The position numbers and the translations under genes are program-made. A stretch of DNA of 64,000 bases. Origin: Pelagophyceae sp. CCMP2097 (Eukaryota; Sar; Pelagophyceae). Below are positions 1-64,000 of this stretch, in pieces (position 1 is the stretch's first letter; each line of letters begins with the position of its first letter). Where the stretch lies: NCBI GenBank assembly GCA_026770575.1, contig MU657175.1, forward strand, positions 478,853 to 542,852, in the 5' to 3' direction. A model generated the notes under the pieces. The model worked only from the letters and a program-made list of their open reading frames with translations. It was not told the DNA's origin and ran no database searches.

Positions 1-295
1 CCTTCGCGGCGCGTACGCTTGAGTGGCGGAGGGGCATCGGCGGCGGGTGTCCCAGCGTTTATGGACGCTGCGAAGAGCAGGGAGCCCCTGTTGGACACAG
101 AGCTGGCTGGACCTATTCCAGCGAAGGGACCTCTTAGGGGGGGGTACCCACCCACTTTCAAAAGCCATAGAGGACCAGGAAGGAGGGTCCACCCACCCAC
201 TTGCGAGCATTTTGCCCCTACTGTGCCCCCCCACTTGGTAAAAAAACAGAACGCCGGAGGGCGACTTTGGTACAAGGGGTATCGGCGATAAAGCC

Positions 296-736
296 GACCT
301 CACTGGCAGTGCCAGTGGCACTCAACCATCAACGACAGGGGTGGATGGGTTTTCCCTTGAGGAGCGATCGACAGGATCGACGGTAATCCGGGCAAGAGTC
401 GGCGCAATATCGGTAGTACTCGGGTATTTCCGGCGGTATTTGGGTATTTTACTTCAAACGGATATCAAACGGAACTTAACAGCCTATCAATGGGTTTTGG
501 AGCGGCGATTTCAGGGTTTTCTCGAATTTCTAGACGCTCTTCTGAAGTCCCACGGACGATATCGAGCTCTTCCACCGGCAAGTTTCGAAAAATAGCGTCG
601 TTCATTCAATTGGTTCATTTGCGTTTTAAAATGTTGGCAAGTATCGCTCGATAGCATGGTAGCCTTAAGTAGCCTGTAGTTGATGGTGGACCTCACTGGC
701 AGTGCCAGTGCCACGGTGGCACTGGCAGTGCCAGTG
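296..736. repeat. Palindromic CACTGGCAGTGCCAGTG repeats
   Basis: The 22-bp string made of GACCT followed by CACTGGCAGTGCCAGTG occurs at 296-317 and at 689-710. A third copy of the 17-bp palindrome lies at 720-736. The core is self-complementary, so each copy could form a hairpin or bind a dimeric protein. Function unknown. Confidence 0.8.
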
Positions 737-1248
737 GCAAGTGGCGAGCATGCTGCATAGGCGCGCCACGGCGCTCTCAGGTCGGAAATTGGGATTTTCT
801 TAATCATACACCACACTAAAGCCGCTAATATCTCAATAAATCATTTTTAGGACCTACTCAAATCTTGTAAATCCCTTAATGAGAGGCAAAAACGGGGCCA
901 GAGCTGCTTGGGGTCCCGTAACGCCCCCCAGTGATCGCGGGAGGTGCCTCGTTATAAGCAATATTGTGTGTCTCGACGAGACGAGTAACCTTGCTTATAA
1001 GACGTCTAAACTCGAGTGCTCCGTGTGCAAATGGCCATCGCTAAACATATAATGCAATTTTCAATTTCCTTTTTTATCGATTTGAGAGCGCCCAGGCGCG
1101 TCTTGTTTGTCAGGTTTCGCACGGATAGACCTCTGGATTAGACGGACAGACAGAATTGCGCATGAATAATCATCTTCAATAACGACCCCCGAAAAAGGGG
1201 CCTAGATTTTATCAAATCCAAATACCCCTCCCGGGGGTCTGAAAATCG

Positions 1249-1331
1249 CCGAATGGTGTCTCTTCTCGGGCGCTGGGAGGTAGCTACGGACCTCCTCGAA
1301 CCGCGCGACACCGAGAAGAGACACCATTCGG
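1249..1331. repeat. 83-bp hairpin with perfect 21-bp arms
   Basis: Left arm 1249-1269 begins CCGAATGGTGTCTC and right arm 1311-1331 ends GAGACACCATTCGG; the 21-bp arms are exact reverse complements. The 41-bp loop holds a second small stem (GGAGGT near 1276-1281 with ACCTCC at 1290-1295). It could be a very small MITE, a structured RNA or a hairpin precursor. I see no clear target-site duplication. Confidence 0.8.
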
Positions 1332-2083
1332 ACATTATATCAGGAGACTTGTCAGTCCCGTGTGTTTGCTCGTCAAAAAAGCCAATAGAAAGTCATGTAA
1401 ATACCAAAAAGGAGTTTATTAATTACCCAAAGGCCCCTCTTATTGAGGGAGGAGCCTGTTTTCGGTCTTTTGGTGAATTCCTGGTTACCGCTTGAAACAC
1501 CGTGCCCAGGACTTGCCCAGGATATCCGGATAGGAATTCCTATGTCGGCAGCTGTCTGTCTATCTATTGCGCAGTTCCATCCGCGCGGAACCTTTAAAAC
1601 AAGACGCGCGCCTATACAGATGTTGCTGCGCGCGGTTGTGAGGGTGGCGTGGGGCTTGGGCCGGGTGTGCCGGTCCTTCTTTCGCCGCTGCGCCATCAAC
1701 ATCGAAATAGGACTTAACCTAAGCCAGCCTACTCGCGTTTCAAAGTGTCATGAGGAGGACTAAATGACACCAACATACCAAAAGCGCCCTCCGAGGGTCT
1801 ACAGTACCCCCGGTTCGCCATGGTAATTAGCAAGTTCGAAAGTGTCCACCCTCGAGAGCGCGTCGACCTAATAGTTCCGATGCGCCACGACGTTGGGTCG
1901 GTCCTCCAAGGTCCGTGACAGTGTTCGTGGTGACGCAGAAGTTGAAGTCAACGCCCCAAAAAAGAGAGGGCATCTTCCGCTCCGGACGGACGCGTCGATT
2001 GATTGGCCTGCGGAATTTTGGGTGAGAGGTTTCGGTCAAACTCGAGCCGCGAGCGAGCCGCGAGGGCCTCGACCTCCGCACCC

Positions 2084-3970
2084 ATGGGCCGCGCCCAAAG
2101 CGGCGCGGGGCCGCGCCGAAACGACCGTATAAGTGTGCGGCCGACGCGTCTGCGTCTGCTCTTTTCTTCGCTCCTCGCCGCGTTTGCCGGCGCGTTACCG
2201 CGGCGCCTGGCCAAAGAGCCTTCGCGGTGGCTGCCCGAGCTGGAGCTTTACGAGCTTCGGCGGGCGGCGCCGCGGTCGGCACCCGCGTCGGAGGCTTCGG
2301 ATCCCGTGTACGTCGAGATGGAGAGGAGTATCAGAGATTTCCAACGCATCCACGGCGACGCCAACGCCACATCGACCATGCTCGAGGCCATGCTGAAAGA
2401 GCACATGGACGCCGTGGTGCTGGTGAGTCTCCTCGTTTGCGCGTTTTGACGCTCGCGCACCTATGACACGCGCGCACCGCCGGAGCGCTATTTCACCGCC
2501 GGAGCACGGTGCCACAGGTGCTTGGCAACCGCGTCTTTCTGTCCAACGTTCACGAGCTCAAGCTGAAGAAGCAGGCTTATATGGTCGCCGGCATCGCGCG
2601 GAAGCTCGGGCTCCCGAACGTCTTATTCTTGCATTCGAGCGCGTCGAGCGGAGGTCCAAACGGCGGTGGAAAGTGCTATCGCGCAAATCGAGGTCACAGA
2701 GACCTCCCCACCACCGTCATCGGCAAGCGCTGGGGGTACGGGCAGTGCGGCCTCCTCGTGCGTTTTGCTGGAGGGCCGATTGTCGCGTGCCAAGGTCGGC
2801 CCTTCGCTCGATGGACCGCGAAAAAAAAGGTCCCCAACCCTTACTTCGGCTACGGCAACCTGGACAAGTGGGCGACCAACCTGACGAATTACGAGGTGCT
2901 GCCATCTTTGACGGTCCCTTGGGCTTTCGGGCCGCGCCCTCGCGAAAACGTCGGCGACTAGGCCGCAGCCGCGTCGCGCCCCTTCCAAGGCCGCGACAAG
3001 CGCGTGCTGTGGCGCGGCGTGCTGAAGCAACGAGCGCCGTGCGACCGCGACGGCGGGAACTTTGCGCGACTTTCGGCATTGGCGTTGACAAAGGAACGGC
3101 CGCAGCTCTTCGACGTCAAATGCAGTGGAGTCTGCCTTCCTCGAAACGAAACTTTAAAGCCCTGCGCATCTCTCCCCTACGACCCGGGCATGGCCGCCGC
3201 CGCCGCAGATGTGCCACAGTCGGACGCATGGGTGAGGAGCCGTTGATGTGATGGGCAGGGAAAGAGGGTCAATCTCAGGTGAAAAGCGAAAGCTACGCTG
3301 ATCACGCCTACCTCCTCAATCTCCCGGGCGAAAGCTCCGGGTCGTACTCGAGGCGCGTTGGGAGCCGAGAGGCCGGATGCACCGACTGAGCTGCGATGAA
3401 ACCGCCTCGATAGGAACCTGAACCATCTTTGGTCCATGGGCAGCGTCGTCTTCCTCTGGGACGTCCGTTTGGTCGAGTTCTACTACCCCGGGCTGAAAGA
3501 CGGTGAGGCACACCAAAGGTGCACGCACCGGCCTCCGCGTGCACCTCCGCTTTGCAGGCGAGACGCACGTCTCGCTCCGGCGCGCCACCGCCGCGGCGAG
3601 CGTCGAGCGTGTGCGAAATGACGCGGCACTGGAGCAGAGCCTCGTGGAAGGCTCGCGCGGCGTGGCCAAGAAGTTGGTCTGCGCGGGCTGCATCGAACGC
3701 TACTACAAAGTGAGTCATCGTTCCCAGCGCTTTGCCCTCGTCGGCGTCGAAACCGCCATCGCTGAAGCGTAGGCGGCGCTGCTGGGCCTGCGCGAGCGGT
3801 CGAAGCAAGGGGATGTTTTAGATCATCGCAAGTCCGTCAAACGCCTTTTGCGCCACACAAACTGTGAAAAGCTCTTCGAGGTGGTCCCAAGCGGTGACGA
3901 CTTCCAACTCGCAAAAGTCGACAACTGCGACGACGTGCTGAAAAGAGCGGGGAGGCGACGGACCGCGTAA
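2084..3970 (+). CDS. Glycosyltransferase family 90 (CAP10-like), type II membrane protein
   Basis: Probably a Golgi or ER glycosyltransferase of the CAP10/GT90 family, which includes the POGLUT O-glucosyl/xylosyltransferases. Exon 1 (2084-2422) encodes a short basic head and then a hydrophobic signal anchor (LRLLFSSLLAAFAGALP, about residues 23-39). Exon 2 starts at 2518 after CACAG. Exon 3 (about 2990-3231) has the family's RDKRVLWRGVL box, then RLSALALTKERPQLFD. Exon 4 starts at 3279 with HAYLLNLPGE and YSRR, matching the family's YKYLLDLDG and SGRL block. Later exons give VVFLWDVRLVEFYYPGLKDG and a helical C-terminus; the last exon is 3773-3970 and ends TAA. An in-frame TAG at 2959-2961 implies an intron at about 2950-2989. 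The start is the only ATG placing the anchor near the N-terminus. Donor and acceptor substrates cannot be read from sequence; some middle exon edges are uncertain. Confidence 0.68.
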
Positions 3971-4614
3971 CAGAGAGACTTCGTCAAACGAGTCTGCCGG
4001 AGATGGCATGCTTGAGGGCCCACGTTAGACTCCGGGCCGCTTGGGAAGAACCTCCGAGCCGCTGCCCGCAAAGGCATGCCCTCCAATGCCCGCAAGGAGC
4101 GAGCGGTGGACTGGAAAGGGCAGGAGGCTCTTCCCGTGTTCGACCGCGGTGCCGGGCCTCCTGCCAGAGGCTCATCTCCCCCTGGGTCGAAATTGACCGC
4201 CCGCCGCATGCAGACTGGGCCTTTGGAGCGGCTCATCGGAAGACCCTTGCTCGGAACATGGGAAGACCCTTGCTCGGAAGATGCTTGGAGAAGAAGCTCT
4301 TCAGGAGGCGACCCAGTGAGATGCGGCCCGGAGACGCGGTGAATCGTCATGATTGCGTGAATCCCACGCGGCTGGTCCGCCCCCGCGCCGGATCGTAGCC
4401 CTTTGCGGCTTTAAAGGCATACAATGATTTTTACAGGTGGAGCAAAAAGGCGGGTGCGCGCAAGCCGTGCTCCCGGCTCCCGGCTTTCGCGCGGCGCCGC
4501 AACGTCCATCGAGGCGGCGTCTGCCAGGCCTCGCCGCGGCCCGCCGCTCGTCGCCGCGGGCCGCGGGCGCCGTTTGGCTTGGCCTCGGCCCGCGCCACGA
4601 GATACGGCGGGGTC
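3971..4614. other. Intergenic region between convergent genes
   Basis: The GT90 gene ends at 3970 and the UEV gene, read from the other strand, ends at 4615. Between them I see no exon with family resemblance. A short direct repeat, GGAAGACCCTTGCTCGGAA, occurs twice in tandem near 4238-4280. The interval presumably holds both 3' UTRs. Confidence 0.4.
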
Positions 4615-5477
4615 TCAATGCCACTCCAGACCCTCCGCGGGCTGGTTCCGCGGCGCCCGGTCGCAGTGCGCCTTGAGCACGTCCAGCACCTAGGGCGGGG
4701 AGTCGAACGTCGTCGCAAAGCCGAGTTGGCCAAAGGTCGAATGGCCGCAGAGGCGCGGCGTGTCGAGAGCCTTGAAAGGACGCTGAAACGCGCGTCCTTA
4801 ATCTTCTTGTCGTACTTCCAGCTCGGGATGATCGCGGGCATGTTCACCTTGCCGTTTGAAGAATCGACGCAGGGCAGATTGATCTGCGAGATGAAGTGTA
4901 CTTCCGGGGGCACGTGCGGGTACCGCGGGCCGCAGATGATCTTGAGCTGGAAAAATCTCTAAGGCGCGGAAACGGGTGAAAGCATCGGAGAGGAGAGAGC
5001 GTTGCACCGCAAAGAGCCGCGGGTCCGGCAAGCGCTCCTCTCGGAAAGAACCATCGCAGGAAAGCGCCGCCCCCGCTCGACTAACGCACCCCGCCCATGG
5101 CGACGATGGAGGCGTTCCACGTGTTCAGGAATATGTCGTCGGGCTTCTCCAGGCCGGCCTGCAAAGGACGTTTGCAAAGGCGAGATAAACGCGACGGCGC
5201 CAACGCTGGATTAAAACCCTCGCGCCTCACGCGGGCAAGACTTCAAGCGAGGGCCTCTTTCACTTTCAGCGTCGGGCCTTTTTGTTCAAAGGCGCTTCCA
5301 CGAAGTCCTGCCCCCTGCGGATGTGGACGCGGTCTGCGGACCGACGTCTCGGCGCGGCCGCAGCCCTTTTCGAATTGGTCCAACTCTTCCAGAAGCTACG
5401 TGGCCCTATGAGCGCGCGGCCGCGGCGCGCCCGAAGCGACGCACCCGGAAGTTGCGCGGCACGACGACGTCCCCCAT
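4615..5477 (-). CDS. UBE2V: Ubiquitin-conjugating enzyme variant (UEV, MMS2/UBE2V type)
   Basis: Catalytically inactive E2 variant; family members pair with Ubc13 to build Lys63-linked ubiquitin chains for DNA-damage tolerance and signalling. Six exons join into a 137-residue protein (human MMS2 has 145): 5477-5445 (MGDVVVPRNFR), 5395-5342 (LLEELDQFEKG...), 5158-5090 (AGLEKPDDIFLNTWNASIV), 5037-5008 (30 nt, ERLPDPRLFA), 4946-4794 (LKIICGPRYPHVPPEVHF..., INLPCVDSSNGKV) and 4689-4615 (VLDVLKAHCDRAP...NQPAEGLEWH). Exon lengths sum to 414 nt with phases matching. The E2 active-site Cys is absent after SSNGKV, as in all UEVs. Exon 4 is the least certain. The last intron appears to be GC-AG (AAGGAC|GCGCGT). 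No single open frame reveals this gene. Confidence 0.85.
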
Positions 5478-5839
5478 CGTCCCGAGTGCGCTTGCGAAGA
5501 GCGAAAAGGCCTGAGAGTCGACAGTGACTGAGCAAACCGTTCGCCAAAGGACCCTGCTCTTGAACACACCCAACTCCTGTCTCTACCTGCACGGCCGTGC
5601 CCGGGTCGAGTCCCTTGCCCGGTCGAGTCCATCATTGGAGTGCGCTGGGCGCGGTTACTGTCCGCCGAGCTGAAGGGCGTCGGTGGGCAAAGGAGTTTGG
5701 GCGCATTGCGTCAGAGAGGGCTGCGAGCGCCGGCCCGCGAGCGGCGCGGGCGTCGCGGGCGTCCGAGGTGGACGGCGCAGTGCGTGGAGAGGCCGTGCCG
5801 CCGCGCAGGGCGGGCGGCCGCCGGCGTGCGGGATGCCGC
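5478..5839. other. Short intergenic region
   Basis: This 362-bp gap lies between the UEV start codon at 5477 and the CCT3 stop at 5840, both on the minus strand. It must hold the UEV promoter and the CCT3 3' end. I see no exon, TATA box or repeat that I can support. Confidence 0.4.
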
Positions 5840-7758
5840 TTAGCGCTTTTTCTTGATGCCAGAGACGATGTCGTCGATGCGAAGGATCAACATCGCCGCT
5901 TCCACGGCCGTCTTGATCGTCTGCACCTTGACGCTCAGCGGCTCCCAGATGCCTTCGTTACCGACGGACATGTCCTTCAGCAGGCCGGTCTCGCCGTCGA
6001 CGCCCCAGGCCACGCCCGAAGGGTCCAAATGTTTGGCCTTCAGCTGCGTAATCACGCGCACGACCTTTGCGCCGCAGTTTGTCGCCAACGTGCGCGGGAT
6101 GACTTCTAAAGCCTGCGCCACGGCGCGCAAAGGCCACTGCTCGAGGTCGTCGCAGGACTCGGCGGCCTTGTGCAGGGCTTGCGCGACGCTCATCTCCGTC
6201 GCGCCGCCGCCGGGGAGGAGGAAGGGGTCCAAGACGACGTTGCGGATGACCTGCATGGCGTCCATGAGGTTCCGTTCGACTTCGTTGAGGACGTCCTTGG
6301 AGCCGCCGCGGAGGAGGAGCGTGCAGGCCTTTGGAGCGTCGCACTCCTCCAAAAAGACGTAGTACTCGTCGCCCAGCTTGCGCACCTATGTCCGGAGTTG
6401 AAGCGGGGTGGTTGAGACGCCGTTGAAAACGCACCTCGAATAAGCCGCAGCCGGTGCCAATGTCCGTCTCCTGGATCTCGTCCGTGCGGTTCACAATGGT
6501 CGCGCCCGTGGCGCGCGCGACGCGGTTGTTGTCCGTCTTGCGCAGGCGGCGGAATGCAGTAATATTTGCCTTCATCAGATAATGCTGCGCCAGATCCGAG
6601 ACCCCCTTCTCGGTAATCACGATGTCCGGCTTCGCCGCCACGATCTGCGCGCACATGTTCTCAATGTACTCCTCCTCAATACGCAAGAGCTTGTTCCAGT
6701 CTTCTTCCTTCGTAATTTCGACGTTAGCCGCCGAATCACCCTTCTTGTATTCTAAAGGACAGTCGAGGAGTAAAATGCGCGGCCGCAGGATCTTGCGGCG
6801 CATGCGCGGGTGAGTGACGTCCTTGTTGAACATGACGCCGCGGAGGACCTTGGAGTCGGCGGGCTCGCCTCCCGGGATCTTCTCGATCTTGGCGTAGCGC
6901 TTAATGTCCACCTCCTTGGCCTGCTTGAACTGCGGCACGGCGGCCTCGTCGCCGTCCGTCATGGCCGCCGGCTGGAAGACGATTGGGTCGGCGACGACGC
7001 AGAGGGCGGCGTCGATTGCCATTGTGATAATGAGTTGCCCCCACCGCGATGAGAACTTCGTCCCAATACAAGATTGGACCAAATTCAGCATCGCCGGCTT
7101 GTCGTCCAGCGAAATGGGCGTGGCGATCTTGGCGCAGTGCGCCACGGCGATGCGCAGCGCCGCGGCGTAGCCGGAGACGATTACCGTCGGGTGGATCATC
7201 CTTGCTAAAAGCGGCTCCGCCATGGCAAGCATCTCGCCCGTCAACACAATCACAGACGTCGTGCCGTCGCCCACCTCCTCGTCCTGCGCCCGAGACAGCT
7301 CGATCATCTGCTTGGCCGCCTAGCGCGTGACGCTTCGGGAAGCTTTCGCTAGCCCCCCTTCGCCTTTATAGTCCAACGCACGGGGTGCGAGACGTCGACC
7401 TCGCGGAGGATGGCGTTGCCGTCGTTGGTGATGACGATGCCGCCCATGGGGTCCAGCAGCATCTTGAGCATGGCGCGAGGGCCTGACGGGTCGCGACGGC
7501 GCGTTTAAAAACGGAAACCTCCAAAGGCAACGGAGACGAGACTTTCGAGACTCGAGGCGTGGGCTACGAGGCACGGGATGCCCTGGACACATCGCATGCA
7601 CGAAGCGGCCCTCGCGGCGCCCAGGGAAAGCAGGGCCCTCGGTGGGACTTACCGAGCGTCGAGCGCACGATGTCTGCGACTGCCGCGGCGGCGGAGATGT
7701 TGCCGATCTGCGCCGACCGACCCGTGTCGCGCTGCGTGTTGGCGTTGAGGACGAGCAT
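5840..7758 (-). CDS. CCT3: T-complex protein 1 subunit gamma (CCT3)
   Basis: Gamma subunit of the cytosolic chaperonin TRiC/CCT, which folds actin, tubulin and many WD40 proteins using ATP. Four exons: 7758-7653, 7482-7382, 7319-6435 and 6385-5840; all junctions are phase-consistent and give 545 residues, the usual family length. Visible motifs: MLVLNANTQRDTGR at the start, LGPRAMLKMLLDPMGG, NDGNAIL, the nucleotide-binding GDGTTS in EEVGDGTTSVIVLTGEM, GVMFNKDVTHPRM, the GCGLFEV block, LLPGGGATEMSVA and the C-terminal ILRIDDIVSGIKKKR. The gamma assignment rests on the EVDVSHPAAKQMIELSRAQ and AVEAAMLILRIDDIVSG segments. The initiator is the first ATG before the conserved LVLN; a GTG nine codons upstream is unlikely. 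Donors are GTAAGT or GTGCGT. The gene diverges from an axonemal gene 136 bp away, so both may share a promoter. Confidence 0.95.
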
Positions 7759-7894
7759 CGTGCCGGGCGCGCAGTCGCGGTCCACACTGGCTTTAAGCGA
7801 ATTTTGGCCGTAAACAAACTGGAACCGTTAAACGGGCCTCGTACGACCCTTTTTGTAACAACGCAGCAAGGGAGCGTTGACCGGGGCGGCGCCG

Positions 7895-10169
7895 ATGATG
7901 GTCTCCAGCGGCGGCGCGAGCATGGCGCACGAGCAGATCGAGGACCTGCGCGAGCGCATGCGCCTCCTGCACGCCGGCCGGCGTCTCTGGCAGGGTGGGC
8001 GCGTCCGACGCCGGCGGGGGGGCGCGTCGACGCCGCCGCTGCGTTGCTGCGCGCGCCGCCGCACGCTTTTCGCGGTGCAGGCAGGGCGACCGGCGCGCGA
8101 ACGTGGACATCTTGGAGGCGAATAAAGTGGCGAACAAGGAGGAGATGCGCCGCCTGCGCGAGGAGAACAAGCAGGTGCGGACGTCGCTCTCCAGCTTGCA
8201 GCGCAACACCGCCGCAGCCGGGGGAGACCTCGCAGTCCAGCTCATCAAGGCCCGCAAGGCCTACGACGTCTTGAAAGAGCAGGCGCGTCGCGCCCTCGAA
8301 AGGACGGCCGCGCTTGGTCGATCGACGGAGGGCCATTCTTGCCCCTCGCCGCAGACGTCGACGCCAGACGCGTCTGCAGGCGATGATCAAGGCCAAAGTC
8401 AACGCGCATTTGACGGACGACTTGCGGGACTTGGAGCTGCAGTCGCAGCGGCCTCATGCGGAGGACTCTCCGGTGACGCGGAACATTCGCGTCTTGGAGA
8501 ATCGGCTCGATAAAGCCCTCATCAAATACAACGAGGCCCAGTCCATCAAGAAGACGTGAGCAAGACCCCCGCGGGGACAGACGCAGTACGGAGACAAGTC
8601 TCATTGCAAAGAGCGTTTGCCCGTACGGGGACGCTTTCGACGAGCTGAAACAGGTACGAGCAGATCGTGCAGCGGCTGCGCGAGGAGCGCATCGGGTTCG
8701 ACCACCAGCTTGCGGCGCTGGAGCGGACTTACGGGGCGAAGCAACGAGACTACGAGGAGCTGCTGTTGCTGAGCGGCGACGCCAACCATGCTCGAGAAGT
8801 CGCTCAATCGGAATTAGACCACGTCCGCGGCGGTTACGAAGAGGAGCGGCGGCGGCGCGGGGCGGAGCTGAGGGAACGGCACCAGGGCGTGCAGCTGCGG
8901 AAGCAGACTCTGGATCGAGTCGCGAAGCGGGAGCGGATGCGTTCCGAAGTGTTATCGCGGGACCGCGGCGACGTCGCGGAGGCCGGTTGCCCGGAATCCG
9001 TGGATGCGGGCAACTCCGCGCTGGCCCTGTCCAAGGAACGGACGGAGCAACGTTCGAAAATTGACATTTTTGAAAACGCCTTCCGCAAGATCAAAGAGGC
9101 CACCGGCGTCTCCGACGTCAACGACGTCATCGCCAAGATAGTCTCGCAAGAGTCGACGACTGAGAATTTGATGCAGCTGACAAAGGAGAACCAGCTGAAG
9201 ATCGAAGGGCTGCACGACACGCGGTCTCGCATTCAGTCCCACGTCGAAGAAATCAAGTATTCGGGGCCCGGCGGCGGTTTGAATCCGGCGCCGGAGAGCC
9301 TCTTCATACGATGGGCCCTTGTCGAGAGCCGAGATGCCTCTCGAGACGAGAGGTCCCGGGAGACCCGAGGTTGCAGAGATCCCCTCCGAGTCCCTCCGAG
9401 GCCCCGCCGCCCCCGCACGCGTTCGTAGGCCACCGGCGCAAGATGGTCGACGACCAGGAGGAGCTCGTCTCTGCGGCTGCGGCGAGGTTAGAGAGGCAGC
9501 GGGCGAAATACGAGCGTTTGGCGAAGATGCTCATCGCCGCGAAAGCCGGCATCAAGCACCTGCAGGACAAGCTCGCCGGCGTGCGCGACGAGCTCGGCGG
9601 TGCGTCTCCGTCGAGGAAGCGCCTCGTGTCGGCTCCCACACGCAGGAGGCTTGTGACGCTCCCACCAACAGGCAAACAGCTCGAACTGACCGACGAGACG
9701 GCCGTGCGCGTCATGGCCGACAACGAAAAGATGATGGTCGAGATCATGGTGCGTCGGCCTGGGGAAGTGCCGTAGAACGCTCCATGGGGTGGAGAGTGCC
9801 GTAGAACGCCGTTTTGGAAAGTACACCAGCGCTCCGTAGGCGCGCATCCGCGTGGCGAAAGACGACGAGGCTTTAATCTCGGGCCCTCCCGCCGGCGAGG
9901 AGTCGGACTCGGACGACGGGGAGGATGTCGACGAAGCCGAGCTGCTCCGGACGCGCCCGTTCAACCGCAGAATCGAGCTCCCTCTCCTCGACGAGGAGGG
10001 CGACGACGACGGCGGCCTGGCGCAGGCGGACGGCGCCGATGGGGCGGGGGACGACGAGCTGACTCGCGAAAAAGTGAAAAAGGCCTCTGGTCAAATTCTG
10101 GCCGCCCAGGAAAAGAGGGCGCGGGTAAAGAAGACCCCCAAAGACAAGCGCGGCGGCGGCGAGGACTGA
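7895..10169 (+). CDS. Outer dynein arm docking complex coiled-coil protein (CCDC151/ODAD3-like)
   Basis: Long coiled-coil protein resembling CCDC151/ODAD3 (Chlamydomonas ODA10 family), needed to assemble outer dynein arms on ciliary doublets. CCDC63/CCDC114 is the main alternative. Visible segments in order: MAHEQIEDLRERMRLLH, ANVDILEANKVANKEEMRRL, RNIRVLENRLDKALIKYNEA, TYEQIVQRLREERIGFDHQL, RDYEELLLLSGDANHAREVA, ENAFRKIKEATGVSDVND, EEIKYSGPGGG joined to HRRKMVDDQEELVSAA, RAKYERLAKMLIAAKAGIKH, and an acidic C-terminal tail ending in KKTPKDKRGGGED. Clear introns: about 8559-8652 (AC|GTGAGC), 8283-8379 (GC-AG; the frame changes across it), one from about 9272 to 9428 and one before 9846. The start is the first ATG of the first open exon. 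It is one of two axonemal genes in the window, with the dynein-like gene at 29967. Confidence 0.72.
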
Positions 10170-10430
10170 CCGCCCGCGCGACCGAGGCGCGCCTATTCTG
10201 CTAAGGCGAAGACTGTACAATGACTCTGAAGACTGTACAACGACTCTGGAACGACGGAGGACTGGTCCGTTGCGGTATATATCATTATCCTTGGAGGTGA
10301 TTGTGGGGCCCGGTATATATACCACAACGTGGTCCAACGACAGAGGACCGAACCAATGACAGAGGACCGGACCAACGCCGCTGCCAGGATGCGCGTATCA
10401 CCGGGTCCCGAGCGCGCCTAATCTCTCGAG
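10170..10430. other. Convergent intergenic region with short repeats
   Basis: Lies between two converging genes. It contains a duplicated GAAGACTGTACAA (about 10208-10238), two GGTATATA boxes (about 10273 and 10311) and a duplicated GACAGAGGACCG motif (about 10340-10370). No coding exon is visible. Confidence 0.5.
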
Positions 10431-11586
10431 TCAGAGGAGCAACTTTAAGGATGCGGCCCTTCGGGCAGGGACATCCAGAGGACATGAACCTTGGTCAAGG
10501 CAGGACGACCGAGGAGCGCGGGGCCGCCGTAGGAAGCGCCCTTGAACCGCGCCGCTGCTCGCCGTCACGACGCGCGTGCCGTCGCACGAGAACGCGCAGC
10601 CGTTGACACCGCACCGCGGATGTAGCCTTCGAGCGTCTGTTGCAAGACGCCCGTCGCGGCGTCCCAGAGCTTCGCCGTGCCGTCGACGCCCGCCGTCACG
10701 ACGTGCTCGCCGTCGCCCGAGAAGGCGCAGCTGCCGGCGTAGCCGCAGTGGCCCACGAGCGTCGCCTGCAGCGCGCCCGTGTTGGCGTCCCAGAGCCGCG
10801 CAATCCCGCCGTCGCCCGCCGTCACGACGCGCTCGCCGTCGGACGAGAACGCGATGCCGTAGACGTGGCCGACGGGGCCGACGTGCCTCTCGAGCGTATT
10901 TTGTAAAACGCCCGTGTGGGCGTCCCAGAGCCGCGCCGTGCCGTCGAAGCTCGCCGTCGTGACGCGCTTGTCGTCGCTCGAGAACGCGCAGCTGAAGACG
11001 CAGCCGGTGTGGCCCTCGAGCGTCAGCAGCAGCGCGCCCGTCTCGGCGCGGCAGATCCGCGCCTTGCCGTCGTTGCTCGCCATCACCATGCGCTCGCCGT
11101 CGGACGAGAACGCGCAGCTGAAGACGGTGTACCCATCGAGTGTCGTCAGCAGCGCGCCCGTCTTGGCGTCCCAGAGCCTCACCGTCCAATCGTTGCTTGC
11201 CGTCCCGATTCGCTTGCCGTCGGGCGGAAACGCGCAGCAGTTGACGCCGCGGGTGTGGCTCTCGAGCGTTTGCTGCAAGACGCCCGTCTCGGCGTCCCAC
11301 ATACGCACCGTGCCGTCGCTGCTCGCCGCATCATCGCGACGCGGTCCTTCCATGTGCTTTTGCGGTGAAAACGCGCGTCTTGCGCGACAAGGATGCGCAG
11401 GGCCCGCACCACGGCAGGTGCGTCCCGCGCGGCTTGCCGCGTCACGAGCAGGGCGTGCGGCGCGGTCGCTTGGAAGCGGAGGATTCTTGTGGAGACGTCT
11501 TGGAGCTCAAAAACGTCGAGGGCCGCCGAGCGCTGTGCGGGCCGCGCTCCGCCGCGCCAAAGCGAGGAGCGCGAGGCGCCCGGCAT
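10431..11586 (-). CDS. WD40-repeat protein, reading frame broken twice
   Basis: Beta-propeller repeat protein, probably a protein-interaction scaffold; specific role unknown. The N-terminal segment (from ATG at 11586) reads MPGASRSSLWRGG and LDVFELQDVSTRILRFQATA, then runs into the first blade. Six clear blades follow in another frame, each with the pattern CAFSSDGERVVTASxDGTARLWDAxTGxLQxTLEGH. A last blade (GVNGCAFSCDGTRVVTASSG) is in a third frame. Single-base shifts are needed near 11328 and near 10612, both inside otherwise regular repeats and with no good splice sites, so these are sequencing errors or pseudogene damage. Blades are very alike, suggesting recent internal duplication. The stop at 10431 follows a non-propeller tail and is only one possibility. 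Confidence 0.65.
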
Positions 11587-11867
11587 CGAAGTGCGCACGC
11601 CTAGAAAGGCCTTCTTGGACCGGAGAAACAAGCAGCTCAAGTGCTGAAATCAAACTTTATTTTAAGTAATTCTCGAATATCGCCAAAAGTGAGTCAAATT
11701 TTAAAAGTCACACAAAAATTCAGAAATATTATAATTTCATGTAAAATCAAGGTTATGGACCCCATTTCCGATATTTTCAGGTGCATATGTGGGTTTCCGG
11801 ATATTTAAAAATTCCGGACCGCAGACTCCCCCGTCAGAATATTTAATAATTAATTAGGAATCCTAGT

Positions 11868-12237
11868 TAGAGTAAAGGTCAATTTAAGAACCGGCTAAGC
11901 GGGAAAAAAATCAGCGGCCCGGCGACGCCGTTGTTTGCGGTTTTGACGCTGCCAGGGTACGCGTCTGGGTCCCCTCCACCCACCCTCAAATCATAGCGTC
12001 CGCGGAGGACCTCCGTGAGAATTTTAGCATAGGCAGAGTCCGGACCGACCATCGGTTCTTTAAAAAAACGCCGGTCAGATTAAGAACCGGGCCCCTGGAG
12101 CCGGATAATATCCCAATAAGGGATTTAATGGATTTTAATTGGGTCTTATAAATGCCTTATTGAGATATTGAACGTCTTTTGTCGATTTTTTCGTCGGTTC
12201 TTAAATTGACCAGGTTCTTAAATTGACCTTTACTCTA
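11868..12237. mobile_element. MITE with TA target duplication (Tc1/mariner-like)
   Basis: Exact 26-bp inverted repeats lie at 11867-11892 and 12213-12238 (left arm begins TTAGAGTAAAGGTCAA). Taking TA as the duplicated target (11868-11869 and 12236-12237), the element is 366 bp and begins GAGTAAAGGTC. Next to the right terminus a 15-bp piece including TTCTTAAATTGACC is tandemly duplicated, and a third related motif lies near 12073. No transposase frame is present, so it is non-autonomous. Confidence 0.82.
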
Positions 12238-12359
12238 ATTGATTTTGGGAGGGTCCCCAGGCCATTTGATTTCAGCACCGCAAGCCTCCTCGGACAGAGA
12301 GTTCGCGAAATAGGAATAATTATTAATAATTATCCTAGTAGGAATTCATATCCGGATAT

Positions 12360-12419
12360 GAGGCATGAGGGTGTTTATTTATATCCCGGTAGTAAGAGGC
12401 ATGAGGGTGTTTATTTATA
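12360..12419. repeat. 24-bp direct repeat, two copies at 36-bp spacing
   Basis: Copies at 12360-12383 and 12396-12419 are identical and begin GAGGCATGAGGGTG. They lie just outside the MITE in A+T-rich DNA and may be the start of a satellite. Confidence 0.8.
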
Positions 12420-13330
12420 CAATTGTATCCCGTCAAGAGAAAATTGGAGAGGTGATAGTATCGAGTTGCTAAATAGCAACCGGTTGCTGAAGGAATTCCT
12501 AGCAACTGGTTGCGAAATAGCAACTGGCCACAATGTTTGACGTTTGTTACAAATTAACTACTAATGGGCCAGCCCCACCCAGGGTGGATCTTAAGCAAGC
12601 AACTACCCAGGGTAGATTATAAGCAAGCAATCACTAATTATGATAAAGTATTTATGATAATATCCTGAGAACTATAGGCTTTATTTTTGATAATAATTAT
12701 AAGTCTTATTATTACTAATTTGAAATGTTTTATAAACTAATGAGGAGAAAAGTGTTATTTAGCTCATTTCAAAGTAGTAATTATAATACAAAATATATTA
12801 TTTAGATATAAGCAAGCGATGTTAGTTCTAACTAACTTAGATTGTATTGTTGGAGCAATGAGCCCATGGACTCACGCAAGGCGCGCTGTCTCTGAGTCTG
12901 ACATTTCCCAGAATAAAAATTGACATTTCCAAGCACGGACCAAACACAACGCACCAATTGATGTTGGTTCTGTACCTAGGAATTCCGAAGTATTAAATTT
13001 GATTCATACAGATCCATGCATGAATTGTACATTTAAGTTTTAAAGTCTTTCTTGATTGCACATTTAAGTTTATGGTACAATTAATGTACCAAAAACAATA
13101 AATGTCATTTCTTCAGACTATTGTTTTTATTGTTCTTATTGTTCAATCATTATTTAATTTTTTTAATTGCTTCAAAAATAAAATATAAGTAAACCATTAG
13201 TGTACTTTCAAGGATCCGGACTAGAGCCCCACCCAGGGTGGATTATAAGCAAGCAAGGAAACATTAATTTCACTATTCTCTTTTTATTTGTTTTAACTAT
13301 TATTATAGCTTTATTTGTTTTAATTATTAT

Positions 13331-15600
13331 TGTATTGCAACTTTGATACGCTCTCGGAACTGCGAACAACAACATACTTTCGGACATGCTTCGCCGAGGC
13401 TCCGAGTGCAAGACCGCGGTGGACTCTGCTTCTCCGCGCCTTTGAGTGCACAGGCCGCGGCGGACCTTGTTTCGCCGAGGCTTCGAGCCGAAGACCGCCG
13501 GGCCGGGGAACAGCTGGGTCACTTTGGACCTATTGGTATAAGCCATCCTCCGAGTTTGTGGTGCAATTTCAAGTCGTGTGTGTTTATGCCCCCGGTCGCC
13601 GGGGTGCCGCCGCCGGGGGTGAGATAACCACTTGATACAAGAGGCAGCCGAGACTGCAATCAAGGAGCGGCTGTGCCGTCGCCGGGGGGGGCGCGACCTC
13701 TGTATTGCCCCAACAATAAAGTAAGGGTCGGTGTGTAGAAGTGCCCTTCCCGGAAGCCCGCGATTGCGTGAGCTCCCGGGGGCCATCCGCTCCCCGAGCA
13801 GCTTTACATCTGAGCCCCGGGACTCTCTGCTCCCCGAGCTTCGACTCTAAGGGCCCCCGGGTCGGAAGGTGCGATTCTCACCTCCCGAGTCTCCTGAGTT
13901 CTGGTTTCACCCCCTCAATTCATGCTCGGGTCGGTGTGTGTTTACGCAAATTTCCCTTGAGACGTGCTCACCGGCACTTCGGCCGCCGTGTCGTGTTGGA
14001 CACCCCACAGGCTGCTTTCGACCCGACCGCTCCCAAAAGCGCCTGGAGGCCGTCGTTTTGTTCGACGACGTCTTCCAAACGCACCCCCCTCTCGGTCGTC
14101 GCGCGGCTGGGCGCTCTACCCAACCAGCTCCGCCTTTGGGCTCCGCCTCTGGGCTCAAACAGCGGTTGTGAATATAGGGACTGATTTAAATCTTTTGAAT
14201 TCCCACTCAGAACAATTTTTACTTTCGGGAGGAGACAAGGAGCTTGAGAGCCGCTCGAGAGACGCCGCGCGCGCGTCCTCGGGGAAAGCAGGTCGCGCCC
14301 ATCTGTAGGACCGCGCTCGTCATCTCCACGCTACTCCTAGGTGCGCTTACTCGAAGCGCGGCGTCCTTTGCCCTTGGAAACCGTTCGGTCTCTGTGGCTC
14401 CTTGTTTGACTCTGCTCGTCCGCGCCCTGCTCGTCCACGACACGCGTCGCGTAAGCTTCCCCCCGGCCGTCGTTTTGTTCGACGACGGCCTCCAGCGAAT
14501 CCGAAAGTCAAAGACCCCCTGCCTTCTTCGCTTGGTTCCAACCCCATAAACACACGACACTTCAGATGTCCGTTGGACTGTGCCGTCCGTTTGGAAACCC
14601 GGGCCGGGCCCGGCGACGGAGGCCGAGGAGAGGGTCGACCCAGGCCGGACGCCGAAAAGAGGCCCGAAGAGGGTCGACTCGGACCGAGCCCGAAGGCCCG
14701 GCCGGGAGAGGGCCTTCTGAGCCTTCTTGGTCGACGGCTGCTTCAGAAACCTGGAGCAGCTCCTGCCGCTCATCGACTTCTAGGTCGACGAGCTCCTGCA
14801 GCTCCTGCAGCTCGACGACTTGTAGGACTTGTAGGACTTGTAGGCCAGCGACCTGTGGAAAACGATCCATCTTGCCGGACTTGAACCCGGGCCTTTTGAG
14901 TCTGGGCCTGGAAGTCTACCTCAGATGCAATGACTTTGCGAAACACTGTGTTGCGCGACCACTCCGATAATTCTATTACAAGAGCGCGCCGGAGGCACAC
15001 GGAGGACCCGAAGGATACAGCCAAATCCCATTGCAATGCCCACGTAAATAATTGAAATTATTTAACTAATCGCTGAACTTTCAAATCCTCCTTATCTTTA
15101 TTTTTATTATTTTATTTCTTATTGAGCTATTTATTTTTTCTTTTTTTTGCGGCCGACCAGATTCGAACCTGTGACCAAAAACTTCTTCTATGATGATTCC
15201 AATGAGGCTCCTGCTCGACCTCAACTCCCAATTTTAGCAATCGCATCAACCACCAATCGCTAAATCGGCCGAGTTGCTGTTTTTTTTCTTCCCAAAGGTG
15301 GAACCTCACGGATGGACCCGGCGACAGACAGACAAACAGACAAACAGACGGACAGACAGACATAATTGCCCCTGGTAATCCTTCAATCAAAGGACCCGAA
15401 GGGCCCTTGCCGTAAACTGACGTTGAATAAACGGCAAGGACCCTTCGGGCTAGGCTGTCATTTACCTGGGGAATACCCGAAAAGTAACGAAATTACCGCA
15501 GATTACTGGGATTCGAAGTAATCAGAGTAATATCGCTTAAAACGCGTTACTGCAAAAGAAATCTCCTTAGGGCGGCGTAAGAGGGCTCTCTGCGCGCTCC
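13331..15600. other. Mixed repeat region without supported genes
   Basis: Open frames here lack start, splice or family evidence. A 23-bp string starting GGCCGTCGTTTTGTTC occurs at 14048-14070 and 14465-14487. A 29-bp string at 14425-14453 is repeated exactly at 43072-43100. TTGTAGGAC repeats run near 14819-14845. A tRNA-like sequence with an A-rich tail lies at 15120-15272. The mosaic suggests dispersed repeats rather than a gene. Confidence 0.5.
15149..15272 (-). tRNA. tRNA-like sequence or tRNA-derived retroposon
   Basis: On the minus strand the block has a T-arm and B-box match (CAGGTTCGAATCTGG), an A-box-like stretch (TTTAGCGATTGGTGG) and pairing ends (TCGGCCG with CGGCCGC, six of seven pairs). 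At about 124 nt it is too long for a plain tRNA, so it would need an intron or is degenerate, and I cannot assign an anticodon. An A-rich run follows its 3' end directly (plus-strand T-rich 15120-15148), which favours a retroposed tRNA or a SINE head over a working gene. Confidence 0.4.
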
Positions 15601-16066
15601 CTAGGCGACTGGGAGCCTAGGAGTCCACTCGGCCAAGCAATTGGAGTTTTTTTGGGTGGTCGGCGCGAATGTCGGCGATCAGCTGCTTTGGNNNNNNNNN
15701 NNNNNNNNNNNNNNNNNNNNNNNNNNNNNNNNNNNNNNNNNNNNNNNNNNNNNNNNNNNNNNNNNNNNNNNNNNNNNNNNNNNNNNNNNNNNNNNNNNNN
15801 NNNNNNNNNNNNNNNNNNNNNNNNNNNNNNNNNNNNNNNNNNNNNNNNNNNNNNNNNNNNNNNNNNNNNNNNNNNNNNNNNNNNNNNNNNNNNNNNNNNN
15901 NNNNNNNNNNNNNNNNNNNNNNNNNNNNNNNNNNNNNNNNNNNNNNNNNNNNNNNNNNNNNNNNNNNNNNNNNNNNNNNNNNNNNNNNNNNNNNNNNNNN
16001 NNNNNNNNNNNACGAACAGCGCGCCGTATTGTGACTCGGACAGTAACGCAATTACCGCGGATTACT
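15483..16066. repeat. 25-bp repeat flanking an assembly gap
   Basis: AGTAACGAAATTACCGCAGA (start of 15483-15507) recurs at 16042-16066 with two mismatches over 25 bp. The copies bracket the run of N at 15692-16011, so the gap probably holds more of the same repeat. Confidence 0.7.
15692..16011. other. Assembly gap (320 N)
   Basis: A run of N only. Open frames drawn through it are meaningless. Confidence 1.
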
Positions 16067-16357
16067 TCCATCTCGAGTTGCGAGTAACCAAGTAATTAAC
16101 AGCCTACAATTGTAGCCTTCGGGTCCTCAATAAACATGACTTGCGAAAGAATCCCTTTGACCGAGGCCGAGTGACCCGAGGCCGCCATCTCCTGCCTCGC
16201 CCGTCCCGCGCCACCCTCGCCCGACGCGCCACCCTCGCGGCCGGTTTGGTGCTCCTCCCAGGTCACCTCGTCTTGGAATCCTTGTGATGAATCCTTTTGC
16301 TGAAACCTTTCGGACATGTGAAGTTGCACACACCCGTCGCGCGGCGGCGGCGGGCGG

Positions 16358-17751
16358 TCAGTCGCCCTTCCCGCGCTTTTGCCGCTTGTTGCCGCCTTTG
16401 CCCTTGCCGCCCTTCCCGCGGCCGTACGTGCTGTTAGCCTCCCGCGGCTTCCACCCGGGCATGCGCGCGCCGCCGTCGACGTGCCCGCCGCGGTGCGGCA
16501 CCGCGCCGATCAAAACGCCTAAAGGAGGGGCCTCGAAAAGGCGGTCGACGGGAGCAGCCTCTGCCGGCCAACGGACCTTTCGCCGTAGCCAAGTGGTCTC
16601 GGCCCTTGCGGTTCTCTGTCAGGAAGTGCGCGAGGTCCTGGGCGCGGCTGCGCGACATTGCCAAGGCGTCGTCGACTGCCAACGCCGGCGGAGCGTCGGA
16701 GAGGCCGTCTCTCGTAGCACCGATCGCCGAAACGATGAGGTTCTCGCGCCCTTGCGCCGCCTCGCCCCACAAGAACGACTGCACCGAGACGTCGCACCGC
16801 TTCAGCAACATCGCCTGCGTCGGACCATCGGCGCGCAGAAGGGCAGAACTCGAGCCTCGATGGCTCTGGGGAGGACCGCGAGTAGAGGGTTTCCCAAAGG
16901 GTGCGACGCCGCGGCGCGCCCTCCGCAGCGCAAAGTCGTCGACGAGCGCGGTTCGGACCGTTTCCAGTTGAGCGCGCTGCGCCGGCGCCAGCGCGCCAAC
17001 GCCCGCCGTTTGCGCGCGCATCGCAGCCAGGCGCGCCCTGCGCGAGTGGACGAGTGTCGATGCGTCCGTCGGAAGGGGGTCGCGGCTCGACGGATGCGGA
17101 GCGTCGACGGATGCGAAGCGTCGATGGATGCGGCGCACCCAGATACTCGAACCGAACGATGGGATGCCGCTCAAAAGGGAAAACTCACGGGTCGGCGCCG
17201 AGGCGCGATTCAATGTCGGCGACGAGCGCCTCGACCTGTGCAGTCGGGTGACGGCCGCCTTCGCATAGCGCCACGGGTGGCGGCCGCCTTCGCACAGCGC
17301 CACGTACCGTCGCCGGCGCCGAAGCGGGATCCGTCTGCGCCTCGACCACTGGCCCACCGAGCTCTTCGCGCAGCGCCGCCAGGCGCAGCAGGCGCAGCGC
17401 CTATGGGTCCTCGATCGAGCGGCGGCCTCTCGCGAGCACAGCACGGGGGTTCCTCTCGCTTGTCAACCGAGGCCGCCCAAGCCAGAAAAATGCAGAGAGG
17501 CCGCCCCAGCCAGAGGCACGCACCTCGAGCGGCCGAGCGGTGCGGACGCGCTTCGCCGCTTCCAGGTGCAGCAGCCGCCGCTCCGTCTCCAAGAACCGCG
17601 CGAGCGCGGCCTCGGCGTCCGCGGCGGGGGCGCGGTAGCCGCGGACCGCGGCCCATTTCGAGACGTCCGACTTGTCCCCGCTTGGTAGCCCGAGTGCCCG
17701 CTCCAAAGCGTCCACATCCGACACCACGGCGGCCGCCAGGTGCGCGCTCAT
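16358..17751 (-). CDS. FAM98-family protein (tRNA ligase complex subunit-like)
   Basis: FAM98 proteins belong to the metazoan tRNA-splicing ligase complex (RTCB, DDX1, FAM98, CGI-99). Five exons: 17751-17524, 17400-17189, 17037-16920, 16814-16577 and 16518-16358, giving 318 residues with consistent phases. The diagnostic block is DDFALRR joined to AMLLKRCDVSVQSFLW, equal to the family's RRQMLLKRLDVTVQSF. It is followed by DDALAMSRSRAQDLAHF and then GVLIGAVPHRGG and MPGWKPR, matching the family's VLMGRVPDRGGR and MPPWQKR. The C-terminus is Gly/Lys-rich (YGRGKGGKGKGG), a probable RNA-binding tail. The N-terminal half (MSAHLAAAVVSDVDALERAL...) is weakly conserved. The third intron (16815-16919) is read as GC-AG; if retained, 35 residues are added in frame. 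The gene is 177 bp from the divergent EF-hand gene. Confidence 0.78.
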
Positions 17752-17928
17752 GTCGAGCGCGAGAGGCTTGGGCAAGCTCGGCCGACGGCGCGCGTGTGTC
17801 GCCAAAACGCGTTTGCGCTCGAGTTACCAACCGTGACCCCTGGCAACGGCGGCGGGTTGCCGGGAATTGGCGTGCACGCGCAAGCGTGCGCACGTGGCCC
17901 CCGCCGCGCCGGCGCGCCGCGCTTCGGC

Positions 17929-20900
17929 ATGCGGCGGTACCGCGAGAAGCTCGAGAGCGACGCCAACGGCCCTCGCCCGAACTTTGCGTACGACGCTGCG
18001 AGACCGCCTGAACTGTACAAAGCACCGTATAACTACAACTTGCAACCCGCAAACGACTACTCGCTCCCGCTCGACACCGCGGGCGCTTTAAGGAATGCCA
18101 TGGACTCGGCGCACCAGCGGCAGGCCGCGGGAAAGCGGCGCAGCGGCGAAAAACGGAGGCCCAAGCGAATATCGCAAGGCTCGTGCGTCCCCCCGCAAAG
18201 GCCCGCTGTCTCCTGCAAAGGGCGTCTCCTGCAAAGGGCGTCTGCGAAGGCGGTCTCCTGCGAGGGCGGTCTCCCGTAGACCCCCGCCAACACGCAGGTC
18301 CGACGACGAGCCAGAGGCGCCGCGCCGGCCCAAAGGCCTCTCGCGCGCCGCGGCGCCCTTGGGGAGCTTGCGGACGGCCCCGGGACCGTCGCGGGGCGGG
18401 GAGGCGGGGCCGTCTCTGAGGCGCCTTTGCGGGACCCGGTCTCAAAGGCGCCTCGTAGGTCGGAGGCGGAGTGGCGTTCGAGCCAGCGCATTTTGGTGCG
18501 CAGCGCTGCTCGGGCGAGCGGCGACTTCGCGAGCGAGGCGTCGGACGGCAGCGACGGCGCCGATGCCGCTTTCGCAAGGCTCGACGCGGCCGACGCCGCT
18601 TTGGCGCGTTTGGAATCGGCGGATGCTTTGCAAGTCGAAGAGAGGGTGGCGCGGCCTTTGATGAAGAAGGAGGCTTCGCAAAGGGCGGCCGCTTTGGACG
18701 CGCGCGCGGCGGAGATGCTCTTCCGGCCTCGCCCATCCTGCTGCCTCGGCACGTTCTGCTGCTGCGTATTCTGCTGCTGCCGGCCCAAGCAGGTCAAGCT
18801 GGTTGCCGGGATCACGCCGGTTGCGGTGCGTATCCTGCAGCTGCACCGGCGCGATTTGCAAAAGTTGCTTAGACAATTTCAAAAGTACGCCACCAAAGGA
18901 GGCATGCACACGCGCGACCTCTTTGATCTGGTCGACGTGGAGGAGGACGCGTTTTATAAAGTGTGCATCGATCAAATGGTCTTTCGTTGGGCCGACCTGG
19001 ATCAAAGCGGATCACTCGACTTTGACGAATTCGTTTTGGCGGCGTGCGTCGTGCGTCGGCCGCGTCCGCTCCGCAGTCGAGACGGGGCCATGGGATACCA
19101 TCGATCGGACGACAGGTCTGCACCATGTCCGACACGGAGCTCCTGCAACAAATCTTCGACCTTGCAGACGCAGACGGCAGCGGTTCGCTGTCCAAGGCAG
19201 AGGTGCGGCCGAGGGCCGCGGGAAGACCCATTCAACTCACCACGCAAAGGCCATTTTTCAGACTGCCGAAATGCATTGATGCCATTTTTCAGACGGTCGA
19301 AATGCGTGAAATTTTTCAAACCATGTCCAAACCAACCAGGTCCTCCGCCTGGCCTCGTCGCGCGCGCAGTCTTCCACGGCGGCGGGCCTGAAGAACCCCG
19401 TCCTCGCCGCGTTTGGAGAGAGCGAAGTGAAGCAGCTGCGGTGCGTCTTGCTTCTCGCCACTCGAGAAAGTCGTGCTTCTCGCCACTTCTCGAAAGTCGT
19501 GCTTCTCGCCACTCGAGAAAGTTGCACATCCCGGCCACTCGACAAGTTGATGGACCAGGGACAGTGTTGAAAGGGCAAGGGTTGCGGGAATTTGTGCCAA
19601 ACCCAGGGTCGCGGCTTTGGAAGAGCGACCAAATCCGTCTGAGAAAGGGTCGGGTTCGGGCCCAAGGCCAGACCCGCGGGTCGACGGCCAAGGCCGAAAC
19701 ACGAAAAACCCGAAACACCCGACCCGCGGGTTGAAGGGCAAACCCGAACCCCTCGCTGCTCCGATCTCCGGCCCCTCGAGACGGCCTCTCCAGACGGGCC
19801 CTGGAGAAGATCCCTCGAGACGGCCCCTGGAGACGGCCATTCGAAACGGCACCTTGAGACGGCCCCTGGAGACGGCCCCTGGAGACGGCCATTTGAGACA
19901 ATGCCTTGAAACGGCACCTTGAGACGGCCCCTGGAGACGGCCCCTGGAGATGGCCATTCGAAATGGCGCCTTGAGACGGCCCCTCGAGAGGCTCGGACGG
20001 TCCCTCGGACGGTCGCTTGGGCGGTCCCTTGGACAATTCCTTTGGACAGTTCCTTTGAGGGTCCCTCGACGGGCCCTCTGTGACGGTCGCTTTGAATGCA
20101 GTTTCTCGACGGTCCCTTGGACGGTCACTCGGTTGCCGGCCCCTCGACTGCGACCCCCTCTGCGACGTCCCCTGGACGGGCCCTCGGACGGTCGCTTGGA
20201 TGGTCGCTTGGATGGTCGCTTGGATGGTCCCTCGACGATCCCTTGGGCGGTCCTTTTGGACACTTCTTTTGGACTGTTCCTTGGACGGTCCCTTGGGCGG
20301 TCCCTCGGACGGTCCCTCTGCGACGGTTCCGTGGACTTCCCTTTGACGTTCTTTTCGACGGCCCCTTCGACCGATCCCTTGGACGGACCCTCGTCGGTCC
20401 CTTTGCGGCATTCCCGTGTAGGGTCCCTCGGACGGTTCCTTGGGCGGTCGCTCGACTGCCGTCTCCTCGGCTGCGGCCTCTCTGCGACGTCACCTGGGCG
20501 GGCCCTCGGACGGTCGCTTGGATGGGCACTCGCACCGCTATCAAACCGTATGGCATCCCGTGCGAGGAACGGTGAAGGGACCCCGCAAGGGCCCGAGCAC
20601 GCGTCTCTGGCAAGGAACCCTGCGTGGGGGCTTGATTGGGCCCTTCAAAGAGGCCTTGCGAGTGATCGTGCAGAGGCCTTGTAAGTGCCCGCCAAAGAGG
20701 CCTTGCAGGGGCCGTCCAGAGAGCAATTCGTACCGAAGCCTCGGGTCGCGGGTTTGTCGAGCGACCAAACTCGTCTTCTCGGGTCGGGTTCTTTGCCAGG
20801 GCCAGACCCACTCAAAGATGGGTCGGCCAAAACGCGCAAACCCGGCAAACGCGACGTTTGGGTTGAAGGGCGCAACCCCCGTTTTTGCTCCAGAAATACG

Positions 20901-21272
20901 TTGCTCCATAAATACGTTGCTCCATAAATACGTTTCCCACGACCCCCCTTTGGTAGGTTCCCCGAATTTTACGCCATCATGATCCACGTCCCTCGCATGT
21001 GGATGCCCGTCAAGGCGCTCCGGCTTCGGTTCCAGGAGAAGACTCTTGGGCCCTCGAAATGGGCCGACGTGAACGCGCGGTATCGGCAATTGCACAATCG
21101 CAAAAACGACCACGACAGCGAATTCCGACCGGTCATCATGAAGATCCACAAGCATTTGTTCCCAGACGCCAAATCCGGGGCCAAATCCGGGGCCACGGCG
21201 GTTTCGCCGCTGGACGCGCGGCTGGAGCAGAGGCTAGAGCAGCGAAGGCTCCGAGCGGGCAAGCATGCGTGA
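17929..21272 (+). CDS. EF-hand protein with cysteine cluster
   Basis: Calcium-binding protein with at least one EF-hand pair. FRWADLDQSGSLDFDEFV ends one exon at 19050 and, after an intron at 19051-19115, IFDLADADGSGSLSKAE supplies the second loop (DADGSGSLSKAE). Exon 19340-19440 (VLRLASSRAQSS..., GESEVKQLR) joins the last exon at 20957 (PEFYAIMIHVPRMWMPVKAL...) across a 1,516-bp intron full of minisatellite; the codon split CG|G fits exactly. The stop is at 21272. Upstream lies SCCLGTFCCCVFCCCRPKQ (18736-18792), a dense Cys run suited to S-acylation. The first exon from ATG at 17929 (MRRYREKLESDANGPRPNF...) is probable; splicing between about 18165 and 18480 is unclear because two frames look coding. 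Function beyond calcium sensing is unknown. Confidence 0.68.
19441..20956. repeat. Intronic minisatellite block
   Basis: One intron of the EF-hand gene. It starts with a TCTCGCCACTCGAGAAAGTCG-type tandem repeat (about 19445-19530). A dispersed repeat with GACCCGCGGGT follows (about 19600-19740), then GAGACGGCCCCTG units (about 19790-19985), then a long run of GGACGGTCCCTTG-type units of 10-12 bp (about 19990-20530). A second copy of the dispersed repeat lies at about 20730-20880. It is by far the longest clear intron in the window. Confidence 0.8.
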
Positions 21273-22595
21273 GATGCGCTGCACTTGTGCTCCGCCGTAC
21301 TTTGAACATAAATACTTTGTGCCCCGTCGCCGCACTCTGATGCGGGAAACGGCCGTGCGGGAAAGGGCACCCCACCTCCGTTGTTGCGTTCGACACCCTC
21401 AGGAAGAGGGCCTCAGGAAGAGGGACGGTGTTTCCGGACACGACATTTGCGCCGACCCCAAAGGGTCTCGAGTCGGAAGAAACGACCGATCCCGCTCTCA
21501 GGGCCGAGTCACGCGTCCGCAGGTCCGGCTGACCCGCGGCTCGGTCGGGTCGACAGACGCAGAATCCGAGTCGGGTTCGGGTCGCGCCCGTACTTCGAAG
21601 CCCCTTTCCGGCAAGCCCTGACGTCGACGCCGCACGCGACCGCGCGGCCCGAAGCCCAATATATGATGCACGCGAATAGAGAAAACCCGAGTGGCCCAGG
21701 GAAAACCCGGTGCGACGCCGTGTTCTTTCGGGTCGCCATCGACGGCCTCCACGTCGGGTGCGGGTGCGGATTCTAAAGTTTAAAAGGCGAATGAAATAGT
21801 TTAAAGTCACTCACAAACTCCTTTCAACGGACCTCAAACCTATCGAACTGGGAGAATGGCACGAGCGTGGTCTTATTCCAGGCTCCCAAAGGGAGCCATA
21901 GTCATCCTCATTTATAAGGTCCGTTCTGTTTTCCCGCCCGTTCGTCAGAAACATTTTCCTGGCGAACGGATCTTAAAACCCAACGGACCTTAAATAAGGA
22001 TTACTATGGCTCCCCCGGGAGCCTGGAATAATGCTTCGGATTGACCCCGTCGTCGAGTTTTCCCTCACAGGCGCCCTCGCCGTGCATCCGCCGTCGAGGC
22101 CACCGCGATCGCCGCGGCCAGCCTTCGTGCACAGCCGTGGAATTATATAGGAAATTCCTAGCAGAACCCGCGGATCGTCGGGTTCTCCTCGGGTTTTGCC
22201 TTCGCCGCGCCCGCCGGGTTCTTGGGTCGGAGCCAGACCCGCGGGTCGGCGGGTTGGCGGAAACGCGCAAACCCGTCGATCCCGACCCCATGGTGCGGGC
22301 AAAGCCGTACCCGTCCTGGTACCCTTGCTCCGGCTCCTGAAGCTGCAGTCGTGGCCGACTGCTCGAGGCGCCTGTGCCACCAGCCCACATATGATCATTG
22401 CCGGGAAGCCTCGTTCGAGGCGCGCGCGAACTAGGGCCCTTCGCGCGAAAATTGCGTGGAAGATCCTCCAAGTGCAAGGTCGAAGAAAGAGCCCGCGCGG
22501 CCGCATCTCGCGGCCGCGACGCGCCTCACCGGCCGCCCGCACGCCCCCGCAGGAGCTGCTCATCGACGCAGCCGTGCCCCTCTGCGACATCCGCG
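21273..22595. other. Intergenic region with inverted repeat
   Basis: No coding exon is supported. It holds degenerate copies of the GGGTCGGGTT / GACCCGCGGGT dispersed repeat (about 21500-21570 and 22195-22290) and a long imperfect inverted repeat (21873-22031). The last 100-200 bp before 22596 should contain the kelch gene promoter, but I see no TATA box. Confidence 0.5.
21873..22031. mobile_element. Imperfect inverted repeat, MITE-like
   Basis: The left arm (21873-21925, starting TTATTCCAGGCTCCC) and right arm (21982-22031, ending GGGAGCCTGGAATAA) are reverse complements over about 50 bp with a few mismatches and gaps. The centre has a smaller CGTTCG/CGAACG stem. No clear target duplication is visible, so classification as a MITE is inference. 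Confidence 0.6.
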
Positions 22596-24481
22596 ATGGA
22601 GGGCCTGCGCGTTTCTGACGCGTTGACCTTGGACGCTCACGAAGTCGTCGTCTTAGCGGGCCTCGAATCCAACGTCCACTACAACTACCGCGCCGCGCGC
22701 GTGCTGCCGCACCAGGATGGCGACCGCGTTAATGTTGAACTGATTCACGGCAAGAGGCATTTGAGCGTGCGAAGGAGGCACTTGTTGCGCGCCCAAGGCT
22801 CGGACCGCTCCAAGCTGTTCACGAGCGTCGTCCTCGACAAACAATGCGAGCTCCAAGTCTGCCGCGCCTTCCTCGCGGACAAGCTCCGGGGCGAGCGCGG
22901 CCTTTTGTTGAACGTGGCCTCGTTCTTTCCCATCAGGGAGACTCTGGCACTGACAACGGGCTTCGCTTCCGGCCGCATCGTCCCCGACTGGGTTTCGGCG
23001 AAAAAGCCGCGCGGCGGCAGCGAGTGGACGAAAATGCACACCCGCGGTTGGGCCGCAGCCGAGACGGCGCTTGGGGGAAGAGTCGAGGACGGCATTATCC
23101 GCCAAAGGCCGGCGTCTTCGTCGCGGCGACGACGCCATCAGAGGCGAAACCGAGGGGGGGTGGCCGATGGAACGACCGCGGAAGACGGCTGACGATCTTT
23201 TGACCGTCTACCGTCGACCCTTCAGCGACGCTCTCTGACGCAGGCATCGACTGCGCCGTGGTGCGCGTCGGCGCGGGCGAATTCGTCGTCGCCGGCGGCT
23301 GCGGGGACCACCCGGTGCGTCTTTGAGGCGTTCGTTGTGAAATGGCCCTCGATGTGCCAGAGGTGGAAGGATCAGTCGATGCGCCAGAGGAGGCGTCCCG
23401 GAGACGGCCCCTGACCGCTTTCTCAAATAGTCTCCTGACCGCTTTCTCAAATAGTCTCGCGCTCGGGCGTTCTTCGCGTCTGCCTTCCTCTACGACTCGC
23501 TGACGCACGTGGCGCACCCGCTGCCGCCCATGCCGCACCCGAGGCACGGCTGCGGAGGGTGCTTCTTGGACGGTACGGGGCGCGTCTGCTGCATTGGACG
23601 CTGCATAAACCCCGAATCCGAAGACGATAGGCAAGGTCTACGTCGTGGGCGGCGACTACGCGGCGGGCGACCATTTGGTATCGCGGCGCCCGCGGCACGT
23701 CCACAACCGAGACTTGTGCTGCGTTTTCGACGTCGATACCGGCACCTGGTCCAACCTGGAGGCCACCGTGGATTCGAACGTGGACTGGCGGCACCGCGTG
23801 GACGTTTCGTCCGTCGCGTTTGCGCCCGTGGCCGCGGTGGACGGCCGGGTCGTGGTTTTGCATCGAGGCAGGATACTCGCGTTCAACCCGCTCTGCGCGC
23901 AAGCCGGCTGGTCTCTGTGCTGGCGGCCGGGCGACGCGGACGTGGTCCCGAGGCTCGGCAGCTCGGCGTGCGCGGGCCAGGCCTGGGGGCGGCACTTTGT
24001 GGTGTGCGCGGGGCGGGGTGGTGACGTGGACGTCCATCATGGCGATTGTGAGGTTCTCGCCTGGACCTTCCTCTACCCTCCAGACTTTACCTGCCAAAAT
24101 GAGGCCGAGCCGCTCTGGGCGATGGGATGCTGGACCTCGCTCGGCAAGACTGGCGAGAGCGGGAGGGTCGGGTGCGGTCTTTGCGTGCTGCACGACCGAC
24201 TTTTTGTCTCCGGCGGAGTCGACGAGGCCATCGGAGTCGACGAGGCCATCCGAGGCCAAGGCGGCTTCGACGGCAGCGTCGCGCGGTGGACCGGGACTTT
24301 AGCGGACTTGCCCAAACCGAATGCGCAAGTGCTCTCCGACGTCGACGCGGTGCAAAGGCTCCGCCAGGACATTTCGACAACTTCGGAAAGACCATGGCTC
24401 AAGCTCCAGGGCCTCGAGCTCCCGACGGCGATGCACGCCCACCACGCCGTCGCCGTCCCCTGGCTGCCGCAGCAGGCGTGA
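22596..24481 (+). CDS. Kelch-repeat protein
   Basis: Beta-propeller protein of the kelch type; partner and pathway unknown. The first exon (from ATG 22596: MEGLRVSDALTLDAHEVVVL) has a KRHLSVRRRHLLRAQG basic stretch. A short exon, GIDCAVVRVGAGEFVVAGGC, follows CGCAG near 23243, then AFLYDSLTHVAHPLPPMPHP and CGGCFLDG, then a long exon from about 23630 to the stop at 24481. The latter has GKVYVVGGD, FDVDTGTWSNLE, DGRVVVLHRGR, GRHFVVCAGRGG, LHDRLFVSGGVD and MHAHHAVAVPW, i.e. the repeated 'x-VYVxGG ... W' kelch signature. A GVDEAI pair is duplicated (near 24217-24252). Exact boundaries of the short exons between 23107 and 23640 are uncertain. Confidence 0.7.
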
Positions 24482-24597
24482 CCTTGCGTCCCGGCACTGC
24501 GCCCTCCTCGGAGAAGAATCCGGCATCAAATGGACCTCTACGCTGACGCACGAGCCGCCAGGCGCCTTTGAATCAACAGGAGTTGCACACACGGCCC

Positions 24598-26873
24598 TTA
24601 GATGTCCTTAAACGTGGACCTCTTGGAAAGTTTCACGGGCGTCGCGCCGGCCGTGCCCGGCCGCGATGCCGCCGTCCCCGGCCGGGACGAAGCCTTGCGC
24701 AGCAGCGCGGGCAGACCCTCGCTCAAAGCGGCGCGCGGGTCGACGTAGACGTGGGCTGGATACGCGTACCTGCAGCCAAGGTCCACAGGCAACCGGCCTT
24801 TGCCTTGCACCGGCCTTTGTGCGTCTTGGCCCAGAGGCTTGCGCACCACCGGCACTTCTACCTCGATGCTGCTGCTCCAACCGCAGTCCTCGTTCGGTCC
24901 TCGCGTATACGGGTTTGCGGACGCGGCCGCTCACGCTTTGCCGGCGCCGTTGTTGTGCACGGCCAGTTGCGCAAAGGCCTTCTTTTTTTTCGGCCCTCCT
25001 TTTGAAAAGTGCGAAATCAACTGCCGCGAACGCGCCTGCATCTCGTCGCGGTGGTACAAAGTGAAATGCGAGTCGTTTGCGCCTAGAGCGCGGGATCGCT
25101 CAAAGTGAAATGCGAGCCCTTTGTTGGGACACTCTCAAGTCCGGGTTCCAAACGGCGCGGTCGGCGCCATTCAAGCCTCTGTGGCACTCTGGAATCGCAC
25201 GTCAAACGACGCTGTCAACGCGCATCTTCGTTTGAGCCACTCGCCCCTCTTCTCGAGCCTGGCTTCTGCGTCGGCGGCTGCGCGCTCGTGTTGCGAGACT
25301 GCAAAAGTGAGCTGCTTGGCGGCGTCCATTGGGATTTCGTCTCCGTAGGCTGAGGTTCGGAAGGCGAGCATTTTATTTCCATCAGCGGCACCCGCGTGCA
25401 CGATCCCGCAATACCTCGCCGTCCGCTCCTCCGCCCGCTCCTTGAGGTAGAGCTGCGCTAAACGCCTTTGTCTGCGCTTTAATGTGGCAGCAGCATCCGT
25501 GTCAGCTCTTTTCACAGCGTAAGCCTTTGCCAGCCGGCCCTGCGCAACCGCCCTTCTCCTTTGCGCGATTCGTCTCACGCGCGTGATCCAGGCGCGGTAG
25601 AGGCGGCATACGCGAAAGGCGGCGGCGCACCGCACTTGGCGGATACGGGCCATGTCGTCTTTGTAAAGGAAGACCAACGAGCGTACCGTCAGAGCCCGCC
25701 ACCGAGCCTGCACGCTCCCAACGAGCCGGTGATTCCGCAGCCGGATGCGCCGAGCGAGCTCGCGCACGTTGGCCTCGGTGACGTAGCGCGGGGGGACGAA
25801 GCCTTGCCTGGCGCCTAGTTTAAAGAAGTAGTTTAAAGAAGTAGTTTAAAGAAGTAGTTTAAAGAAGTAGTTTAAAGAAGCGGTCGCCGGCCGCGTTTCA
25901 AAGGCGACCACGCGCGCGGCCTCTCGGTGGCGTCGGCCCCGTGTCTGGGGATCGTTTGCCGACGCTGGCGCGGACAGAGGAGTAAATAGTCATTGAAAAG
26001 TAAGGTGACGGCCTCTTTTGACTTGTACCAAAAAACCTTCACCGGCGGCGGCAACCCAGCGGGCTTGCGGCCGCCGTAGACGTCGCCGTCCGCCGTCAGG
26101 GCCTTTGCTAACGAAATTGGGTGCGCCCTTCGAATGTAGTTCAAACAGCCTTGAACGACAGCCTTGCGCCTTCCGAGCCTTCCGCGCCCCACCGCCTGCT
26201 TCACCGCCGAGAGGCGATGCACCAAAAAGGCGCGGATCATGACGAGGTGCCTTCGAGCGCGCGCGCCGCACCTCCTGAGGTAGTATCTGTACGCGCGACA
26301 GAGCATCGACGCCGCGCGCTGCCTTGCCCGCAGCTGCCTTAAAAGCTCCGCTTTCGACCCGGCGATCTGCTGCAGCAGGTCGTGCGCACCGAGTTGTAGA
26401 TCTGCGGTCGTGCCGCAGCCGTGGCAGACGACCAAGACCTCGTCCGGCACCGTCCTTCTCCTCCGAGTCTCGACGTCGACTTGAGCAGTAAACGTTTGAG
26501 CGTTGCCAGAGTCGATAAAGAGTAAAGCGTTGCACTTGCCGCACGTGATGTACGGCGTCACGTAGTACAAGTCGCGCCGCAGCCGCTTCTCCAGCAAAGG
26601 CGCCTCTCCAGCAACACCACCGGCCGCTTTCAAAGCGCCGTCCATTTCGCCAAAGTTGCGGAGGAGGCTTCGGTCCGTCGTGTCTGTAAAGTGTTGCGGC
26701 GCGAGGACCATCTCCGAGTCTCGCGTGTGCGACGTTGGGAGCCAATTTTGCGTTTGCCGGGAGACGAACTGAACCGCGTCCCACATGTCGCCATCCGACG
26801 CTTCACCGCCGCCGCGCAAAACCAGCACCGCATTCAGGCGCTGCTCCACGGCGCGCGAGTGCAGCAAGGCCAT
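24598..26873 (-). CDS. IQ-motif protein with CxxC zinc-binding pair
   Basis: Probable calmodulin-binding protein of unknown role. Exon 1 starts at 26873 (MALLHSRAVEQRLNAVLVL). It carries ITCGKCNALLF and VVCHGCGTTADL, two CxxC pairs spaced like a zinc ribbon, then basic helices resembling IQ motifs (RQRAASMLCRAYRYYLRR, RRKAVVQGCLNYIRR). An intron with five 13-bp repeats ends at 25815. The next exon, from 25814, runs ARQGFVPPRYVTEANVREL through more IQ-like helices (AAAFRVCRLYRAWITRVRR) and YGDEIPMDAAKQLTF. Two downstream exons (GANDSHFTLYHRDEMQAR..., about 25085-24947, and SIEVEVPVVRKPLG..., ending FKDI at 24598) splice together in phase and are attached here by position; they could belong to a separate gene. 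The end is Pro/Thr/Ser-rich with a duplicated SRPGTA. Confidence 0.6.
25816..25880. repeat. 13-bp tandem repeat, five exact copies
   Basis: TAGTTTAAAGAAG is repeated five times without error (65 bp). On the minus strand each unit reads CTTCTTTAAACTA and the array ends directly at the AG acceptor of the IQ-protein intron (AG at 25816-25815). Confidence 0.95.
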
Positions 26874-26980
26874 GCCGGTGCGCCCCCGCCCCGGGGAGGC
26901 GGCGCCCGCTCGTTAGGGTTTGAGAGGAAATGCGGTTTAGCGACAGTTCGAGAAAGTTGTTCCGAGTCTGCCAGTGCGCG

Positions 26981-27481
26981 ATGCTGGCCCGCCGCGCCGC
27001 CGGCGCGCCGCTTTTGCGCGTCGCGTTTATGTCGCCCCTATCTCGGTCGATCTGGGAGCCCGGGGAAGGGGCGCCGCAGGACTGGCGGTCGGACCGGCAT
27101 TGGCGGAGACATAAAGAGCAGTACGAAGCCAAGGAGTCAAAACTCGCTCACAGAGAAGGCCGCGAGCCCAAACCGTTTGACAAAGCCGCGGCGATAGCGG
27201 CGGACGTGCCGTTGGCGTCAGCGCCGCAGTTTATACGGAAGAAAGCGCAAAAAGTGCTAGCGTCGAGGGAAAGGATGCGAGTCTTAAAGGATGCTTTGGC
27301 AGAAAAAGCAGCTTTAAAAGAAGCACAGGCCGGCCACGCCGTGCTCTTCGACGCGGCGGTGAAGAGAAAGGCGGAAGAAGATGCGGCATTGGGCGAAGCA
27401 CCCGTGGAAACGGCGGCGGCGGTCGACCGGCGGCGCTGGCGACGGACGACGCAAGATGACAGCGGACAAAGCGGAAGATGA
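26981..27481 (+). CDS. Small basic protein, probably mitochondrial
   Basis: A 166-residue single-exon frame of unrecognised family. The start ATG at 26981 gives MLARRAAGAPLLRVAFMSPL, an Arg-rich amphipathic head without acidic residues, typical of mitochondrial presequences. WEPGEGAPQDWRSDRHWRRH follows, then a charged helical stretch (KKAQKVLASRERMRVLKDAL, AALKEAQAGHAVLFDAAVKR). An ATG at 26930 in the same frame would add 17 residues and spoil the presequence. The C-terminal codons run into a GACGGCGGACACGGCGGG-type minisatellite, so the true stop may vary between alleles. It lies 107 bp from the divergent IQ-protein gene. Confidence 0.5.
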   Translation: MLARRAAGAPLLRVAFMSPLSRSIWEPGEGAPQDWRSDRHWRRHKEQYEAKESKLAHREGREPKPFDKAAAIAADVPLASAPQFIRKKAQKVLASRERMRVLKDALAEKAALKEAQAGHAVLFDAAVKRKAEEDAALGEAPVETAAAVDRRRWRRTTQDDSGQSGR

Positions 27482-27600
27482 CGGCCGACACGACGGAAGA
27501 TGATGGCGGAGTCGGCGGGCGATGACGGCGGACACGGCGGGCGATGACGGCGGAGACGGCGCAAGATGACGGCCGACACGGCGGACGGTGGCCAGCGACT
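27440..27600. repeat. GATGACGGCGGACAC-type minisatellite
   Basis: Degenerate tandem units such as GATGACGGCGGACACGGCGG cover the 3' end of the small gene and the start of the following spacer. The 27482-27835 spacer otherwise shows no supported gene. Confidence 0.6.
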
Positions 27601-27835
27601 ACGCCGACGAGACACACCGCGGGCGCGCGCGGCGATCCATCTCCCTGGCCGCATGACCCCAACGGCGACCGGCGGAGGAGTCAAGGGACACGAGGACGGG
27701 AGGCAAGCCCGACGGCGCCCCGCAAAAGGCCGCAAGCTCCCCGGCGACGAGCCACTCGTAAAGACGGTGTTGCCTTGGTGCGCCTTTGGAGAAAGGCGCC
27801 AAAGATGTTAGAATTACTGGACCACGCTTCGGTGA

Positions 27836-29722
27836 TCAGACGTATCTTGCTGCGCACGCGACTGCGCAGGCAATGGGTCTTGACCGGCCGCAGTCGCTCT
27901 CCGCCGCTCGCCCGCCGGCGCACTCGCAGTAACCCGACGCCCCCGCTGCCACAAAAGCCAGGCAGTCGGTGTCGGCGCGCGGCTCGCGGTCGCCGTTTGG
28001 CGAGCAGCCGCCCGTCTGGCGCCATGCGATGCACAGGCCAGGGCCCGCTGCCGCTTTACACATTTTCTCGCACGTGAAAATGGCGTGGTCGCAGTCCGCC
28101 TCTGCGTAGCGCCGTCCGTTGGCGCACTCGCAGTAGCCGGAGGCGCCAGAGTCAACAGTAGCGCCGCAGTCGACGTCATACTCCGCTTCGCGAGGTCCAA
28201 ATGGCGAACACCCGCCCGTCTGCCGCCAGCCCACGCACCCGCTGCCCGTCGCCGCAGCTGCTGCCGCCTCAGTCGCCTCGGCTGCTGCCGCCGTCTCGGC
28301 CGCCTCGGCCACCCGCCGCGCCTCCGCGGACGCCTCCTCAGACGCCAGCTCCTCGGCCTCGCGCTGCGCGGTGAGCAACGCAGCCTCTTCGGCCGCCGCA
28401 GCCTCGGCCGCCGCGGAAGCCTCGTCCTCGGCCGCAGTCGCCGCTTCCTTTTCGGCTTCCTTTTCAGCCGCGATCCGCGCCTCTTCCTCGGCCGCGGTCG
28501 ACGCCTCCTTTTCGGCGGCGATGGACGCCTCCTTCTCGGCCGCGATCACCGCCTCGTCGTCAGCCTGGGCCTGCGCCTCTGCAGCCTCCGCCTCTGCGAC
28601 GGCTGCGCTCTGGGCTGTGTCGGCGGCCGAGGCCTCCTCCGTAGCCCGAGCTGCCGCGGCGGCGGCGGCAGCATCCGCCTCGGCGGCCTCCGCCTCCGCT
28701 TCGGCGGCCGCGGCCTGCTTCTCCGCCTCTGCAACTTCAGTGGCGCTGGCCTCGAGTCGGTCTGCCTCGGCAATGGCCGCCTCGTCGGCGATGGCAGCCT
28801 CCTGCGTCTGCTGCGCGCCGGCCGCCGCGAGCGCCTCTGCAGCCCGCGCCGCTTCTTCGGCGGCCTCGGTCTGAGCTTGTTCCTCAGCCTCGCGCTCCGC
28901 AGCTTCCGCAGCTTGCCGCTCCACAGCTTCTTCCGCGGCCTGCCGCTCCGCCTCGTCGGCCAGGCGCCGCGCCTCGTCGGCCTGGCGCCGCGCCTCGTCG
29001 GCGTTCGCCGCGGCCTGCTCCGCCTCGGCCGCGGCCTCGTCGGCCGCCCTTTGCGCCGCCGCGGCCTGCTCCGCTGCCGCGGCATCCGCAGCCTCTTCGG
29101 CCCGCTCCGCCTCGGCGGCCTCGGCAGCCTCGGCGGCCCGCCGGGCCTCGTCGTCCGCGGCCTGCGCGTCGGCGGCGGCAGCGTCCGCCTCTGCGAGTCG
29201 CGCCGCCTCCGCCTTCTCCGTCTTCATCGACGCTTCGGCCTGCGCCCGCTGCGCGTTTGCTTTGCCCTCTGCTGCTAGCGCGGCGAGCTGTTCGGCGCCT
29301 TGATTGGCGCGGTGTTTTTCAGCGTCGGCGGCGGAGATGACTCGAGCCAAGCGCACGACGGGCTCCGTTTCCCCTCCAGCGCCGACTTGCATCTGCCGCG
29401 TGGCCTCGCTGGCGTCGAACGTCGATAAAGCGATGCGCTTCAGCATGCGGAGCTCGTCGTCGTCGATCTGGTTGGCGGAGTGGAGCTTGCCGATCACGGA
29501 TAAAGAGTGCATAATGGGCGAAACTAATGCAGTCTCCCGGACCGCCGCCCTAAACAAGTCGTCGCTCAGCGTGCCGCGGAGGCGCATGTCCTCGAGCTGG
29601 CGAAGCTGCGAGGCCAGCGGCGCGCGGCCGCCGACGGCATCGTCGTCGTCAGTGGCGTGGGCCGTTAGAGGACCGGACTCGCCCGCCGCGGCCGCGGCCA
29701 CAGCAAAGAGGAAGAGGAGCAT
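27836..29722 (-). CDS. Secreted Ala-rich coiled-coil protein with two Cys-rich repeats
   Basis: From ATG at 29722 the protein is about 628 residues. MLLFLFAVAAAAAGESG is a clear signal peptide. A short globular part follows (LRQLEDMRLRGTLSDDLFRA, LHSANQIDDDELRMLKRIAL), then about 330 residues of Ala/Glu-rich heptad-like sequence (AEAERAEEAADAAA..., EKEASIAAEKEAS), then two copies of a Cys module. The module reads C-x2-WRQTGGCSP-x-G-x-RE-x5-D-x-C...GASGYCEC-x-GR...DC, with six to eight Cys each. I know similar modules from algal secretory-pathway proteins but cannot name a function. The whole gene appears to be one exon. Extracellular matrix or scale protein is a reasonable guess. A GTG 11 codons upstream is in frame but unlikely as start. 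Confidence 0.75.
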   Translation of the reverse strand: MLLFLFAVAAAAAGESGPLTAHATDDDDAVGGRAPLASQLRQLEDMRLRGTLSDDLFRAAVRETALVSPIMHSLSVIGKLHSANQIDDDELRMLKRIALSTFDASEATRQMQVGAGGETEPVVRLARVISAADAEKHRANQGAEQLAALAAEGKANAQRAQAEASMKTEKAEAARLAEADAAAADAQAADDEARRAAEAAEAAEAERAEEAADAAAAEQAAAAQRAADEAAAEAEQAAANADEARRQADEARRLADEAERQAAEEAVERQAAEAAEREAEEQAQTEAAEEAARAAEALAAAGAQQTQEAAIADEAAIAEADRLEASATEVAEAEKQAAAAEAEAEAAEADAAAAAAAARATEEASAADTAQSAAVAEAEAAEAQAQADDEAVIAAEKEASIAAEKEASTAAEEEARIAAEKEAEKEAATAAEDEASAAAEAAAAEEAALLTAQREAEELASEEASAEARRVAEAAETAAAAEATEAAAAAATGSGCVGWRQTGGCSPFGPREAEYDVDCGATVDSGASGYCECANGRRYAEADCDHAIFTCEKMCKAAAGPGLCIAWRQTGGCSPNGDREPRADTDCLAFVAAGASGYCECAGGRAAESDCGRSRPIACAVACAARYV

Positions 29723-29966
29723 CGTGACACGGAAGCAGGCGAGGAACGGCGGCACGCCGGCCCGGGACTGGTACAGCCCGCGCGCGTCGTCGCGCGTCGC
29801 GAGGTCACCGAGTCGGCACCGGCACCGTAACTTTTCTTAAAAACCCTCTTTCAACGGTCGAATTTCAATGAGCTATATTCCTTAGGATTTGATTTCACTT
29901 TGGTGCAGAATTGAAACCGACCCCTTCAGTGGACTTCCAGTCAGCGCTGGCGGGCACCGTCCCGAT
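29723..29966. other. Head-to-head intergenic region
   Basis: About 240 bp between the divergent secreted-protein gene and the dynein-like gene. It includes a locally A+T-rich stretch around 29830-29900. No TATA box or repeat that I can support. Confidence 0.4.
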
Positions 29967-32900
29967 ATGGACGGCTTCGACGGCATCGTGCCGCAGCCGC
30001 CTTCGGGCCCGCGGTCGAAGACTTCGGATGCGCCGTCCTTGAAGGACCGTTTGATTTACACGGGCCGCGAGCTCTTGAATCGTGCTCCGGAGCGCCGAAG
30101 GCCGGGCAGGCGCATCAAGCCCATCGGGTGCGGCCCTCCCCGTCCTGCAGAGGCGGGTGCAGAGCGGAGCGTCGAATTGCGTACTTTTCTGCCTCTAGGG
30201 ATTCGGCGTCTGTGCTGCGAGGCCATCCGCTCGCCCGGCGCGCGTTCGCGTCACAGGCCGAGGACGACGACTTTTCCCACGTCTCCGCGCTCTCGCACTT
30301 TACGCTGCAAGAGGCGAGTCTCTCAATGCGCCGAGCAGCCGGGCATCCGAGGGACCGACGACGATAGGCGCGGCCCGTGCCGCCGGCCGTCTCGGCGCCG
30401 TCGGTGGCGCTGCAGCGCGTGCTGCCTCGCATCAACGCCGTCAGGGCGGGGAGCGTGTCCAATGCGAGCGGGGTTCGCCGCGCAAAGTCTTCGGCTTCTT
30501 CCTTTGGAGAAACGTTTTCCCAAGCGACCCAGGCGACGGCGGCGACGCCGTACTTATACTTAAAGGCCAACTCGCAGAACCCGTACTCGCTCTCCTCTGT
30601 GGCGCACTCTGGGATCGGTAAGTTTGGGTGGGGAGCGGACTGTCGGTTGGGAAAGGGACCGCCCAAGGCGGGAAGCGTAACTCGGCACCTCTAGGCACGG
30701 GCGGCGACTTTTACCTCTGCTCCTCCTCGGGCCTGGTGCATTCGGAGATTGGCGGCGCGACGGAGTTTACTTCTCGGTCGGATTACGCCCGAGAATCCCA
30801 AGTTTATTTCAAACTCCGGCAGATCCGTTTTTTTGCCCAGTTTCGATGGTTCCGAGCCTTCCACGGCTGGAGGAAGGCGACCCTGTCTCGGAAACGCGCA
30901 CGAGTGACCAAAGTGCTGCAGGCTGAATTGTTCATGCTCCATTCCCGGCACCGCGATTGTTTACTGCAACTCCGATGGGAATGCACTTTGCTCTGGGACC
31001 AACGCTTATTCGACGTCGAGCCCGCCGCTCTTGAAGAGGATTTCGAAGACGCGCCCGAGTCGAGACTCGAGGGTCAGAATGCACCGTTGGAGGGCGCCGT
31101 GCCTCTATTTGACGCCCCGGACTCTACGGCAAGCGACTCCGCCAACGCCGCCGTGGAAAAGGTCGGCGCCTTCTCGGACAGGCAGTCGAGGCGCAGGGAG
31201 GCGGTGGGGTCCGCGATTTCGCAGAGGTCGACGGCCGCGCACGCTTTGGTGCTCAAGTGCTGCGAGGACTCGCTTCAATCCTTCTTAGAGGACTGCGGCT
31301 TCGGCTCGGGCTCCGTCGCGCGGTCGACGGCCGGCGAGTACACGCGCAGGGCGGCGATGCGGGCGCACTGCCAAAAATTGGTCAAGTTTGTAAAACTGGC
31401 AGATTTGCAGCTCTTCCAGGTCCACCTTGACGTCGCCCAAGCTTCGCTCGACGACCTCGTCCGATCCTGCCAACGAGCCGACGCTGCTCTCGATTCGGCG
31501 GTGAAAGAGAAGATGGCCCTCGAGGTGTCTACGAGGACGGCGGCGGCGGGCTACGCCGCGTCGCCTCGAGCGGCACAGGCCACCAGAGCGGCTTTAGCGG
31601 CCTTAGCGGGCGGCGCTTCGAGCGCAGGTGTCCAAGTCGCCGTCTTCGACGCCATCGTGCTTGAAAGAGTGCAGGGTGCGTTTCTTGGAAAAGGGGCTTC
31701 GACTGCCCTTGTTGCCTTGGCGCCGCCTTTACTTCGCGTCGGCGTCGTCGTCCACGGGGACCGCGCGGCACTGACGCCTTCCCGGACGGAGCTGGCGTCG
31801 AGGGTGCACTCTTTAGTGGACGACGCTCTCGCTGTCATGGCCACGCCCGCGCAACTTTTAAGGGACAGCGCGTTTGCGCCCTTCGTCGCCGCCCTCGGCG
31901 AAAACGCCGCCGCCTGCACGGGCCCGAACTTGGTCGAGGTGCTGACCGGTCATTTGCAGTTCCAGAAGAGGTTGGCGACGCTGGATGCTTGTCTGACCAA
32001 TGCCTGGGACGCCGCCGAAGCGTACGCGTCGGGCTTCGACCCCTTCCTCGCCGCGAGTCGCGACCACGAGGCGGCTCGGCGCAGGAGCGCGGTGGATTCG
32101 CCGTTGGCCTCGGTATGCGAGCTGGAGACGCTGCTGGCTCGGTATTCTACGGAAAGCCGCCTCTTCGGTTGCCTGCCTCGCAGTCAACGAGTGGGCATGT
32201 TGCAGATCGATTCGTCTCAAGTGACCACCGGCTTGGAACCGTCGCCCCTCGACTGCTTGGAGACGACGCGGGCGAGGGCGCCGGGGCTTTATAACGCAAA
32301 GGCGGCCAGCCTCTTGCTCGAATTCGCACGGCAGAACGAGGCCTTATCCCTCGAGCTATCGAGGGTGGACGACTACGTCGTCTTGCGGCAGACTCTCTCC
32401 AAAGCGGCCGTCGTGCTGCCGCAGCTGCAGCATTTGGCGGCTTCGCTGGAAAAGGTGCGCAACGTGATGATTGGCTACGGGGTGGACATGGAGGCGACGG
32501 TCGATTCGGCCATCCTCCTCAACAACTTGGATGCATCATCGCGCAAGTCCTTGCTCTCCGCCACTCTGGCCGTGGAAGAGCAGGCGGAAAAGTTCATGCA
32601 CGACCTAGACAGGGATGCGCTCGACGTCTTGGACCCTGTCCTCAAGCTGAAGGCGGAGCTCTCCGTCGAGTTCCTCGCTTGCCCCGGTTTCGACCCGGGC
32701 CAAGCCTTGGCGCATCTGGCTCGAGTGCAAGCCGAGATGCAGCAAGTGGTGGACTCGTGCGCCCGCGTCCGCAAGTCGCAATCCGTTCTCGGCAGGGAGT
32801 CCGAGGCGACGGTGGAAGCGGCCTTTGATTTGAAGTGCTGCGCGGTCAAGTTGGCCCATTTGAAAACGCTCTGGCGCGGCGCCGAGGGCTGGCGGGCGCA

Positions 32901-35900
32901 GACGGCGGCGTGGATGGACTGCGCTTGTTGTGACCTCGACCCGGCGCATCTACAGAGTGTCGTCGGCGACCACGCCGTCGCTCTCAAGGCGTCTTCCGAT
33001 GCCATGCCGGGCAACGAGGCCGCGGCCGCGTATTTCGCCATCAGCGAGGACTTTGCCCTCGTCGTCAAGCTGGTCGGGCAGCTCAAGTCTGATCACTTGG
33101 AGGCGAAACACTACGCCATCATCGAACAAGTCGTGGGCATCAAGCTGTGGGAGCCCTGCTCGGCGGATTCGGCCCTCGAAGAGTCGGAGCTCGACGCGTC
33201 GAATGCCGGTCAAGCCACCACCTCGGGCACGTTGTGGCGACTCTCCGTCAAGCTCGGGGATCTGATCCAGCGGCACGCCATCAAGTTTGCGGCGACGGTG
33301 GAAGCCATCGTGCTCCGGGCGGAAATTGAGGCGAAGCTTTCCGCGGACTTGGCCGACGTCGTCAACTTTTGGGAAGTGGCCGTCCTCCAATCCTCGCTCG
33401 ACGCCACCCCGGCCCCCGCAGCCGCGCGAGGCAGCGGATCCGCGCCCATCGCCGCGTTCCACGGCCTGTGCGACCTGCGGGAGGCGTGCGTTTGCCGAAT
33501 CGTTTGCCGAATCATGCCTCTTTTGATGCCGAAATCGGCCCTAGGTGCGAGGCGGACTGCATCAAGCTCCAGGCTCTGCTGGGGGCGTCGTTTGCGGCTT
33601 CGGACCTGCGTTTAACGATTTTGAAGTGGTTGAGGGACCTCGAAACTGCCTCGACGGCGCTCTTCGACATTTCCCGGTTCCAAGCCAAGCTTCGCAGCGT
33701 GCACGCGCTCGTCTCCTCTTCCTCGGCGAACCGAATCGCAGCCGCAGACGTCTCGCCCCTGTTCGGCGGTGGCAACTGGAAATCGAAATCCGAGCAGGCT
33801 CGCAACAAAAGCTTCGACGCGGGAAAAAAATCCGAGGCCGACTTCCACGCTGCCTTGGATTTCTGGAGGACGTTTACGAGCGCGGCCAACGCGCCTCGGA
33901 GCGCCATCGATCTCGACTCGAAGATGAAATCGAAAAAGAAGACGGCGCTCGACGTTGTATTTTCCGAAAAAGCGCGGCGCGACGTGAGGCAGGCGCACTG
34001 CCGCCTCGACACCGCCGTGGCGGCGATGCAGAGCGTCGTGCGAGGGCGCAAGGCTGCGTACCCTCGACTCTATCTCTGCAGCGACGCCGAAGTGCTCTCC
34101 GCGGCGGCGAGATGTACGCTCCCGTATGATCGCGCTTCGCCGGTCCGACCGATCTACGCGCGCATCTTCGGCGTGGACGCGGTCGACGTCGCGGACGGGC
34201 GGCATTCCAAGCAGAGTAAAGACGTGACGGTGCGGCACTTGAACGGGGATCTGCTCCGATTGCCCAACGTCGTCGACTTTTTCAAGAGCCGAAACACACA
34301 CGTCGACGAATTCTTACACGCGCTCGAGACGGCGCTGGGCAAGCGCATCTTGGACGGCCTGGCCGCGGCGCACGCGGCTGCGGTGGCGCTGGAAGCGCAC
34401 GAGGGTCCCGGGATCATCCCGACCTCGAAATCGAGGCCCTCCGACTTTGCCCGGTCCCAGGAGGATGCGCGCAACCCGGAGGGCGGCCTCGAGGGCTTTT
34501 CCGACTCTGAAAGTCCGTTGCCGGGCAACCGCGACGCTTTGGACGCGTTTTGGGTCCGCGTCCAGGGCCTCCCGACGCAATGCGTCGTCTTCGCCTGCTC
34601 GGCCGTCTGGGCGGCCGCGACGCACGCGGCGCTGGAGGACGATGCGACGGTCGAAAACGCACTGAGCACGCTCTTGCTTCGGAGGCTGGCCCAAGTCCAC
34701 GAACTGCACGTCTCCGTATCCAAGACGGCGTCGGCCGAGGTCCGGTTTGCGCGCATCTCGTTGCTGCAGCATCTGCAGCACGCGGTGGATTCGTTGGACC
34801 GTTTGATCTTTGCCAAGGCGCAGTCCCCGACGCACTCGATATGGGTCAACACGCTCAAATACCGAGTCGTGCACCGTCTTGCGGCGCCAAACTCGCCAAA
34901 GTCCAACCCGAAGATGAACGTGGCGAATACGGGGCCGCCCAATACAGTGCCGCCTCACTTGAAAATGGAATCGCACGAATTCGGGGAGATGGGCACCATC
35001 GGCGACGCCGAGGAGAAGCGCGGAGGCGGCGTCCGAGGGCGTGGCAAATGCGTCTCCTCCGAATCCGCTTCCGTGGCCCTCCAAACGCCGCCTTGGCTTC
35101 GTCTCGAGATGCTCAAACGTCTTGGGGACCACTTTGGATCAGAGGGGCCCCTTTGTCTCGAGAGTCACGAGAGGGGTGCCAGTTAATCAGTCTGCACCAT
35201 TTCAGAATTGACTTCAAGACGGCCATTTTCAGACTTGATACTTGGCCCTCTGGTTCACCCTTCTTCCGGACTTGAGGCGCCTCGATAGGTGCGACTTCGT
35301 TTTGCAAGTTGGCGAAGACGAACTGCCCTACGGCCTCGAGTACGTCGGTTCGCCCCGGCTCGTTGTGACGCCGGCGACGGACCGCTGCATCCTCGGGCTG
35401 GCCAAATGCCTGCGAAGCAAAAAGGCGGGTCTGTTAAGGTCGCCCACGTCGCACACGGCAGAAGCGCTCTCGCTTCTCCTGGCGGAGCCCTGGTTTGCCG
35501 TCGACTGCGGCCTCTATGACGAGGCTTCAACGTGCCTGTGCGCGCCCGCGGTCGGGCTGTTGCAATGCGCCGGGGCCCTGCTGAAAAGGGCGCCGTTGCC
35601 AGACGAATCGACGGTCAACGATGTGGCCTGGATTTGCTTCGACCGAATCGAAAATTTGTCCTCGATCCACCTCGCCTTGCTCGCCTCCGCGGCCCAGTCC
35701 TTCCTCCAGCGCTTCGCCGCAGTCGGCATCCCGCGGGCCCGATTCTGCGCGACGACGTGCCATTCGACCGACTTGGCGGTGCATACGCCGCGCGGCTACC
35801 GCCCCGTCGCGTGCGTCGAGCCCGAGCTGGCGACGGCGGCCGTGTTAGCGCTGCAGAGGACCGGGTGCTGTGCGAATCGTCGGGAATGCGTCGAGTTCGG

Positions 35901-38900
35901 CAGGAGGGCGGCCTGCTTGTGGGGCGCGCTTCGCGGCAATCTCTCCACGCTGCTGTCGTTTTTGAAGAGGCGAACTTCGTTGGACAATTTCGGAAAGGAC
36001 GTTGAGAAATTCGCCCGAGACTGCGGCCTCGGAGAGTCGCGCGCGCACGTCACCGCGCTCGTCCGCCAAATCCTCGGGCCGGCTTCAAACCACGCCGCGC
36101 TCGAGGCCGAGGCCGCCGCCCAAGACGCACATGCCGCGCAGGCAGAGATACCGGATGCCAAGCTCGATGCGGATGCCAAGCTCGTGGAAGCGGCGTTCCA
36201 GGCCTCTTGCGCGCACGCGTGGATGTTGCCTCTGCAGACGGGCCTCGTCCAGCGCGCCCGGGACTGCGTCGAGGCCCTCCAAGCCGCAAGAGACGCCAAT
36301 ATGCGGCTGTGCGGAAGCCGCGTCTCTGGAAACCGCAGGAGCATCGAAAGGCCTCCGAGCCGCAGACATCGCCTCCAGAGGCGGTCCCTGAAATCCTCGC
36401 CGACGATATTCTAGGTGCATCACCGGCCTTTTGTGCAAGACGACGCTGGCTTTCGCGGCCGCGGCGCTGTGCGTCCCGCCGCCCGCAGAGGCGCGCGCGC
36501 CCGCCGTGGCGGTTCAAGCGCCGGCGGTTGAAGCGCCGCGGCTGCTGGCCGTGCTGCACGTCGGCGCGTACGGCGTCGACGACCTTTGGGGCGCCCCGGA
36601 TGACTGCGCCGTGCAAGGCGCCGCGGGCGAGGTGCCGTCGTCGCCATCGTCGCCATCGCACGCTTGTGCGGGTTTCCTTTCGGGCGGCGACGCCTCGTGC
36701 CTCTGGCGCGACGGCATCGTCGGCAAAGCGCTGGAGAGAACTGCAGCAGCGGGCAAGGCTCCAAAGGGAGACGTCAATTTGCAAGATGTCGCCGAGGCCG
36801 CAAGAGCAGGCATCGCCTACGTGGCAACCTCGAGGTCTGATGGGGCCGCTTGGGGGTCCGAGGGCGATTCGGCGCATGTGGTGGATGCGCATCTGGTGGT
36901 GCTCGACGTCTCTGATTCGAGGGGTCTGGATATCGTGGCGCCTTTACTTTATCAGCATGATGGCTTCGCGCAGCTTCGTTGCAACGCGCGCCTCTTCGCG
37001 GGCAGGCGCGGCGTTTTGATCGAAACGGCGGAGCTGGACCACATTACGCCATCCGTACTAGCAAAGTTGGTCGTGTGCCACACTTGCGGCGGCGGGACGG
37101 GTGTTGGCGGCACGCTCCTCTTGGACGTCAAATTGGCGACTCTGAAAGTTTTCAAGCGGCAGTTTACAAAGACGCTCTTGGGCCGCGACGATACAGATGC
37201 GCTCTTCGACCGCCTCGAGGGGCTCTTGGACTCGTACTTCATCGTCGTCGACGCGCATGCCCAGCACGAGCGCCGCCGCAAAGGCAACTGGGCCGCGGCG
37301 TCCGCCCAAACAACAGAGTCCGACGCTTCGGCCCGGCTCCGCGCGGCAAAGGCTTTGGCGGGGCTGCTCGCTTCGGCGCTGAAAAGAGCGAAATCTCCAA
37401 ACTGTGCCGGCTCGTTGCCAGACGTCTGCGTCGACGCACTTTTCCTCCACTGTGCTTTCTGGGCCGTCGCGGGCGCGGACGGCGACGTTGCTGCGCTCAT
37501 GAGGTGCGACGCCGAGATGCGGCGCGTCTTTGAGGCATGTCCGGCGGAACCGTTGTATACGGTGGAGCCTCGCGTGGTGGCCACCGTCTTGGAACGGCGA
37601 AGGTCGTCCACCGGTTTGATTGTGGTCGAGGCGGTGGTCTCTACGGACGAGTTGGACGACGACGTCTCGACGGGTCAACTCTTCTCTCTCGACGAAGAAG
37701 ATGACGACTCTTTTGAACTCAAGATGGACTTCGCAGACGACGACGCCGTGCGCCGCGCCGCTGAATTGGCGACCAAGGCTCAAGAAGCAGAGGACCGCGC
37801 TCTCCGGAGACGCACCTCGGGCAGCGCGGGGAGCGGGAGGGACCCTCAAGGCGACGGCGTGGCGTACGTCCTCACCTGGATGCCGGCAGGGTCGACTCAA
37901 GCTTCTCCCGGGTCGATGCCGCCCAATCACGGGCCCGGCATCGTAGTCGACACGCTCCAAATGCGCTTCAATGCGGCGTTGATCGCGGACGCCCTGGGCG
38001 GTTCGTTGCACGTGGCCCTCTTCGGGGAACGCAACGCCGGCAAGTCGGCGGTCATTGCCCGGGCGGTACAAAGTCTCAAAGGCTCTGGCGCCCTGGCGCT
38101 GTCGACGCGGCTGACGCGCCTCTCCGACGCAAAGTGGCTCGCCGCGTGCGTGTCTCGGTTCACGGCCGGTTTCGCCAAACGTTGGCCGAAGTCTGGCCGT
38201 TCGAGCTCGGTCAGCCGCGGCAGCCGGAGTGATTCCGAGGACCAACCGGCCGAGGAGACTCTCTTCTTGTTCGTGGACGACCTCTCCGTCGACGGTCCCG
38301 GGACGGACGTGAATCCGGCGTCGACGGCCGCTCTCGTCGCCGCTGAATTGGCGCGCAGGCGGGACGACCGCGGCGGGAACGTCGGAGAACTGCTCCGGAG
38401 GTACGCCGAGTCCGCCAGTGCGGGCGGATCTCTCTCTTACGCCGGCACGAGTACGCGATTCGCCCCTCGCTTCGTCGTCTCGCAGCGATCGTCGTTGGAC
38501 GTGGGCGCAAACGCGTGCTCGAAGCGGCTCGGGCGGCACTTTTGGCACTTTGAGATGCGTCTCGACTCTGGGCATTTCGCCGATTCGTTGGCACAAATGC
38601 CCTTTATAGAGTCGCAGCCCGCGTTTCTGCAGGCGACGATTGCGGTCGTCTCCCGAGCCGCGGCGGTGCGCCCAAAGGCGAAACCGTCGGTCAAGCTCCT
38701 CTTGGACTTTGCGCAGGCGTGTTCCGCCGCTTTTCACGTCATCTCCCAAAGTGCATCAAAAGAGGCCCTCGAGTTTGACCTGGCCAAAGCCTGGGCGAAC
38801 CTGGCCGCGTCGGCCTTCCCGCAAGTCCCGCGGCGGGCCGTCTTACAAGTGTGCGGCGCGCACTTTGGAATTGCCGACATGGAGGAAAGGGACGTCTTCA

Positions 38901-41900
38901 CGCCCGCGAATGCGCGCCTCCCGACCGCCTTCAAAAAGGGCTCGGTGCTCTACGTCGGCCACTCTGGCGATGCGCGCCGGGCGGAAGTGCTAGACGCAGC
39001 TCTTGCCAGCGGTCTCGAAATCTTTACGCCTCGCTTGATCCACGCCTCCAACCAAGTCGGCGGGCCGGTGAACGTTTTAGGCGAAAGCCGCGCCGTCGGG
39101 CCGTGGCTGCGCGGCGTCTATTCGGCGGCGCGGCGAGCGACGCTGTCGTCTCAAAAGTCGGTGCTCATCATCACCGACGACTCTTTAGCCTCGTTGGCCG
39201 CCACCTCGGCCGCGATGCCGCAAGACGCTCCGGACCGCGAGGCGCTGGACTGCGCCGACGACTTTGATAAAGCGATGGAATGTGTTCAAAATTTACTGGT
39301 CAACGCACCTTTCTGCGACTTGTTCGACTCCAAGCACGGCGCCTCCCCCGAAGACGTATCCGAGGCGCGGCGCATCGCGCGATCCCTCGTCGGCGAACTG
39401 GCAAAAGAAGACGAGGCGGCGGATCGGCAGGCCTCTCGGGCGTCGCGAGACGTTTTGGTCGGCGGGGCGAGTTCGTTGGAACCCGCCTACGCCCATCTTT
39501 TGGCGGGCGCGCTCAAGGTCAAAGTGGCGCTCCTGCTCTCGCCCGCCAACGCCCTGCGCTTGGAAGCGGCCTTCCCGGCGCTCGCGCACGAGGTGCTCTG
39601 GCGGTTGGACGCCAACGCGTTTTCCTTGGCCGCCGTGAAAGCGACAGACTACCCCGCAGTCGTGCTCCGCAATTTGCCCCGAGCCGAATATCAAGACGGT
39701 GCGGTACGCGACGCCGTCGGCCGCGCAATGGCCGCGGCGGGCGACGTCGACGACGAGGCGGTCGAGGACGCGCTGAGGAGCGTATCCTCGACGCTAGTCC
39801 ATGAAATCGGCCGCCGAAGTCTGGCGCTGCAACGGGACCGGGAGGAGACGAATTCGGCCCTGCAGACGTCGGTGGCGCTCAAGTCCGTACTCCGGCAACT
39901 CATCCAGGCGGAGGCCGCTCCCGCCGCGGAGAAAGCTGCAAAGGCCGAGGCTTGTGCACTGGACGCCTGGCTCTCGGACGAGGTCGCGCCGAAACCGGAG
40001 CCCTCTGCCTTTGACGCCTTTGCCAGCGCGCTCGCGAAATCGCAGATGCAGAGCCCTCCCGCCGGCGTCGAAGTGATGCGCCAGTCTCTCGCGGCGCTGG
40101 AGGACGACGCCGCCATCTCCGCGCTCCGCACTACGCTTTCATCTCTGGAAGCCTGTGATGCCGAGTGGGCATCGCAGCTCGACTACGTTGCAACGCGCGA
40201 ATCATCGCTCTTCGGCGACTGCCTAGTCTTCGCCGTGGACGCACTCATAGCGGCGGCCATGCCCACGGCGGACCACCGAAGAGCCGTCGACGCCGCCTGC
40301 GCAAAGGCACTCGCCGACGGGGGAATCGCGACGGCGGCCGCGGCGAGCCTCTACGCGGCAGCGGGCGCGCGCGCCGCCGCGGGTGTCGCTGCTGTGGCCG
40401 TCGCTGCCACCGCTCCCGCCGCCGCGGGCGACGCCGGTGCACAAAGCGCTGCCGCGGGCGACGCCGCACGTGTTGCGCAAGGCGCTGCGTCGCAAGGTGC
40501 TGTACCAAGTGGTGAAGCGAGGAAGCTGCACCTCGCGTCGCAGACTTCGTCGTTTGCCTTGGGCGACGGCGTAGAGGTCTACGTTGGCCCGGTGCGAGGC
40601 GCGTTGCTCAACGCCGCGGGCCGGCGGCAGCTCCGTGCTTCGGCGCATTTGGAGTCCATGGCGTGGCTCGTCGACGCTTTTTCGACAGGGCTCGTCGTCT
40701 TGGGCAAGCGCGTGCTCATCATCGACCCGTCAGGCGTGGCTGCGGCGTGGCTGCATCAATTGTACCCGCAGCTCGTTGAAAACGTTCCAGAGTTTGCGGA
40801 CCACTTTTTCGCCATGACGGCGACGAGGCGGTCCAATGTCGAAAACGCACATCTTGGCGAAGCAACACCCCAGCTCCTGCTCCACCTCGACGCTGTGTCG
40901 CAGTGCCTGGATGACGTCGACTTCTTACACGACGTGGCTCGAGATACCTTCCTCATCGTGAAAGACCGCACCTCGGTATCTTCCACGGCGGCGCGGCATT
41001 TTACGCTCGTCAATTTCACCGACGACACTCTGCAAGGCTGGATTGCCTCGTCCGATTCTCGCGCGGAAAAGATACGCCTTGGCCGCCTGGACGAAGATGT
41101 CGACGCTTCAGCCTCGGTCCTGCAAGCGGTGGAAGGTGTCAAGGCGCTCTTTCAACTCGCGGCGCCGAATTCCGACGTGTTGCTGCAGCACGTGCGAGCG
41201 TTGGAACCCGCCTCGTTTGCTTTCGAGAAGGCCCGCGCGATGACCGCCCCCCGGCACGGGGCCTTGGAACAGGCGCACGCCGAACACCGCGCCCTATTCT
41301 TTTTGAGCGGCGGCCTTCACCTCCGGCCCCTCTCCGACGCGAGGGCGAAGGCATCGGAGTCTTCATCAGATGGCGAATTGGCGTCTTCAAGGCACGCTGC
41401 GGCAAGGCGCGTCCACGCCATGGGCTACGACGCTTCAGAGTTTGCCAAGCGCGCGGGCGGCGCCGTCGTCGCTGTCCAGGCGCCGTTGCCGGCGTTTGGC
41501 GACGTGCCGTTGCCGGCGTTTGGCGACGTGCCGTTGCCGGCGTTTGGCGACGTGGTTCGCAACTTCCTCACAAAAGTCCCAAATGCCCTCGACTCTCGCG
41601 GGGCGGCGGCTCTGCTCGTCCGAAGCGCCGCGGGGAACGTGCCGGGCGCGTGGCGCGTCGTCGACTGCCGGCTGCCGCTGCAGGACGTGCATTGGACGTT
41701 GGTTTCGTTGACGCACGAGGAAAAGGAAAATGAAAATGCCTTTGAAGATTCCGAGTCGGCGCTCAACGACTGCGTCGTCGTCACACACGTCGACTGCCTC
41801 GGCGGCGACGGCGCCGCGAAGCACCGCCTTTTGATGGACCTGACTCACGCCGCGCTGAGGCCAGAGGCTCTAAGGTGGGCCGAGGACGAGGACGAGGTGC

Positions 41901-42928
41901 AAGTCAAGCAACCTCTCTTCGTTTTTCAAGCTGAAAACTTGTCAAAGGTCCACCCCGACCTTTTACGGCGGTGCAGCGTCTACGCGTGTCGCACTTTGGC
42001 GTCTGACGACTTTGAGGCGGCGCTGGACGTCGGTTCGGCAAACGTCGACGCCCAGCTCTACGCCTCAGTCTACAGCGCTCTCAAACCGCCCGCGGAAGAC
42101 TTGCCTGTTGAGACCGCCCTCGCCGCTGCGCTCGAGGCCGCTTTGGAGGCCGCTTTGGAGCCGTCACGCGCCGCCGGGAAAACCGGAAAATCGCGGCCGC
42201 CCACCGCCAGAACACCTGTCGAGGGCCATTCGCGCGTGCCGTTGCGGAGGCCGTCGGTGAAGAGCGCCGGCGACCTCCCGGCCGAGGCGGAACTCCTCCT
42301 CAACGACCCTTTCGCGACGTTTGGCTTCGAGCCGCTTTCCAGACGAGGCTTCGCTTTACGCTTACAAGCGCGACAGAACAACGCCGCTTTAGCGCAAGGC
42401 CCGCCGCCGCAAAAGCTGCTGGACCAAATGGTCTACCTCTCCAATTTTTCAAAGGAGACGGTCCTCGTCGACCTCTCGATGCTCGGGGACGCCCGCGGAT
42501 TCCTCGCCGCGGCTTTATTGGACGCTTCGCACCACCTCGGCGTCCAGTGTCCCGGCGGCGTCGGCGAGGACTGCGGCGTCGGTGGGCTCGGGTTTTCGGC
42601 GGCGCCGTGGAGCGGCGCCGGCGGGGAGAAGCCGTGGGTCATCGTTTCGGGTTTGACGCTGCGCAATGCCAACTGGTCCGCCGAAAACGGCCTTTCTCTG
42701 GCGGCGGCGGGGTCGTCTTCCAAGGCGCCGGCGTTGGCGCTGTTCCCCGCGGCGCTGAAGTCGTTGCCCGGCGCGCTCTGGTCCGTGGCTCCTTCCGCGC
42801 CCCAGGGGGGGCAATCGTACCTCGCGCCACTTTTCGACCGCCAAATGGCGCTCGTCCTCGCCGTCCACCTGCCCTCGCAAGACGGCCAGGCCCAATGCCT
42901 CGCACATCACGTCTCGATCCACTGCTAA
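29967..42928 (+). CDS. Divergent dynein heavy chain-like protein (pseudo-motor)
   Basis: Aligns by eye with axonemal dynein heavy chains from tail to C-terminus. Tail: PYLYLKANSQNPYSL, then after an intron GGDFYLCSSSGLVHSEIGG and FFAQFRWFRAFHGWRKATLS. Linker: VVRGRKAAYPRLYLCSDAEV (family KRxxFPRFYFLSNDELL). AAA1: YGLEYVGSPRLVVTPATDRC is clear, but the P-loop is RSPTSHTAEA and Walker B is WICFDRIENL. AAA2: TGLLCKTT. AAA3: GERNAGKS (38024-38047) and FLFVDDLSV. AAA4: no P-loop; LSPANALRLEAAFPAL follows. AAA5: LFGDCLVFAVDALI, VLIIDPSGVAAAWL. C-terminus: VIVSGLTLRNANWSAENGL and SYLAPLFDRQMALVLAVHLP. The last exon (36419-42928) is open for over 2,160 codons, arguing against a pseudogene. The N-terminal exons before 30690 and the junctions near 33530 and 35200 are approximate. 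Only about 100 residues stand in place of stalk and microtubule-binding domain. Confidence 0.85.
41483..41554 (+). repeat. Coding tandem repeat, 24 bp x 3 (PLPAFGDV)
   Basis: Three exact 24-bp units within the AAA5-AAA6 part of the dynein-like gene encode PLPAFGDV three times. The identity at DNA level implies recent expansion; copy number may vary between strains. Confidence 0.95.
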
Positions 42929-43349
42929 CTAACCCACTTTTTAATGACACTTTTCCTGTGCTATCGCCGCAACCTCCGAGGCGACGACAAACTGCCAACA
43001 CGAGGCTTCGAAGACGTCGTCGGAGAGGCCTGCGGGACCGGAGTAGCCCGCCCGTCGAGTGTGGGCCATACCCCTGCTCGTCCACGACACGCGTCGCGTA
43101 CAGTCAAGCAACCCACCCCCTCGCCGAATGCATCCCTCAACTTAAACTTGAAAGACTCGTAAAAACACGCAGGAGAGACCTTGCAGCGCGGCGGAGGTTT
43201 GTGCACGCGTTCGCGCCGTGATGGGCACGCAGCGGCGGCGTCCATGATCAACGCCGCCCCCCGAACCCTATATATTGAAGGCGTCGCGGGCCCTCGCGCC
43301 CTTGTCATCCACGCGCCCTCGCCCTCGACGCGCGTGCGTAGCGGGCCGC
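42929..43349. other. Intergenic region with dispersed repeat
   Basis: Between the dynein-like stop and the next start codon. It contains the 29-bp string (43072-43100, starts CCCTGCTCGTCCACG) shared with 14425-14453, and a TATA-like box at 43268-43276. No exon is supported. Confidence 0.5.
43268..43276 (+). promoter_or_regulatory. TATA-box-like element
   Basis: CTATATATT stands in otherwise GC-rich DNA 74 bp before the ATG at 43350, a plausible distance for a TATA box plus a short 5' UTR. It is the best such element I see before any start codon in the window. Confidence 0.5.
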
Positions 43350-44441
43350 ATGATGGACGAGACGGCGGCGTACCAGAACTGGCAGCTGAAGCAGCAACAG
43401 CTCCTCGACATCGAGTCGCAGTGCGTATCCGTCGCCGTCTCGTGGCCTGACGTTGCGCGCGGTCCATTGCAAGCCTCTTTGTTCGAGCCTGCGCCCAGGT
43501 ATCGGCAGCGCCTGGGCCTGGACTGGAATCTGCCGCTGAACATCGCCGAGCGCGAGCGCGCTGAGATGATGGGCGCGGGGGGGAAGCCTTTGCGGCTGTC
43601 GTATGAACAATGGCACGCGTACTACGCGCAGCGGCCGCGAGAACTCGAAGAGGCTCTAGTCCTCTTCGAGCGCGGCGACCGCGACCGCGACCGGCCCCGG
43701 GCCTCGCGCTTCGACGGGCCGCGCGTGCAGAGCCGGCCGGTGCGGCGCCGGTCTAGGTCGCGGTCGCGGTCGCCGGCAAGGCGCCGCGCGCAGCGCGGCG
43801 ACGCATCGCCGCGCGACGCGTCGCCAGCGTCGCGGTCGCCCTCCGTCGGCGGCAAAGGCGACGGCAAAGGCGTTGTCAAAGCCGAGGGCGGCAAAGGCGA
43901 CGCCGAGCCAAAGGCCGACCCTGACAAGGCAGACGACGACAGCCGCCGCCCCGACGACGACAGCCGCAAGCCCGACGACGACGGCAGCCACCGCGACGAC
44001 GACAGCCACCGCGACGACGACAGCAAACGGTCCAACAAAGACGATAACGTCGACGTCGCCGACTCGAGGAGCCGCGGCGGCGGCGACGCCAAGGACGGCG
44101 CTGTCGTCGAGACCGAGGGCGACGACGGCGTCACCGCCGAGGGCGGCGCCGAGGCTCGCGACGGCGGCGAGGACGACAAAGCGGGCGCCACCGTCGAAAA
44201 GATGGACGAATCAGTGGACGAATCAGGCGAAGCCAAATTTAAAGAGGACGTCAAAGAGGCCGCCCAAATGGACGCCACCGTCGACGCTGACGTGGCCGCC
44301 GCAGCCGCCCTTGCAGAAGAGGTCGCCGTCGTAGCCGCCCAAGTGGCCGCCCTCGAAGCCGCCCAAGTGGCCGTCAAAGCGGCCGAAGCGCGCGAGGACC
44401 GCATCCTCAGCGACGACGACGACGACGACGACGCGAACTGA
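43350..44441 (+). CDS. RS-rich and acidic, probably nuclear protein
   Basis: The start ATG at 43350 follows a TATA-like box. MMDETAAYQNWQLKQQQLL and DIESQ join, across an intron at about 43420-43498 (CA|GTGCGT ... CCCAG|G), to YRQRLGLDWNLPLNIAERER and LSYEQWHAYYAQRP. A mixed RD/RS stretch (GDRDRDRPRAS, RRRSRSRSRSPARRR) follows. The remaining half is low-complexity: KG-rich, then DDDSRRPDDDSRKPDDD repeats, an Ala/Val helix and a final run of seven Asp. RS dipeptides suggest a splicing or mRNP factor, but the family is not recognised. The intron length keeps frame, so a retained form is possible. It ends at 44441, converging on the C2/PH gene. Confidence 0.6.
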   Translation: MMDETAAYQNWQLKQQQLLDIESQCVSVAVSWPDVARGPLQASLFEPAPRYRQRLGLDWNLPLNIAERERAEMMGAGGKPLRLSYEQWHAYYAQRPRELEEALVLFERGDRDRDRPRASRFDGPRVQSRPVRRRSRSRSRSPARRRAQRGDASPRDASPASRSPSVGGKGDGKGVVKAEGGKGDAEPKADPDKADDDSRRPDDDSRKPDDDGSHRDDDSHRDDDSKRSNKDDNVDVADSRSRGGGDAKDGAVVETEGDDGVTAEGGAEARDGGEDDKAGATVEKMDESVDESGEAKFKEDVKEAAQMDATVDADVAAAAALAEEVAVVAAQVAALEAAQVAVKAAEAREDRILSDDDDDDDAN

Positions 44442-44648
44442 CCCGCCAAAGTGCGAGGGCTCCGCCCGTAAATCGTAACTTCGAATGAACTCGCGCAGCT
44501 CGCTCGGGGCTTCCAATCTGGGCTCATCCCTCCCGCCTTTGGTGCCGCGGGGGGGCAGGTACAGGCAACACATACATTATTTAAACATCATCAGGGGAGG
44601 GGTTTGTGCCGTCTCTGGTCGGACACGGCGGTGTCGGCCACGGCGGCG

Positions 44649-47600
44649 TCATTCGTCGGAGGGCCGCGAGCGCCCCGCGGGCTGTGGGCTGTCGTGCGCA
44701 TTGCCGCGCGCGAGTTGCGGCTCGATGGCGGCCCACCAGGCGTCCAGGTCCGTCGAGCCGGCGAGCACGGCCGCGAGCTCGAACGTGTGCCTAGTGATGG
44801 TATTTTGGTTGAAACGGTTGTGGTCGAAACAGTCGGAAAGGCCCGCTCCAGAGGCGCGCTGGTCCATCGAGCCTCTGTCATCCCACTCGTTGTGACAGTC
44901 CGTTTGGACGGTCCCCAGAGCCGGTATCCCCAGAGCCGGCGCGGGAGAGGTGCGTCGCGCGCTTGCAAATCTTCAACCGGATGCGGTCGCCGTCGTGCGC
45001 GCCAAAGGCATAGTCGCGCAAGTCGAGCTTCTTGGTGAAGCCGAGGCACGTGGTGCCGTAGAGCTTGAGAGGGTTGGTGCAGTAGCGACGCGTGTAGTAC
45101 AACATTGGCCCCCGGAGCGAAACGTACCTTTGATTTTGAGGGTCATCTTCTTTTGGGGGCATTTCCACTTCTTTGGGTGCATCTTCAGCATGCAACGTAC
45201 ATCAACTGCGGCGCGCGGTGCACGCGGTGGTGCCGGTACATGTGCTTCTTGTAGAGGAGGCCTTCCACGGCGGCCTCGCGGCCGCGGTCGACGTCGTCGC
45301 AAATCCGGCGCGAGTCTCCGCAGTCAAAATACCGCGATGGCGACCCCACGATCATCCGCCAAACTTTCGACCGCGCCTGTAAAAGCTTGCGCGACGGCTG
45401 CTCGGAAATGTCGTGGCCGTCGTAAAAGCGCCATTGAGTGTGGTGCTCCTCTTGGCCCTCGCCGTCTGCGTCCGCAACGTCCGCTTCAACCTCCGCGTTT
45501 ACGTTTGCGGCGTCGTCGCCGCCTGGCGACTGCGCCTCGGGAACGAGGGCCTGCCTTTCCATGGCCGAATTGACGCATCTTGAGAACGGCAGCCTTTCCG
45601 CCACACGCGCGGCGAAACCTTGCACCGCCGCGTTCAGAGCCACTTTCACCCCGGACTTGAACATGCGGTCCAGCAGCTGGTGCTCCATCACCCTCTCCAG
45701 CTCGTGCGCGGACAAGCCGACGTTCGGACAAGTGTAGTGGTGGTGGTGCGATCGAAGCGCGTCTCCGAAGTCCACGTACTGAATGAGAGACGATTCGCTC
45801 CCCACCGCCCCTCTCTGAGCGTCCAAGCCGTCGCAGCTCCGCCGCCTTTCTCCCATGCCCACCGCGCCGGCGAAGATGTCGGAAATTTCGCCCTGGGTGT
45901 CGGTCACCACGCACCTCCGCACGTCAAACCTCAGCAGAGCCTTGCGGGCCTTTTCCTCAAAGTCCTGCTTGGAGGCCCGGCACAAACGCTGCTCGCTGCG
46001 CCGAACGCGGAACTGGTGCAGCGCGGTCTCCTTGCGGCGCGCGGCGAGGTCCGTCGCCGACGGGGAGAGGACCGAACGGAAGAGGCGTATTCGAACCTAA
46101 GGCTTCGTCGCGCCCACTCCAGCGCATAGGTCAGATGGCGCCCCCGTCGGCACGCACGTTGAGCGTGGACCCGTTCGGCACGTTCAAAGCATCTCGCAGT
46201 TTAAGCTTCGCTTCCAAAACCCAGCACCCGCGCGGCCGGCCGTCGTACAGCATCGAGGCCGCGTCGCGGAGAGGCCGCGCCTCGCCGGGCATGCAGTACA
46301 CGCGCGCCCCGCGCGCCAGGCCGTTGGCGTCGCAGACCTGGCGGGTGATGCGCTCAAGGGCCAAACGACCACGTGCGACGCTCCGCAGGCACCCTTCGAC
46401 GACTGCGGACCAAGCGTCCCTCTGCTGCCGCTCCAGCGCCGCCCTCGCTCTCTCCAGCGCCACAATCACTCGTGGTCTTCCAAGGCCGACGCGGTCAACG
46501 ACGGCCGGCGCGAGCGTGATCATCGCCGACCCCCCGTGCCGCGCCTCGCCGGCCCTGGCCTTGTCTCGCGCGCCGTTTGCGGCGATGATTGCGAGTTTGT
46601 AAAGGCGCGCGTCGAAGCGACCGAGCAGTTGGTGCGTAGCCGAATCGTGTACCACCAAATGGAGCACCGCCGCCAGGTCCGGCGACACAAACAGATACGT
46701 CTCGTCCCACGCCTACAAACGGTAAAACCCGTGGGGGACGATGAGCCTGCCTCGCCTTGCCGCTCGCGACTGACGCTCCGGCTTCCCCCCTGAATCGCCA
46801 AACGCCGCCGCAAACGCAGCACCCGCTGAGCGCCACGCCCTCGCGCGCGGCCGTGTGACTGCGGTCGTCGCGCAGCGCGACGCTCACCGTCGGGTAGACG
46901 AGAGGCGAGACCTTAGACGGCATGGGTGCGTCCATGGTGCCGTCGAGGCTGGCCGCGTCTGCATCGACTTGGGCGTGGACTGCCGAGGAGCAGTCGTATA
47001 CGGTCCCGCGCGTGTAGGCGCGGACGCGGATGTCCGTCATGTTGGGGACGCCATGGTTCTTCCCGAGCCGACCAGCGCGGCTGCAGGCCCGGTCCGCGTT
47101 TGCCCGGTCGTATCGCCGGACGTTCAACTCGCCCCGCGCCATCTCCAGCCAGTAGCGCGCCCCGTGGACGCGCATCGAGTCGATGGTGAGGCAGACGCCG
47201 CGAGGCTCGCAGTCTGGCTCATCTTCCCTCACGTCTCCGGGCAGCGACTCCCTCGTCATCGACTCCCTCCCTCCAGACTCGCGGCCCAGCGACTCGCGCA
47301 CTTCGCGGCCCGGCGACTCGCGCGACTTGCTGCGCCAGAGCAGGCGCTTCTTGGGTTTGCCCGCGCGGCACTCTCGAGCATGCTCTTTCTTCGCCGTCGC
47401 TGCTTTATAAAGCTTCCTCAAACTGGCCACCATCGCGCCGCAGTCCAGCGCAAAGGAGACTTCAAAGGAGCAGCGCTTGCAGGCCATGACCGAGTCGTGC
47501 GTGTAGACGTTTTCCAACTGCTTGCTAGTGTGCATGTAGCAATCGTGGAGCGTAACGCCAAACACCAACCTCCTTCTCCCGGAATCTTGCAGCTTCCACA

Positions 47601-48220
47601 TGTTCGCCACCGTCTCGCCGTGGTCCAGGTGCGCCCCGACCTCGGCCGACCCGATGACGACGCCAAACGACGGGACCGCCAAGCGGCCAATCCGCGTCAA
47701 AATCCACCCGCAAAGAGTCGGCACTTCCAAGTACACCAGCAATAGCAACAACGTGAATAGACCGCGCGGCAGCCACGGCCACGCCCCGCAGCGCAGCAGG
47801 AGGAACCACAGCGGCAGGCCGAGCCTAGCGCTTCGGTGACGACGTCGTCCACGAAGAGGACGCAGCACTCCGGACGCCATCGTCCCGGACGCCGGCGCCG
47901 TACAAAGCGCACTCAGCGACGCGTCTCACGGACTTGGCCCAGCGTTTTTCGATGACGTTCATAGGCCCGAGCTTCCCGTGGCCTTCCTTCGGCGCCGGCC
48001 GCGGTATGGCGCGGTGCAGCGACTTGGTAAGCGAGTCGCGCACGTGCTGCAGCTTCCGCCGCGACTCTTGCAGGTGCAGCGCCGGCAGGAGGTGGCCGAG
48101 GCCGCTCGAGCCGTGGCCGCTCGCGCCGTCCGTGCTCGCGCCATTGGTGTTGAGGCCGCTCAAGCCGTCGCCGTTCGTGCCGCGGCCGCTCGCAGGCCCG
48201 GTGCTTTCCGCGCCGCTCAT
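44649..48220 (-). CDS. Membrane-anchored protein with C2 and PH domains
   Basis: Likely a membrane-contact or lipid-binding protein; no named ortholog recognised. From ATG 48220: Gly/Ser-rich head (MSGAESTGPASGRGTNGDGL), basic helix (LQESRRKLQHVRDSLTKSLH), then after an intron (GA|GTGCGC ... GCTAG|G) the membrane segment LPRGLFTLLLLLVYLEVPTL. A region with FEVSFALDCGAMVASLRKLY and MRVHGARYWLEMARGELNV follows. A C2 domain spans AWDETYLFVSPDLAAVLHLV to GSTLN|VRIRLFRSVL. After a helical stretch (FEEKARKALLRFDVRRC, ...WRFYDGHDISEQPSRK) a PH domain reads EGLLYKKHMYRHHRVHRAP, LM|YVSLRGPMLYYTRR, CLGFTKKLDLRDYAF, RIRLKICK|HTFELAAVLAGS and LDAWWAAIEPQL. Bars mark introns, all phase-consistent. The last intron (44791-44962) is GC-AG. 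The stop is at 44649. Confidence 0.75.
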
Positions 48221-48719
48221 CCGTGCGTCTCTAGCGCGCCGCCGACGTCGGGAACGTCGAATCGGAACAAAAGCGACCGAACGTCGGCGTCCCGAACCTG
48301 AATGCCCGGCAGATTCCCAGAGCGCCCGGATGCCGTTCAACGCCCGCCGGACGCCCGCGGGCGCGCTCGAGCGGGGCGCAAGAGGGCGATCGGCGCCCGG
48401 CGGCTCCGCCGCGCCGCGACCGAGGAAACGCGGTACGCAACCGATCGCTGAATAAGTGTTCTTTAAACTCCGAGCGCGAACGGCGTCAAACTACGCGCGT
48501 GGGGGCTTGCAGGGACATCGCCAATCTCTGACGAGGAGCCTCGTGACGGACCGTGGTAAAGGTGCGACCCGGTCCAACGGACCGCAGAAATCCAACGGGG
48601 TTTGGACCAAAGTTTCCCCAACTTTTGCACGGAATTGAATTGTTTAGCGGTCTTATCGTCCGGAGTTGAATTGTTCAACGAGTTTCTCTTTTCGCCACGA
48701 TTGGGACTCTGAGCCTCAT
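48221..48719. other. Divergent intergenic region
   Basis: Five hundred bases between the start codons of the C2/PH gene and the ice-binding gene. A GGTCCAACGGACCG near-palindrome lies near 48571-48584. I see no exon with family support. Confidence 0.4.
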
Positions 48720-51700
48720 ATGATGCTCGGCCGCGCGCTCGCATGCTTCCTCGCCGGCTGCGGCACGGTTGCCGCGCTCACCGAGCTACTTGACAGCGAC
48801 CGCCGGCGCCCCACCTGACACTGTCGGCTGCATTCGTGCGTCGTGCGAGCAAAACCTGTCAAACGCGCAGGCAACATCGAGCAAGCGGTGCTCGACTGGT
48901 TCACGGACGAGGGGTTGGCTACGGATACGTACGGCGCCATCGAAGTCTGGGACATCACGAAGGTCACGGACCTGCACCAACTCTTCTTTCGATCCACCAC
49001 CTTCAACAGGGACATTGACGCATGGGACACGTCCGCGGTCACGACGATGCAGGGCATGTTTCGTGCCGCGACTGAATTCGACCAGGACCTCTCGAGCTGG
49101 AACACGGCCTTGGTCGAAGATATTCAGAGCATGTTTCGTGCCGCGGCAAAATTCGATCAAGATCTTGGCTGGTGCACGCCGTTGATCATTACGTCCGCTG
49201 ACGCGTTCACCGGCACGCTCTGCGCAGAGTTCAGCTGCGGTGTCCAAATCATCGGCTGTTCGGACAAGCCCACCGGCGCGCCCACGGTCGCGCCCACGGC
49301 CGTGCCCACCGCCGTGCCCACCGCCGCACCCACCGCCGCACCCGCAGTCGTGCCCTCGGCCGTACCCACGACCGTGCCCACGGCAGTACCCACGACCGTG
49401 CCCACGGCCGTGCCCACGACTTTGCCCACGACCGTGCCCACGGCCGCGCCCACGGCAGAGCCCACGGCCGCGCCCACGACTGTNNNNNNNNNNNNNNNNN
49501 NNNNNNNNNNNNNNNNNNNNNNNNNNNNNNNNNNNNNNNNNNNNNNNNNNNNNNNNNNNNNNNNNNNNNNNNNNNNNNNNNNNNNNNNNNNNNNNNNNNN
49601 NNNNNNNNNNNNNNNNNNNNNNNNNNNNNNNNNNNNNNNNNNNNNNNNNNNNNNNNNNNNNNNNNNNNNNNNNNNNNNNNNNNNNNNNNNNNNNNNNNNN
49701 NNNNNNNNNNNNNNNNNNNNNNNNNNNNNNNNNNNNNNNNNNNNNNNNNNNNNNNNNNNNNNNNNNNNNNNNNNNNNNNNNNNNNNNNNNNNNNNNNNNN
49801 NNNNNNNNNNNNNNNNNNNNNNNNNNNNNNNNNNNNNNNNNNNNNNNNNNNNNNNNNNNNNNNNNNNNNNNNNNNNNNNNNNNNNNNNNNNNNNNNNNNN
49901 NNNNNNNNNNNNNNNNNNNNNNNNNNNNNNNNNNNNNNNNNNNNNNNNNNNNNNNNNNNNNNNNNNNNNNNNNNNNNNNNNNNNNNNNNNNNNNNNNNNN
50001 NNNNNNNNNNNNNNNNNNNNNNNNNNNNNNNNNNNNNNNNNNNNNNNNNNNNNNNNNNNNNNNNNNNNNNNNNNNNNNNNNNNNNNNNNNNNNNNNNNNN
50101 NNNNNNNNNNNNNNNNNNNNNNNNNNNNNNNNNNNNNNNNNNNNNNNNNNNNNNNNNNNNNNNNNNNNNNNNNNNNNNNNNNNNNNNNNNNNNNNNNNNN
50201 NNNNNNNNNNNNNNNNNNNNNNNNNNNNNNNNNNNNNNNNNNNNNNNNNNNNNNNNNNNNNNNNNNNNNNNNNNNNNNNNNNNNNNNNNNNNNNNNNNNN
50301 NNNNNNNNNNNNNNNNNNNNNNNNNNNNNNNNNNTGCCCACGACCGTGCCCACGGCCGTGCCCACGACCGTGCCCACGGCCGCGCCCACGGCAGAGCACA
50401 CGGCCGCGCCCTCGACTGTGCCCACGACTGTGCCCACGACCGTGCCCACGGCAGCGCCCACGACAGAGCCCACGGCCGTGCCGAAAGCTGCGCCGACGGC
50501 TGCGCCGATGCTCGCGCCCACCGCCGGGCCGACGCCCGCGCCGACGCCCGGGCCCACGGCCGCGCCGACGCCCGCGCCCACCGCCGGGCCGACGCCCGCG
50601 CCCACGGCCGCGCCGACGCCCGCGCCCACCGTCGTGCCGACGCCCGCGCCCACGGCCGCGCCGACAGCCGCGCCCACCGCCGTGCCGACGCCCGCGCTGC
50701 CGCCCGGGCCGACGCCCGGGCCGACACCCGGGCCGACGCCCGCGCCGACGCCCGCGCCGACGCCCGCGCCGACGCCCGCACCGACGCCGACGCCCGCGCC
50801 GACGCCCGCGCCGACGTTCGTGCCGACGTTCGTGCAGAAGGTTCCGCCCGTGCTCCTCGGCTCGGCAGGCGACTTTGCCATCCTCGCCAAGACGGGCATC
50901 TCCACGGTCCCGCAGTCCGCTATCACGGGCGACATTGGCGTGAGCCCCATTGCGGGCACGTCGATTACGGGCTTCGCGCTCACGCAGGACTCAGAGGCCA
51001 CGTTCGCCACGTCCCTGCAGGTCACGGGCAAGGTGTACGCCGCCACCTACGTCTCGCCGACGCCGTCGAAGCTGACGACCGCTGTCGGCGACATGGAGAC
51101 CGCCTACACCGACGCCGCGGGCCGCCCGCTCTCGGGCTTCGGAGACCGCCTCAACCTTGGCGGCTCGTCGGGTATCGGCGGCAAGACGCTGACGCCGGGC
51201 GTGTACAAGTGGGACGTCGACGTCTTAATCGCCGCCGAAATTTACTTTGACGCCGGCGGCGACGCCGGCTCCGTCTTCATCCTGCAGACGACGGGCAACG
51301 TCGTCGTCGCCACGGGCGTCAAGGTCATCCTCACAAACAACGCGCAGGCCAAGAACATCTTCTGGCAAGTCGCCGGGTTCGTCAAGGCCGACGCCGGCGC
51401 GCGCCTCGAGGGCATACTCCTCGTCAAGACCAAGGCCGTCTTCGTCACGGGCGCGTCGCTCAACGGCCGCGTGCTCGCGCAGACTGCGGTGACGCTCGAC
51501 AAGGCGACGATTACGCAGCCGCCCGCCCCGACGCCCGCCTCGACGCCCCCGCCGACGCCCGCGCCGACGCACAAGCCGACGCCCGCGCCCACAGCCGCGC
51601 CGACGCCCGCGCCCACGGCCGCGCCCACGGCCGCGCCGACGCCCGCGCCCACCGCCGTGCCGACGCCCGCGCCCACGGCCGCGCCGACGGCCGCGCCCAC

Positions 51701-52529
51701 CGCCGGGCCGACGCCCGCGCCGACGCCCGTGCCGACGCCCGGGCCGACGCCCGGGCCGACAGCTGCGCCGACGGCCGCGCCGACGGCCGCGCCGACGGCC
51801 GCGCCGACGGCCGCTCCCACGCCAAAGCTTATGGCGGTTGCGCCCACGCTCGGGCCCACTCTCAAGCCCACGCTCGCGCCGACGCCCAAGCCCACGTCCA
51901 CGCCGACATCCACGCCGACGCCCGCGCCGATCCCTGCGGTGCAGTTGCAGACAGGATTCATCCTCGACGAGACGACGCTCACTGGTTCGGCCGCCGACTT
52001 TGACGCTGCCGCCAAGGAGGAGCTCGTCGACATCATCGTCGACGCCACGGACGCGATCACGGACGCGTCGGAGATATCTGACCTGGAAGTGTTCGACGTC
52101 ACCCGGCGGCGGTCGATCCTCGGCGCGAACGACGTCCGCGTGAGCTTCGTGGTCACGGTCGAGGTCAGCGCCGGCAGCGACTCGGCGGCAACGGCCGACG
52201 CGCTGAAATCGAGCCTCAAGACTTCCGTCACGAGCGGCGCCCTCGACGAGCGGCTGGCCGTAGCGGTCGAAGCCGTGCTCGTGAGCAATGGTCTAAAAGC
52301 CGCCACCAAAGAAATCGAGTCGCTGGCCACCATCGACGCATCAACGTACGTCGTCGCCTTCGTCCCCGCGCCATCGCGCGCGCCGACGCCCGCGCCGACG
52401 TCGGCCGAGTTGTGCTCCTCCGACGCGGACTGCCCGTCGGGCAGCTGCGTCTTTGCTTTACGCCGCGCGCTCAAGTTCGGCTTTTCGTTCCCGCGCGAGG
52501 GCGTGTGCAAGAGCGCCGCGACGCGTTGA
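48720..52529 (+). CDS. Secreted BspA-like / PT-repeat / ice-binding (DUF3494) protein
   Basis: Modular extracellular protein. Exon 1 (ATG 48720) encodes MMLGRALACFLAGCGTVAAL, a signal peptide; an intron ending at the GCGCAG before GCAACATCGAG removes a stop near 48815. BspA-like DUF285 repeats follow (YGAIEVWDITKVTDL, TTFNRDIDAWDTSAVTTMQG, DQDLSSWN). Then come long PT-rich linkers (APTPAPTPAPT) interrupted by a gap of N at 49484-50334. The DUF3494 ice-binding domain (about 50850-51520) is well conserved: LLGSAGDFAILAKTGISTVP, SAITGDIGVSPIAGTSITGF, KLTTAVGDMETAYTDAAGRP, LTPGVYKWDVDV, NIFWQVAGFVKADAGARLEG and LNGRVLAQTAVTL. A second PT linker leads to a beta-rich domain (VRVSFVVTVEVSAGSDSAA) and a Cys-rich end (CSSDADCPSGSC). 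DUF3494 proteins bind ice and inhibit recrystallisation; here it is joined to an adhesion-type repeat. Confidence 0.85.
49258..50840. repeat. PT-rich coding minisatellite, interrupted by gap
   Basis: Twelve-base CCCACGGCCGCG / CCGACGCCCGCG units encode PTxA/PTxP repeats. Reading phase is the same on both sides of the N gap. A second array lies at about 51520-51945. Most reverse-strand and alternate-frame open frames here are by-products of the repeat. Confidence 0.9.
49484..50334. other. Assembly gap (851 N) inside PT repeat
   Basis: A run of N inside the PT-repeat linker of the ice-binding protein. True repeat number and protein length are unknown. Confidence 1.
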
Positions 52530-52763
52530 TGCGCGCGTTCTACGCCGACCGGCACCTTTCGGTGCCGCCGTTCTGTCGAATGCGCCGCGCATCGCGGCGC
52601 GGGTATTCGTTCACAAAGGACGTTGCTCGGCAACCCGAGCAAATTCGGGAACGCGTCGCGGCAGCCTGAGAAGGGACTCCGCCTCGCGACCCACTTGATA
52701 ATTTTTCTTTTTCGACACCCTACTGATCCACCGAGTGCTCGAGTCGACAAATGCCGGGGCGTA

Positions 52764-53941
52764 CTACGCCGTTACGGTTTGCCTGCGGCCCTCGGCCGGC
52801 GCCTCCGCTGCGTTGGCAAGCGCAAAGTCGGCGAGCGCGGCGTCGGAGAGCGCGAGGACGAGCGCCATGCTCTTCCCTACGGTGGCAGGCTCTGGCAGCG
52901 CCCGGGGGCCGCGTAAGAACGGCGGGTCCTCCTCTGATGCCGTTTTCGTCTTTGTCCGTACGGCCGCGCGGACGCGGCCCTGCGCGGTTCCCGTACGGCA
53001 GCGCGTCTGGGTGCCGCGGCAGCGTCGAGTCCAGGCGCGGCGCAAACGGGTCGACGGTGACTGCGCGCGCAAAGCGTCGACGGTGGAGTTTTGCGACGGA
53101 GGGAAACGCACCGGCGTGGTCGACTGCTTTGAAGTGGCCTTGCGAGAGCGCCTCGAGCTGCGCGCCGACGAGCAACGTTATAAAATCGTCGTCTCGGTGG
53201 TTGACGGCGTTCCAGTCTTGGCCCGCGGGCCGCAGCCAGAGCCGGACGCGCGGCGACTCGTCGCCCGCGTCGCTTCGGCCGTAAATCGCAGTCAAGAGGC
53301 CGCGATCCACGTGCGCGTTCAAGAAACCGTGGTCGAAGTTAAAGGCGTTGAAGAAGGAGTCGGCAAACGTCTTCTCCAACGTTAACGGGCCGGCGGAAAC
53401 GTCGATGGCGTAGTCGTACGTTTCTCCGTCGCTGGAGCCGTCCAGACCGGAGCCGTCCGGGCCGCAGTCGCTGTGTGCACCGCTCGTCGCTTTGGCGTCG
53501 ACTCGCCGCGTGAAGAGCGACCAGCCTTGAGGCGGCAGCGGCGTACCGACGACGGCGTGCGCGGCCGCGGCCGCGGCGCGCGCGAGAACGGAAACGGCCG
53601 CCGGCTGCGCCTCGACGCCGCGGAAGCGCCTATTCAACGGTCTCAAGGGACCCTGTATCTCCAGGACTTTCCATAGAAGTCCCGATGTCGAGGTCCTGGG
53701 AGTATGAGTTTTTAAGTCTATCTCGGGGCCGTTATTGCAGAGAGGACGCTTACCGCCGGCACGAGAACGCGTTGACGCTGGCGCGGAGCTCCTCTGCCTC
53801 TTCTCGGCCGCATCGAAGCGTCGCCGAGCCCGTGGACCGCAGGGACGTGATCAACGCCTCTTTTGCCGACGGCAGACCCCGAACAAGGTCGTCCAAGCTC
53901 ACCACGCAGCACCGCGGCGCGGCACCAAAGGCCCGACGCAT
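52764..53941 (-). CDS. 2-oxoglutarate/Fe(II) oxygenase-like protein
   Basis: Resembles the isopenicillin-N-synthase-like oxygenase family; substrate unknown. Exon 1 (53941-53754) reads MRRAFGAAPRCCVVSLDDLV and KEALITSLRSTGSATLRC, the usual N-terminal strand and helix. Exon 2 (53629-53112) has LEKTFADSFFNAFNFDHGF directly followed by NAHVDRGLLTAIYG (iron-binding HxD), RVRLWLRPAGQDW, and ITLLVGAQLEALSQGHFKAV. The distal His is in KAVDHAV at the junction to exon 3 (starts 53060, VTVDPFAPRLDS). The HxD and distal His spacing fits the family. The C-terminus is unclear: a coding-like stretch (VGKSMALVLALSDAALADFA, stop 52764) is in another frame, so one intron or frameshift is unresolved. The Arg that binds 2-oxoglutarate is not obvious. 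Confidence 0.55.
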
Positions 53942-54448
53942 GGACCCACACGCCGAAAAGCGAGGCCGACGCACTCAGCTGATGCGCGCCGCGGCTATCT
54001 CCGACTCCTCCGACTCGGAAACTTGCCAAGTTGGCCAATTTCTTGTCGCTGAAGATTCAGCGAAAAAGAATTCAGAAGCGGCACGCCGATCGAGGCACCT
54101 CAGGCTGTGTGTGCCCTGTGCCGGCACCGCGGCGGGTTCGTATGGTCGCGTGCCCGGCGGGGCATCACGCCGTTTCCACGGCGGTGTCTCCGACGAAGAG
54201 CGTTTTTGTGTATGCGGAGACGCTCTATCCAACCCCGGCGCCGGGCGGCGACGCGCACACCAGCGCCGATCCCGGACCCGAGACGGGGCCTATACTGGCC
54301 CCGAGACTTGACTCGTCTAGAGGTCGTACACCGGGCCGTATACCGCACCCCTCCACGGCCCCTCCACCGCTCCACGGCCGCTAGAATGGACCTCCCCCTC
54401 AACTGGCCCCGATGCACGTACAGGACCCGTGCGGATCCCACGGAGTAG
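53942..54448. other. Unresolved region upstream of methyltransferase exon
   Basis: Between the oxygenase start and the first recognisable methyltransferase exon. A plus-strand frame near 54130-54380 (MVACPAGHHAVSTAVSP, SVFVYAETLYPTPAPGG) could be a 5' exon of the methyltransferase, but its joining is not supported. The rest shows no family match. Confidence 0.3.
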
Positions 54449-55142
54449 GCGACGGCGCGGCAGCTCTGGCCGGCGGCGCGCGCTGCGGCACGTTGTGTCA
54501 CGCGCCTCGTCGCGCTGCTGTCGCCGGGCCAAACCGTCGTCGTTCTAGAGCTCGGCGCGGGCCTCGGCGCCCCGAGCCTCGCCGCTGCCGCCGCCGGCGC
54601 GTCCGCCATAGCGACGGACTACGACGCATCGTCGCTCGACTGCGTCCGCCGCGCCGCCCAAGCGCAGGGCCTCTGCGTCGAGGCGCGCCTCCTCGACTTG
54701 CTCGACGCGGAGCCGCTGCCGCAAGCAGACGTGTACGTCTTCGCAGACGCCCGAAGCGGCGTCCAATGACGACCTCTTGAGCCGCAGAGGCCCCTCGAAA
54801 GACTCCGTCGATACCAGAGTCTGTTTCAGGGCCTCGACTTGGGTTCGACGGGCCTTGCAGGTCTGCGGCGGAAACGCGTTGGAGGCCGCGGTCGACGTTC
54901 GCGTCACCGAAGCCCTACGCTCCGACGCCCTCGTCCTCGTAGCCACGCAGCGCGACCGGCCGCAGCGCAACCGCCTCGAGCGCCTCCGAGACGGCCTCGC
55001 GGGCGACGGCGCGTCGCGCTACGAGGGCGAAGCGGCGGTGCTCAGCCGCGCGGCGGATGCCGTGGCGCGCGGCGCGGGCGAACTGCTCCTCCTCGACGTC
55101 GACGAGGACGACGCCGCCTTGTATGCGCGCGCGGACGGGTGA
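54449..55142 (+). CDS. SAM-dependent methyltransferase (METTL21/Methyltransf_16-like), 5' end missing
   Basis: Exon from 54449 (after GGAGTAG) reads ATARQLWPAARAAARCVTRL, then motif I VVVLELGAGLGAPSLAAAAA, motif II-like AIATDYD, and ADVYVFAD, matching protein-lysine methyltransferases of the METTL21 group. It joins, probably in phase 0 near 54750, to an exon starting at about 54863: VCGGNALEAAVDVRVTEALR, DALVLVATQRDRPQRNRLER, ending with an acidic tail (LLLDVDEDDAALYARADG) at 55142. The donor is either GTCCAA or a GC site 9 bp earlier. The N-terminal exon(s) before 54449 are not identified, so the protein start is open. Substrate cannot be deduced. Confidence 0.6.
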
Positions 55143-55715
55143 TGTGTTTAATCACGTCTTCCAGCATACATATCGCCGTCTGGGCTCGGACGCACACCCA
55201 TCGACGGCGATACGCTGCTCATGGCTCCGGCGACGGCGCGGCTGCCCGCCGCTGGGCTTGGTTAGTCTTGTATCATGTATATTATCGAATGTCTCACAGG
55301 CCTCCTAAGCCAATTGCACCAGAATGAAAACCATTTTCCGCCACAGCAAAACATACCGGCATCAGTAACGGGTGGCCGCTGCGCGGCGTTTTCTTACGTG
55401 GGTCCGTAGATTTCGAATAGATTCTGTACTCAGTATCCGGATATCACAAGGAGGCTGTTCTGTCATGGACTCGGAATAGGGAGACCATGCGCCTCGGAAG
55501 CAAGCGCCGCGTCCGAGGATGCCACGCGGATCCCATTTGTCAGAGCTTTTCGAGTCGAGCTCCGTCGTCGAGGCGCAGCGCGTCCAGAATGTGGAACATA
55601 TGCTTCAAAGTGGAACACACACCATGTTTAGCGACGGTGCAAGGTCACTGCAACGAGAGCGCGCCGGCAGCATCCATCGAGGACGGCTTCTCGGCCTCGC
55701 GTTTCCGGGTATACC
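55143..55715. other. Intergenic region
   Basis: No supported exon between the methyltransferase stop and the lumenal-protein start. Composition becomes more A+T-rich around 55260-55470. Confidence 0.4.
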
Positions 55716-56505
55716 ATGCGCCTGTTCGCGGCCCTCTTGGCGTTTGCTGCGGTCGACGTGGTCAATTCGCTCGACGTCGCCCGCGCCACGTCGGCGCGCG
55801 CCACAGCGCTGCAGCCGTCGCGGCGGGCGTTGCTCCAAGCGGCGCCGTTTGCGGCGTTTGCCGTTTCGCCGAGGCGAACGGTCGCCGCTGATGCGGCGGC
55901 GCTGGACCGCGCGAGGGCTGCGCGCTTGGCGCTCGACGCGGTGCCGCCACTCTTGGAAGCACAAGAATGGGACAAGGCGCGCAGCGTGCTCAAGGCCTCG
56001 CCGGTCGCCGAACTCTGGAACCTCGGCAACGTTGGCACCAGCGTCGGCAATGGGGTTCGGGGGGCACAGATGGTTGTCGCGGACCGCAGGCGGTGCAGAC
56101 AGAGCCTCGAGCGGCATGCGAGGCTAAGAAGCCGGGGAATGGCCTTAAACGCGGTGAAGGGGTCGGAGCGGAAGTTGGCGCTTTAGGCGAAGAATTACGT
56201 TCGCACGGCGTTTCTCGACGCCGGAGATGCGGATCTCATCGAGCTCGCTGAGGACCTCTCTTCCGCGCTCCAGCTCACGGACCAGTACGCCTACGACAAC
56301 AACTTCATCTACTTCCAGGCGCGTCCTTTTGCTCTAGAACGGGGACTCGCGAGGCAGAGTCGAACATCACCTTACCCACGCACGCCCTCTGTAGCCCGGC
56401 AACGGCAAGGTGAAGGTCAAGGAGCCGATCGACCAGGCGAATATCGCGAAAAAGACACTCACCGCAATCGTCCAGGCCCTCGAGGCCGCAAACTCGCGCC
56501 TCTGA
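55716..56505 (+). CDS. Thylakoid lumen protein, PsbQ/Psb31-like (photosystem II extrinsic)
   Basis: ATG at 55716 gives MRLFAALLAFAAVDVVNS, an ER-type signal peptide, then a short transit-like stretch and PSRRALLQAAPFAAFAV with SPRRTVAADA, a twin-arginine lumen signal. This order is expected for a lumen protein of a secondary plastid. The mature part starts about AALDRARAARLALDAVPPLL and EWDKARSVLKASPVAELWNL. After an intron (donor about 56030-56055, acceptor GCTTTAG at about 56186) it continues AKNYVRTAFLDAGDADLIEL and SSALQLTDQYAYDNNFIYFQ. A GC-AG intron (56319-56394) then leads to PGNGKVKVKEPIDQANIAKK and TLTAIVQALEAANSRL, stop 56505. The size and all-helical pattern fit the PsbQ/Psb31 four-helix extrinsic subunits; assignment to one or the other is not secure. 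Confidence 0.62.
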
Positions 56506-56531
56506 GAAGAGGCGATTCGACCGCCGCGTAA

Positions 56532-56637
56532 CGAGCAGTCCAAATTAGATCAGCCTACAAGTTCGTTAAACTTTTTTTATATCCGTTTCGTTTTGAACTG
56601 AACTTCAGTTGACGGCTGATCTAATTTGGACTGCGAG
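56532..56637. mobile_element. 98-bp MITE with CGAG target duplication
   Basis: Perfect inverted repeats CAGTCCAAATTAGATCAGCC (56536-56555) and its complement (56614-56633) bound a 98-bp element. It is flanked by CGAG on both sides (56532-56535 and 56634-56637). The centre is A+T-rich (TTTTTTTATATCCG). It sits 30 bp after the lumenal-protein stop, probably in its 3' UTR. Superfamily uncertain. Confidence 0.78.
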
Positions 56638-56901
56638 CGTCTTTCGCAAAGAGGCCTCTGCAACGAGGGGGCTCTTCGCATCGAGCTCGACGACTTAGAG
56701 GCCGAGATGCACCTCTACTCGGGAGCGCGTCGGATGCCGGCGATTGGGTGGCCCGACGGATGCACCTCCTTCTCCTCGGGAGCTTGCCAACGCCTGGAGG
56801 TCGAACAGGGACTCCGGGTCACTCAGAACTTGAGTCAGAAGCGGCCGTTCTCGGACCAGCCATCGGCCCTGCATCGCCCGAGTTTTTTGTGAAATGAAGG
56901 G

Positions 56902-59224
56902 TTAGCTCCGCCCCGCGATGCTTCTCGCGGTCTCGTACGTGGTGTAGACCATTGCGAAGACCCCTGCGGCGGCGATTGCGAGGTGCGCTGCGACGTAGGC
57001 GGGGCGGCGGCCCGGGTGGAGCTTGAGGTGGATGAGAGGAGGTATAACAAACCCCATGAGCGAATTGCAAACACCTATACCCATCAACGAGTGACAACGA
57101 GTGACATGATGCGTGCAAGCCAATGCCGCGCACCGCCGACGAGGTTGACCATGTCAGAAAAGTTGGGGATGCCTAGAGCGCCGAAGGAATGGCACACCCA
57201 GGGTGGCTCTTCAGCAGGCAGGCCGAGCGGGGTCCTCCGAGCGGCGGAATCGCCAGAGGGACTCGATCCGGAGAGGCCCAGGGAGAAGGATCAGTCGAGG
57301 GCCCGGTCGAGGGTTTTGATAAAGCCCGGTCCAGGGCCCCGGTCATTCGACCGTCCCTGGACACGCTCGTTTCCAAAACACACGCTCGTTTCCAAAACAC
57401 ACGCTGCAAGACGCGCCGAGCGCCAAAGCGAGGCAGAGGCCGACGAGTGCGCCGCGGAAGGCGAGGCGCACAGCGCCGAGGCGTAGACAGCCGCGCGACG
57501 CCATCTGTTGTGGAAGACCGTGAGTCAACGCAAGGCAGCGGGGGTCGCTGGGGAAAGCATGGACCCGCAGGGCCCGCGCACCCATCGCAGGAACGTGGGC
57601 TCGAGGATTTCGCGCGGCGCGGCGAGTAGGAGAGGCGTGGTGAAAATTAAATCGAGACCTGAGAATTCGAGGTCCACGCCTCGCGCTGTAAAGACACACC
57701 TCGCGACGCCTTCAATGCCCAAAGCCCGCGAGCCCGCGTCGTTCGTTTCAGGACCATGTCTCTCTGACTGACGGTCCGGGTTTTCCACCGAAAACTCAGG
57801 TTTCGGCAGAGGAGCACTCGGACGGCGTCCAGCGTGGCCGCCGTCGTCGCAAAGTTGTCGAGGACGTTCGGGCAGACGCCCTCGCATGCGCCGCCGGCGA
57901 AGAGGAGTGCTGCGAGGGCGCCGAACAGTGCGTTCACGCACGCAATCGCGAGAAACGCGCCCAGCACGGCGTTGCGGAATGCGGGCCCCTTGTGCCGCGC
58001 GGACGCGCGCGCGCCGGTGCCGTGCGCGAGCCGCGTGCCGTGCGCGATTGGGAGGACGACAATGTGAATTGCAAAGAGGAAAACTGTCGAGCCGAAAAAG
58101 AGCGGCACGCCCTCTAACCGCGTAGTCTCGCCTAGGCGTGCCATCTCGACAAAGTCGTCTCGAGGAGCCGCCACCTTGTCATCTCCACGAGTCGCCCTCG
58201 CTGTCTCCAAAGAGTCTCCATCTCGAGTCGCTGTATTCGTCTTCTTCTCGAGTCGTCGGCAGCGCTTACCGGGAAACACCGCGCCGCCTTTGACGGCGCC
58301 GCCGACGAGGACGGCGGCGAGGCCCGTGCCCACGGCGACGTTGCCGAGCCTGGATTCAACGGCGTCGAACAGCCACTGTTGGAAGACTCTGGCAAGCCCT
58401 CGAAGAGTCGGGTCGGACGCGCGCTCGACGCACAGCGCCCCGAAGCTCAACACCTTCTTGGAGTCGACGCATGCGAGGGCGAAGACGGCCGGCGCCACGA
58501 GTAAAGCTGCGGCGGCGGGCGTCCAGTCACCGCCGAACAATCGAATGAGCAGCGGCGGGAGGACGCCCGCGCAAAAGTCGAGGTACCTGACCGAGCGTCC
58601 GACCCGCAGTGTTTGCGAGGGGACGCACGCGGCGCAAACGCCGAGGCACGTTGCGACGACTCCCGCGAGGCATCCCGCGTGCGCGGCGTTGACACCTCCA
58701 AGGACGGCGCCCGGGAAGGCGGCTCCGGCGAGGGCCGGGTACGAGAGTCGCTTGCCGCCCTGCCGGTCGACGATTTCGCGCTCGGCGTTGATTAAGAGGA
58801 GAATGGTGTAGGTGGAGAGCGCTGCGAGGGCAAAAGTCAGGCCGATACCGAGCGCCCAGCCGACTTTGGAAAACGCGTACGGCAAAGCGAAGCTATAGCA
58901 CGCGTCTTTCGCGCCACGGCGCCTCTCAAGCCTCTGCTGCCTCTCCTTGATCATCGTCCATTGGCTGACGCGGGCTTCGCACGAGCCCGCTCCGACGGCG
59001 CACTTGAACATCGCCAGGCCCGCGCCTGTATCTGACGTGTGTCGCGAATGCGTCGAACACGCGCGGGCGTCTCAAAGGAGAAACGCACCCAGCGGGCTAG
59101 ACTTCGACTCGTCCGTCTCGTCCTTCGACTCGTCCGTCTCATCGTCTTCCTCCTCCTCCGCGCCGAGGAGCGCCGCGCGCAGGTCCGCGCCGCGCACCGA
59201 CGCGACCTCCACCTCGTCGGCCAT
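56902..59224 (-). CDS. Amino-acid permease (AAAP/SLC38-like)
   Basis: Multi-pass transporter of the amino acid/auxin permease family; substrate and membrane unknown. The start ATG at 59224 gives an acidic cytosolic head (MADEVEVASVRGADLRAALL, EEEEDDETDESKDETDES). Introns join SSPLG|AGLAMFKCAVGAGS| and FALPYAFSKVGWALGIGLTF, the family's first helix with its GAGxxxLPYAF signature. The long central exon carries six or more hydrophobic helices (TFALAALSTYTILLLI, AAALLVAPAVFALACVD, FGSTVFLFAIHIVVLPIAHG, FLAIACVNALFGALAALLFA). Later exons give DLIFTTPLLLAAPREILEP, RLGAVRLAFRGALVGLCLAL, IPNFSDMVNLVGG and NSLMGFVIPPLIHLKLHPGR, ending TTYETARSIAGRS at 56902. The loop before FGSTVFL holds a charged insert (EKKTNTATRDGDSLETARAT). 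The intron near 57180-57420 contains GACGGTC-type repeats and a tandem GTTTCCAAAACACACGCTC repeat. Confidence 0.8.
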
Positions 59225-59391
59225 CCGCACGCCGCGGTTTTTGCGGTGTATATCGCTAAAAGATTTTGGCGTCGACAATACCTAAAAACGAATCGAAGGG
59301 CGACAAGCTGCGCGAAGCGGCGCGAAGCGGCCCACGGAAGCTGCGACAAGCGGCCCGCGCCGCGGCAGCCGCATCCTCGGGCGGCCGGCAT

Positions 59392-62300
59392 GGACCTCGT
59401 GGCGATCCTGAAGCGGCTCCGCGAGGCGGCGGTGGATGCCGGCGCCTGCCACACCCGGCAACGACGGCGGGCCTCAGAGGCGCGGGTGGCTGGCCGCAAG
59501 ACTGCCGACCGGTGGACGATCGAACGGTTCGCCTGACGATCAAAGTTAGGTCTCGCCCGACGTCTTCGAAGCCGTCTCCCGCGCGGCGGCGCGCGCGTCG
59601 TGTGCGGCGCGCGCCACCGGCACCGGAAACGTCGAGGAGCTCTGGCTGCGCTTCGGGGACGTGGAGCGGCAGTGCCCGAACAAGAAGCGCAACTTTGAGG
59701 TGGCGGTGGCCGTGGTCCTGGAAGAGGTCCTTTCGCTCGCTTCCGGTGGCGCCTCTCAACGCGCCGCAGCCCTAAACGCCGCGCAAGTCTTCTTCCGGCC
59801 CGAGCACGTCGCCGTGCGTTGTTGGAGATGCGGGGGTTTGGGACGATTCACGTCGAAGAAACCTCTCTATCGCGGGCACACAGCCCTCGAGGGTAGGTCC
59901 TGCGCGAGTCTTTCGCCGTCTCCACTGGCGATTCCTCAGAGGGCCGCCCCGCCAAACGGCAGCGGAAACGCGGCGACGACAAGGACAAGGCCGGCCCCGC
60001 GGCGCCGGGCAAGGTGCTTTATGTCCAGGCTTTGTTTGAGGCGCTGGGCCAGACCCCGCGCCCGGGCGTCGATGTGCTCTTCGACGCCTTTGTTTCTGCG
60101 GCCACGTTTCGCGAAGAGGTCAAGGGCGCGTCGCAGGGGACGTCGAACCTGGTTTGGGCAGTTTTTAAAAGGCTCTGCGAGTGCGCGGACGTGAAGGCGA
60201 CGGCTTGCATGCTCTCGGCAGTCGAAAAACTCGCCGCAGACGAGACTTCGGGAGTGTCAGTGGAAGACTTTAAAACGCTGGAGGACCTCGCGGCGACGAC
60301 TCTGGCAGCTGTGGACGCGGTCCTCGCGACCGACGACGGATCTGCCGACGGCGGGGCGATGGCGCCGCTTCTAGAGTGCGCCGCGCACGTCTTCCGGCTC
60401 CACGGCTCGGCCGCGCCCCTGCAAAAGGTCATTCGCGCCCTGGCCAGGATCGACGGCCTGCGCTTTACAGGCGACGCCGCGGTCAAAAACGCGGCGCGCG
60501 AGCTCTGCGAGACAGTCTTGGAATCCTGCGCCGACTCCGACGTTTCGGAGACGCTCCGTGCCTTGGCATCGGAACCGAAGTGCGACGTGGTGCACTTGAG
60601 CGCGCGCGAGACGTTTTTGAAGATGCGGGCACTGGCTCCGTTGGAAGTCGAAAACTCTTGGCGAGTCATCACCCAACTCCTCGGGGACGCCTCGGCCGGC
60701 GGCGCCGACTCGAGCTGGGCCGTCGTCGCTTTATGGGATGGGCTGACGGTGGACGAAAGGTCCGTGCGCTCGGTCCTCAAACTCAGCGACGCGACTTGGC
60801 CGAGCGCCTCGGCGGCGCCGACGGGCGGCGAGATCCGCCTGCGCCGGAGCCTGTGGAGGCTGCGCGAGCGGTCGGCGCACGTGCTGGGCCACGTCTTTGA
60901 AGACGAGACACAAGGCCGCGACTTTGTCGCAAACGCCCTTCAACAGGCAGACTCTTATTCCGACGACGACCTGCAACCGCCCGCGCCGAATCTGGCAAAC
61001 GTGGCAGAGCAAACGTGGCTCCAGCAGGGCATCGGAGAGGGGGCTCGTCGGCATCCTCTGACCCCTCTTTGCCAGGTTGGAGCTGGCGTCCATGGCGTTT
61101 GACATTTGCGTCGCCTCGCCGGCCCAAGTCCCGCCCGAGACGGTCCTGACCTTTGTCTTCGCCGCCGCCGAGGCAGCTTCAAACGACGCCGTCTTCGACA
61201 TGCTCGCGGAGAGGACGGCGCAGTGGGCGCGCCTCGCCGACGAGGCGCAGGTTGCGACGTTTGCGGACTGGCTTTTGCAAAAGGCAGAGGCCAGAGTCTG
61301 GGCTGACGCCGAGTTGTACGAGGCCCAAAACGTCGGCGACGCAGTCCTCCACGGCCTCGCCGCGTCGACCGGCCACGCGCGCGTCGAGGCGCTGCTCGCC
61401 CTCGCTGCGGTCCCGTGGTACTTTTTTCGCGATACCCCTCAACGAGGCGAGCAATATGCATGGGAAAAGTTTCGTAGGCAATTCGCGTCTCGTGGAGCGT
61501 GGGCCGCGTGCGCCGCCGCGGCTATGGACGCAGTCCAACCCGCAGCCGACCGCATCGTCGATACGCGGCCTTCTCAAGGCGCTTCGGACGCCGTGGCGTA
61601 CTTTTTCGCCGTCGTCCGCCTGGCCACTCGCTCGCTTGTCGACGGCTTCGATCCCGAAGACGCGGCCCCGAAGCGCGCCGCGCGCTTCCTCCTCGCCGAT
61701 CTGCCGGAGATCCAAACGCGCCTCAACGCAGACGGCGCGCTCGAAGCGTGAGTGCGGTCTCGGTTGACTCCACTTTGTCAGACGCACTCTCGAAAATCGC
61801 GGTCTCGCTTCGCCTGGGGCTTCCGAGGCACCGCTGCCGCTGCTCGTCCGACGGCCGTGCGATAGGGTCGACGCGGCGCTGCGCGTCTCGCTGGACGACC
61901 TCGCCGCCGAAGCTGCACAGAAGTACACCTCTCTCATACAGAAGTACACTTCTCTCATCGCGTCCACTTCAAAACCCGCCCCACTCGAAACATGGCTCGC
62001 CGCGGCGGCCAAGGCCAAGGAACTCTCGACGGTTTCCGCCGTGGGCCGCGGCCTCGCCGGCGCCGATGGTCCTCTGAAAACTCTCGCGGCAAAAGTCTCG
62101 CACCGCCTCGCCACGTCCGGCGACGAAAACGCAATCGCCGCGGGCCTCGTGCTCCTCGACGACGCGAGCGACTTGCGGCTGCGGCTCGTGCGCGAGGCGG
62201 CCGGGCCGTCGAGCGCCGGGCGCTGCGCGGTGGTTTCCGCAGCGTGCGCCGCCTTCCAAGAGGCCGACGGTGCGCCTTCCTTTGCACGCGAGACAACGAG

Positions 62301-63573
62301 GCGGAGGCTCCGCGATGCAAAGAGAGGCCACTGCATCGCAACAGGGGCCATAGAGGGTATTCAAAAGGCGCTCCTTGTAGGCGATTTGATCGCATCGGGC
62401 CTCGCCGCCAACGTCTTCTCAAACGTCGCCGGGGGCACCGCCGCCCACGCGACGGCGCAGGCGGCGTACTCCACGCTCGTCGACCGCTGCGGCGATTCGG
62501 CGTACGCAACGCTCGTGGACCACGCCCTGCAGGACCTGTCTCTCTTACCGACTCTGCACGGTGTCAAAAAGCCCCACGAAACGTTTCCGGTCGGCCTCGT
62601 CAAGCTGACTGTGCTGATGCGCAACTGGGGCGGCGAAACTTGTGCAAGGTCGCCCAGCGAGGCGACGGTCGTCGCTTTCCTGAAGCAACTGGTCACCGCG
62701 CCGCTCGTCCACGTGCACTCCGACCCGAGACTCGTGGCCCCGTGCCTGCAGGGCCTGCAGGCGCTCCTCGCGGCGGCGCACCGGCAAGTCCGGCTGACGC
62801 AGCACTCGTGCGGGGTGATACTGGGCTGCTGCGCGCAAGTTTCGGCAGCTGCGTTGGCGGACGTTGATAAGTGCGTAGACCATCTTCCTCCGACGCAAAG
62901 TCCAACTCGAAACCGTAGGCCGGGCTGCTCGGCGTCATTACAGTCGGACCTCGCGGATGCCGTTTCCAGGGCGTTGTCGCTCATTTCCTTTGTGCTGACG
63001 AAGCACGAACGGCGCTGCGTGGAGATCGCGGCAATCATCGTCGGGACCTTCCGATCCGCTCTCAAGTTCCTGGAGAAGCAGACGTGTGCGCACCGTCAGA
63101 GCGCCAAAGCGCCGCAGCTGCGTCTCGTGGCGCGGGCGCTGGCGCGGTGCGTCGAGCGCGCGGCGCACGTATCGCACCTCGGCGGCTACGTCGACCGAAT
63201 CCTCGTCGACTACGCCGTGGCGACGCGCAAGAGCTCCGTGGTGGACGACGCGCTGCAAATGCTGCTCGCGCCCATGCAGAGACTCGCCGAACTCGCGAGG
63301 CAGACGCGAGGTGCGCCCCGAAAGTCTCCTCGGTCGACACTTCGAGACTTTCTCGAGGGCGCCGCGGTCGGCCCCGCCTTTGACGCCCCTCCGCCTTTTG
63401 ACGGCCCGCCTTGGACGGTCCCCTTTGACGGTCCCCTTTGACGCCCCCCCGCAGGCCTCGAGTCGGCGCACGCGCGCCTCGCGGAGACGGCGGACCGCAA
63501 CACGTTCCACGCGCTCTTCCAGCCGCAAAAGCTGCCGCAGGCAGGCAACGCGCGCAAGCGCTACGCGACTTAG
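59392..63573 (+). CDS. Large nuclear helical-repeat protein, possibly Urb2/Npa2-like
   Basis: About 1,150-1,250 residues, almost all helical and Ala/Leu-rich, in eight or more exons. The start ATG at 59392 gives MDLVAILKRLREAAVDAGA. Then VSPDVFEAVSRAAARASCAA and NVEELWLRFGDVERQCPNKK. Across an intron, FRPEHVA joins VLRESFAVSTGDSSEGR and PAKRQRKRGDDKDK, a likely nuclear localisation signal, then VLYVQALFEALGQTPRPGVD. The C-terminal part has LRLVARALARCVERAAHVSH and GGYVDRILVDYAVATR; the last exon (LESAHARLAETADRNTFHAL) ends ARKRYAT. The C-terminal pattern reminds me of Urb2/Npa2, a 60S pre-ribosome factor, but this is weak. The intron before the last exon (about 63311-63455) carries GACGGTCCC repeats. 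A duplicated QKYTSLI occurs near 61916-61960. It is 167 bp from the divergent permease gene. Confidence 0.6.
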
Positions 63574-63887
63574 GCCACGGCTCTCGGTCCTTAACTTCGG
63601 AGCCGCAAATTCGGGTCGCGCCCGCCGGCGCGGCGAAGGAGCCTGCGGGGAGCCGGGGCCATGCTCGGAGGCTCTCCGCCTGCCCCGCGGAGGGGCCAGG
63701 TACGGCCGGCCGGGTTGATCCCGACTCTCCCGCGCTCTTCGCCAAAGCAATTCCAAAATCGTGGACCCACTGAGTGCGGTACCGATTTTCGCGCCGTCGA
63801 CGTCGTCGCGACGTCGAACACGGTACACGAGCGGTACGCCGGTACCGCGACTAGAGCAGCGCGAATCGCACCATCTTCCACGCCACG
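63574..63887. other. Intergenic region
   Basis: About 310 bp without a supported exon. GGTACCG-type motifs recur (63777, 63831, 63841), partly palindromic. Confidence 0.4.
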
Positions 63888-64000
63888 ATGGACGCCCCGC
63901 CAGCCGCCGCCGCGCGCAAGCCCTGCTGCGTCTGCGACGCGCCGAACGGCAAGCACTGCACCAAATGCAAATCGCGCCTCTACTGCTCCAAAGCGTGCCA
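63888..64000 (+). CDS. MYND zinc-finger protein, N-terminus only
   Basis: ATG at 63888 opens MDAPPAAAARKPCCVCDAP, continuing NGKHCTKCKSRLYCSKAC to the window edge. The CxxC...CxxC...YCSxxCQ spacing is the MYND zinc finger, here at the extreme N-terminus. In algae such fingers often precede ankyrin, SET or TPR regions; which applies cannot be seen. Confidence 0.7.
   Translation, partial: MDAPPAAAARKPCCVCDAPNGKHCTKCKSRLYCSKAC

Follow-up and report, generated by a model that had tools for sequence, protein, structure and literature searches.

The gene at ~30.6-42.9 kb on the (+) strand of the window, the 64,000-nucleotide stretch of DNA analysed here, encodes a dynein heavy chain whose tail is recognisable, whose stalk, as judged from sequence and structural models, is reduced to a stub ending about where the microtubule-binding domain (MTBD) would start, and whose AAA1 site lacks its catalytic residues. 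Our preferred reading, to which we would give a probability of roughly 0.6, is that this paralog of the single-headed inner-arm dynein DNAH6 has diverged, is no longer a motor and has been kept for its tail. We infer the non-motor status from the parts that are missing. The exon model comprises four exons joined by GT-AG introns and predicts a spliced protein of 3902 residues, incomplete at its 5' end (an upstream exon was not found) and with the second intron as its least certain join:

30622-33485, + strand: exon for the dynein tail and the start of the linker (frame P0002 matches DNAH6 chains, best 9d2f_T at 6e-21; Pfam DHC_N2 at 43.9 bits, cut-off 31.9)
33545-34875, + strand: exon for the remaining linker (frames and splice sites, after a proposed 59-nt GT-AG intron; DHC_N2 at 16.3 bits, under the cut-off)
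35309-36308, + strand: exon for AAA1 (AAA_6 reaching its cut-off with 25.2 bits; HMM alignment over the linker-AAA1 junction)
36415-42928, + strand: exon for AAA2 to the C-terminus, stop codon at 42926-42928 (single open frame; in all 11 scoring windows codon statistics favour the coding frame over the other five)

Assignment to the dynein family rests on several kinds of evidence. DHC_N2 and AAA_6 were the only Pfam families to reach their cut-offs in the four frames scanned. The 2178-codon last exon gave no Pfam match at E<=1, nor did two pieces of it at E<=0.5, and AAA2, AAA6 and the C-terminal domain were therefore placed by spacing and by eye; the C-terminal domain is without a Pfam match, and the ending of the protein resembles dyneins by eye only. 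A general dynein HMM, comprising 51 long dyneins (50 from a dynein-2 search) and 7 fragments, aligned across the linker-AAA1 junction (c-Evalue 4e-11 in a one-sequence search) and weakly at the AAA4 P-loop, and in a MAFFT alignment with 32 dyneins the AAA4 P-loop, FP-L, AAA5 DP and NF positions fell in invariant columns. An order of six AAA modules as in dyneins is suggested by HMM, MAFFT or structural model for AAA1, AAA4 and AAA5, by a P-loop and spacing for AAA3, and by spacing and eye for AAA2 and AAA6.

The tail points to DNAH6. In a sequence search of the PDB with P0002, the top six chains (6e-21 to 1.9e-15; the next at 5.9e-9) were 9d2f_T, 9fqr_Xz and 8j07_g5, which are named DNAH6, together with 9e5c_6d, 8glv_Fm and 9y6s_6z. 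The homology covers tail and linker over ~430-480 residues, and the tail match is 22% identical. Among loci from the same assembly (66.2 Mb in 638 contigs; hereafter own-genome dyneins), the window tail is matched best by C47 (2e-17; next other locus 3.6e-4). By sequence, C47 is a canonical DNAH6: its tail ranks the same six chains first as the window tail does, and with its motor 8glv_Fm and the three DNAH6 chains rank first. It is normally the motor, more conserved than the tail, by which dynein heavy chains are recognised, as C47 illustrates with ~1437 bits against DNAH6 from AAA4 to the C-terminus vs ~498 bits for the tail. The window protein, by contrast, scored 78.7 bits against the C47 tail ORF (bias 28.9; best stretch 60.6) and below zero against the seven other C47 ORFs reported, motor ones included, in a set of ORFs of 200+ codons to which the 133-codon AAA1 exon of C47 does not belong. 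The first 50-70 residues of the window AAA1 do match dyneins weakly. On these scores conservation is inverted, the normally best-kept part, the motor, being the part that is lost, with the start of AAA1 excepted. Tail, linker and, apparently, the order of AAA landmarks are what the window gene has in common with DNAH6 (9d2f_T, 9fqr_Xz, 8j07_g5, 8glv_Fm of Chlamydomonas, and C47); it differs in having no MTBD, a stub stalk, degenerate AAA1 and AAA2, and a motor that is undetectable past the AAA1 start in pairwise comparison with C47.

The loss of the stalk can be followed along the segment from AAA4 to AAA5, where we placed these features:

38939-38980, + strand: AAA4 P-loop, GSVLYVGHSGDARR (weak HMM match; MAFFT invariant columns; AF2 patches at pLDDT 73-86; Foldseek matches to dynein motors)
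39536-39583, + strand: AAA4 landmark LSPANALRLEAAFPAL, the SP motif (aligned with RCESNPAL of dyneins)
39752-39913, + strand: predicted CC1 helix at the stalk base (54 residues, 74 in the other model; a helix in both AF2 jobs, at low confidence)
39914-40006, + strand: Ala/Pro-rich linker in the stub (block pLDDT 29-33, no secondary structure)
40049-40099, + strand: PP motif QSPPAGVEVMRQSLAAL, resembling the MTBD entrance (by eye against KPPxxV of own-genome dyneins; may be chance)
40136-40219, + strand: CC2 base with the L-x-G-D motif (HMM, 15.7 bits on the segment; Trp-to-G spacing of 16)
40220-40717, + strand: Ala-rich insertion that separates L-x-G-D from the AAA5 P-loop (interval comparison with canonical dyneins)
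40718-40750, + strand: AAA5 P-loop region, IIDPSGVAAAW (MAFFT invariant columns; HMM)

In the spliced model, the SP motif lies at residue 2773, the PP motif at 2944, the CC2-base Trp at 2983, the L-x-G-D motif LFGDCLVFAVDALI at 2997 and the AAA5 P-loop at 3167. The original prediction had put about 215 residues between the AAA4-side and AAA5-side motifs, too few for CC1, the MTBD and CC2, and this proved accurate: LSPANALRLEAAFPAL and LFGDCLVFAVDALI lie where it had placed them, 224 residues apart start to start with 208 between, vs 398 for the same interval in P0005, a dynein-2 heavy chain. From the end of AAA_8 to the start of AAA_9, the five own-genome ORFs with both ends (L014, L016, L017, L018, L020) have 372-400 residues. 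The shortfall is sharpest between the PP motif and the Trp, at 37 residues in the window gene vs 174-201 in nine own-genome dyneins (174, 175, 177, 178, 190, 190, 196 and 201 in eight canonical ones, with landmark anchors chosen by eye, and 193 in C152). The interval from the end of AAA4, set by eye, to the PP motif is 89 residues vs 137 in P0005, which indicates that CC1 is shortened as well.

The base of CC2, on the other hand, appears to be kept. An HMM of the CC2 base and AAA5 start scored 15.7 bits on the window segment vs 8.9 for the best of 2000 shuffles, though only 9.4 on the whole protein. The G position of L-x-G-D lies 16 residues beyond the Trp both in the window gene and in 12 of the 12 own-genome dyneins measured, ten of which have a literal G (C152, C269, C69 and C3 among them) and two of which, C473 and C283, have a degenerate motif with its position set by eye. 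The spacing pattern failed to match two further loci, C12 (at 692 kb) and C521, and likewise one of two controls; MT matches fell on 16 contigs, and the spacing was measured in part of these loci. Because MAFFT set the stalk gap elsewhere, the placement of the PP motif and the Trp rests on HMM and spacing. Judged from the sequence, the PP match may be due to chance, which is unlikely for the Trp and L-x-G-D match.

The MTBD itself is missing. An MTBD HMM that found 8 of 8 known MTBDs in a leave-one-out control (E 4.2e-16 or better) gave no match to the 3902-residue model or across 30-44 kb read in six frames, and PF12777 had no match within the window. The absence of an HMM match in model and six frames rules out an MTBD relocated within that span, and an additional hidden stalk exon is ruled out by the frame, which is continuous over the site, and by the fixed length of the DNA. 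Structural models agree in giving a low-confidence stub with a CC1 helix. AF2 of the stub alone, from a single sequence, predicted a first helix of 54 residues and a last one of 51, with a 31-residue gap and then two short helices between them (mean pLDDT 51.8). AF2 of the AAA4-AAA5 segment with 32 dyneins, where the stalk is biased by the wrong gap in the alignment, gave AAA4 patches at pLDDT 73-86 and a poor remainder (mean 50.5). Foldseek gave 25 matches to the latter model at E<=0.001, of which 21 carry titles that name dynein; the others are 8glv_Cn and 9fqr_Xw, which are dynein chains by sequence searches, and two unnamed chains of axonemal repeat entries. This result is partly circular, since dyneins were in the input alignment. 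The term stalkless, used in the original prediction, thus holds for the MTBD and for most of the stalk, but the loss is not a clean one, as a CC1-like helix, a PP motif and the CC2 base appear to remain. By sequence comparison, the loss is in frame and amounts to ~140 residues of MTBD body and outer CC2 plus ~35-50 residues of CC1.

Beyond the stub the chain is longer than usual: 170 residues separate the G of L-x-G-D from the D of the AAA5 DP, vs ~82-91 in six of the eight canonical dyneins (C11 and C63 gave no value). Further along, at 41482-41554, a perfect 24-base repeat in 3 copies encodes PLPAFGDV repeats between AAA5 and AAA6.

Could the short stalk be an artefact of the assembly, the true gene having a full stalk of which ~500 bases are missing from the contig? 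One uninterrupted frame of 2178 codons (36392-42928) spans the stalk site, as the original prediction of a frame continuous on both sides had it, so the loss would have to be in frame, and the stub itself is coding (codon score 0.34, no stop). The dynein gene contains no N, and no tandem repeat was reported at the stalk site. AAA1 is degraded independently of the stalk, and in the same assembly two other diverged dyneins, C168 and C10, have full-length stalks, while a third, C173, has a shorter interval. We therefore regard a local assembly error as highly improbable.

The catalytic sites are the second part of the motor to be affected, as summarised by four positions:

35431-35463, + strand: AAA1 Walker A position, degenerate, LLRSPTSHTAE (after the HMM-aligned AAA1 start; C47 has GPAGTGKTE)
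35629-35646, + strand: AAA1 Walker B, WICFDR, with the catalytic Glu replaced by Arg (translation; aligned by eye with CLDEFNRI of C47)
36419-36445, + strand: AAA2 P-loop position, degenerate, ITGLLCKTT (by eye and by spacing, 294 residues after AAA1 vs 290 in P0005)
38018-38050, + strand: AAA3 Walker A, intact, LFGERNAGKSA (the sole GxxxxGK[ST] in the 3902-residue model)

Both the Walker A Lys and the Walker B Glu of the AAA1 hydrolytic site are absent, so the AAA1 that had been called dead is indeed without its catalytic residues. The further description of the whole as a non-motor ring fits the missing parts, but "dead ring" would be too strong, as the AAA3 ATP site, with GERNAGKSA and FLFVDD, is intact and may still bind nucleotide. 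This raises the possibility of a regulated ring, in which AAA3 would bind or hydrolyse ATP and the linker would move without any stepping, perhaps as a control on how neighbouring arms dock. The intact AAA3 motifs and the linker homology are consistent with it. In known dyneins, however, it is AAA1 that drives the linker swing, and here AAA1 has neither Walker A nor Glu, and any AAA3 activity is a prediction from its motifs; a regulated ring of this kind seems distinctly improbable.

A plainer alternative is that the gene is a decaying relic, from which relaxed selection has removed stalk and catalytic residues and which has no function. Several of its features would fit: a number of sites are degraded together, there are low-complexity Ala-rich and repeat insertions, and codon bias is weaker than in most of the comparison dynein genes. 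Searches of protein models of at least 1198 aa also returned no homolog at E<=0.01, either with the 2178-aa ORF (7984 candidates scored, targets of 1198-3811 aa) or with the 3902-aa spliced model (1746 scored); a PDB sequence search with P0001 and a search of Rfam likewise gave 0 matches. The main argument against decay is that a neutral gene so diverged should carry stop codons, and none is seen: despite the great divergence of the motor, there are 0 stops in the coding frame over the 2178-codon exon vs 35 and 28 in the other two forward frames. The retained similarity of the tail and the exactly retained spacing of the CC2 base also speak against it, and overall we think decay unlikely.

Related changes are found in other dyneins of this genome. 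Family searches returned several loci with linker or AAA matches but without a PF12777 match, among them three diverged genes (C168, C10 and C173, covered by L026-L031). From the missing PF12777 one might conclude that all diverged dyneins here are stalkless; this is wrong, as C168 and C10, whose open frames are very long at 5141 and 5627 aa, measure 201 and 217 residues from a PP-like motif to the Trp and so have full-length stalks. C173 (L027, a minus-strand frame) has a shorter AAA4-CC2 interval, and a single in-frame stop separates its two long frames; its CC1 and most of its MTBD seem to be absent and its CC2 present, and a deletion, breakage of the gene or a short intron could each account for the interval. 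From the G position to the D of DP, C168 (~142 residues) and C173 (~127) are also above the canonical range.

At AAA1, the Walker A and Walker B sequences read by eye are GVPGAGATAT and WLVLDHGH in C168, GPKAGGKAE and ILLFDVAT in C10, and GAAGAGKTS and WLLLTGVS in C173. C173 has an intact Walker A and C10 a nearly intact one, but the Walker B Glu is missing, by eye, in all four diverged dyneins, the window gene included. In sequence, then, the loss of the AAA1 Glu is common to the diverged dyneins and the loss of the stalk is not: C168 and C10 keep it, and C173 is intermediate. A broader proposal, which we advance tentatively and at somewhat less than even odds, is that at least four genes of this alga, each lacking the AAA1 catalytic Glu, form a small class of pseudo-dyneins retained as non-motor components of its flagellum or some other structure. 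The end point of this class would be the window gene, a natural dynein with its tail kept under selection and with ring catalysis and microtubule binding both gone.

How might a diverged DNAH6 paralog that is no longer a motor act? Inner-arm dyneins dock on the doublet via their tails. The ring would probably still fold, but without AAA1 hydrolysis and an MTBD the protein should neither step on nor grip the neighbouring doublet. It would be kept for what its tail binds, most simply the docking site on the A-tubule or inner-arm light chains, and could act as a passive placeholder or as a regulator beside canonical DNAH6. Beside a DNAH6 with intact motifs, a chain whose tail is intact and whose motor is dead is best interpreted as having a structural or regulatory role. 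An axonemal location is predicted from family membership. Dynein would have a pseudo-enzyme form in a chain that keeps its tail while losing both catalysis and microtubule binding, and such a chain would allow a direct test of whether some inner arms serve only as structural parts.

A ring of this type has reportedly been made in the laboratory from an otherwise active motor. That engineered dynein motor with a truncated MTBD is, like the window protein, a ring without an MTBD, and its crystal structure, as given in the available part of the entry, shows that such a ring can fold (PDB 3vkg). The window gene would be the natural counterpart of this stalk-truncated motor.

Among inner-arm dyneins, mammalian DNAH12 is reported to lack an MTBD, like the window gene; the available text of one study describes it as the sole DNAH family member without this domain, acting through DNAH1 and DNALI1 (PMC11949491). 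Yet PDB chains of DNAH12, 3960 residues long, could be aligned with the queries used here through the stalk region, so a domain call or an isoform may underlie the MTBD-less report. The name DNAH12 is absent from the available main text of Lacey et al. (PMC6629372), a paper cited in the DNAH12 study. The window gene differs from DNAH12 in that it lacks the stalk sequence as such and has a degenerate AAA1. The statement on DNAH12 aside, no natural stalkless or AAA1-dead dynein appeared among the literature matches listed, as far as the available portions of those texts go.

Giant AAA rings without a microtubule-binding stalk also exist outside the dyneins, in RNF213 and midasin, whose accessory domains are an E3 RING and a MIDAS, respectively. 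To our knowledge, neither has a dynein tail or linker. In contrast, the Pfam matches of the window protein include DHC_N2 and no domain of the E3 type, and a ring of the RNF213 or midasin type was rejected on the ground that, in the four frames scanned, only DHC_N2 and AAA_6 reach their Pfam cut-offs. A dynein-like core has been described for RNF213 in the portion of text available (PMC7311170).

Similar genes may exist unexamined, since the available part of the survey by Wickstead and Gull states that highly diverged dyneins of P. falciparum were excluded from analysis (PMC2239267). The same part of that survey reports that the diatom T. pseudonana is without all five inner-arm dynein families (PMC2239267), which would make it reasonable to expect such intermediates in algae of this wider group.

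Some further observations concern the dynein set and the surrounding DNA. Two more loci, C21 and C265, have DHC_N2 fragments. C473 (dynein-2) and C283 (dynein-1-like by eye) are each a single open frame of >4000 codons, whereas most axonemal dyneins match exon by exon. Compared with the NCBI protein P0005, the C473 ORF shows 1 mismatch over 4142 residues, 3 gaps aside. Elsewhere in the window, a 666-codon frame on the minus strand (27836-29836) is Ala/Glu-rich, with an apparent signal peptide and a Cys-rich end by eye. Finally, G+C is ~65% around the dynein gene, and drops to 0.44-0.48 at 12001-16000 and 48001-50000 vs ~0.65 around these two segments.
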